Shown here piece by piece: positions 1 to 27,999 of a stretch of DNA of 27,999 bases. Source of the stretch: a virus; the IMG/VR virus record IMGVR_UViG_3300031227_000313, positions 1 to 27,999 of that record; one strand, 5' to 3'. The position numbers and the translations under genes are program-made. The number at the start of each line of letters is the position of its first letter. Positions within the stretch are counted from its first letter, which is position 1. Under the pieces are notes generated by a model. The model was not told the origin of the DNA, did not search any database, and was given only the letters and a program-made list of their open reading frames with translations.

Positions 1-144
1 TTTTTTTATAAATATTTTGTGCGGATTAAAATATTTTTCTTCCCATCTATAAACAGTATTAAACGATACGTCCAATTTACCTGCAAGGGCTTCTCGGCTT
101 AATCCTGCTTTTTCTCGACGCTGTTTTAATTGTTTGCCTGTCAT
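1..144 (-). CDS. XRE/Cro-CI family helix-turn-helix regulator, N-terminal part
   Basis: This is the first 48 codons of a leftward gene cut by the window edge; the frame is open to base 1. The protein begins MTGKQLKQRREKAGLSREA and continues through LAGKLDVSFNTVYRWEE. That is the normal layout of an XRE/lambda-repressor helix-turn-helix: a basic first helix, then a GLSREALAGKLDVS turn and a recognition helix with NTVYRWE. The ATG at 144 follows an AGGAG on the minus strand (about 9 bases away) and a strong sigma70-type promoter. It is the only gene pointing left, so this is probably the border between the regulatory/early side and the late operon. It could be a repressor or Cro-like switch protein; which one cannot be told without the rest. 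Family assignment is fairly sure, role is inferred. Confidence 0.85.
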   Translation of the reverse strand, partial: MTGKQLKQRREKAGLSREALAGKLDVSFNTVYRWEEKYFNPHKIFIKK

Positions 145-172
145 TGTGTCATCTCCTTTTTGGGTTACTTTA

Positions 173-200
173 AGTATAACATATATTTAATATTTGTCAA
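173..200 (-). promoter_or_regulatory. Sigma70-type promoter of the leftward regulator, with possible operator
   Basis: Read on the minus strand, a perfect TTGACA (200-195) is followed after 16 bases by TATACT (178-173). It lies 29 bases upstream of the regulator ATG. The imperfect palindrome GTTACTTTAAGTATAAC (164-180, arms GTTA/TAAC) covers the -10 box and would be a natural autorepression site; that part is inference. Confidence 0.75.
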
Positions 201-224
201 GGGCTATTTTTAAAATAAATAAAG

Positions 225-253
225 TTTGCATTTTCCATATCATAGCGTATAAT
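225..253 (+). promoter_or_regulatory. Rightward sigma70-type promoter for the structured RNA/late operon
   Basis: A perfect TATAAT (248-253) sits 17 bases after TTTGCA (225-230, 4 of 6 matches to TTGACA), giving a start near 260. The hexamers TATCAT (238-243) and ATGATA (263-268) form an inverted repeat around the -10 box and could be operator half-sites. The promoter is divergent from that of the leftward regulator and about 25 bases from it, an arrangement typical of phage genetic switches. It is the only good promoter seen before the first rightward gene at 665. Confidence 0.6.
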
Positions 254-259
254 TGATAG

Positions 260-655
260 TGAATGATAAGACATAGATATTCGGGGGCGGCGGGACGATG
301 TCCTTTCCCGCTTGCTCCCAACCTTGACAAAGTAAGATGATTAAAGTTCTGCTATGCAGATAAGAAATAAGGTTCGGGGTGTCTCCCGGTCGACTAACTC
401 ATCTTACATATTTGACAATTAAATCCCTTTGAACTTCTTAGATACCACTACCAAGTAAGATAATGGAAAGTAGACCGAGAGTGGCAAACATAGATTTTTG
501 AGGGGATTTAGATATTGCGGGAGTATCTCCGGGGAGATAGTAAGTTACTACATCACGTTTCTTATGACTAATGTCATACAGGCATAGACCTAGGGTGTAG
601 GATTTGCTATTAAAAAGGCTGTGCATAACCCTAAAACCCCAAGCACAAATAAGGG
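260..655 (+). ncRNA. Candidate large structured RNA or long structured leader
   Basis: About 400 bases between the rightward promoter and the first gene contain no convincing coding sequence but a row of inverted repeats. These are: 283-295 with 306-319 (13 pairs, one bulge, two G-U); 332-340 with 399-407 (GTAAGATGA/TCATCTTAC), enclosing hairpins 348-352/356-360 and 375-378/385-388; 420-430 with 500-510 (11 pairs, some G-U), enclosing 445-449/480-484; 524-530 with 533-539; 563-568 with 573-578 (TATGAC/GTCATA); and 591-596 with 628-633 (TAGGGT/ACCCTA). No terminator is visible before 665, so it may be either a free RNA or the 5' leader of the late transcript. It does not match tmRNA, tRNA or RNase P as I know them. 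A DNA role such as a packaging site is an alternative. The structures are seen; the function is unknown. Confidence 0.5.
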
Positions 656-664
656 AAGGTTTAA

Positions 665-925
665 ATGAAACAGACCATCAGAATAACCTATAATGGAGCA
701 ATATCTAAAGAAATAGATTCAAGGCTGGCTGACCTATTAGAGGCAACTCCTCTTAATTTCGAGAAGACAGGGCAAGGATATAATGTAAAAACCGGTATTA
801 GGGATATACAATTTGAACGTGAGACCAATTTACAAGTAGAAATAATGACGATAAATGATGAGCATGAAAGGCAACTATCTATCAGGAATGCCCTCATGAT
901 AGACAAAGGAAGCCCACCAGCATGA
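665..925 (+). CDS. Hypothetical protein, 86 aa, first gene of the late operon
   Basis: The start at ATG 665 is preceded by a purine-rich site (AAGGGAAGG, 651-659). The protein is soluble, mixed charged and polar, with an N-terminal beta-like stretch (MKQTIRITYNG), a short helix (SRLADLLEAT) and a second beta-like stretch (NLQVEIMTIN). No signal peptide, membrane segment or known motif is visible, and I do not recognise the family. The stop codon overlaps the next start as ATGA, so the two genes are translationally coupled. It lies directly after the structured region and two genes upstream of the co-chaperonin. The reading frame is believable from start, spacing and coupling; function unknown. 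Confidence 0.7.
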   Translation: MKQTIRITYNGAISKEIDSRLADLLEATPLNFEKTGQGYNVKTGIRDIQFERETNLQVEIMTINDEHERQLSIRNALMIDKGSPPA

Positions 926-1050
926 AGCTCCTAATTAAGATAGCAATAACAGTAATTATCATAGCAGTTTGCGTTAATACCTGCATATCAATAAGCAATT
1001 ATGCGAATAAGAGAGCCAATGCGGGCCCATTTGCGTATCTATATAAATGA
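922..1050 (+). CDS. Small membrane peptide, 42 aa
   Basis: A 43-codon frame starts at ATG 922, overlapping the previous stop as ATGA, with AGGAAG about 10 bases upstream. The peptide starts MKLLIKIAITVIIIAVCV, a basic N-terminus followed by a hydrophobic helix of about 16 residues, and ends in a polar tail (NYANKRANAG). This looks like a single-pass membrane peptide or an uncleaved signal anchor. Coupling to the upstream gene and the 12-base gap to the next gene support it being real. No function can be assigned; tiny phage membrane peptides include holin-like and superinfection-exclusion proteins, but nothing here decides between them. Confidence 0.6.
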   Translation: MKLLIKIAITVIIIAVCVNTCISISNYANKRANAGPFAYLYK

Positions 1051-1062
1051 AAGGCATATTAA

Positions 1063-1389
1063 ATGGTAACAGCTCTTAACAAGACAGTAGTAGTCAAGCC
1101 CCTCTATAGAAAACAGTCCGAATCCGGATTGATAATTCCAGATAGTGCAACAAAATACAAGAAATATGATGCTGAAGTGGTTGGCGAAGTAGTAGCTGTA
1201 TCAAAGCAGAGTGATTATAAGGATGATTTAGCTCCAGGTGAGATACTATTATTCATGAGGCACGAAGGAAAGCCAATGAGTATTGATAATATAGAGCATA
1301 GAACAGTAAGCGATAAATGGATCATGGGCAAACTAATAGGGCAAGAGGCTGAAGATATTAAAAAGAGCCATGCTCCCATGGGGATATGA
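1063..1389 (+). CDS. GroES-like co-chaperonin (Cpn10 family)
   Basis: This 108-residue protein matches the GroES fold in order and length (GroES is about 97 residues). An N-terminal strand (NKTVVVKPL) is followed by the mobile-loop region with SGLIIPDSA at 21-29, equivalent to the GGIVIP-type segment that docks on GroEL. Then come EVVGEVVAV (38-46), PGEILLF (58-64) and the C-terminal strand WIMGKLIG. It would cap the host GroEL ring and help fold a phage protein, as T4 gp31 does for the T4 capsid protein. The start ATG 1063 follows AAAGG. A tail of about 16 residues after the last strand is extra. Position next to the terminase genes suggests a head-assembly role, but the client protein is not known. 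Confidence 0.85.
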   Translation: MVTALNKTVVVKPLYRKQSESGLIIPDSATKYKKYDAEVVGEVVAVSKQSDYKDDLAPGEILLFMRHEGKPMSIDNIEHRTVSDKWIMGKLIGQEAEDIKKSHAPMGI

Positions 1390-1398
1390 GGTAAGAAA

Positions 1399-1872
1399 AT
1401 GGCAAAAGCAGGCGCACCCACAAAATACAAACCTGAATTCTGCGATGATATAATAAAATTCTACAGTAGAGACTGTTGTAAGGTAGTTGAGGGGAAGCTA
1501 ATAGGAATAAAGCTGCCCACGTTGGTTGAGTTTGCTAAACACATAAAGGTTGGGGTATCAACAGTTTATGATTGGGTAAATCCAGATCATGGGTCATATC
1601 AAAAGATATTCTCGGACATATATAAGAAAAAAGTAGTAGAAATGCAGAAGAATGCGTTGATACAAGGAGGGTTATTAGGATACTATAATCCCTACTTTTG
1701 TAAGTTTGTATCTACTAATTTAACAGACATGAGAGACCAACAAGATGTTAAGCTTGACTACGGGAAAGAAACTCTTGATAAATTTAAGGATATGAAACCA
1801 GATGAGCTTAAACGCAAGGCAAAGGAAATGTCTGACGGAGTTACAGGAGTTAGCACAGTACAAAAAGATTAA
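1399..1872 (+). CDS. terS: Terminase small subunit
   Basis: The 157-residue protein has the layout of phage terminase small subunits. It has an N-terminal GAPTKYKPEFCDDIIKFY segment, a helix-turn-helix-like part around 41-58 (LVEFAKHIKVGVSTVYDW), and a helical middle ending in FCKFVSTNLTDMRDQ. The AGAPTKYxPE opening and the kxStvydW pattern are typical of this family. TerS recognises the phage DNA packaging site and loads the large subunit. Its last 71 bases overlap the start of terL in another frame, consistent with a coupled terS-terL pair. The start ATG 1399 has a GAGGTAAGA site upstream. The tail after residue 120 is charged and probably contacts TerL. Confidence is good from both motif and position. 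Confidence 0.85.
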   Translation: MAKAGAPTKYKPEFCDDIIKFYSRDCCKVVEGKLIGIKLPTLVEFAKHIKVGVSTVYDWVNPDHGSYQKIFSDIYKKKVVEMQKNALIQGGLLGYYNPYFCKFVSTNLTDMRDQQDVKLDYGKETLDKFKDMKPDELKRKAKEMSDGVTGVSTVQKD

Positions 1873-3721
1873 CCCTTTAGCGTTCTTTGAAAGATTGCCT
1901 ATTCAAGAGCTATTTTCTACTTGTAAGGGCAAAATAAGAGTATTGTTTGGCGGCAACCGGTCAGGAAAGACTGAAGAAGGGGCCGAATACTGCATAAGAA
2001 AAGCATTAGAGAAGCCAAATCAACGCATCTGGTGCTGTGCAGAGACCGAGGCTATCAGCATTTCAATACAACAGCGCAAGATATGGAGTCAGCTACCTAA
2101 GCATTTACTAAAATATGCGTTCTATGATCAGATAAATGGCTTTCGCAATAGTAAGATAATCTTTAAAAACGGCTCATACTTAGCATTTAAGACATATCAG
2201 CAAGGGGTTATATCTTACTCTTCAGATGATATTGACCTCATCTGGAATGATGAAGAGCCCAACAATGAGATAGTTAAAGAGCAGAGAATGCGGCTCCTTG
2301 ATAGAGATGGCGAAATGATATTCACCATGACCTCATTAAAAGGCGTAACAGACCTAATTGATGACATTTCAAGCGATTATGAGATAATTAAGTCTGAATA
2401 CGCAGAGCTGGCAGATAAGACGCTTCCCAGGATAGCTAAGAAGGATGATATATACATCTTTTTTATGTGGACTACAGAAAATCCATATATCAATCAGGGG
2501 CGTGTTAAGTCAGATGCTAAGCTGATGAGTTCACAAGAGATACTATCTCGTATATATGGAATGCCGATTAACTTAACTGGCAAGGTATATCCAACATTCA
2601 GCCATGATATACATATATTGCCTCAGAATGATATGCCTTATGATGAGCCAGTTACGCTTTATCACGTTCTTGACCCACACGACCGGAAGCCCTGGGCAAT
2701 GGGTTGGTTCGCAGTCAATAGAGTAGGCACGGGATTTATGATTGATGAATATCCCAATAGAAACTTCAATGAGATTATATCAGACAATAAGACTTATGAA
2801 GAATATGCTCAGATTATTAAGGTTAAAGAGGCAGCAATTCTCGATGTGTTTAGAGCGAACGGAGTACACAGGCGCATCATTGACCCCAACTCTGGCAACT
2901 GTACGGAGCGGAAAGCTAAGCGGGACAGCGAAACAGGGATAGCATCTACAACACCAAAGAAGATGCTCCAAGCTTTAAATCTCACGTTTCACGATGGTAT
3001 TGACATAATAGAGGCAGGGCACTTACAAGTAAGACAGAAGCTTTATTATGAGATGAAAGACGGCGAGTTTATAACCAAGCCGAAGTTCTATATCTCTGAT
3101 AGATGCCATAACGCAATAAGGCACATGAGTAAGTATTCACACAAAGACCCCACAACGACAGACGGAGACGTAAGAGACAAGATAGGCTTAGTAGAGAAAC
3201 ATAAGGATTTCTGTTTAGTGGGAAACACTTTAATAAGAACACCAAAAGGACAAATAATCATTAAAGATATTAAAATAGGAGATTATGTGGAAACAGATGT
3301 TGGCTTAAGAAAAGTAACAGCATCACGGATTACTGGATATAATAGCAATGTAATAAAAGTTACTTTCTCAGATGGAAGAATATTGTGCGGAACTCCGAAT
3401 CATAGAGTATTTTTAAAAAATGGGAAAGAAATTCCACTTGACTTACTTAGATATGGTGATATAATGGATGTATGGGAAAACCAAAAAACAAATATTCAAA
3501 AGCAAAAACATGCTCACCGCGATGCAGTAACTGTAGCCAAAGTCGAACCAAACTCCAAAAAAACAGTTTATAATTTAACCGTTGAGGGCAGACATAGATA
3601 TTATGCCAACGATATTCTTGTGTCTAATTGCGACGTTATTAGATATTTTTGGATGGATAACCCCAGATTTATAAAGAGAAGCACATTTAATGCAGAGAAT
3701 GAGTTTGAGAAAGCATATTAA
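1802..3721 (+). CDS. terL: Terminase large subunit interrupted by an in-frame mini-intein
   Basis: The 639-residue precursor is the ATP-driven DNA packaging motor and nuclease. The ATPase domain has a Walker A motif GGNRSGKT (50-57), a Walker B region IDLIWNDEEP (144-153) with acidic catalytic residues, and a TMTSLKG motif III (175-181). The RNase H-like nuclease shows VLDPHD (D291), IIDP (D361) and a final motif KDF-CDVIRYF split by the intein. Residues 471-609 are the intein; after splicing the protein would be 500 residues, normal for TerL. The start ATG 1802 lies inside terS (71-base overlap) with AAGGA upstream; no later in-frame ATG precedes the ATPase domain. Splicing must work for the nuclease motif to be rebuilt, so TerL activity depends on the intein. 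Identification is secure. Confidence 0.95.
   Translation: MSLNARQRKCLTELQELAQYKKINPLAFFERLPIQELFSTCKGKIRVLFGGNRSGKTEEGAEYCIRKALEKPNQRIWCCAETEAISISIQQRKIWSQLPKHLLKYAFYDQINGFRNSKIIFKNGSYLAFKTYQQGVISYSSDDIDLIWNDEEPNNEIVKEQRMRLLDRDGEMIFTMTSLKGVTDLIDDISSDYEIIKSEYAELADKTLPRIAKKDDIYIFFMWTTENPYINQGRVKSDAKLMSSQEILSRIYGMPINLTGKVYPTFSHDIHILPQNDMPYDEPVTLYHVLDPHDRKPWAMGWFAVNRVGTGFMIDEYPNRNFNEIISDNKTYEEYAQIIKVKEAAILDVFRANGVHRRIIDPNSGNCTERKAKRDSETGIASTTPKKMLQALNLTFHDGIDIIEAGHLQVRQKLYYEMKDGEFITKPKFYISDRCHNAIRHMSKYSHKDPTTTDGDVRDKIGLVEKHKDFCLVGNTLIRTPKGQIIIKDIKIGDYVETDVGLRKVTASRITGYNSNVIKVTFSDGRILCGTPNHRVFLKNGKEIPLDLLRYGDIMDVWENQKTNIQKQKHAHRDAVTVAKVEPNSKKTVYNLTVEGRHRYYANDILVSNCDVIRYFWMDNPRFIKRSTFNAENEFEKAY
3212..3628 (+). 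other. Mini-intein (139 aa) without homing endonuclease, inside terL
   Basis: The insert runs from Cys471 to Asn609 of TerL. Block A is CLVGNTLIRTPKG at the N-terminus with the nucleophile Cys. Block B has TPNH (531-534). Block F/G at the C-terminus is VYNLTVEGRHRYYAND followed by ILVSN, and the next residue is Cys610 (+1 nucleophile). The usual penultimate His is Ser608, while a block F His (H598) is present. There is no LAGLIDADG or HNH segment between blocks B and F, only about 45 residues, so this is a mini-intein that can splice but not home on its own. The insert is visibly more AT-rich: three 60-base lines inside gave 27, 32 and 38% GC against 43 and 57% in two lines of flanking terL. 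A non-splicing Hint domain is the alternative; the intact flanking TerL motif argues against it. Confidence 0.92.
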
Positions 3722-3735
3722 CGGAAAGGTACAAT

Positions 3736-4083
3736 ATGAGCGATAAGAAGGAAGAAATCAAAGCTAAGGAAATGACACCAGAGGAAACCTTAGAGGCTAA
3801 GAAGAAGCTATTTACAGCAGACCCGGATAGGTTTGTTGATACTGATGAGCTTATTATAGCTGTTAAGAAAGCTAAGGCAGGGCTGGAAATCTTCATAAAT
3901 TCCGCGGCAACGACTGGACAGCTTTTTGTAGCACAGGGAGAAATGCAGTATAATATTAATAAAACATTAGCGGCTAGAGAATATCTTGCTATGAAGAAAG
4001 CTCAAGAATCTAAAAAGATAGTAACAGCATCTGGCTTAAATAGTAATATGAGGGCTGGACTAAAAAAGGTATTTAAACATTGA
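3736..4083 (+). CDS. Hypothetical helical protein, 115 aa, between terminase and portal
   Basis: The gene starts at ATG 3736 with GAAAGG about 8 bases upstream and 15 bases after the terL stop. The protein is mostly helical and charged: a Lys/Glu-rich N-terminus (KKEEIKAKEMTPEETLEAKKK), then DPDRFVDTDELIIAVKKAKAGLEIF, a less charged centre with ATTGQLFVAQGEMQYN, and a basic C-terminus (MRAGLKKVFKH). No signal peptide, membrane segment or enzyme motif is visible. Small helical proteins at this place in phages can be head-associated, but I do not recognise this one. The frame is well supported by spacing and ribosome site; function unknown. Confidence 0.75.
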   Translation: MSDKKEEIKAKEMTPEETLEAKKKLFTADPDRFVDTDELIIAVKKAKAGLEIFINSAATTGQLFVAQGEMQYNINKTLAAREYLAMKKAQESKKIVTASGLNSNMRAGLKKVFKH

Positions 4084-4090
4084 GGGCGAT

Positions 4091-4234
4091 ATGAAACCTG
4101 AAGACAAGATTAAGAAACTACCGTTATCACATAGAGAGTTCAGAAACTCTAAACGTGATAGGAATGACGACTTACAGCAAGAATTTGATGATACAAAATC
4201 AGCAAAGGACAGATTAAATGGCAAAAAAGACTGA
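4091..4234 (+). CDS. Small charged protein, 47 aa, overlapping the portal gene start
   Basis: A 48-codon frame starts at ATG 4091 with GAGGG just upstream and ends 17 bases inside the portal gene. The peptide is very hydrophilic (MKPEDKIKKLPLSHREFRNS, then a DRNDDLQQEFDDTK stretch and a basic end NGKKD). It fills what would otherwise be a 134-base gap in a tightly packed operon, and the overlap suggests coupling with the portal. No domain is recognisable. It could be chance, but the ribosome site, position and overlap favour a real gene. Confidence 0.55.
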   Translation: MKPEDKIKKLPLSHREFRNSKRDRNDDLQQEFDDTKSAKDRLNGKKD

Positions 4235-6434
4235 CAGGCGAGTAGCTAAGAAAGACCTACTGAAGACAGACCTCACGGAGAAGGAAGCACCCAGAGTAGA
4301 GCCGGAGCTTGAATCTGATAAGGTATCAGCACCAGCGGCTAAAGAGATTGTCAAAGTGGTAATGGCGGATTACAAAGCGGGCATTGAGGCTATGACTGAT
4401 TATATAGCCCAAAGAGAGCTTGACTTGAAGATGTATTATGGCTCTAAACCTAGCGAAATAGAGAATCTAAAGAAAAAGGGTTGGCAATCTGATAGGAATC
4501 TAGGGGTTACTGCTGCTGTCTGCGATATATATCAAGCTACTTTACTGTCAACGTGTTGGACCCCCGACACCATTCACTTTATAGCTACAGAGAAGAACGA
4601 TATGGACAACAAGGCTAATCTGACTAGCTTTGCTAAGTGGGCAGTCAGTCAGAGTGAGGGAAACATCTTTCCAGAAGTAGATGACCATATTCACAATAGG
4701 ACGTCTCAGGGCTTCTCAGTGTTCAAGGTATATTGGAAAGTCTGGTATGAGTGGGTTGACAGGCGTATCCCTAACACTAAAACTGGTGGCTATATAATAA
4801 AAACAGAGAAAAAGCGTTTTGAAAAAGGCGTTATGGAGAATATCTCTAATGTAGAAGATATAGTCCTTCCGTCTTACGGCAAGAATATACAAAATCTAGC
4901 CTTCTTTATTCATGTAATACATAAGGCCAGTGATGAGGTAAAGGATTTAATTGATGACAATCGCTTCAGAGATGTACCTGATGACTTCATAGATAAGCTA
5001 AAGGGCGCTTGTGTAGATGCAAAAAACAAGTCTTTAGCTAAGACAAAAGCCAATTCTTTAGGTATATCATCTATTACAGATGCTGATTTAAGAGCTTTCC
5101 CTCTTGATTTGTATGAATGGTACGGCACTTATAAGCTTAAAAACAAGACAGAAAAGTATCGATTTACTATTGAGCCGATAACTCAGACGCTTTTAGATGC
5201 TAAGCCAGTGCGTAGAATCAATAGAACAAACAAGATACCCTTTGCGGGTGGTGCTTTTATAAGAATACCTGGAAGAATAAGGGGGCATTCTCTTCCTAAG
5301 CTTATAGCACCGGCAGTCAATGCTATAAATAATGTCTATAATCAGAAGTCAGACTTCCAGTATATAACTAACTGTCCATTTGGATTTGCTAACTTTGATG
5401 AGGGATATGTTACGCAAAAGCAAGAGCTATTTCCAGGTATGATTTATCCTGTGGCTGGGGATCCGACAAAGGCTGTCTATTTCCCCAACTTGCAGCGTTC
5501 TATGGCCTGGGCAATTCAAGACATCAACCTGCTATTTGAGATTATAGAAAAGCTCACAGGTGCGGGTTCGTACTTTCAGACAACAGGCAAGAATACATCT
5601 GGTACAGCTACAAGAGATATCATGGTAGCTGAAAAGGGAGAAACTAAGTTCAGTCTATGGGTTAAGCGCATAATGACTGATGTTTGTGAAGCTCTGACTA
5701 TGTTCATAAATATGTATCAGGATTGGGCACCACCTAACTTAGGACAGCGTGTTTTAGGGGAAGATGGCAAGCAGTTAATAAGAAATCTATCTATTGAGTC
5801 TTTAAGGGGTAATTATGCCGCAAGAATGGAAGCTGATAATCTATCCGGCTCTAAGACTCTTGAAAAGCAAGTTAAAATGTGGGCATTTGAGAATCTACAA
5901 GGTAGCATCTGGTGTAATCCTCAAATTAACCCTGAAGGTAATTATAACCTAGCAGCTGATACAATTAAGATACTTGGTATCAATGATGCTGAAAGATATT
6001 TAGGTAAGAAGCCGGATATAAAGAAAGGCTATGACAGCAAGGAGCTTGAAGAAGAATGGACACGATTTATGCAGGGCGAAGACTTTGACCCGCCAGAAGG
6101 CGAAGACGCATATCAACACATGATGGGCCACTTCAAGCAAAAAGAGGAAAACTACTATGACTTAGATGTTGAATATAGAGCCGTCTTTGATAAGCATCTA
6201 TTTAAGACAATGATAAATTTCCGAAAGCTAGTCAACGAGATACAGAAAACGAAGTTAGTCAATACAATGATGATGAGCATGATGCCCGAAAGTATGGCTG
6301 GCAGGCCACTGCCTGAAGGTCAGCAAGGAATGCAGCAGCAGGGTAGTCCGATGAATCCTAATATTGTCCAACCCCCAAATGCAGCAGCTCCTAATGCTAA
6401 TGATATGGGCTTAGGTGGAATGGGTGGAGCTTAA
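4218..6434 (+). CDS. Portal protein
   Basis: The 738-residue protein follows terminase and precedes the scaffold and capsid genes, the standard place for the portal. It is in the size range of podovirus portals such as P22 gp1 (about 725 residues). Features include a charged N-terminus (1-50), a helical segment with MTDYIAQRELDLKMYYG (about 59-75), and a wing-like region with aromatic DIYQATLLSTCWTPDTIHF (about 103-121). Further on are AINNVYNQKSDFQY and a long C-terminal helix, then a Met/Gln/Pro/Gly-rich tail (MQQQGSPMNPNIVQPPN). The dodecameric portal is the entry hole for DNA and the joint between head and tail. The start ATG 4218 has AAAGGA upstream. Sequence similarity to any one family was not searched; the call rests on position, size and layout. 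Confidence 0.85.
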   Translation: MAKKTDRRVAKKDLLKTDLTEKEAPRVEPELESDKVSAPAAKEIVKVVMADYKAGIEAMTDYIAQRELDLKMYYGSKPSEIENLKKKGWQSDRNLGVTAAVCDIYQATLLSTCWTPDTIHFIATEKNDMDNKANLTSFAKWAVSQSEGNIFPEVDDHIHNRTSQGFSVFKVYWKVWYEWVDRRIPNTKTGGYIIKTEKKRFEKGVMENISNVEDIVLPSYGKNIQNLAFFIHVIHKASDEVKDLIDDNRFRDVPDDFIDKLKGACVDAKNKSLAKTKANSLGISSITDADLRAFPLDLYEWYGTYKLKNKTEKYRFTIEPITQTLLDAKPVRRINRTNKIPFAGGAFIRIPGRIRGHSLPKLIAPAVNAINNVYNQKSDFQYITNCPFGFANFDEGYVTQKQELFPGMIYPVAGDPTKAVYFPNLQRSMAWAIQDINLLFEIIEKLTGAGSYFQTTGKNTSGTATRDIMVAEKGETKFSLWVKRIMTDVCEALTMFINMYQDWAPPNLGQRVLGEDGKQLIRNLSIESLRGNYAARMEADNLSGSKTLEKQVKMWAFENLQGSIWCNPQINPEGNYNLAADTIKILGINDAERYLGKKPDIKKGYDSKELEEEWTRFMQGEDFDPPEGEDAYQHMMGHFKQKEENYYDLDVEYRAVFDKHLFKTMINFRKLVNEIQKTKLVNTMMMSMMPESMAGRPLPEGQQGMQQQGSPMNPNIVQPPNAAAPNANDMGLGGMGGA

Positions 6435-6715
6435 TGGGTGAAAAGGTAAATAATAAAGACCTATTTGATGAGTTAGCTGATTGGACAGCAATTATCAACA
6501 GTCCAGCATGGGATTCTTTTGTTGACTTATTAAATCGAAGAGCCAGTTATTTAAACACGCAAGTTCTATCATCGATAAAAGATGATAATATGCACAATGC
6601 TAAAAACTACACTTTCAGACTTGAAGAGTGTAAGACGATTCTAAAAAAAGTAAGTGAAAGAATGAAATGTATTAAAAGTGAAATGAACAAATCTAATGCG
6701 GAAGGGGGAGAATAG
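6434..6715 (+). CDS. Small helical protein downstream of portal, 93 aa
   Basis: The start codon shares one base with the portal stop (TAATG), so translation is coupled. The protein is helical: DLFDELADWTAIINSPAWDSFVDLL, then RASYLNTQVLSSI, then a long charged helix with NYTFRLEECKTILKKVSERM. The W..ii.spaW..fvd.l pattern followed by a coiled helix is reminiscent of small proteins often found after phage portals, but I cannot name the family. It has no signal peptide or membrane segment. A head or portal accessory role is a guess from position. The reading frame is secure. Confidence 0.75.
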   Translation: MGEKVNNKDLFDELADWTAIINSPAWDSFVDLLNRRASYLNTQVLSSIKDDNMHNAKNYTFRLEECKTILKKVSERMKCIKSEMNKSNAEGGE

Positions 6716-6718
6716 AAA

Positions 6719-7093
6719 GTGAAAAAAGAAGATATGATTAAAAGAGATTTAAAAAAGAAAGCTGATAAAGCGATAGCTAAAGAAAAAGAGCAGAAAAGGA
6801 TAGCCGCTAGGGTAGCAAAAGACCTGGCAAAGCATTCTAAAGCTGTTACTTCTAAGCAAAAAGCACCTAAGCCTACTCACGTTGTGCCTTATGACCCAGA
6901 GAATAAGTATATCTCTAAGGCAGACTTTGTTCTTAAAAATTCGCATCTAGCTAATAAGCAAAAGGTTTTGAAGGCTAAGGAAGCTGAACTTGATGCTGAA
7001 TTTGAGGTAAAGAAAAAAGGAGAGGCTGGGAAAAAAGAAGAAGCTGAGGCTCAAAAGGCTGATGCTATTGATACTGTAAAAAAACCAGAGTAA
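6719..7093 (+). CDS. Lys/Ala/Glu-rich protein, 124 aa, scaffold-like composition
   Basis: The best start is GTG 6719, placed 9 bases after a strong GGGGGAG site; an ATG at 6734 is possible but badly spaced. The protein is almost entirely charged helix: MKKEDMIKRDLKKKADKAI, then KEKEQKRIAARVAKDLAKH, a Pro-containing middle (KAPKPTHVVPYDPENKYISK), and a Lys/Glu/Ala tail. Its composition resembles the larger scaffold-like gene that follows, and it may be a second scaffold component or a nucleic-acid-contacting head protein. No domain is recognised. It is followed by a 58-base gap that contains weak alternative hairpins (7115-7119/7128-7132 or 7116-7121/7135-7140) before the next ribosome site. 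Confidence 0.7.
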   Translation: MKKEDMIKRDLKKKADKAIAKEKEQKRIAARVAKDLAKHSKAVTSKQKAPKPTHVVPYDPENKYISKADFVLKNSHLANKQKVLKAKEAELDAEFEVKKKGEAGKKEEAEAQKADAIDTVKKPE

Positions 7094-7151
7094 CTAATTA
7101 ATAATAGGTTTCTAGGTTGTCCTTTATCAACCCCGATAACAGGAGAAAATA

Positions 7152-8375
7152 ATGCCTGAAGAACGAAAATCACCTGAAGCTATAGCCAAAGAAACAATGG
7201 ATAGAGTTAAAGAAGAAAAGGCTATTAGGATTCAGGGAAATAAAGACGCTAACATAAGTGCGGAAGCAAGGGATGCCGCTGCAAGTTCGTCGCTTGAAAC
7301 AGAAAAGACCAAAGAAAATCAGGGAACTTCTGCTCCTGAGAATGCGGAAGAAGCTGAGAAACAAGCCAAAGAAGATGAGCGATTGCTTACAGCTAAAGAA
7401 GAAGAGCTAAGCGATGACGAAAAAGCTCGCAAGAAAGAACTAGAAGCTAAGAAACCAGAGATTGAGGAAAAACAGAAGAAGCAGAATAAGCTCAATGAAC
7501 GCTTTGGGGAGCTGACCACTGAGATAAAAACTCAGAAAGAGGCAAGCCAGCAAGACAAAGAAAAGATTGCAACTTTAGAAAAAGAGCTTAAAGAGGTTAA
7601 GGTCAAGCTAGAGCCAGCTGATGAAAAAACTGCGACAGAAACTAAAAAGGTTTATATAGACGACTTGCGTCAAAAACAAGTTGATGAAGATACAGATAAA
7701 CCGAGAGAAGACCGCAGAGAAATGCCAAAAGAAGAGCTTGAAGACTGGTATTCTGAAGACCCTGTTTCTGCTCAGGAATGGATTTCTGAAAGAACTTTCA
7801 AGAGAGCAGTTGACGCTGAAGAGTATGAACAGAATATAGGCAAGCAAAAGCTTATCAAAGAGTTTCTTGATACTGTTGATAAATCTAAACAGAAAGCCCA
7901 AGAAAGATACCCTAATCTGGAAAAAGCTGACAAAAAAGGCGAAGAGCTGAAGAAGTCAGGCAAGACAGACGATGAGGTATTTAAACTTTTATGCGACGAG
8001 TTTCCAACTTACAAACTGATGACTGAAATCCTTAAAGAAGACCCAAAGAAGTATTTAAGAGCTGTCAATGGGCCCGAAATGATAGCTGATGAACTCGATA
8101 AGAGATTAAAGGCTGACAATAAGGAGACTAAGAAAAAACCAGATGAAGAAACTTCAGCAGAAAAAGAAGCCAGAATAAAGGCAGAAGGGGCTGAAGAAGA
8201 GCGTCAGCGTCAAGAAAATCTTGATAATGGCTTGTCATCAAGTCATGAAAAAGAAAAGAAAAACCAAAGTGAGTTTGATAGAGAGCAGGAGAAAATTGCG
8301 GGGATGGTAGGTATATCGAAAGAAGCACTCGAGGCTCGAAAGAAGAAAAGAGCAAATATACCCTACAGCTCGTAA
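7152..8375 (+). CDS. Putative scaffolding protein
   Basis: The 407-residue protein lies between portal and major capsid gene, where phage scaffolds are found, and is dominated by charged helix and coiled coil. Residues 1-75 are Lys/Glu/Ala-rich; about 75-170 form a long coiled coil (EKQKKQNKLNERFGEL, then KEKIATLEKELKEVKVKLE). Residues 190-260 hold a less repetitive part with EDWYSEDPVSAQEWISE, and the C-terminus carries REQEKIAGMVGISKEALE and a basic end (RKKKRANIPYSS). Scaffold proteins line the procapsid and usually bind capsid protein through a basic C-terminal helix, which this end would fit. There is no visible protease domain. The start ATG 7152 follows AGGAG. Call is from position and composition, not from recognised homology. 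Confidence 0.7.
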   Translation: MPEERKSPEAIAKETMDRVKEEKAIRIQGNKDANISAEARDAAASSSLETEKTKENQGTSAPENAEEAEKQAKEDERLLTAKEEELSDDEKARKKELEAKKPEIEEKQKKQNKLNERFGELTTEIKTQKEASQQDKEKIATLEKELKEVKVKLEPADEKTATETKKVYIDDLRQKQVDEDTDKPREDRREMPKEELEDWYSEDPVSAQEWISERTFKRAVDAEEYEQNIGKQKLIKEFLDTVDKSKQKAQERYPNLEKADKKGEELKKSGKTDDEVFKLLCDEFPTYKLMTEILKEDPKKYLRAVNGPEMIADELDKRLKADNKETKKKPDEETSAEKEARIKAEGAEEERQRQENLDNGLSSSHEKEKKNQSEFDREQEKIAGMVGISKEALEARKKKRANIPYSS

Positions 8376-8384
8376 GTATAGATT

Positions 8385-8567
8385 ATGGCAAAAACAACTA
8401 GAGATGATGAGCAAAGTTTTTATATATGTGGACAATGTAAGACTAAGATTTATTATCTGAAGTCTGAAAGTCCTCCTATGCCTTGCCCAGAATGCAGTTG
8501 GAATCATGGAGCCAGAGATCTGTATGATGTTCCTTCTACTATCAAACTTGATTTAACTAAGTATTAA
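8385..8567 (+). CDS. Small zinc-ribbon protein, 60 aa
   Basis: Two CxxC knuckles, CGQC (Cys15, Cys18) and CPEC (Cys34, Cys37), are separated by 15 residues, the usual layout of a small zinc ribbon like those in rubredoxin-type or RNA polymerase-type ribbons. The N-terminus is short and polar and the C-terminus (VPSTIKLDLTKY) has no further motif. The ribosome site before ATG 8385 is poor. The gene lies between scaffold and decoration-like protein, 11 bases before the next start. It probably binds one zinc ion and acts as a small structural or nucleic-acid-contacting protein. A head role is inferred only from neighbours. Confidence 0.75.
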   Translation: MAKTTRDDEQSFYICGQCKTKIYYLKSESPPMPCPECSWNHGARDLYDVPSTIKLDLTKY

Positions 8568-8578
8568 GGAGGATTACA

Positions 8579-9049
8579 ATGAGATCGAACTCTTACTGGG
8601 CAACAGGCTTCCAGTTACTAAGCACACTTAAAGCCGACGGTCTAAGAACCTATCTTGCCGATATAGATAGTATCGCTAAGGGCGATATGATAAGTAACGA
8701 CGGAACCGGTTATGGCTCAAACGCTGTAACTGCTATGTCTGCTACCGCATCAGGTATCGCTATTGCTGATTGTGATAATTCAGGTGGTTCAAAAGGTGAT
8801 TTAAACGTCCAAGTGATTCCTTTATCAAGTTCTTATCGCTGGATAGTACCTGTTGAAGCAAATGCGTTAATCACTCAGGCGGCAGTTGGTACGATAGTTG
8901 ACCTTGAAAGTGTAAATACCATAGATATTAGTGATACAACTATAGCAGCAGGCCCGGGATTCTTTATCGATGAGATAGATGTTTCTGTTGCGGCTGTTGC
9001 TGTTAATACTTATGGTTATGCTATTGGACATTTTGTATTTGTAAGCTAA
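8579..9049 (+). CDS. Putative capsid decoration/head stabilisation protein
   Basis: The 156-residue protein sits directly upstream of the major capsid gene and has a very strong ribosome site (AAGGAGG), as expected for an abundant virion protein. It is poor in charge and rich in Gly, Ala, Ser, Thr and Val, with alternating beta-type stretches: SIAKGDMISNDG, VTAMSATASGIAIADC, YRWIVPVEANALI, VGTIVDLESV, and an end VNTYGYAIGHFVFVS. The G-D-hydrophobic turn followed by an A-rich strand and the YAIGHF ending resemble trimeric decoration proteins of tailed phages. The family is not proven. A minor capsid or head fibre protein is the alternative. There is no signal peptide. Confidence 0.6.
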   Translation: MRSNSYWATGFQLLSTLKADGLRTYLADIDSIAKGDMISNDGTGYGSNAVTAMSATASGIAIADCDNSGGSKGDLNVQVIPLSSSYRWIVPVEANALITQAAVGTIVDLESVNTIDISDTTIAAGPGFFIDEIDVSVAAVAVNTYGYAIGHFVFVS

Positions 9050-9077
9050 AAAAGTAACTGACTAGGAGGATGTAACG

Positions 9078-9995
9078 ATGACAAGAAATGAACAATCACA
9101 GCTTTATACTCCTATTTACGATGAGTTCTTTATGTCAACATTCAATGAAGAAACTCAGGTTCATACTAAGCTTTTCAAAGCGATAGATGACCACACCAAA
9201 GAGTATAAGGAAGATTCAATTAGTGCATTGGGTAGATGGGTTGATGCCAATGAAGGCGAAGGCGGAGGCCAGGAAACCCCAGTCTTAGGTTATGCTAAGA
9301 CATACGAACCCGAAAAGAAATGGAAGAAACTCCAGATTACGTTCGAGGCCGTAGACCAGGATGAATATGCTTTAGCAAAAAAAGAAGGCGATGTAAAAGC
9401 AATGGGTAGAGGCGGTAGAGATGCCGTTGAAGCCGCAACTTCTGCTATACTAGCTGACGGTTTTGCTACAGCATGTCCTGATGGGCAGTATCTGTTCTCA
9501 AATTCACATCCTAAGAACAGCGAAGAAACAGGAACAGTGTACGACAACTTGCTTAGCGGTGCTCTTTCTCACACTTCGTTAGAAGCCGCAGAAACTCAAA
9601 TAGCTCAGAACGCCTTTGACCCTAAGGGTATTCCTATTGCTATGGGCGAAGAAGCTTATTTAGTTCATCCCCCAGAGTTAAAAGGGCAAGTTTTTAGATT
9701 GTTAAGTGATAGAGCCACTGAACAACCTGACACTACTCTAAGAAACGCCAATAGATTCTCAGGTAAATATACACCAGTTGAATGGAGGTATCTTTCATCT
9801 GCATTAGAGGGCTCTGCAACTATGTGGTTTATAGTTTATCCGGCTCTTAATATGCTAAAGATAATCTGGCAGGCAAGACCTCACTTTACCTCTTGGATTG
9901 ACAACGACTTAGAGCTTTACAACTTCAAGGGTAGAATGATATTTGACACTGGTGCATCTGATTGGAGAAGTGTTTGGGGTTCCACTGGATTATAA
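9078..9995 (+). CDS. Major capsid protein, HK97 fold, Mu gpT-like
   Basis: The 305-residue protein follows scaffold and decoration genes with a strong AGGAGG site. It shows features of Mu gpT-like major head proteins. These are an N-terminal arm (residues 1-40), an E-loop-like charged Gly-rich part (ANEGEGGGQETP), LFSNSHPKN around 139-147, and SHTSLEAAETQIAQNAFDPK. Also present are a strand AYLVHPPELKGQVFRLL and C-terminal WFIVYPALNMLKIIWQA and ASDWRSVWGSTGL. The SHP motif, the hPPxL strand and the closing WRxV are typical. It builds the icosahedral shell. There is no protease or N-terminal extension beyond the arm, so the separate scaffold gene is needed. It may be the client of the phage GroES-like protein; that is inference. 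High confidence in the call. Confidence 0.88.
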   Translation: MTRNEQSQLYTPIYDEFFMSTFNEETQVHTKLFKAIDDHTKEYKEDSISALGRWVDANEGEGGGQETPVLGYAKTYEPEKKWKKLQITFEAVDQDEYALAKKEGDVKAMGRGGRDAVEAATSAILADGFATACPDGQYLFSNSHPKNSEETGTVYDNLLSGALSHTSLEAAETQIAQNAFDPKGIPIAMGEEAYLVHPPELKGQVFRLLSDRATEQPDTTLRNANRFSGKYTPVEWRYLSSALEGSATMWFIVYPALNMLKIIWQARPHFTSWIDNDLELYNFKGRMIFDTGASDWRSVWGSTGL

Positions 9996-10020
9996 ACAGA
10001 GCTAAAAAGGAGGAAATGCA

Positions 10021-11706
10021 ATGAAGAAACAATTTTTCGTGATAGCTCTGTTGATTATAGGTTCATTTATTATTGGATTTATGTCTAGTGTAAGTTACGC
10101 TACTGTTATTCATGATGATGGTATATTGATTGTCGATAACGATGGATATATCTATGGCAAAACAGATGGTGCGATTGAATTAGGTAAATCCGGTAATGAG
10201 TGGGAGGATATTTACACAGATTCTATCACTCTGGGTGGTGTAGCAAAGACCTCTTGGGGAAGCGTTGTAACGCCTTGGGTTGACAATGGTACTTACATTG
10301 CTCCCACAGGCGCTCCTACGGCTGTTAAAATCTATCTCAATGGTAATGGTATTTTTATTGGCGATATAGATGCTGATAGCTATATAATGGAGAATGACGC
10401 TCAACTTGATAATGCTGTAAATAATACTGTTACTTTAACTGAAAATGATGATATTTTCTCTATTGTTTTTGCTACAACTGATATTACGCTTTCAGCGAGT
10501 GATGGTAGTATTGAGCTTTATCCTGAAGCAGATGCTACAGAAGGTACAGTTGATTTTCTAACTGGTGGCGACACGAATGACTTTTTGTATGTCAAAACCA
10601 CTTCTAATGTACCTATACTAGCAACTTCAGGCGGTTGTAATCTTTCAATAGTTCCTGATGGTGGAACACTTGCTTTAACAGGTATCTTGACTGTAAGTGG
10701 GGCCCAGACTTTAACAGGAGCTACAACTCTAACATCAGTTATTATAGGGGATGATACTTATGACGTTGTTGTTGATGACGAGCATAGGTTTACTTCTAAT
10801 GATAGTGATGTTGTGGTTGATGTTTTTGCAACTACTGATAAAGATGCTATCTTGCAGTTGACAGCGGACCTTTCAGCAGACAGTGGCGACGAATGGCAGC
10901 TGAAGAATGATGATGCTGATAGTAATGCGTTGTTATTCATCAATGATACTGGCGGTTCACTTGCTACTATTATGGAGTTGTCTGTTGGTGGTGTTTTAAC
11001 TTTAACCAGTAATTTGGTCGGTGAAAACGCTGATGTGTTAGATAACGCAACTGATGATACATTTCAGTTTTCGTCTAACGATTTAGATACAACTATTAGA
11101 GCTTATGGCTATGAAGAGAAAGATGCCATTTTAAGATTGACAGCAGATGAAAGCGATAATGATGGTGATGAATGGCAAATTAAGCACGAAGCTACTGGTA
11201 ATCATTTACAGTTTGTTACTGATGCTTCTGGCTCTGATGTTGTTCTTGCCTACTTTAACGCTTCAACTGGTTTTCATCTTGGCGGAGCTTTAGGTGTTTG
11301 TGGAGTTACAACACTATCTGGCAATGTCAATATGTATCAGGCAGATTTAACTATTACTGATGCAACTCTTGGTGATAGCTTAACTTTTGATACTTCAGCT
11401 GGTGATTTAGCTATAGCAGGTGATTTGTCAGTTGATGGTGATGACATCAATGCCGATGGTAACTTAACTATTGATGCAGAAGGTGGAACACTTGCATTGC
11501 AAGCCGGAAGTACTGACATCTTGACTGTTGGTGGTTTAGGTGTATGTGTAATTGGTAATATAAGTAACACTGGTGATGTGTATGTTGGTGGAGATATTAC
11601 TGCTGCTAGTATGAAATCTGGTACAGACCAGGGTGATGCTGGTGCAGCTGCTGGTGAGCTTTATTACGACACTAATGATGATGATACTATCAAAATGGGC
11701 ACTTAA
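10021..11706 (+). CDS. Secreted-type beta-repetitive fibre-like protein, 561 aa
   Basis: The start ATG 10021 has an excellent AGGAGG site, so the N-terminus is reliable. It encodes a clear Sec signal peptide: MKK, a hydrophobic core FFVIALLIIGSFIIGF, and a cleavage site after Ala27 (SYA-TV). The mature protein is a run of Thr/Asp/Gly-rich beta repeats of the sort seen in phage fibres (GNLTIDAEGGTLALQAG, LTITDATLGDSLTFDTS). It has two copies of an about 80-residue module with KDAILxLTAD and GDEWQxK. The C-terminus (GAAAGELYYDTNDDDTIKMG) is a common fibre ending. It shares GDxxDxLYxxTTSN with the 1681-residue fibre. The gene directly follows the capsid gene and is followed by a hairpin. A virion surface or fibre protein is likely; the export signal is unexpected for one. 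Confidence 0.7.
   Translation: MKKQFFVIALLIIGSFIIGFMSSVSYATVIHDDGILIVDNDGYIYGKTDGAIELGKSGNEWEDIYTDSITLGGVAKTSWGSVVTPWVDNGTYIAPTGAPTAVKIYLNGNGIFIGDIDADSYIMENDAQLDNAVNNTVTLTENDDIFSIVFATTDITLSASDGSIELYPEADATEGTVDFLTGGDTNDFLYVKTTSNVPILATSGGCNLSIVPDGGTLALTGILTVSGAQTLTGATTLTSVIIGDDTYDVVVDDEHRFTSNDSDVVVDVFATTDKDAILQLTADLSADSGDEWQLKNDDADSNALLFINDTGGSLATIMELSVGGVLTLTSNLVGENADVLDNATDDTFQFSSNDLDTTIRAYGYEEKDAILRLTADESDNDGDEWQIKHEATGNHLQFVTDASGSDVVLAYFNASTGFHLGGALGVCGVTTLSGNVNMYQADLTITDATLGDSLTFDTSAGDLAIAGDLSVDGDDINADGNLTIDAEGGTLALQAGSTDILTVGGLGVCVIGNISNTGDVYVGGDITAASMKSGTDQGDAGAAAGELYYDTNDDDTIKMGT
10749..11270 (+). repeat. Two copies of an about 80-residue module in the fibre-like gene
   Basis: Residues about 243-325 and 337-415 repeat the same pattern: a D-rich lead, FxSND.D, a (K)DAIL(Q/R)LTAD segment, GDEWQ(L/I)K, then LxFxxD..GS. 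Copies differ at most positions at the DNA level, so the duplication is old rather than recent. Confidence 0.65.
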
Positions 11707-11717
11707 TCTAATAATAT

Positions 11718-11744
11718 GGGGGGAGCTTGAAAACTCCTCCCTTT
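11718..11744 (+). terminator. GC-rich hairpin with short T run after the 561-aa gene
   Basis: GGGGGGAG (11718-11725) pairs with CTCCTCCC (11734-11741), 8 pairs including one G-U, around an 8-base loop, followed by only TTT. The short T run makes it a weak terminator or attenuator, or a 3' end protector of the abundant capsid/fibre mRNA. The next gene begins 13 bases later, so read-through is expected. Confidence 0.5.
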
Positions 11745-11756
11745 GAGGGGATAGAT

Positions 11757-11858
11757 ATGAAAGGCAAGCCAAAAAGAAACGGTAGTGGTAAAGGTACAAG
11801 AGCTAATAGAGGCAGAGGCGGTTGTGCAACTACCAAAAAGAGGGGCAAGGGAAGATAA
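11757..11858 (+). CDS. Very small basic Gly/Arg/Lys-rich peptide, 33 aa
   Basis: ATG 11757 has a GAGGGG site 7 bases upstream, and the stop overlaps the next start as TAATG. The peptide starts MKGKPKRNGSGKGTRANRGR and ends GGCATTKKRGKGR; 12 of its 33 residues are Lys or Arg, there are no acidic residues and one Cys. Such composition suggests an unfolded nucleic-acid-binding or condensing peptide, or one that binds an acidic protein partner. It lies between two genes with signal peptides but has none itself. The strong ribosome site and exact coupling make chance unlikely. No family is recognised. Confidence 0.65.
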   Translation: MKGKPKRNGSGKGTRANRGRGGCATTKKRGKGR

Positions 11859-12631
11859 TGAAAAAAATACTCATATTACTGCTTTTGAGCTTCTTTGTAT
11901 GCTCATCTGCTATAGCTACTGAAGCAGTATATAATAGAGATAGCAGTTATGATGTTGTAGGGTGGCACGTTTGCGTGGCTGACAATGATATAGACGCTAC
12001 GGCAGAGCTTCTAACAGAGCTTGATACAACCTATCTGCAATTAACTACCGCTTATGATACGCTTGAGGTGGTTAGTGCAAGCGCTTTAGATATAACTCAA
12101 AGTATTACTGTTTATGGTATAGACAATAACAGTAAAAAGTGTTCGGCTACATTTGAATTAAATGGGACTGCGGCGGTTTGCGGCCCTCAATATTTTCAAT
12201 TTGTTGATTATGCTGTTTTAAATGCCGAATGCGCTGGAGTTATTACAGTAAGAAGAGCAACTAATGATGTGTTTATCGTTTCCGTTCCAATAGGTCAGCT
12301 TAATTCTCAAGCAGCTCAACATTTCAATGGTGAATATAATAGCTTTATAACTAGTTGGAAGTGCGGCGTTACTACGACTACAGGTTCAGTATTGTTTGAA
12401 TTACGTTGGTATCCAGATGATAGTGATAGCCGATGTTTCTTAAATGGTTATATTCTATTAGATGAGATTTACATAGATGGTGCAGTTACATCTCCATATA
12501 ATGCGCCTCCAGTGGTCTTTCCTCAACCAATCAAATGCCCGGCGGGGGGTTGGCTGGCGGTGTTTGGGACAGGTGGAGCGATTGATTGTGATGGGGTAGT
12601 AACTATTCAAGGATATGACGCACGACCTTAG
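11858..12631 (+). CDS. Exported Cys-rich beta protein, 257 aa
   Basis: The correct start is ATG 11858, overlapping the previous stop and preceded by AAGGGA; an upstream TTG at 11822 would bury the signal peptide. The N-terminus MKKILILLLLSFFVCSSAIA is a classical signal peptide with a cleavage site after Ala20 (AIA-TE). The mature part is beta-rich with eight Cys (in HVC, KKC, AVC, AEC, WKC, SRC, IKC, IDC). An even number of cysteines fits disulfide formation outside the cytoplasm. The last third (YILLDEIYIDGAVTSPYNAPP and WLAVFGTGGAIDC) has the feel of a virion surface protein. Position between fibre-like and adaptor genes suggests a virion or receptor-related role. I do not recognise the family. 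Confidence 0.75.
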   Translation: MKKILILLLLSFFVCSSAIATEAVYNRDSSYDVVGWHVCVADNDIDATAELLTELDTTYLQLTTAYDTLEVVSASALDITQSITVYGIDNNSKKCSATFELNGTAAVCGPQYFQFVDYAVLNAECAGVITVRRATNDVFIVSVPIGQLNSQAAQHFNGEYNSFITSWKCGVTTTTGSVLFELRWYPDDSDSRCFLNGYILLDEIYIDGAVTSPYNAPPVVFPQPIKCPAGGWLAVFGTGGAIDCDGVVTIQGYDARP

Positions 12632-12640
12632 GAGAAACAA

Positions 12641-13294
12641 GTGAATAGAGGAGAAATAATATCAAAGTTCAGAGAAGAAAATCCCGAAATAACTGATAGA
12701 GTAATAACAAATACTGTTTTAAATGGGTGGTGCAAAGCGGCAGATAAAGAGATATGCGCAGAGGCAAGATGTATCGTGTCTAACGAACCCGAAACAATCT
12801 CTACAACAGAAGATGATGCTTATTGGGATTTAACAGCTCAGATACCAAAGTTTTATGACATAGATGAATACCCTGGCGGCGGAGTTGCCTATGATGATGA
12901 TAGACTTAAACTAACAACTATTGCTCAATTAGATGAAGAAAGTTCCGGGTGGAGAACAAGAAGCTCGGGAACCCCTAAAAAATACTTTAGACGTGGTCAA
13001 TATCTTTATGTTGACAGACCTGTTAATAGTGATGCGGAAGATATTACTATTTATGCTGTTTACATTTCAGATGATTTTAACTCTAACGACAAAACTCCCT
13101 ATAATCAGCTTTCTCATTTAACACCTTTCCACGATGGCATCAATAAATACTTGCAATGGCGAGCAATGGGTAAAGTAGGCAAAGAAAAGGAAGCTAAATC
13201 AGCTCAAAAAGATTATATGAATTATGTTGCTTGGATGAAAAAGTTGATACGGGGAGGTTCACATAATGTTATATTTTTCACACCGCCTCATTAG
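12641..13294 (+). CDS. Putative head-tail adaptor/connector protein
   Basis: The start is GTG 12641 after a good AGGAG site. The 217-residue protein has a helical N-terminus (GEIISKFREENPEITDRVI), then a beta part with a pattern frequent in phage adaptors. That pattern is LTTIAQLDEESSGWRTRSSG, followed by TPKKYFRRGQYLYVDRP and a strand (DITIYAVYI), ending in a helix (YLQWRAMGKVGKEKEAKSAQKDY). The Ld...gWr..sGtP..y...g..l.vdrP motif is characteristic of connector proteins that sit under the portal, although I cannot name the exact family. It has no signal peptide, in contrast to its neighbours. The C-terminal 29 bases overlap the next gene. In the virion it would form the ring joining portal and nozzle. 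Confidence 0.65.
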   Translation: MNRGEIISKFREENPEITDRVITNTVLNGWCKAADKEICAEARCIVSNEPETISTTEDDAYWDLTAQIPKFYDIDEYPGGGVAYDDDRLKLTTIAQLDEESSGWRTRSSGTPKKYFRRGQYLYVDRPVNSDAEDITIYAVYISDDFNSNDKTPYNQLSHLTPFHDGINKYLQWRAMGKVGKEKEAKSAQKDYMNYVAWMKKLIRGGSHNVIFFTPPH

Positions 13295-15638
13295 TAAATA
13301 TGTAACATATTTGTTAATTGCTTTATTTATGGCTATCTCTGCGCCTGCTGTTGCTCAAGAAAGCATATCTGCAAAAAATCAGATTTATGTATTAGATGAT
13401 TTTTCTGGAGGATTAAATGTAAAGGCTTCAGAGTTTAAATTAAAGCCAAATCAAGCAACCATAGTAGAGAATGTAAGGCTTAATAGAGAGCTTGAAGTAT
13501 TATCAAAGCGAACTAATTTGCGCTTATACGGAACAGCCGATGCGACAGAAGCTATTACTGGCAATCATCGTCTTTATAAGAAAGACGGCACAAAAGCGCT
13601 GATTGTTTGTCATGGTAATGAGATTGAAGTTGGAGATGATAGCGCTGGCACAACGTCAACCATTCTTAATTTAGCTTCTGGTGATTATAGATGGCAATGG
13701 GCAACATGGCACGATATAGCAATAGGATGCGATGGATATAACCCTCCTGTCAAATATGATGGCAGTTCTGCCTCAGCAACATACTTAGGCTCTTGCTTAG
13801 CGCTTGATGCGGGTAGCGGAGCGGGCCCTGACGGCACTTATACATACAAAGTAACCTTCTATACTGCCTCTTATGAGGTTTCGTTTGATACGGCTTCTAA
13901 TTCGCTTACTGTATCGGATAAAGATATTGATTTATCTATGATCCCTATTGGGCCCGATACATTTGGCGGAGAAGATGTTGTCGGCAGAAAAATATACAGA
14001 ATTAAAACCGCGGGAAGCACTTATTATTTATTATCTAATGGAACAATAGCCAATAATACAGCAGTAACTTTAACTGATTCCGATGCGGACGGAGAGCTTT
14101 CCGCTACTGCGTTAAGCCCTGGCTATACTTATGCCCCGCCAAAAGGTCTATTGCTCATAGTTCATAAAAATAGATTATGGTTTGCTAATAATCCCACATA
14201 TCCTTCACGCCTTTATTATTCAGAAGACGCAAGCCATGATTACTTTGTATCTGATAATTATTTTAATATAAGAGCTGATGATGGCGATGAAATAACCGGT
14301 GTCTTTAACTTATTAGGAATATTAACTGTTACTAAAAATGGTTCGTGGATTAAAGCATATACAGAAAGAGATGACCCTGATACAGACTGGGAAATATCTG
14401 ACTCCTTTAGCCCGGTAGGCAGCGATGCTTATTATTCAGCAGTCAGCACGCCATTAGGCATTATGTTTCTTGATACAAGTGGTATATATATATTTAATGG
14501 TCAATATGCGACTCTTTTATCTGACGATGTTGCCCCTGAAATGCTTAACATATCAGAGTCTAATTATGCAAATTGTTGGGCGGCTTTTCATAAAAATGTT
14601 TATTATCTTGCCTATACTTCCGGTACATCAGGTTCATCTGTAAATGATAGAGTTCTTATATATGATATTATAAATAAATCTTTTTCTATTGATATACTCG
14701 ACATAAGTTCTTTTTGTGTGTTTTCAGCTCAAAGCGATAGAGATACTTTGTATGCTGGTTCGTCAACATCAGGAAACATTTTATCGTTTTCAGAAAGAGT
14801 TAATGAGGTTACTCACAGAAGACACGAAGATTTTTCAGGAACATTCTGTAATGCCAGGTATCAGCCAACTCGTTGGGGTGGAAAAATAAATGACGCTGTA
14901 TTAGAAATGGCATGGTCGGTTACTATAGATTCCGGTTGGGATAGCTGGGGTGCTACATTAAACGATTTGCCAGGTAGAATTGACAGACCTACTACAAGTG
15001 GTACTTATGTATCACAAGTGCTTTATATTGGTGCTACAGAGCTTGATAAATTATATTGGAATGAACTGATACCGGCAACAGGTGGCGATGTTACATTTAA
15101 TATAAGGGGTGGGGCTACAGCGGCAGCTTGTGCAGCGGCAACGTGGAGTTCTGCGTTTAGCAATCCGTCTGGTTCAGATATATCAGGTGAAACTGCTTAT
15201 GATTATATTCAATATAAAATAAACATGACATCAACTGATATGGATTATTCACCTTATGTTTATCGTTCTAATAGGTCTTATGTGGTTAGATTAACTTATG
15301 AAAAAGAAGGAAGCTCATACGAAACAACAATTCCTTTGCGTTGGATTTCAGGGTGGAATGATTTACAAGCACCAGGGTATAAAAAGATATTAAGAAAACT
15401 ACATGCTTTATATGACACGGATTCTACAGGAAAGATGACAATTACATTTGAAAACTTTGAAGGTGATGAAGATGAATTTGAAATAGACTTGAATGATAAC
15501 CCTAAAAGTTATATAGAATATTTTACAGAAGGCGGTTTGGTCGGAGAATTTTTTAAGATAAAAATAGAAGAATCATCGTTAAGCGATATTCAAATAAATA
15601 AACTAATTTTAATATACGATATTGAACCTTTAATATGA
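13266..15638 (+). CDS. Tail nozzle/DNA-stabilisation-like protein with a Sec signal peptide, 790 aa
   Basis: ATG 13266 follows GGGGAGG and overlaps the adaptor gene. The first 30 residues form a signal peptide: basic RLISKY, hydrophobic YVTYLLIALFMA, cleavage site APAVA-QE after Ala30. The mature protein opens with VLDDFSGGLNVKASEFKLKP, NQATIVENV and a SKRTNLRLYG element. This DF.GGln....l.pnqa...NV......l..R pattern marks short-tail nozzle and stopper proteins (T7 gp12 and P22 gp10-like groups); the length is close to T7 gp12. The body alternates beta strands with short motifs such as WATWHDIAIGCDGYNPPVKYDG and KNRLWFANN, fitting a beta-propeller. It would form the lower tail tube and hold packaged DNA. 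An export signal on such a part is not expected. Role is inferred from motif, length and place after the adaptor. Confidence 0.72.
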   Translation: MLYFSHRLISKYVTYLLIALFMAISAPAVAQESISAKNQIYVLDDFSGGLNVKASEFKLKPNQATIVENVRLNRELEVLSKRTNLRLYGTADATEAITGNHRLYKKDGTKALIVCHGNEIEVGDDSAGTTSTILNLASGDYRWQWATWHDIAIGCDGYNPPVKYDGSSASATYLGSCLALDAGSGAGPDGTYTYKVTFYTASYEVSFDTASNSLTVSDKDIDLSMIPIGPDTFGGEDVVGRKIYRIKTAGSTYYLLSNGTIANNTAVTLTDSDADGELSATALSPGYTYAPPKGLLLIVHKNRLWFANNPTYPSRLYYSEDASHDYFVSDNYFNIRADDGDEITGVFNLLGILTVTKNGSWIKAYTERDDPDTDWEISDSFSPVGSDAYYSAVSTPLGIMFLDTSGIYIFNGQYATLLSDDVAPEMLNISESNYANCWAAFHKNVYYLAYTSGTSGSSVNDRVLIYDIINKSFSIDILDISSFCVFSAQSDRDTLYAGSSTSGNILSFSERVNEVTHRRHEDFSGTFCNARYQPTRWGGKINDAVLEMAWSVTIDSGWDSWGATLNDLPGRIDRPTTSGTYVSQVLYIGATELDKLYWNELIPATGGDVTFNIRGGATAAACAAATWSSAFSNPSGSDISGETAYDYIQYKINMTSTDMDYSPYVYRSNRSYVVRLTYEKEGSSYETTIPLRWISGWNDLQAPGYKKILRKLHALYDTDSTGKMTITFENFEGDEDEFEIDLNDNPKSYIEYFTEGGLVGEFFKIKIEESSLSDIQINKLILIYDIEPLI

Positions 15639-18600
15639 AAAAAACTATATTTTATTTTCTCATAATTATATTTTTATTAAGCATACCCTCGTGTATATAT
15701 GCCGGAACTACAGTTAAGGGCGAGCAAATAATGGATTTTGAGGGAAAATCTCTGCCTATCCTCAATGAACGTTTACGCAAGATAGAAGATAAGCTTTGGG
15801 AAATAAAAACAGATGATGACGATACTTCTCCTGGATATTTAGAAACGAAAGTTAAGAATAGCGTTGAGATAGACAATGGTTCAATACAGCTTAAAAATGA
15901 CTCCGCCGCCCCTTCCAATAAAACAGTTTACGGCAAAACAGAAGCTGGTGTTCAGGGTTGGAAGTCTGAAGAGCAGACTCTTGATGATGTATGTACTCTC
16001 GGTGCTACTACAAATCTTACTTTATCCGTAGGCTCCTTCTCCGCAGACGGTGTATGCTCACGTACTCATTTATCAACTGTCTATGATGCCTTTATCGGAA
16101 GAAATGCTTATATTACTGATGATGTTATTATATACGATAGCCTTACCGTTACGGGATTAAGTTCTTTAGTCGGAAATGTTACCTGCACAAGCGACCTTGC
16201 CATAAATGGAAGCGACCTTACTTCTACTGGTGATTTAAGATTTAAAGTTAATGGTGATAGTGATGACTACTTATACTTAAACACTACATCAAACATAGCA
16301 TATCTCTTACCAGTAGATGACTCTACACATATAATAGGTAAAACAGGTCTTGTATTTGCAGAGGGTTGGTTTGATAAGATAACGACTGATAATGACTTAA
16401 CACTTAATCCATTAGGCAATGATGTAATATTCTATAAAGGTGGAACAGCAGACGCAGGTACTACTGAATACAACTCGAGAGATGCAGAGTTTCTGGGAAG
16501 TGCGTTGATTACGACTAGCAGTTGGATAAAGCGTTTCCCAACTGGAATAGATGAGGAAATATATTGGAGAAGCTGTGCATCTAGTTCTGATGGCAGTACT
16601 TTAATAGTTGGTGTATCTGCTGGGCGTTTGTACATTTCCTCTGATTATGGAGTTACCTGGACAGAACGACAACCTGCTGGGGATGTTGATGAAGCTTGGT
16701 ATGGTCTTGCATCTGATAGTGATGGCAGTAATTTAATAGTTAGTGGTGTTTATGGTAGAGTTTGGACTTCAGTAGATTCAGGAGCAAATTGGACTGAACG
16801 TCGACCAACAGGAGAAGATGTTGATAGGTGGTGGGATGCTGTAGATTCTGATTCTGACGGAAGTAATTTAATGGCTGCGATTAATGGAAAGCGTTTATAC
16901 ACATCAGCTAACTCTGGTGTAGACTGGACGGAAAGACAACCTGATGGAAATCGTGACAGAGGTTGGAGAGTTGCGGTTTCTAATGATGATGGTAGTTTTT
17001 TGATGGCTGCATGGGGACCTACAGGTAGGGCATATACATCAGATGACTCTGGTGCTACTTGGACGGAAAGACAGCCATTAGGCGATATAGGTGAAAGCTG
17101 GTATAGTGGGGCTTGTGATAGTGATGGTAGTAATTTAATCATAGCTGCTACTAATGGGCGTATATACACATCAGCTAATTATGGTGTAGATTGGACAGAA
17201 AGGCGACCCTCTGGATATGATGGTAATTTTGATTGGAGAAGCTGTACGTCTGATGCTGATGGTAGTCATCTTTTTGTCTGTCGATTTAATGGGCGTGTGT
17301 ATAGTTCATCAGATAGTGGTGTTACTTGGGCAGAAGAACAACCATCTGGAGATAATTATATAGATTGGCATAGTGTTGCTTGTGGTAATGATGGAAGTAA
17401 TGCTATTGCAGTAGCTAGCGATACGACTGGTGGGGTTTGGACTTTGCAAAATACTGCTGTAGATAGAAAAATAACCCAACGCTTAATACCTGAAGGCAAC
17501 TTAGCCACACCAAAATATAGACTTGGCTTTTTAGATAATAATGATAGTGAATTCATTAGCTTTGACGGACTTAATCAACGCCTTGGTGTTGGAGTAATTG
17601 ACCCTGATACAAAGACTGAAATCTTACACGCAGGTACTCAATTAAAATTAAGCTATGACGCTACTAATTATATAACACTTGCAACGCAAAGTGATGGCGA
17701 TCTTACGCTTGATAGTAATAAAACAAGTTATGACTTAGATTTTGGGGATGGTAACTTAATTACTACAGGCACTTTTGAAGCAGGTCCAACAGGTCTTGAT
17801 AGCTTATGCGTAAGAGATAAAATAAGTACAGTTGGAAATGCTTATATAGGTGGTAATGCTTATATTACAGGCGACGCTACAATAGGCACAGGACAGCATT
17901 TAACTCTAGGCACAACTCAATGGGATAATGGGGCAGATAAAATTGATGGCGAGCAAATAGCTGATAATACTATTGATGAAGATTCTATTGATTGGGGTAC
18001 AGGAACAGATCAAGTAAGTGCCGCAGATGTTCCGGTTCCAGTTTTAGACACACCAACTTATGATAATTTAGGGGATGCGTTTAAACTATTCACTTCAGCA
18101 GGAAGAATATCTGGTGGAGCAATTACACAGCACGGTGGTGACGCAACTGTAGATGTTGCTGCAGGTCAAGGTGTTATAAGAATAGCTGATGATGATACAA
18201 GCGCTATTAAGTTCTTCACTATACCCGCAACTACTGAGATTGGTGTAGCAGCAGGAGAAACTAAGTATATTGTAGTTGATTATAATACAGGCACAGAAGC
18301 TATTACAGTAACAGCGTGGGCAGCCGAAACTTGGGATAAAGATACAGAGTTTCCTTTAGGCAAAGTTGTTAATGATGGTGGCGAATTACATATTATAAAT
18401 AATCCTTGGTGGGTTGGTGATGCTTTTACAAACGTAATAGAAAGAATGGAAGGGATAGCCTATTTTGCAAGAGATGAACGTGGTGGTGGTTTACTCTTAT
18501 CCGTTTCTGATGAAACCAATAGAGAGATAGCAGTTACAGGTGGAACAGTTTGGAGTAGACTTAATGAATTTGAAACTACCACACTAGATACTGATGTTAC

Positions 18601-20680
18601 TGGAACATTTCATTTGGATTATGAAAGTGGTGATGGTGTATGGACAGGAAATGATGTAACTGCGTACACAGTTGACCAATGGAATAATGTAACTACACAC
18701 GCTTTAGTTAATCTAACAAATAATTACTATATGAATATGTGGGTTTATGTTGAGCCAGACGCAGTTGCAGGCGAGCAAGTGCATATGGTATATGGACAGA
18801 GCCAAAACAAAAAGTCTGCTGTTATTGAAGCTGAAGCTCCACCAACAAATTTACCTTCTCACATTACAGAAACTTGTATACTTATAGGAAGAATAATTAT
18901 AAAAGAAGGTGTTAATGCACCAGTATCGGTTCAAACAGTATTTACAACTCAATTCACAGCTTCACAAGCAGCAGATCATTGTAACTTAACAAACCTTGCT
19001 TGGGGGTCATCTTGTCATACAGGTACAGCGTCTAATTTTGCAGGATTTGATGGAGCTGGTGATGCTGAAGAATACCCTGAAGTTAATTATCTTTTAACGG
19101 ATGGAACAAGAGCTTTAGCAGGTAATTGGGCTTTAGGGGGATACAATCTTACAGGTGGAGGTTCTATTGCTGGTACTGATTTAACTCTTTCAGGTGACCT
19201 TGCTCTTAATGGCGGAGATATTACTTCAACTTCAAGTAATTTGAGTATTCAATGTGGAAGTCAAACTACTGCACATCTTGCTATAGGTTTTCCTGGTGGA
19301 AGTTGGACTGTTTATCCAAGTCTAGGTGGTAATTATAGATTTGGCTATTCAAGTAAAGCTTGGTTGGAAGGATGGTTTTATAAAATAGCTTCTGATGGCG
19401 ATTTAACTTTAGACCCTGCTACTAATAATGTTATATTAGATAATGCCAATCTACAAATTAAAAGCAATTATGAATTACGCTTTTATGACAACGGAAACTA
19501 TGTAGGATTTGAAGCCCCTGCTTTAGCTGCTGATAAGATATGGGTTTTACCAAATGCTGATGGAACTATTGACCAAGCATTAAAAACAGATGGTTCAGGT
19601 AATTTAGGTTGGGTGACTGTTGTTGGCGGAGGCGACCTTTTAGCAGATGGCTCTGTACCTTTAACAGCAGATTGGGACGCAGGGAATAGTTTATACGATA
19701 TAACTGCCGTAGAGTTTAAAGGTGCATTAAAAGGAAACGCAGATACAGTAACAAATGCTACGCTTACTACAGCTTTAACAGTAAATACAGGCACACTAAC
19801 CTTAATTGCTAATGCCGCAAATAATTCTGTTTTAACTTTAAATGCTGGTGCTTCTGCTATCTCTGGTATGAATACTGGCGATAATACTGTATGCACATCA
19901 GGGGCAGCCACAACTGCTGAAACCTTAAAAACAGCAAGAGCAATAAATGGTATAGATTTTAATGGTAGTCAAGCTATAACAGTAACCGCAGATGCTAATA
20001 CACTTAGTAACACTACTCTTAAATCTACAATATTGGCTTCTTCATTAACTTCAGTAGGAACAATTGACTCATTAGTAGCTACCACAGCAGACATAAACGC
20101 AGGAACGTTTGATGGCATAGTAGGTGGAACTACTCCCGCCGCAATTACAGGCACTACAATAGCAACAAGCGGTGCAAATGATATGACTGTTGCTAATGGT
20201 AATCTGGTAATAGGAACTTCTGGCAAGGGTATAGACTTCTCTGCTACTTCAGATGTTGGTGGTATGACGAGTGAGTTATTAGATGATTATGAAGAAGGGA
20301 CTTTTACTCCTGGTGTTTCTTTTGGTTATGGAACTACTGGGATAACATATATGGCAACTTATACGTTTGGTGCTTATACTAAAGTAGGGAATATGGTTCA
20401 CGCAGAAGGTAGAGTGTTGCTATCATCAAAGGGTTCATCTACTGGGGCAGCAAGGGTAACTGGCTTACCATTCACAACAAAAAGCGGCAATCGTCAAATA
20501 ACAGCAAATGTAGCTTTTAGCGTTGTAAGCTTTGCTAATCAATTTGAGTGTATAGTAGAACCTAACAATACAACAGTATATTTACAAGAAATTACTGAAG
20601 CAGGAGCAACTTCAGCACTAACAGACGCTAATTTTGCAGATATAAGTCAGGTATGGTTTAGCATAACTTATTCATTGTAA
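15635..20680 (+). CDS. Giant tail fibre with signal peptide and seven-repeat Asp-box propeller, 1681 aa
   Basis: ATG 15635 overlaps the nozzle stop as ATGA; no strong ribosome site is seen, so it depends on coupling. The N-terminus MKKTIFYFLIIIFLLSIPSC continues IYA-GT, a signal peptide probably cut after Ala23. Next come VKGEQIMDFEGKSLP and a short coiled part. Residues about 295-608 are seven repeats of about 45 residues with DGS and S.D.G..W.E (BNR/Asp-box), a likely seven-bladed propeller. Then follow beta-helix-like Thr/Asp/Gly repeats and a PALAADKIWVLPNADGT segment near 1290 with LKTDGSGNLGWV. A C-terminal domain starting DDYEEGTFTPG near 1550 is common on phage fibres. It is probably the receptor-binding fibre. 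Asp-box propellers can bind or cut glycans, but no catalytic set is evident. Confidence 0.8.
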   Translation: MKKTIFYFLIIIFLLSIPSCIYAGTTVKGEQIMDFEGKSLPILNERLRKIEDKLWEIKTDDDDTSPGYLETKVKNSVEIDNGSIQLKNDSAAPSNKTVYGKTEAGVQGWKSEEQTLDDVCTLGATTNLTLSVGSFSADGVCSRTHLSTVYDAFIGRNAYITDDVIIYDSLTVTGLSSLVGNVTCTSDLAINGSDLTSTGDLRFKVNGDSDDYLYLNTTSNIAYLLPVDDSTHIIGKTGLVFAEGWFDKITTDNDLTLNPLGNDVIFYKGGTADAGTTEYNSRDAEFLGSALITTSSWIKRFPTGIDEEIYWRSCASSSDGSTLIVGVSAGRLYISSDYGVTWTERQPAGDVDEAWYGLASDSDGSNLIVSGVYGRVWTSVDSGANWTERRPTGEDVDRWWDAVDSDSDGSNLMAAINGKRLYTSANSGVDWTERQPDGNRDRGWRVAVSNDDGSFLMAAWGPTGRAYTSDDSGATWTERQPLGDIGESWYSGACDSDGSNLIIAATNGRIYTSANYGVDWTERRPSGYDGNFDWRSCTSDADGSHLFVCRFNGRVYSSSDSGVTWAEEQPSGDNYIDWHSVACGNDGSNAIAVASDTTGGVWTLQNTAVDRKITQRLIPEGNLATPKYRLGFLDNNDSEFISFDGLNQRLGVGVIDPDTKTEILHAGTQLKLSYDATNYITLATQSDGDLTLDSNKTSYDLDFGDGNLITTGTFEAGPTGLDSLCVRDKISTVGNAYIGGNAYITGDATIGTGQHLTLGTTQWDNGADKIDGEQIADNTIDEDSIDWGTGTDQVSAADVPVPVLDTPTYDNLGDAFKLFTSAGRISGGAITQHGGDATVDVAAGQGVIRIADDDTSAIKFFTIPATTEIGVAAGETKYIVVDYNTGTEAITVTAWAAETWDKDTEFPLGKVVNDGGELHIINNPWWVGDAFTNVIERMEGIAYFARDERGGGLLLSVSDETNREIAVTGGTVWSRLNEFETTTLDTDVTGTFHLDYESGDGVWTGNDVTAYTVDQWNNVTTHALVNLTNNYYMNMWVYVEPDAVAGEQVHMVYGQSQNKKSAVIEAEAPPTNLPSHITETCILIGRIIIKEGVNAPVSVQTVFTTQFTASQAADHCNLTNLAWGSSCHTGTASNFAGFDGAGDAEEYPEVNYLLTDGTRALAGNWALGGYNLTGGGSIAGTDLTLSGDLALNGGDITSTSSNLSIQCGSQTTAHLAIGFPGGSWTVYPSLGGNYRFGYSSKAWLEGWFYKIASDGDLTLDPATNNVILDNANLQIKSNYELRFYDNGNYVGFEAPALAADKIWVLPNADGTIDQALKTDGSGNLGWVTVVGGGDLLADGSVPLTADWDAGNSLYDITAVEFKGALKGNADTVTNATLTTALTVNTGTLTLIANAANNSVLTLNAGASAISGMNTGDNTVCTSGAATTAETLKTARAINGIDFNGSQAITVTADANTLSNTTLKSTILASSLTSVGTIDSLVATTADINAGTFDGIVGGTTPAAITGTTIATSGANDMTVANGNLVIGTSGKGIDFSATSDVGGMTSELLDDYEEGTFTPGVSFGYGTTGITYMATYTFGAYTKVGNMVHAEGRVLLSSKGSSTGAARVTGLPFTTKSGNRQITANVAFSVVSFANQFECIVEPNNTTVYLQEITEAGATSALTDANFADISQVWFSITYSL
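16520..17455 (+). repeat. Seven tandem about 132-135-base Asp-box (BNR) repeats in the fibre gene
   Basis: Each unit encodes W..........DGS.l.......R.y.S.d.G..W.Er.P.G. The seven DGS elements are followed by six good Asp-boxes (SSDYGVTW, SVDSGANW, SANSGVDW, SDDSGATW, SANYGVDW, SSDSGVTW) and one degenerate last one (TTGGVWTL). Similar short DNA words recur (tggac.gaa.g.c..cc), so the units arose by tandem duplication. Confidence 0.85.
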
Positions 20681-20693
20681 ACAGGAGAAATAA

Positions 20694-21245
20694 ATGTTAA
20701 AAATAGTAATAACAATCAGTTTATTATTTGTATGTTCTATCGCTTATGCACAACCTCTTTATACAAAGTCCGTAAGCAATTTTTATGTGATAGACGAAGA
20801 TGGCAAAATGTCTAATACTGAAATAACTAAAATATTTAAAGATGGGGAATATAAAGGCAGTAAAAACAAACCAATTCTTAAAGAGGAAGAGTTTAACGAA
20901 AAAGGTGCTGCTTTATTGAATTTAATAAGCACCAAGGATTTTGGGGATGCTGTTAAACAGGAACACGCTATACTGGGAGTTGGTAATGAAGAAACTGTAA
21001 CTTTTCAAACAGAGATATTACAAGACGGACAGATACAGGTTCGTGCAGCAATACGAACCTTTGAAAACGGTGAAGAAATAGCAAAAACTTTTCACAGGCA
21101 CGTTTTAGCACCCGATACTTCAACTGAAACTTTGAATAAGGAAGTTCAGAGAGTTCAGGATATAGCTGACGCGGTTTGGACAAATGAGGTTATAGAAAAT
21201 TATAATACTAAAAAGGCTAAACGAGAGAAAGAATTAAGTAAATGA
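20694..21245 (+). CDS. Exported hypothetical protein, 183 aa
   Basis: ATG 20694 has a strong AGGAG site. MLKIVITISLLFVCSIAYA is a signal peptide with cleavage after Ala19 (AYA-QP). The mature protein has an N-terminal beta part (SVSNFYVIDEDGKMSNTEIT), a middle with ETVTFQTEILQDGQIQVRAA (paired strands), and a C-terminal charged helix (STETLNKEVQRVQDIADAV and KKAKREKELSK). It follows the fibre gene and overlaps the lipoprotein gene by 4 bases (ATGA). It could be a small tail-associated protein, a fibre chaperone, or a periplasmic protein made during late infection. I do not recognise the family. Confidence 0.7.
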   Translation: MLKIVITISLLFVCSIAYAQPLYTKSVSNFYVIDEDGKMSNTEITKIFKDGEYKGSKNKPILKEEEFNEKGAALLNLISTKDFGDAVKQEHAILGVGNEETVTFQTEILQDGQIQVRAAIRTFENGEEIAKTFHRHVLAPDTSTETLNKEVQRVQDIADAVWTNEVIENYNTKKAKREKELSK

Positions 21246-21484
21246 GATACTTACTGATTAGTATATTACTATTAGGTATATGTGGGTGTGCAAGTTTTAA
21301 ATATGACCAGTATGACCAAGGGTATGAATTAGGCAAGCAACCTGATTTTAGTATAAGGGTAAAGGGCAAGGGCGATGTTAGTGTTAAGAGGCTTCCTGAC
21401 GGAACGGTTGAAACTGATGTGAAAGCTGGGAAACCTTTGATAAATATAAACAACATACCTATAAAGTATGAGAACAACGACTAA
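21242..21484 (+). CDS. Small lipoprotein, 80 aa, possible outer-membrane spanin
   Basis: The start overlaps the previous stop. The N-terminus MRYLLISILLLGICGCAS has a lipobox (I-C-G-Cys16) typical of bacterial lipoproteins, giving a mature peptide of about 65 residues. It is polar, with DQYDQGYELGKQPDFSIRVK, a GDVSVKRLPDGTVETDV beta-hairpin-like part and no helix. Small phage lipoproteins late in the operon next to a membrane-anchored coiled-coil protein (next gene) suggest an o-spanin/i-spanin pair that fuses outer and inner membranes at lysis. Against this, the gene order is reversed from lambda Rz/Rz1 and the mature part is not Pro-rich. Lipoprotein: likely; spanin: uncertain. Confidence 0.75.
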   Translation: MRYLLISILLLGICGCASFKYDQYDQGYELGKQPDFSIRVKGKGDVSVKRLPDGTVETDVKAGKPLININNIPIKYENND

Positions 21485-21493
21485 GGAGATAGC

Positions 21494-21826
21494 ATGAGTG
21501 AAAAGAATGGGCTAAACATAAGGGCGATCGGATTAGTGATAACCTTGTTTATATTGGCAGGCGGTATAATCACGACATTTGCCGTATCGCAGGAAAGGTT
21601 GGAAACAGCGAGAGAAGATATCGCAGAGGTGGATAGCAAGCTTGACGAGTGCGTTAAGGAAATTCAAGGAGATATTAGTAATGTAAAAGATGATATGAGT
21701 GATGTTAAAATAGACGTTGCCAAATTGCAGATTGATGTTGAAATCATTAAAGATGATAATAAGTATATGAGGGGTAGGCTTGATTATATAGTTGAGGAAC
21801 TGGCGAAACAGAATAGGGGTAGTTAA
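21494..21826 (+). CDS. Membrane-anchored coiled-coil protein, 110 aa, possible inner-membrane spanin
   Basis: ATG 21494 has AAGGAG upstream. The first 10 residues are polar, residues 11-30 form a membrane helix (AIGLVITLFILAGGIITTFA), and 33-105 are a coiled coil with heptad-like D/V/I spacing (ISNVKDDMSDVKIDVAKLQI). Inner-membrane spanins (Rz type) have exactly one N-terminal helix and a periplasmic coiled coil, and the preceding gene encodes a small lipoprotein. A tail or holin-associated coiled-coil protein is an alternative. The stop shares one base with the next start. Topology is clear; function is inference. Confidence 0.65.
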   Translation: MSEKNGLNIRAIGLVITLFILAGGIITTFAVSQERLETAREDIAEVDSKLDECVKEIQGDISNVKDDMSDVKIDVAKLQIDVEIIKDDNKYMRGRLDYIVEELAKQNRGS

Positions 21827-22425
21827 TGAAATTCAGCAAACTAACACATAAGTATTTAGATAAATACAGATATAAGATAAGCTATTTAATACAGCACAAA
21901 ATAATGTGTTGCGTGATATTGCTTATGTTATTATTCTTAGTAGCTGATAATAGAGGGTATATAACTAGGGGTGGCTTAAATTTGACTGGATATATTAAGT
22001 CTACAGCACCTCATCAACATTGCCAGTATGATAATTCTTTTGTTACTAAAGGCGAGAAAGTAGATGGTGTATATGGTCCAAATAGTGGAGGTTCACTTGA
22101 AGCGTGTAATGTAAGAGCTACTGGTGGAGCGATTGTGGGTAATTATTTTATTAGCGAAGGGGTTATGTATATAGGTGGTCCTATATCGTGGGGGCACGTT
22201 GTGTATGAACTTGATGAAGATGGCGACAGCACTTATCCTTGGGGAATGTTTCAACTTACTGAGGATGGCATTTCAATTAGCCCTATGAATGGTGGCTTAC
22301 AAATAATGGGCAGTTTTATAGATAAGTCTGGGTTGACTGGTATATCAGATAAGGAAATAGATAGAATTAAAAAAGAACTTTACTTAAATACTACTGGGTT
22401 AGTGGTGTGTGGAGAAATAGAATGA
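21826..22425 (+). CDS. Single-pass membrane protein with beta-rich outer domain, 199 aa
   Basis: The start codon overlaps the previous stop (TAATG), with GGGGTAG upstream. A basic, tyrosine-rich N-terminus (about 25 residues, KFSKLTHKYLDKYRYK) precedes a membrane helix at 26-40 (MCCVILLMLLFLVA), so the protein is likely anchored with its C-terminal part outside the cytoplasm. That part is Gly-rich and beta-like (GGSLEACNVRATGGAIVGNYF, then YIGGPISWGHVVYELDEDG), and ends in a helix (DKEIDRIKKELYLN). Parts of it look like fibre-type beta repeats. No family is recognised; it belongs to the run of membrane and exported genes. Confidence 0.65.
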   Translation: MKFSKLTHKYLDKYRYKISYLIQHKIMCCVILLMLLFLVADNRGYITRGGLNLTGYIKSTAPHQHCQYDNSFVTKGEKVDGVYGPNSGGSLEACNVRATGGAIVGNYFISEGVMYIGGPISWGHVVYELDEDGDSTYPWGMFQLTEDGISISPMNGGLQIMGSFIDKSGLTGISDKEIDRIKKELYLNTTGLVVCGEIE

Positions 22426-22991
22426 GAGAAGTAATTGCGGTAATTATTGTTGTAGCATTAGTGATATTAGGGATTAACTTCTTAATTCCTATGGATGAAC
22501 TCGTTGAAACATATATAGAGGAATATGATAATAACGTTGAACTGTGTGCTGAACATATAAAACTTAAAATACCAGACTTTGACCCCGAAGTAAGTGGTAA
22601 GGGATGTGATTTTGTAATTGTTGGTGCTGATGCTAATTTTTATTTTGTTCCAGTTATATATAAAGATGAGCAACACTACTTTAGAGAGGGTGTTGAGTTT
22701 TCAAGAAAACAGACTATAAATATGATTATCGGTAGTATGTTATATCTAAATCCCAACATACCAGATAGAAAAAATTATTTATTTGTTAATAAAGCATTTG
22801 AAACATTATCTGATTATGATTTAGAAGATTATTTTTACAGAAGATATGCTGTACCGTTAGCAGTTGGAGCACCTAATATAGAAACTAATACTTTGGCTGA
22901 AGAACATTTGAATAAGAATAAAGTAAATAAACATTTACTTGAGGTGAAGAAAAAATGGATAAGAAAAGTCATATTATCGCAGGAATACTAA
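22422..22991 (+). CDS. Membrane-anchored hypothetical protein, 189 aa
   Basis: The start is set at ATG 22422, which overlaps the previous stop as ATGA and has a GGAG site 8 bases upstream; an in-frame GTG at 22407 is possible but less likely. Residues 3-20 are a membrane helix (EVIAVIIVVALVILGINF). The rest is acidic and aromatic: VETYIEEYDNNVELCAEHIK, then KGCDFVIVGADANFYFVPV, FVNKAFETLSDYDLEDYFYR and a basic C-terminal helix. The single N-terminal helix suggests a domain in the periplasm. I do not recognise any domain. The last 37 bases overlap a tiny membrane peptide gene in another frame. Confidence 0.65.
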   Translation: MREVIAVIIVVALVILGINFLIPMDELVETYIEEYDNNVELCAEHIKLKIPDFDPEVSGKGCDFVIVGADANFYFVPVIYKDEQHYFREGVEFSRKQTINMIIGSMLYLNPNIPDRKNYLFVNKAFETLSDYDLEDYFYRRYAVPLAVGAPNIETNTLAEEHLNKNKVNKHLLEVKKKWIRKVILSQEY

Positions 22992-23056
22992 TTCTATTAT
23001 TTGTATTATATATAGCTGGTCTTAACTGGTTATATATATTAATGGTTAATTTTTAA
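22955..23056 (+). CDS. Tiny membrane peptide, 33 aa
   Basis: ATG 22955 has GAGG about 10 bases upstream and lies inside the end of the previous gene. The peptide is a short polar start (MDKKSH) followed by a hydrophobic segment (IIAGILILLFVLYIAG) and a hydrophobic end (LNWLYILMVNF). It is nearly all membrane helix. It could be a small holin or holin regulator, given the adjacent spanin-like genes, but no signature decides this. Ribosome site, overlap and the fact that it fills the gap before the next gene support it as real. Confidence 0.55.
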   Translation: MDKKSHIIAGILILLFVLYIAGLNWLYILMVNF

Positions 23057-23069
23057 AAAGGAGAGAAAA

Positions 23070-24011
23070 ATGAAAAAACTATTTTTAGCTTTATTGTTAG
23101 TTGTGTTTTTAAGTGTTAATGCGCAAGCCGCCTATGAATGGAGACACGCGACGGGAGAAGATACTATTTTGGGTACAGAAAACCCGTCTGATATAGATAG
23201 CGCATCTTATCAAGATATAGTAGCGCCTCTTGATAGAGTATTGGGAACGCACAGGCAAGGGTGTGATTTATCTTATACTGGTGTTTCTGAAATAGCAGTA
23301 GCTACAGGCGAGGTAGTTTGTAGCAATACGGCCGCATCAGTAAGGAAGTTTAGACAAAATACATCAGCGACTTCAGTTGATTGGGACAATATAGATACTG
23401 GAAGTGAAGACACCTCTACTACATATTATATCTATGCTGTAGCTGATGCAGATGCAAATACTTTTACAGTAATGATTTCAGCGTCATCAACATCCCCTAC
23501 GGGTGCAACTTACTATAGACAGCTAGGTAGTTTTTATAATGATTCAGATGGCGATATAGTCGAGGCTTCTGTTTATGCAAATAATTATGTTAAAATGGAT
23601 GCAAACGGAAGATTACCTGCCGCAAACAGCCCAATAAACATATTGCACGCAACTGAATCTTGCATAGCAGCTACTTATGCGGATATGAATGATGGAGGTC
23701 AATGGACAAGCTTTGATATAACCTTAAATAGCACATCAACTATATTAGTAATTGGGGCTGTTGAAATATCAAGCAATAATGCTACCATTGATGGTTATAT
23801 ACAGGTTGTTTATGGTAGCACTCAAATAGCTGAAGCTTATGCTGGTGGTGATGGAGCGGCTTACCCAGCTTATGAGAAAGAAGATATAAACGGAATAGCA
23901 ATCAACGTAGCAGCAGGTACCTATACGATAAAAGCACAGCTTAAAGCTGGTACAGCTTCACTAAATACACTTGGGAAAATCTATTGTACTGTTTATGTGA
24001 TACCAGAATAA
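23070..24011 (+). CDS. Exported fibre-like protein, 313 aa
   Basis: ATG 23070 follows AAGGAG. The N-terminus MKKLFLALLLVVFLSVNAQA is a signal peptide cut after Ala20 (AQA-AY). The mature protein begins YEWRHATGEDTILGTENPSD, then has a motif run that I associate with phage fibre and baseplate-type proteins: GCDLSYTGVSEIAVATGEVV, SVRKFRQNTSATSV, TTYYIYAVADADANTFTV, GATYYRQLGSFYNDSDGD. The C-terminal half is a beta-sandwich-like domain (STILVIGAVEISSNNATIDG and GTYTIKAQLKAG). It is the last gene of the exported block, just before the ejection-type genes. A virion surface protein is the likely role; the signal peptide is unexpected. Confidence 0.7.
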   Translation: MKKLFLALLLVVFLSVNAQAAYEWRHATGEDTILGTENPSDIDSASYQDIVAPLDRVLGTHRQGCDLSYTGVSEIAVATGEVVCSNTAASVRKFRQNTSATSVDWDNIDTGSEDTSTTYYIYAVADADANTFTVMISASSTSPTGATYYRQLGSFYNDSDGDIVEASVYANNYVKMDANGRLPAANSPINILHATESCIAATYADMNDGGQWTSFDITLNSTSTILVIGAVEISSNNATIDGYIQVVYGSTQIAEAYAGGDGAAYPAYEKEDINGIAINVAAGTYTIKAQLKAGTASLNTLGKIYCTVYVIPE

Positions 24012-24023
24012 AGGAGAAAGATT

Positions 24024-24746
24024 ATGTGGCAATACGCAATACCAGCAGCAATACAATTAGCATCCGGACTTTTTGGAGAGGATGAAGACAAATCTAAACA
24101 AACATCTACATCTAAGACTACATATAGTCAACTTCCCGGATACGGTGAATCAGATGCGGCCAGAGGCGGGATGTGGGGTGCCTTACAGGGTGGAAGTGCT
24201 GCCAATATGTGGGGCGCAACAGAAATAGATTGGGATGACATCTATGATACTGCCCTAAAGCAGGTTAATCAGTTTTATGGTGGTAGCGCAATGACCACAG
24301 GCCTTATGGATAAGGTAAAGGCATCTGCGGCCAGAAGAGGCGTATCTGATAGCCCTGCCCTTGAAAATACTATGGCTATGACAGGGATAGAGCAAGCAGG
24401 CGACATATCTGATTTAATAAGCAATCTTACTCAGCAAAAATCTCAATACGCTGAAAGCGCCAGAGGTACGTGGCTTAACTCTATTGCTGCCTTAGCTGGC
24501 ATGAAGCCTCAATATGGGGCAACAGGGTCAACCACGACCACTACAGGGCAACCTGGGGGCGGTGGCGGCATGGCTGACATTGTATCTGGTATTGGTTCGG
24601 GCATTGGTTCAATAATGAGTCAAAAGGGTCAGCAAGATTGGTATGAAAAATTACTAGCACAACAAATGCCTAGCGCTACTCAGCAATCAATAACGGGTAA
24701 CGGAGATTGGAAATCCCCAACAGGGCAGACGTTTAATTATAGATAA
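24024..24746 (+). CDS. Putative internal virion/DNA ejection protein, 240 aa
   Basis: ATG 24024 follows AAGGAG. The N-terminus MWQYAIPAAIQLASGLFGED is amphipathic and hydrophobic, but it lacks the positive charge of a signal peptide. The middle is Gly/Ala/Ser/Gln-rich helix (AMTTGLMDKVKASAARRGVS, DISDLISNLTQQKSQYAESA). A Gly-rich stretch GQPGGGGGMADIVSGIGSG leads into a second hydrophobic helix with GxxxG spacing. The C-terminus is polar. This layout is that of the small internal core proteins of podoviruses (T7 gp14 or P22 gp7 type) that leave the head and form the channel through the envelope. Order also fits, because two further ejection-type genes follow. No homology search done. Confidence 0.6.
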   Translation: MWQYAIPAAIQLASGLFGEDEDKSKQTSTSKTTYSQLPGYGESDAARGGMWGALQGGSAANMWGATEIDWDDIYDTALKQVNQFYGGSAMTTGLMDKVKASAARRGVSDSPALENTMAMTGIEQAGDISDLISNLTQQKSQYAESARGTWLNSIAALAGMKPQYGATGSTTTTTGQPGGGGGMADIVSGIGSGIGSIMSQKGQQDWYEKLLAQQMPSATQQSITGNGDWKSPTGQTFNYR

Positions 24747-24758
24747 CGGAGGTTAATT

Positions 24759-25793
24759 ATGGCAAAATACAACGTTAAAGCGGCCGCAAGAGGTATAGAA
24801 CAGACAATAAAGGACTATGCTGGCATAAGGGCTGAACGAACTAAAATAATGGGTGATATGCTTGCTAATCAGTTGAAAGCTAAGCAGAACTGGTTTTATA
24901 AGCAAAAAGAGCTTGATTATCAGACACCTATACAGGAAGAGTTGACAGGTAAATGGCGAGAACAGCAATCTGGTGGTGTTCAGCAGGGGCAACCAAGAGT
25001 ATTGATGGGTCAGGGTGGCCAGCCATATCAGCAAGCTCCATCTGCCGCATCAGAAGAAGATAGAATGAAGGCTATCACTTGGAATGTTCTAAATAAGAAA
25101 AAAGAATCTGGGGAAAAACTCCCAAAACAGCAACAACTTCAACTTGATGCTCTTGGTGAGGATTTATATGGCATAAAATCTCAGTATTCAAGAGATATAG
25201 AACAGAAGGATAAATTAGCAAAGCTCAAAGAGAAAGCTGCGTCAGAGGGATATAATATAGGTGTTAGCGATAAAGATTCCCCAAAAGAGCAATATGCAAA
25301 TGCTGTAGCTTTATATGCTACTGCTAAACAAAATGACTTAGCTAAAAAGGAAAAAGCAGATATTGACAAAGGTAGAACCAAATATCAAATAACAAAAGAT
25401 TTATTTGATGATAAGACGATAACTTTAGATGAATACAAACAATCTTTGGGTGCTTTAATTAGTAAAGAAAAGAACATCAGCGCAGAAACAAAGAAAGCTC
25501 TTTTAGCTGTATCTACCTTTAATAGTCAAGCAGAAGCACTTGCTACAATAGAAGATAACAGAGATGCTTTAGAATTACGAAGAGTTGATGTTGATTATAT
25601 TATAGAGAAAATTAAAGAAGTGCTACCCGAAGAGTATGATCCGGCGACAGGAAGAGAAAAAACTACAAGTAGAATAACTGGTGGTAAATATGGTCAATTG
25701 GGGGATAGAAAAATGAAAGATGGTGTCTGGTTTGAAAAGCAAGCGGATAATAAATGGGTAGAAATGTTAGGCGATGAGAACAGGGGCGAATAA
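24759..25793 (+). CDS. Putative internal virion/ejection protein, helical, 344 aa
   Basis: ATG 24759 follows CGGAGG. The protein is nearly all charged helix: residues 1-60 (KAAARGIEQTIKDYAGIRAE, then QLKAKQNWFYKQKELDYQ), a Gln/Gly/Pro-rich linker (QSGGVQQGQPRVLMGQGGQP), and long helices 140-260 rich in Lys, Glu and Ala. The C-terminus turns beta-like (GRKMxDGVWFEKQADNKW type end). No signal peptide, membrane segment or catalytic motif is visible. It is set between the T7 gp14-like gene and the lysozyme-containing gene, with its stop overlapping the next start (TAATG). An internal core or ejected protein is the best guess from place and composition. Confidence 0.55.
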   Translation: MAKYNVKAAARGIEQTIKDYAGIRAERTKIMGDMLANQLKAKQNWFYKQKELDYQTPIQEELTGKWREQQSGGVQQGQPRVLMGQGGQPYQQAPSAASEEDRMKAITWNVLNKKKESGEKLPKQQQLQLDALGEDLYGIKSQYSRDIEQKDKLAKLKEKAASEGYNIGVSDKDSPKEQYANAVALYATAKQNDLAKKEKADIDKGRTKYQITKDLFDDKTITLDEYKQSLGALISKEKNISAETKKALLAVSTFNSQAEALATIEDNRDALELRRVDVDYIIEKIKEVLPEEYDPATGREKTTSRITGGKYGQLGDRKMKDGVWFEKQADNKWVEMLGDENRGE

Positions 25794-27999
25794 TGGGATT
25801 ACGAATACTAACAGACGCAGAAATGTTCACAGGCAATAAGCCCCCTAAAATTCTTACTGATAAGCAGATGTTTGGCGATGATACAAAATCAGGTAAAGAT
25901 TTAACTAAACAATATGAAGGCTTCCGCCCTGATATATATACTGATACTGTAGGCAAGAAAACTGTTGGCTATGGTTTTAATATAGATGACCCATATATAG
26001 CCGGTAAATTGCCCCCAGACGTTGTATCGGGTAAAAGACCTACAACCAGAGAAGAAGCAGACGTTCCGTTTGATGAACTATATTCTCAAGCTGGAAAAGA
26101 TGCAAAAGGATGGCTTGGCGAAGAAACATTCAATCAATTATCGCCAGACCAGCAATATGTTATAAATGATATGTCTTATAATATGGGGCTTTCTAAACTT
26201 TCGTCATTCAAAAAACTTAAATCCGCATTACAAAAAGGTGATTACAAAAAAGCCGCCATTGAAATGAAAGATAGTAAATGGTATGGGCAAGTGGGGAATA
26301 GGTCAAAAGAGCATATCGAGAGAATGTCGAAGCAATCCTTAGATGAATACACCATAAAATCAGGTGACACCCTTTCTAAAATAGCTCAAGACAATGATAC
26401 CACAGTTGATAAATTAAAAGAACTAAACAAGATTGAAGATGTTGATAAAATAAGTATAGGCGAAGTATTAAATTTATCTATGGGCAAAGCTATACAAAAA
26501 GTAGGCGATTTTATTATGCCTAGTGCTGAAGCTGGAGAAATAGATGAGAATAAATTTCAAGATGATTATAAGGCGTATGCTGAAAAAATGGGCTTAGATA
26601 CTAACCCAGATAACCCCAAACACTTTTATGATTATAGAGCTTTATATAAAGACGAGGGTGGGTTTAATCCTGATAATGCAGGACACTTACCTTCTAAATA
26701 TAAGCGTGAAGGCCATCCACGAATGGTTGTTGATGGAGTTAATACTAAGGCTGAGTTCCCCAAAACCTTAACTGATGCGGAAATGTTTGCAGAAGAGCCT
26801 GTAGCAGATGAACCTGTAAAAGAAAAATTACCCCAACCCTCTATAAAGATGTTAGTCGCTGGAGAGAAAAAAGAAATTAAGCTCCCAGAGTTTTTTAGAA
26901 AGTTTGAACCAGCTATTGCAGCGTATGATAAATGGACACAATCAAAAGCAGGTAAATATATAACTGGGTTTAAAGAGGGAGCCGTATATAAAGACGAAGA
27001 AGGATATCCGATACCCATTGAGAAACGAGGCTACTATGACAATACTGTTCCGCTTAGAGAACATATTGCCTTAGCAGGTATGATAGCAACTGGTGTAGGT
27101 GCTGTTCAAGAGATACTTAGAACCCCACAGGCACAATTATTATTACAAAAGATAGCTTCTAAGCCAACCGTTACTTACAATAAATCACAATTATTTGATA
27201 TAGCTCACAAAGCAGTTGTTGGAGGAAGAGGTTTGGATGCGGGGGGAGCTAAAGGGACTTTAACTGACAAGGAATGGAAGGCTTGGCAGTTAATGGCTGA
27301 CTCAGGAATTCATAATGTTATGCGTAGGGGCGGAGTTGAAATAATATCTGCAAGACCAGGACTTGGATGGCTATATAACTTACTTGGTATGAGCGGAAGC
27401 CAAGCACAAATGCCTGAATTATTACAATTAACTCAAATGCACGCTGGTATTCCTATGAAGTTTAATCAGGGTGATGTTGTAAAAATGGGCGAAACTGCAT
27501 ATAAATTTGTAAGTGCAACTGGCAATATGGCTAACCTATTAACTATGGCAGGAGAAAAGATTACCGCCAACCTATCAGAATTAAAACCCCAACAACCCCT
27601 CATAGAAGTAGATGAACAAAGAACATTCAATCACTTTAAGCAAGAGTTAGGAGAAGGTTCTGACTTTGAAATAATGTTTATAGAAAAACAAATTGAGAAT
27701 AAAACTCCTAAAAATGAGATTATAAGTGGGCTTATCCAAAGACAAATAAAAGACGGAATAGAACCCATAGATACAATATCAGCTGAGTGGTTGGGTAGAA
27801 GAATAGATGAAGGGGAAACTAATTTTAATAAATTTGCACCAAAACCTACCACTAAACCCCTCATAGAAGAAGCTAAGAAGTATAAGAGTGCAGAGGAGTT
27901 TGTGGAGAAAGTTAAACCTATATCACAAGCTAAAACTGGAGAACCTATTGTAATTAAGGGTTATCACGGAACGCCAGATGCAAGATTTTTAGAAGAATT
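25793..27999 (+). CDS. Multidomain ejection/polyvalent-type protein: GH24 lysozyme, LysM, possible ADP-ribosyltransferase start (cut at window edge)
   Basis: The frame opens at ATG 25793 and stays open for 735 codons to the window end. Residues 35-160 are a T4-type GH24 lysozyme: Glu42 (YEGF), Asp51 (IYTDTVG) and Thr57 (KTVGYGF) have the E-8-D-5-T spacing of the family. Residues about 185-229 are a LysM domain (YTIKSGDTLSKIAQDN, ending GEVLNL). LTDxxMF occurs three times (6-12, 21-27, 326-332). Around 279-313 lies YDYRALYKDEGG followed by GHLPSKYKREGHPRMVVDG, a motif I have seen in large phage virion proteins. The end has SAEEFVEKVK and IKGYHGTPDARF, like the start of a phage polyvalent ADP-ribosyltransferase domain. 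It would digest peptidoglycan during entry; the rest may act in the host. No signal peptide. Confidence 0.85.
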   Translation, partial: MGLRILTDAEMFTGNKPPKILTDKQMFGDDTKSGKDLTKQYEGFRPDIYTDTVGKKTVGYGFNIDDPYIAGKLPPDVVSGKRPTTREEADVPFDELYSQAGKDAKGWLGEETFNQLSPDQQYVINDMSYNMGLSKLSSFKKLKSALQKGDYKKAAIEMKDSKWYGQVGNRSKEHIERMSKQSLDEYTIKSGDTLSKIAQDNDTTVDKLKELNKIEDVDKISIGEVLNLSMGKAIQKVGDFIMPSAEAGEIDENKFQDDYKAYAEKMGLDTNPDNPKHFYDYRALYKDEGGFNPDNAGHLPSKYKREGHPRMVVDGVNTKAEFPKTLTDAEMFAEEPVADEPVKEKLPQPSIKMLVAGEKKEIKLPEFFRKFEPAIAAYDKWTQSKAGKYITGFKEGAVYKDEEGYPIPIEKRGYYDNTVPLREHIALAGMIATGVGAVQEILRTPQAQLLLQKIASKPTVTYNKSQLFDIAHKAVVGGRGLDAGGAKGTLTDKEWKAWQLMADSGIHNVMRRGGVEIISARPGLGWLYNLLGMSGSQAQMPELLQLTQMHAGIPMKFNQGDVVKMGETAYKFVSATGNMANLLTMAGEKITANLSELKPQQPLIEVDEQRTFNHFKQELGEGSDFEIMFIEKQIENKTPKNEIISGLIQRQIKDGIEPIDTISAEWLGRRIDEGETNFNKFAPKPTTKPLIEEAKKYKSAEEFVEKVKPISQAKTGEPIVIKGYHGTPDARFLEE

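Follow-up and report, generated by a model that had tools for sequence, protein, structure and literature searches.

Late genes of phage lambda are controlled by the pR' promoter, a leader terminator and the Q protein. Antitermination by RNA alone is represented by the put RNAs of phage HK022, which PMC9378689 describes as elements of about 70 nt with two stem-loops, located in early operons. Large abundant noncoding transcripts are also found in phages, according to PMC7567579 and PMC12286853; the latter gives lengths above 800 nt for many members of the GOLLD class. In the titles and abstract openings found on phage RNAs, antitermination and leaders, a scope that leaves subscription journals and preprints outside, neither the leader analysed here nor the cloverleaf RNA found in its relatives is described.

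The analysed stretch, hereafter the window, is a 27,999-base IMG/VR virus record. Its positions 260-655 (+ strand) combine a divergent intergenic space with the leader of a rightward operon. To the left lies an HTH_3 repressor-like gene (1-144, minus strand) that is cut by the window end; the complete gene encodes 56 aa in L002, a contig of the same phage with about 970 additional bases at the left, and there the longer HTH gene is accompanied by more leftward genes, which look replication-type by eye. The leftward genes have a divergent promoter-like site TTGACA-16-TATACT (173-200, minus strand; 11 of 12 consensus bases). For the rightward operon, the good promoter that had been predicted ahead of the region corresponds to a promoter-like TTTGCA-17-TATAAT at 225-253 (plus strand; 10/12); both sites were scored against the consensus only, which may not suit the sigma factors of the host. 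Judged from this promoter-like sequence, transcription would start at about 260. An inverted pair of CCTTGACAAA surrounds the leader start, at 193-202 (minus) and 322-331 (plus); the -35 element of the leftward site is overlapped by one of them, and the pair could represent operator halves.

The first rightward gene, orf86 of unknown function (665-925, plus strand), has an apparent ribosome-binding site AGGGAAGG just upstream; the location before the first late gene given in the original prediction holds. It is followed by a second small ORF, a GroES-like co-chaperonin gene (1063-1389), the small and large terminase subunit genes (1399-3721), and the genes of the portal, the major head protein and others, all on the plus strand. 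The large terminase gene (1802-3721) has an intein-like insert near residues 471-611, with matches to Intein_splicing and Hint_2. Every large gene from 665 to the window end reads rightward, hence a long transcript must escape termination. A scan of 1-1500 gave no terminator-like site on the plus strand. Within 260-655, stops break all three plus-strand frames, and the longest ORF is a 62-aa frame on the minus strand without a convincing family match, in line with the expected absence of a convincing gene.

The stacked inverted repeats reported for 260-655 are present there in the minimum-energy fold. The fold consists of a GC-rich hairpin, a three-way junction, a long stem, a third stem and weaker 3' pairings, all described here for the plus strand. 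The GC-rich 5' hairpin at 283-319, already singled out in the original prediction, is flanked by TATTCGGGGG (278-287) and TTGCTCCC. The three-way junction (332-407) is closed by nine perfect pairs between GTAAGATGA and TCATCTTAC, 332-340 with 399-407. The long stem (419-511) contains an inner stem CCACT/AGTGG, and its closing helix (419-433 with 497-511) runs for 15 pairs without a break, G-U pairs counted, which is longer than the 13 pairs given earlier for one of the helices. The third local stem (536-613) has 11 and 7 pairs. An imperfect direct repeat AAGTAAGATRAT..AAAG occurs at 330-348 and 453-471, and the segment 399-407 is able to pair with either copy; a conformational switch is conceivable on the basis of these modelled pairings.

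The helices of 260-655 are modestly above chance. When the sequence was shuffled 400 times with its dinucleotides preserved, the 15-pair length never recurred, whereas the best helix score was reached nine times, the sum of the three best helices eight times and the sum of the six best seven times. In 90 control stretches taken from the window, the 15-pair length was reached in two and the three-helix sum in one; the best score and the six-helix sum were reached in none. The overall folding energy, in contrast, is ordinary. In the comparison with shuffled sequence that the original prediction proposed, it is only weakly better (z about -2.5). On the plus strand z ranges from -2.26 to -2.52 and on the minus strand from -2.35 to -2.58, and since the values are similar on both strands, a plus-strand RNA is not favoured by them. 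Of 54 control stretches, four had z of -2.4 or lower on the plus strand and five had -2.1 or lower.

The covariance search proposed earlier gave no Rfam family for the whole window or for 200-670 alone at E-values up to 10. The ROOL and GOLLD models were among those without a match, and both classes were rejected for the window; the original prediction had refrained from claiming membership in either. The frequent, though not obligatory, tRNA neighbourhood of these classes is absent, as the window contains no tRNA genes. A search for DNA homologues in phage records gave a single weak match of 54 bases, which lies under a coding gene of a phage represented by two records and was rejected as a homologue.

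Relatives were gathered from IMG/VR by terminase, head and portal protein scans and then by alignments, which gave 39 unique terminase contigs at an identity of at least 42%, the phage of the window included. By BLAST, the leader is present in L002 only, identical over 435 bases. Covariance models of window positions 278-408 and 416-515 matched the window alone among 56 sources, that is, none of the 55 relatives' loci. A terminase alignment applied to genome contigs, in search of hosts or prophages, gave 17 stretches that fit the pattern, none of them a relative.

The corresponding stretch is variable among the relatives. The GroES-TerS-TerL order of the window is also that of L005, where a 500-base gene-free stretch with unexceptional folding (z -0.85) lies ahead of it. 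Six DnaA-box-like sites, five of them exact TTATNCACA, lie at 908-1101 of this contig and may mark a replication origin. At the place of the leader, L012 shows several hairpins within about 400 bases. In L032 an interruption of about 800 bases that contains small ORFs divides the corresponding stretch; compared with L012 4105-4140, L032 2430-3200 looks as if genes had been inserted into a noncoding leader. The L032 leader starts, like that of the window, with TATTCGGGGG and TTGCTCCC flanking a hairpin. A collection scan for this pair gave nine stretches. One is L002, two are contigs of the L032 type that are nearly identical to each other, and the remaining six seem unrelated. The 5' hairpin motif is therefore common to the window and L032, i.e. 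to one independent lineage. No Rfam family matched the leaders of L005, L012 and L054. Sliding z-scores over the relatives' leaders, calculated without several contigs that have very long upstream parts, were not decisive. A very strong hairpin (z -6.3) was observed in the region 2394-2513 of L120, in a leftward gene block upstream of the terminase.

Upstream of the terminase, hairpins of another kind are frequent. A terminator-like hairpin was found within 1.3 kb upstream of TerL in 10 of 33 unique contigs (L002 included), those having at least 400 bases upstream of TerL; six shorter contigs of the 39 and the window fragment L001 were left out. The density of such hairpins is 0.25 per kb upstream of TerL vs 0.02 per kb in equal downstream stretches, under thresholds of our own that allow longer loops than the rule of the standard tool. 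The hairpins of L027 and L049 were listed by our rule and missed by the standard one. In L027, L044, L047 and L049 a promoter-like site is followed by a terminator-like hairpin and then by a terminase small-subunit-like gene; L037 has the hairpin, and the scan gave no plus-strand promoter for it. None of the five phages with long or structured leaders (L002, L005, L012, L032, L054) has a terminator-like hairpin there, a number of cases too small to be significant alone. Because of the 10 contigs with an upstream terminator-like hairpin and the difference in density, leader control of the late operon looks like a group trait, and the layout of promoter, hairpin and terminase is what would be expected if antitermination releases the late genes.

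L012 (3981-4101), L032 (2321-2424) and L054 (1768-1854) share a domain, TGGCGTGGTAGCC...AACTGCC, which is enclosed by a different closing helix in each of them. The element lies at the place of the late-operon leader in L012 and L032; in L054 it is just before TerL, between two genes and not at a promoter. A scan of IMG/VR for the domain yielded 33 stretches, of which 28 are closed by complementary strands forming five or more pairs; the other five lack such a closing helix by our rule and were not counted as members. Further members are among L137-L167 and L197-L209. The sequences fit a cloverleaf, a four-way junction of a variable P1, the hairpin GGC-GUGGUA-GCC, a variable arm P2 and the hairpin GCAG-ACCAA-CUGC. 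A loop-loop contact between UGGU and ACCA is predicted.

In a 19-row alignment of the cloverleaf 91.9% of the cells are paired vs 72.6% in shuffled alignments, and the covariation score is 0.523 vs 0.150, a value reached in 0 of 500 shuffles; all slid versions score at most 0.14. The 19 rows are what remains of 22 after removal of L012, L137 and L141, in which MAFFT misplaced the 3' hairpin; with the model built from the 19 rows these three score 32, 36 and 50 bits, respectively, and they are included in the larger alignment of 30. Conservation is partly due to construction, as both the first hairpin and the 3' half of the other one were prescribed in the pattern used for searching. In a further scan the stem of the first hairpin was left free, which gave 22 stretches, 13 of them new. 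First-hairpin stems that are changed and yet pair were found among them, GGG/CCC in L197 and L204 and GGA/UUC in L205; L198 and L201 have stems with a broken pair, and L199 is poor (22 bits) and was kept out of the 30-row alignment. That alignment, fitted to its model R1, has 90.0% of cells paired and a score of 0.621 vs 0.165 when shuffled.

Individual phages typically have one cloverleaf: a search of 20 whole records gave a match in 19, usually in one copy, and one record has two strong copies. By simple ORF calling, the upstream ORF ends at most 13 bases from the cloverleaf start in 10 of 21 loci, and a stop codon often comes directly before the cloverleaf. At gathering thresholds, 20 loci from the cloverleaf scan gave two true tRNAs as the only Rfam matches. 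The pattern occurs in 29 stretches of the genome collection, two of them with neighbouring complementarity that was judged to be chance, and there is no convincing member among them. The cloverleaf is a widespread, strongly covarying phage RNA that is absent from Rfam 15, and it is a stronger discovery than the window leader. It was rejected for the window itself, where the best unfiltered match of R1 scores 8 bits and none of the 15 matches listed falls into 260-655.

The variable arm of the cloverleaf contains a hairpin resembling the T-arm of tRNA (GGTTCGATTCC type) in L148, L197 and L207; by a strict definition such inserts are present in 3 of 30 members, and L140, L167 and L200 show a similar one by eye. 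The 62-kb phage contig L145 seemingly has two more cloverleaf-like folds beside its cloverleaf, at about 9950-10450. One has AGAGACGG/CCGTCTCT ends and a T-arm-like hairpin, and the other has a GCGTGGTAGC loop and ends that are complementary over 13 bases, CCACTGATGATGG/CCATCATCAGTGG.

Tentatively, and with less than even confidence, we propose that 260-655 is a structured leader acting in cis on the late operon with its packaging and structural genes, possibly by antitermination. A promoter-like site, a row of stems and the first gene follow one another with no terminator between them; structured noncoding stretches occur at the same place in L012 and L032, and these two and L054 carry a fold with strong covariation; and the 5' hairpin motif of the window recurs in the L032 leader. 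These observations argue for the leader, as do the long series of rightward genes and the terminator-like hairpins ahead of TerL in sister phages. Against it are the single-sequence models, which match nothing in the relatives' loci, the folding energy, equally unusual on the two strands, and the size of about 400 nt compared with about 70 nt for put RNAs, as well as the L054 cloverleaf, which is not at a promoter, and the ordinary L005 leader. The original prediction is supported in part: its large noncoding RNA is best read as a structured noncoding leader, with structured RNA or terminator hairpins at this place in sister phages. An RNA acting in trans as a discrete molecule, comparable to ROOL, to GOLLD or to the transcript of about 800 nt in ICP1, would agree with a gene-free, structured, promoter-preceded and phage-borne region and with the large abundant noncoding transcripts known from phages. 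It is less likely than an operon leader because there is no terminator before the first gene, nor another 3' end ahead of 665. The missing Rfam match, the lack of a nearby tRNA and a length below that of GOLLD also speak against it, and we regard it as unlikely.

The main rival, itself unlikely, is a DNA element, given that the two strands do not differ in their folding signal and that L005 has DnaA boxes. The inverted repeats would then be protein-binding or strand-opening features of a replication origin, a repressor-operator region or a packaging start. The position between leftward genes (HTH and others) and terminase genes and the inverted CCTTGACAAA at 193 and 322 agree with such an element, as do the six DnaA-box-like sites in the same stretch of L005; window positions 1-700, however, have one such site, which is not above the 1.5 per kb of the window as a whole. 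In contrast to operators, the 15-pair helix extends over 93 nt and encloses further structure, and the cloverleaf near the same place in relatives covaries as RNA. A spacer whose helices are mostly due to chance is also unlikely. It would account for the energy, matched or approached by four to five of the 54 other stretches, for the helix sums, reached in seven to nine of the 400 shuffles, and for the lack of diverged homologues. It does not explain the 15-pair helix, absent from all shuffles, or the six-helix sum, absent from all 90 controls; moreover, 400 gene-free bases are costly for a phage, and relatives keep structure or terminators at this place.

If 260-655 is a late-operon leader, transcription from the promoter at 225-253 would enter it, and the RNA would fold co-transcriptionally into a row of local stems, which would probably act in cis on the rightward late operon. 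Most likely, RNA polymerase would then read through terminators along the long operon, with the leader serving as an RNA-only antiterminator like HK022 put RNA; alternatively, expression could be gated in an attenuator-like manner. We also speculate, although we consider it quite improbable, that the head of the packaging operon in this phage group carries a fast-evolving modular RNA of about 400 nt, whose modules in sister lineages include the cloverleaf and of which the window has a diverged version with the cloverleaf module swapped for another three-way junction, and that this RNA controls late transcription or joins in packaging without a dedicated protein. An RNA-only late-gene switch, if true, would add to the very few known protein-free antiterminators and would allow a direct test in uncultured phages. 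The cloverleaf covaries strongly enough to make probing and genetics worthwhile, and it shows that the cataloguing of structured phage RNAs is still poor.

Compared with ROOL and GOLLD, the RNA candidate of the window is likewise large, structured, gene-free and phage-borne; it differs by having neither a covariance match nor a neighbouring tRNA gene, and GOLLD is longer. Lambda late control is resembled by several relatives, in which a promoter-like site and a terminator-like hairpin precede the terminase genes, whereas the window leader has no terminator. The put RNA of HK022 is a structured RNA that follows a promoter at the 5' end of a phage operon; if transcribed, the window leader would be placed alike, with the promoter-like site at 225-253 and 260-655 downstream of it. 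The leader, however, has about 400 nt and several stems instead of about 70 nt and two stem-loops, and it belongs to a late operon. Put RNAs contact RNA polymerase and thereby suppress termination, and the window leader might likewise let polymerase pass terminators. The cloverleaf R1 differs in being absent from the window; the two are similar in that L032 carries the cloverleaf and shares the 5' hairpin motif of the window leader.

Follow-up and report, generated by a model that had tools for sequence, protein, structure and literature searches.

Sec signals on the predicted tail nozzle and fibres of a short-tailed phage suggest export of its tail parts

The window, a 27,999-nucleotide stretch of viral DNA (IMG/VR record IMGVR_UViG_3300031227_000313), carries between its capsid and ejection genes a block of late genes in which the predicted tail nozzle and tail fibre start with Sec signals. 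Export of tail parts is well supported by sequence. The explanation that we favor, and regard as somewhat probable, is that this short-tailed phage, with the architecture of T7/P22, makes its tail outside the cytoplasm and joins it to the heads at lysis. We see an even chance that its morphogenesis is split between two compartments, with filled heads in the cytoplasm, Sec-exported nozzle and fibres in the periplasm, and infectivity gained only once lysis unites both. The initial annotation had described a block at 10021-24011 with export or membrane signals on 11 of 13 genes, and we found the block, its reading frames and their starts as described. Six of the 13 frames have predicted cleavable-type Sec signals (10021, 11858, 13266, 15635, 20694, and 23070), one encodes a putative lipoprotein (21242) and four have a predicted single N-terminal helix (21494, 21826, 22422, and 22955). 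Just two frames have no signal, namely the adaptor gene at 12641-13294 and a 33-residue basic Gly/Arg-rich peptide at 11757-11858. It was also correct that the head genes upstream include one membrane peptide (922-1050, the sole one upstream) and the ejection genes downstream none; signals are absent from all head and ejection genes of the window. The genes described from 9078 onwards are on the + strand.

By its modeled fold, the product of the gene at 13266..15638 is a true podovirus tail nozzle (T7 gp12/P22 gp10 fold). An AlphaFold2 model built from 23 sequences (pLDDT 79.7, pTM 0.76) superseded an earlier model from 8 sequences (pLDDT 43), and the best 31 PDB matches of this model in Foldseek are podovirus nozzles without exception (lowest E value 6e-26; T7 gp12, 2.8e-18; P22 gp10, 8.9e-11). 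Searching solved structures by sequence returned nothing useful, and it was the fold search that succeeded. The profile of the P22 gp10 family matches (97.9% probability) from residue 40 onwards, immediately after the signal, and the N-terminus of the model is a helix set apart. In the window and its relatives the gene lies immediately 3′ of the adaptor gene and downstream of the portal and capsid genes; in the window its start overlaps the adaptor gene. A single-sequence search found no nozzle relatives in viral contigs and one weak relative in phage records, and relatives were recovered through capsid, portal and nozzle alignments. The nozzle search patterns were taken from the mature part only, and there is therefore no sampling bias towards signals.

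The N-terminus of the nozzle (MLYFSHRLISKYVTYLLIALFMAISAPAVA, with a predicted mature start at QESIS) fits a precursor for Sec and signal peptidase I, with a positive n-region, a hydrophobic core and small residues at −3/−1. All 23 nozzle sequences with readable N-termini have a signal, ranging from 17 to 31 residues in length, with an average n-region charge of +2.2 and a mean hydrophobic core of 3.1. Ala is found at −1 in 21 of the 23 and Gln at +1 in 19. Identity is 26% within the signal versus 59% across the mature part, and it appears from these alignments that the signal sequences have drifted while the residues at the cleavage site stayed. Homologs without the N-terminal 20-30 residues, which had been named as the counter-evidence to look for, are absent from the family and occur in distant outgroups only. 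The nozzle fold, together with the signal and cleavage site in all relatives, strongly supports the earlier proposal that tail parts are exported, and the conserved Sec signal would speak against the making or assembly of this nozzle in the cytoplasm.

The largest of the other signalled genes (15635..20680) starts at an ATGA overlap with the nozzle stop and encodes a 1681-residue tail fibre (MKKTIFYFLIIIFLLSIPSCIYA, then GTTVK; phrog_5668 tail fiber, E 2.5e-37). It shares homologous domains with signal-less phage fibres such as that of DLP_6. The fibre of one relative (L003) matches phrog_5668 with E 3.6e-36, and the exported fibre of another (G002) has a beta-helix and Peptidase_S74. By their domains, the exported fibres are true fibres. 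E1 (10021..11706; MKKQFFVIALLIIGSFIIGFMSSVSYA, then TVIHD) is a 561-residue exported protein that may be fibre-like, judging from its repetitive sequence, and seven of its eight family members have a signal. E2 (11858..12631; 257 residues; MKKILILLLLSFFVCSSAIA, then TEAVY) has a signal in 9/9 family members, and its cleavage site is kept in their alignment. Cysteines are conserved at three positions of E2, and the portal and adaptor have conserved ones too; in the exported proteins the cysteines show no clear pairing. The remaining two Sec genes encode a 183-residue protein (20694..21245; MLKIVITISLLFVCSIAYA, then QPLYT; phrog_6228, of unknown function, E 1e-13) and E12 (23070..24011; 313 residues; MKKLFLALLLVVFLSVNAQA, then AYEW), which has an Mtd-like second domain (Pfam mtd_2nd, E 3e-6) and a signal on every family member found.

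The other five signals are of a different kind. The 80-residue lipoprotein at 21242..21484 (lipobox ICGC; LSGC in the similar lipoprotein of relative G004) is a candidate outer-membrane spanin, and the 110-residue protein at 21494..21826, with an N-terminal helix and a coiled coil, is a candidate inner-membrane spanin with a weak match to the Rz-like phrog_739 (E 0.005). Two further proteins have a single N-terminal membrane helix by sequence (21826..22425, 199 residues; 22422..22991, 189 residues), and a 33-residue single-helix membrane peptide (22955..23056) is possibly holin-like. Because 21242 and 21494 resemble an ordinary spanin pair and the other three are unassigned membrane proteins, which could be ordinary as the six Sec genes could not, the finding rests on six of the 11 signals. 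The interpretation in the initial annotation thus held in part: tail-part export is supported by the nozzle fold and by a signal and site kept in the family, whereas five of the 11 signals have ordinary lysis or membrane roles, actual or possible.

Signals were called with an in-house rule based on n-region charge, hydrophobic core and an AxA-type site. The rule detected 12/12 exported proteins of E. coli and called 1/23 cytosolic ones; among phage genes it called 1/24 lambda late genes (Lom), 0/13 in P22 and, weakly, one of 17 T7 late genes. In its strict form it was passed by 0.46% of shuffled block proteins (20,000 trials). All six Sec genes pass, as does the lipoprotein. The membrane helices of 21494, 21826, 22422 and 22955 are evident on reading the sequence; the rule gave a signal for 21494 and a helix for 22422, and missed 21826 because its helix begins late.

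The block is bounded by signal-less genes. At its left edge is the major capsid gene (9078..9995; phrog_371, E 1e-10), with relatives of 48-66% identity in 22 contigs, and at its right edge a module of three ejection-protein genes (24024..27997), the last of which encodes a phage lysozyme with LysM and runs off the window end. Within it, the head-tail adaptor-like gene (12641..13294; T7 gp11/P22 gp4 position; phrog_399, E 2.3e-5, and alignment) belongs to a family with a signal in 0/10 members. Across 28 records, signals are found on 115 of the 234 genes between the capsid and ejection genes versus 2 of the 248 head genes (P = 1e-41, Fisher’s exact test, uncorrected for relatedness). Multi-member families with a signal number 11/19 in the block, 0/13 in the head, 0/3 among ejection families and 0/19 among others. 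Fibres and spikes are among the exported families, and the portal, capsid, adaptor and ejection families have no export signals. In every family record that spans it, the adaptor-nozzle joint is the boundary between signalled and signal-less parts.

These results could be explained by the separation of head and tail until lysis. The head, portal, adaptor and ejection proteins would be synthesized and assembled in the cytoplasm, whereas the nozzle and the fibres or spikes, along with several small accessory proteins, would be synthesized with Sec signals and cross the inner membrane, to be trimmed by signal peptidase and folded in the periplasm. When the inner membrane opens at lysis, filled heads ending at the adaptor would reach the nozzle and fibres, and the adaptor-nozzle joint would close. 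We infer the actual translocation, cleavage and lysis-time joining; virion finishing in the periplasm or at lysis, as first proposed, appears to be the best remaining reading. In favor of such joining, heads of P22 can combine with its tail parts in vitro (Israel et al. 1967, as cited in PMC3741392). The P22 particle without gp26 leaks DNA (PMC8402733), and therefore nozzle-less heads would need another plug, none of which has been identified in the window phage. Further observations that stand against the explanation are the lack of clear pairing among cysteines in the exported proteins, and MW202554, where the fibres are signalled and the nozzle is not, so that the joint at which the boundary falls can vary.

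A different site of joining is conceivable, though we consider it unlikely: the nozzle and fibres could be inserted in, or attached to, the inner membrane on its periplasmic side, with filled heads docking from the cytoplasm before lysis and the particle leaving with the broken membrane. Every distal part is signalled and the block has several single-helix proteins, as such docking would suggest, and T4 proheads begin on the inner membrane. However, the head would have to reach the nozzle across the bilayer before lysis, and the AxA-type site is conserved, and cutting there would free the nozzle from the membrane. The related suggestion that the signals serve as anchors is weak for the nozzle, since its signal looks cleavable (Ala at −1). 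Next in probability, and also improbable, is that the signals go unused, either because inefficient or slow targeting spares cytoplasmic protein or because a retained hydrophobic N-terminus forms a membrane-active nozzle tip at infection. By the usual account, the tails of tailed phages assemble in the cytoplasm, and the N-terminus of the model is indeed a separate helix; against this, the hydrophobic cores are strong, the cleavage site is conserved, a membrane-active tip would not require Ala at −1, and unrelated exported families have the signal alone in common.

Lower again in our estimate is a role on the infected cell (receptor block, surface change or phage exclusion, as for lambda Lom or conversion proteins), in which the exported proteins would not be virion parts. 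Such display, also raised in the initial annotation, may apply to the additional exported products encoded between the capsid and adaptor genes, and is less likely for the nozzle. Most relatives have a polytopic gene in the block; of five such genes examined, two exceed the Pfam O-antigen ligase cut-off and one more has a match under that threshold. Lambda Lom is a Sec-exported late product encoded within the tail region (PMC12309495). Yet this role leaves unexplained the signal on the sole nozzle gene detected in each record spanning it, on full-length fibres and on spikes. No prophage form was found among 84,980 bacterial and archaeal genomes, and a search for capsid and nozzle relatives in these genomes, which reaches similar sequences only, pointed to no host. 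Some starts have no clear ribosome site, and one relative (L073) has no start codon just upstream, but an artefact of misplaced gene starts or of N-termini that are hydrophobic by chance is hardly credible given signals kept in 23/23 nozzles and 11 independent families, and alignments showing a conserved cleavage site rule it out in the case of the nozzle, E2 and E12.

Tailed phages are thought to complete their particles in the cytoplasm, a rule that a conserved family with a Sec-precursor nozzle and fibres would break. Making head and tail in separate compartments and joining them only at lysis would be a route that no tailed phage is known to take and, if true, would give a natural timer, with particles non-infectious before lysis. 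Export may also explain the O-antigen ligase-like genes among the fibre genes, since receptor-binding proteins, once exported, would otherwise encounter the surface sugars of the host itself. The place of tail assembly becomes directly testable using cloned genes.

Filamentous phages are extruded through the membrane without lysis, have no head, portal or packaging terminase, and have proteins unrelated to those of the window, which falls outside Inovirus as it encodes a terminase, a portal-like protein and a capsid. What they share with the window phage is virion proteins made as Sec precursors, as PMC8310372 describes for M13 G3p and its signal sequence. Among late products of tailed phages, SP-endolysins use Sec (PMC6116005), as do lambda Lom and spanins, but none of these is a nozzle or fibre. 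Signals on tailed-phage nozzles or fibres had no precedent in the literature searched, which covered few subscription papers. MW202554, an uncultured podovirus from Manatee Spring and a distant nozzle relative, has Sec signals on its own fibre, collar and lectin-like genes; it differs in its signal-less nozzle and in head genes unlike those of the window. The order of adaptor, nozzle and ejection genes is that of T7 (gp11/gp12) and P22 (gp4/gp10), the overlap of adaptor and nozzle genes is as in P22, and the fold and size of the nozzle are as in T7. In T7, P22, HMO-2011, CRP-207, DSL-LC05 and MW202601, however, the nozzle (gp12 in T7, gp10 in P22) and nearly all late genes examined are signal-less, whereas in the window phage both the nozzle and the fibres are signalled.

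We found an export or membrane signal in 11 of the 13 reading frames of the block between the capsid and ejection genes (10021-24011), and reading the frames confirmed this count from the initial annotation. Only two frames have no signal: 11757, which encodes a basic peptide of 33 residues, and 12641, the adaptor-like gene. Five of the 11 signals need no special explanation, because the lipoprotein at 21242 and the helix-plus-coiled-coil protein at 21494 look like a spanin pair, spanins being Sec-exported products of tailed phages, and the genes at 21826, 22422 and 22955 each encode a small membrane protein. Signals were called with an in-house rule, not SignalP, based on a charged n-region, a hydrophobic core and an AxA-type site or lipobox. 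On a small calibration set, the rule detected 12 of 12 exported E. coli proteins and called 1 of 23 cytosolic ones; it called one of 24 lambda late genes (Lom, which is truly exported), none of 13 in P22 and one, weakly, of 17 in T7. The strict rule was passed by 0.46% of shuffled block proteins. A very small basic peptide rich in Gly and Arg, with an NRGRGGC-like motif, is encoded at 11757-11858, and similar ones occur in the related contigs G012, L007, L017 and L018.

Sequence searches identify the protein at 13266 only weakly, with phrog_8040 (head closure, 2.7e-5) and a distant phage stabilization protein as matches. Its AlphaFold2 model, built from a 23-sequence alignment, is good (pLDDT 79.7, pTM 0.76), and each of its 31 top-ranking PDB hits is a podovirus tail nozzle or muzzle, including those of cyanophage A4, T7 (gp12), P22 (gp10), Sf6 and crAss001. 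When its profile is compared with that of the P22 gp10 family, the match has a probability of 97.9% and begins at residue 40, immediately after the signal. Therefore, 13266 is a true nozzle and its signal is an N-terminal extension, which P22 gp10 lacks. The signal is present in 23 of 23 nozzles (L073 has no obvious start codon just upstream; the cut nozzle of L088 was omitted), and this sampling is unbiased since the search patterns were drawn from the mature part. The signals are 17-31 residues long and share a pairwise identity of 26%, compared with 59% in the mature part, with Ala at -1 in 21/23 and Gln at +1 in 19/23. As judged from the alignment, the predicted nozzle signal is evolving as a real cleavable one, its physics conserved and its letters free. 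Relatives of two other exported proteins, of 257 (11858-12631) and 313 residues (23070-24011), show the same conservation pattern.

About 60 related contigs were gathered by capsid, portal and nozzle alignments; capsid and nozzle alignment searches found no relatives in bacterial or archaeal genomes. Across 28 records, genes that lie after the capsid and before the ejection module bear Sec or lipoprotein signals in 115 of 234 cases; the counts are 2 of 248 for the span from terminase to capsid, 4 of 68 for the ejection module and what follows it, and 20 of 228 for all others, early genes included. When families were clustered on the sequence behind residue 35, mostly signal-bearing multi-member families made up 11/19 in the block, 0/13 in the head, 0/3 in the ejection module and 0/19 elsewhere. 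This shows that the predicted signal is a property of protein families. Some conserved families of the block are signal-free, namely the adaptor (0/10), a 114-residue protein (0/21), coiled coils of ~288 residues, a 222-residue family and a polytopic O-antigen ligase-like family. The 114-residue and ~288-residue proteins, for which the family search gave no match, occur in most relatives inside the exported block (in L002, for example, at 11161-11502 and 11515-12369) and are absent from the window.

The exported 1681-residue protein (15635-20680) matches a tail-fibre family (2.5e-37), as does its exported relative in L003 (3.6e-36), and an exported 990-residue protein of G002 combines a beta helix with a Peptidase_S74 fibre chaperone. 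In the phages DLP_6 and DSL-LC05, the proteins that contain homologous fibre domains have no signals. Residues ~331-600 of the 15635-20680 fibre contain a run of Vps10/BNR-like repeats (Pfam Sortilin-Vps10, E 1.7e-8).

The window, a linear IMG/VR virus record, spans 27,999 bases. Its + strand encodes a small and a large terminase (the latter at 1802-3721), a portal-sized protein with a distant match to an annotated connector, a probable scaffold, a decoration protein and the capsid, then the block and then the ejection proteins. The large terminase contains a mini-intein at residues ~471-609 (Pfam Intein_splicing and Hint_2, below curated cut-offs), in place of which the L006 terminase frame has a LAGLIDADG domain. 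A GroES-like co-chaperonin lies upstream of the terminase genes (1063-1389; Cpn10, E 1e-8). The 60-residue protein before the decoration gene (8385-8567), with exactly four cysteines in 24 of 25 relatives, is likely zinc-binding. A second contig, L025, encodes the same portal as the window, with 100% identity.

The boundary between signal-less and signal-bearing proteins is the adaptor-nozzle joint: terminase, portal, capsid, adaptor and ejection proteins lack signals, and nozzle, fibres and accessory proteins bear them. Ejection proteins travel inside the head. The first group would remain in the cytoplasm and the second would pass out of it, the tail would be built in the periplasm, and filled heads would join tails on lysis. 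This is the simplest reading; that the proteins are translocated and cleaved, and when head and tail join, is inferred. The nozzle fold and the conserved signals support that part of the initial annotation which suggested export of tail parts; the periplasmic finishing it proposed stays conjectural. Going by sequence, the signals very probably serve export of nozzle and fibres; for two-compartment assembly we put the chances at even or slightly better. The sequence evidence is strong, and the mechanism is offered as a proposal. In P22, heads are able to combine with tail parts in vitro (Israel et al. 1967, cited in PMC3741392). P22 without its needle leaks DNA (PMC8402733); therefore, nozzle-less heads would need another plug, and DNA retention is a difficulty for the two-compartment scheme.

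In ~18 of the relatives' records, the capsid gene is followed at a short distance by a gene for a polytopic protein. Among five tested against Pfam O-antigen ligase, two scored above the cut-off, one below and two gave no match. The ligase-like gene (Wzy_C) lies among the late genes of L003 (9786-11024), L056 (18133-19359) and L051 (3931-5097). It is present in most relatives and absent from the window, and is therefore not essential to the export scheme. O-antigen is joined to the lipid A core at the periplasmic side, where exported receptor-binding proteins would encounter it. As a side hypothesis, the phage may alter the O-antigen sugar, so that these proteins avoid self-binding.

No signal was called on any of the late genes examined in the complete phage MW202601, whose portal is related. 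The nozzles of HMO-2011 and CRP-207 lack one, as do their other late genes, bar one weak CRP-207 call. In MW202554, an uncultured podovirus from Manatee Spring, the fibre, lectin and collar genes carry signals and the nozzle does not. All four outgroup nozzles are thus signal-less, which makes a signal on the nozzle characteristic of this clade; the fibre-gene signals of the distantly related MW202554 suggest that exported fibres may extend beyond it. In tailed phages, Sec export is known for endolysins (PMC6116005), Lom (PMC12309495) and spanins; it is not known for nozzles or fibres. The literature searched, with most subscription papers outside its reach, held no precedent for Sec-exported tailed-phage nozzles or fibres. 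By fold and gene order, the tail type is the same as that of T7 and P22. The routing is like that of filamentous phages, in which the minor coat protein G3p is made as a Sec precursor (PMC8310372), although the window phage does not belong to that group.

Follow-up and report, generated by a model that had tools for sequence, protein, structure and literature searches.

Predicted Sec signal peptides on the tail nozzle and fibres of a group of uncultured short-tailed phages and a possible two-compartment route of virion assembly

Virion assembly in tailed phages is taken to be finished in the cytoplasm before lysis, and known nozzles join the adaptor there and help to retain the DNA. In an uncultured virus record (IMGVR_UViG_3300031227_000313, positions 1 to 27,999; this whole stretch of 27,999 bases is called the window here), a putative nozzle gene begins with what looks like a signal peptide, which raises the question of where such a nozzle would meet its head. 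The original prediction named two possibilities, namely that the nozzle is cleaved and exported and meets the head outside the cytoplasm, or that it stays uncleaved and its hydrophobic N-terminus serves as a membrane-penetrating tail tip.

The ORF at 13266-15638 encodes 790 aa including the signal peptide, and an AlphaFold (AF2) model of the mature 760 aa (13356..15638, + strand) shows platform, beta-propeller and nozzle domains. The model reached a pLDDT of 89 and a pTM of 0.82 from an alignment of 42 sequences; an 8-sequence alignment gave a poor model (pLDDT 43). The top Foldseek matches in the PDB were tail proteins of cyanophage A4, Pa223, SU10, T7, P22, Sf6, and crAss001. VIA-align Z-scores were 31.7 for the Pa223 tail (450 residues, 2.8 A), 29.0 for SU10, 27.4 for P22 gp10, and 21.7 for T7 gp12, all four alignments covering model residues 7-760, while other beta-propellers aligned in the propeller portion only, at a Z of around 22. 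The sequence evidence is thin: the ORF matches phrog_8040 (head closure Hc3, E 2.7e-5), weak PHROG matches among members of its family are to phrog_8040, phrog_578 (head closure Hc3), phrog_511, and phrog_3287, and neither a Pfam search nor a profile search of PDB sequences gave a match. The modelled fold is decisive, and with its platform beta-sandwich and beta-propeller, the adjoining adaptor gene and the sequence family, it identifies the ORF as a podophage tail nozzle. The original identification as a nozzle thus held when the mature protein was modelled, since the fold is that of T7 gp12 and P22 gp10 and not an unrelated one.

In both the SU10 and the P22 nozzle, chain residue 2 aligns with model residue 9, which makes residues 1-30 an extension that precedes an already complete nozzle. 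Each contig has one strong nozzle match, and no signal-less paralogue was detected. Three otherwise conserved nozzles of 926-1123 aa have large insertions (L087:7477-10299, L089:1508-4288, and L116:1836-5207). In genome G020 (the L115 contig, 43981 bp), a C-terminal piece of the nozzle recurs at the opposite contig end, which suggests a terminally redundant or circular assembly.

Residues 1-30 (13266..13355, + strand) read MLYFSHRLISKYVTYLLIALFMAISAPAVA and end in SAPAVA, with the predicted cut before QE, after which the protein continues as QESISAKNQIYVLDDFSGGLN. The basic n-region (R/K), a hydrophobic stretch some 15 residues long and the small residues at -3 and -1 (AVA before Q) agree with a Sec/signal peptidase I signal, as judged by a home-made heuristic, not SignalP, that itself favors Ala at -1. 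The score of 4.2 is far beyond chance level: shuffled N-termini pass in 3.6% of cases and shadow ORFs in 1 of 35, and SU10 gp17 (3.08) is a known false positive near the threshold. The ATG start is preceded at about 8 bases by a Shine-Dalgarno sequence, GGGAGG. Just two further in-frame starts precede the nozzle fold, TTG at 13311 and ATG at 13329, both inside the hydrophobic core and without such a sequence, and no in-frame start codon lies between the cleavage site and the conserved core of the window nozzle. The predicted signal peptide therefore stands, and translation from a start beyond the cleavage site does not account for it.

The family of this phage is a large group of uncultured short-tailed phages. 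Relatives in IMG/VR were collected by a portal search (23 loci), an alignment of the major capsid protein (MCP) (36 loci), and a nozzle alignment (62 loci). A nozzle scan of IMG/VR with a single sequence found no match, and the MCP and nozzle alignments were required. The same two alignments gave no host or prophage among 84,980 bacterial and archaeal species, one genome each, and plasmids gave no match. Deposited phages gave only partial or remote matches at 24-28% identity, and no cultured relative, host or proteomics for the group was found. Membership in Kuravirus (SU10-like) was considered and rejected, as tblastn of INPHARED with the portal and nozzle matched only Manatee Spring contigs; the sole SU10-type tie by sequence is a Pfam portal-domain match (PF23899).

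The nozzle signal is kept across the group. Among 44 distinct orthologues whose 5' end is intact, drawn from many metagenomes and sharing about 33-60% identity, 43 have it; the remaining one (L061) has KHKKSAFSLATIIILALLTNVNTLFA in frame, cut before QD, without a clear start codon. By family count, 40 of 50 nozzles have a signal, and those without one are truncated, miscalled or remote. Signals span 16-31 residues, with Ala at -1 in 41/43 (a residue that the heuristic prefers) and Gln at +1 in 27/43, and mature residues 1-10 have a net charge of -1.0, as in Sec substrates. Pairwise identity of the signals is flat at 37-39%, whereas the mature parts share 52-60% in closer pairs, which argues for selection for a signal and not for a particular sequence or structural piece. 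In a remote sister clade, all nozzles with readable starts, including that of L119, lack the signal. Outgroups were not resolved in the tree owing to long branches, so gain versus loss of the signal is not polarized.

Whereas the original prediction had rightly placed a signal on the nozzle, it overlooked the same kind of signal on the following fibre and on several other genes. Type-I signals were called in 6 of the 11 genes between the capsid gene and position 24011 and in none of the 15 others (Fisher p = 0.002), the six including the fibre gene at 15635-20680, counted by eye as the heuristic's best cut there is at a lipobox-like Cys. This gene (15635..20680, + strand) is coupled to the nozzle stop (ATGA) and encodes a large tail fibre of 1681 aa (phrog_5668 tail fiber, 2.5e-37) with the signal MKKTIFYFLIIIFLLSIPSCIYA, cut before G and followed by LPILNERLRKI. 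From residues 331-389 onward, it contains a Sortilin/BNR-like stretch of repeated WTERQPxGD units. The gene after the nozzle in most loci is a fibre with a signal followed by a motif of (L/V)P(V/I)LNEELR type, and that of L119 has LPSLNEIIR at residue 15 and no signal.

Upstream of the adaptor, a signal peptide is found on a fibre-like protein after the capsid gene (10021..11706, + strand, with an AGGAGG Shine-Dalgarno sequence), as also on its L013 and L014 homologues, and on a conserved 257-aa protein (11858..12631, + strand; MKKILILLLLSFFVCSSAIA, cut before T) that has about 49% identity in relatives and carries a signal in 8/8 family members. Downstream lie a phrog_6228 protein with the signal peptide MLKIVITISLLFVCSIAYA, cut before Q (20694..21245, + strand), and a lipoprotein (lipobox LGICGC) with a TM/coiled-coil partner (21242..21826, + strand), a pair that is possibly spanin-like from its sequence features and a weak match to phrog_739 (Rz-like spanin, 0.005). 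The last is an Mtd-like protein (major tropism determinant second domain, PF21916, 3.1e-6; 23070..24011, + strand) whose family has the signal in 29/35 members; no diversity-generating reverse transcriptase for it, and so no diversity-generating element, was found in 22 related contigs. Three small-protein families of the same region (14/16, 14/16, and 13/15) and one fibre family (6/7) also have signals. In ctLwi270 (L025), L130, and L132, one to three fibre-like genes have signals but the nozzle has none, so these intermediates show that nozzle and fibre signals are not strictly tied.

Most gene families in the window and its relatives carry a signal almost always or never. The adaptor, or head-tail connector, overlaps the nozzle start (12641..13294, + strand; phrog_399, E 2.3e-5) and is free of signals in the window, as originally stated, and in all 48 family members; adaptor homologues are also present in nozzle-bearing contigs of relatives. 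Signals are likewise absent from the families of the SU10-type portal (4218..6434, + strand; PF23899, 9e-11; 0/36), the major capsid protein (9078..9995, + strand; PF25209, 3e-11; 0/30), the scaffold (0/32), and the terminase (0/21). The putative internal or ejection proteins, a role that we infer (24024..27997, + strand), lack signals too, with 0/15 in the family of the first; the last contains lysozyme and LysM domains. The division between signal-bearing proteins (nozzle, fibres, and receptor binder) and signal-less ones (portal, adaptor, capsid, scaffold, and putative ejection proteins) thus falls at the adaptor-nozzle interface. Between the capsid and adaptor genes, relatives encode two conserved small proteins without signals, of 114 aa and of 288 aa (a coiled coil). 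A multi-TM protein that by eye resembles an O-antigen ligase or polymerase also lies between these genes in many relatives (a family of 18, including L027:9786-11024, L015:6814-7998, L038:8159-9385, and L046:11461-12663) and is not in the window.

The T7 gp12 and P22 gp10 nozzle (stabilization) proteins have the same fold as the window nozzle and are encoded after the adaptor gene, but no signal is found on their nozzles, fibres or other structural genes, and they are assembled onto the head in the cytoplasm. SU10 (Kuravirus) shares the fold of its nozzle gp17 (Z 29) and the portal type (PF23899) with the window and has a similar tail of adaptor, nozzle and fibres docking on the nozzle, with no tblastn sequence match between the two. 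Unlike the window nozzle, that of SU10 begins directly with the platform domain, and among SU10 genes the heuristic passes only a holin and one borderline false positive, with no real signal on nozzle or fibres. The Manatee Spring podovirus ctLwi270 (MW202554) has a related stabilization protein (25% identity over part) and, like the window, has signals on structural-module genes, three in its case, although its nozzle has none. The host Sec pathway is used by phage proteins of other kinds, such as SAR endolysins, spanins, coat proteins of filamentous phages, and Lom, none of which is a tailed-phage nozzle or tail fibre. Export of Lom through Sec has been described (PMC12309495). Our literature search, confined to open-access PMC articles, gave no precedent for nozzles or fibres that carry signal peptides. 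The nozzle fold is known, the signal on it is new within that literature, and the assembly route would be new if shown.

Sec export followed by cleavage is the simplest reading of these signals, and export of the nozzle is well supported by the comparative sequence data. We give a probability of roughly 0.5 to the reading in which the protein is a virion tail nozzle that bears an additional, cleavable Sec signal, is exported and cleaved, and joins cytoplasmic heads at lysis. Signal peptidase would remove residues 1-30, and the mature nozzle would fold alongside the fibres in a diderm host's periplasm; no phage-encoded signal peptidase was found, and that of the host would suffice. DNA-filled heads capped by the adaptor would be made in the cytoplasm and would not acquire nozzle and fibres until lysis opens the inner membrane. 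The split of signals along the adaptor-nozzle interface is the basis for proposing that head with adaptor and nozzle with fibres are completed separately. As a general scheme for the group, two-compartment assembly, with cytoplasmic heads, a Sec-exported periplasmic nozzle and fibres, and virions completed only at the inner-membrane breach during lysis, seems to us slightly less probable than that. Of the two possibilities originally named, export is the better supported, by the kept signal, the signal peptidase motif and its sharing among tail genes, and the joining place is proposed from the split.

Several observations count against this proposal. Known nozzles help retain DNA, so these heads would need another plug, for which the 114-aa and 288-aa proteins are candidates by position only. 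The mature nozzle has no even-cysteine (disulfide) bias and thus no independent trace of an oxidizing compartment, the signal calls are heuristic, and fibre and nozzle signals are not strictly tied. Tail parts leaving the cytoplasm to meet a DNA-filled head elsewhere are not known for tailed phages, and the clade-wide signal on nozzle and fibres but not on head parts or adaptor would mean that at least part of the tail is made across a membrane. If this is true, holin triggering would govern when virions are completed, the cytoplasm would be kept free of tail proteins, and the site of phage assembly would become a testable question in this group.

The most serious competitor, though still unlikely, is that the signals target tail proteins to the inner membrane with partial export, virions being built in the cytoplasm or in association with the membrane by the conventional pathway. 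Cytoplasmic head joining is the rule in studied phages, no disulfide trace is seen, and an in-frame ATG at 15731 could yield a signal-less fibre in the window. However, the window nozzle has no such start between signal and fold, and nearly every member has a strong-looking signal with an orthodox cleavage site.

We consider it improbable that the exported proteins are not virion parts and have their effect on the producing cell or beyond it, by receptor blocking, superinfection exclusion or as decoys. Surface modification would fit an exported Mtd-like receptor binder and the O-antigen ligase/polymerase-like protein, named by eye, of the relatives, but the nozzle is the sole copy per contig and keeps its whole adaptor-docking fold, and the virion would otherwise be nozzle-less.

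The membrane-penetrating tip is disfavored and very unlikely, even though a hydrophobic segment is present. In SU10, the N-terminal part of the nozzle belongs to the platform domain, which contacts two adaptor subunits (PMC9509320), and the SU10 alignment places the window N-terminus there as well, so a signal left uncleaved would lie next to the head and not at the tip. The conserved cleavage motif, the 16-31 residue length range with flat identity and the same signal on unrelated proteins also speak against it. An artefact, whether a hydrophobic start arisen by chance, a misassigned start codon or an error in assembly, has hardly any probability left, being already contradicted by the 44 orthologues and by the zero or near-zero frequency of signals among head genes of these contigs, despite some false positives of the heuristic such as SU10 gp17.

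Three further features of the window lie outside the tail genes. The terminase large subunit (1802-3721) contains a mini-intein at about residues 471-610 (Hint/Intein_splicing; CLVGNTLIRT...VSNC); the alignment with terminases of relatives stops at residue 486, and the identical insert occurs in L002 only. A 60-aa zinc-ribbon-like protein between the scaffold and capsid genes (8385-8567) has exactly four cysteines in 22/22 family members. A GroES (Cpn10) is encoded at 1063-1389 and occurs in 6 of 9 long relatives searched, three of which have two copies.
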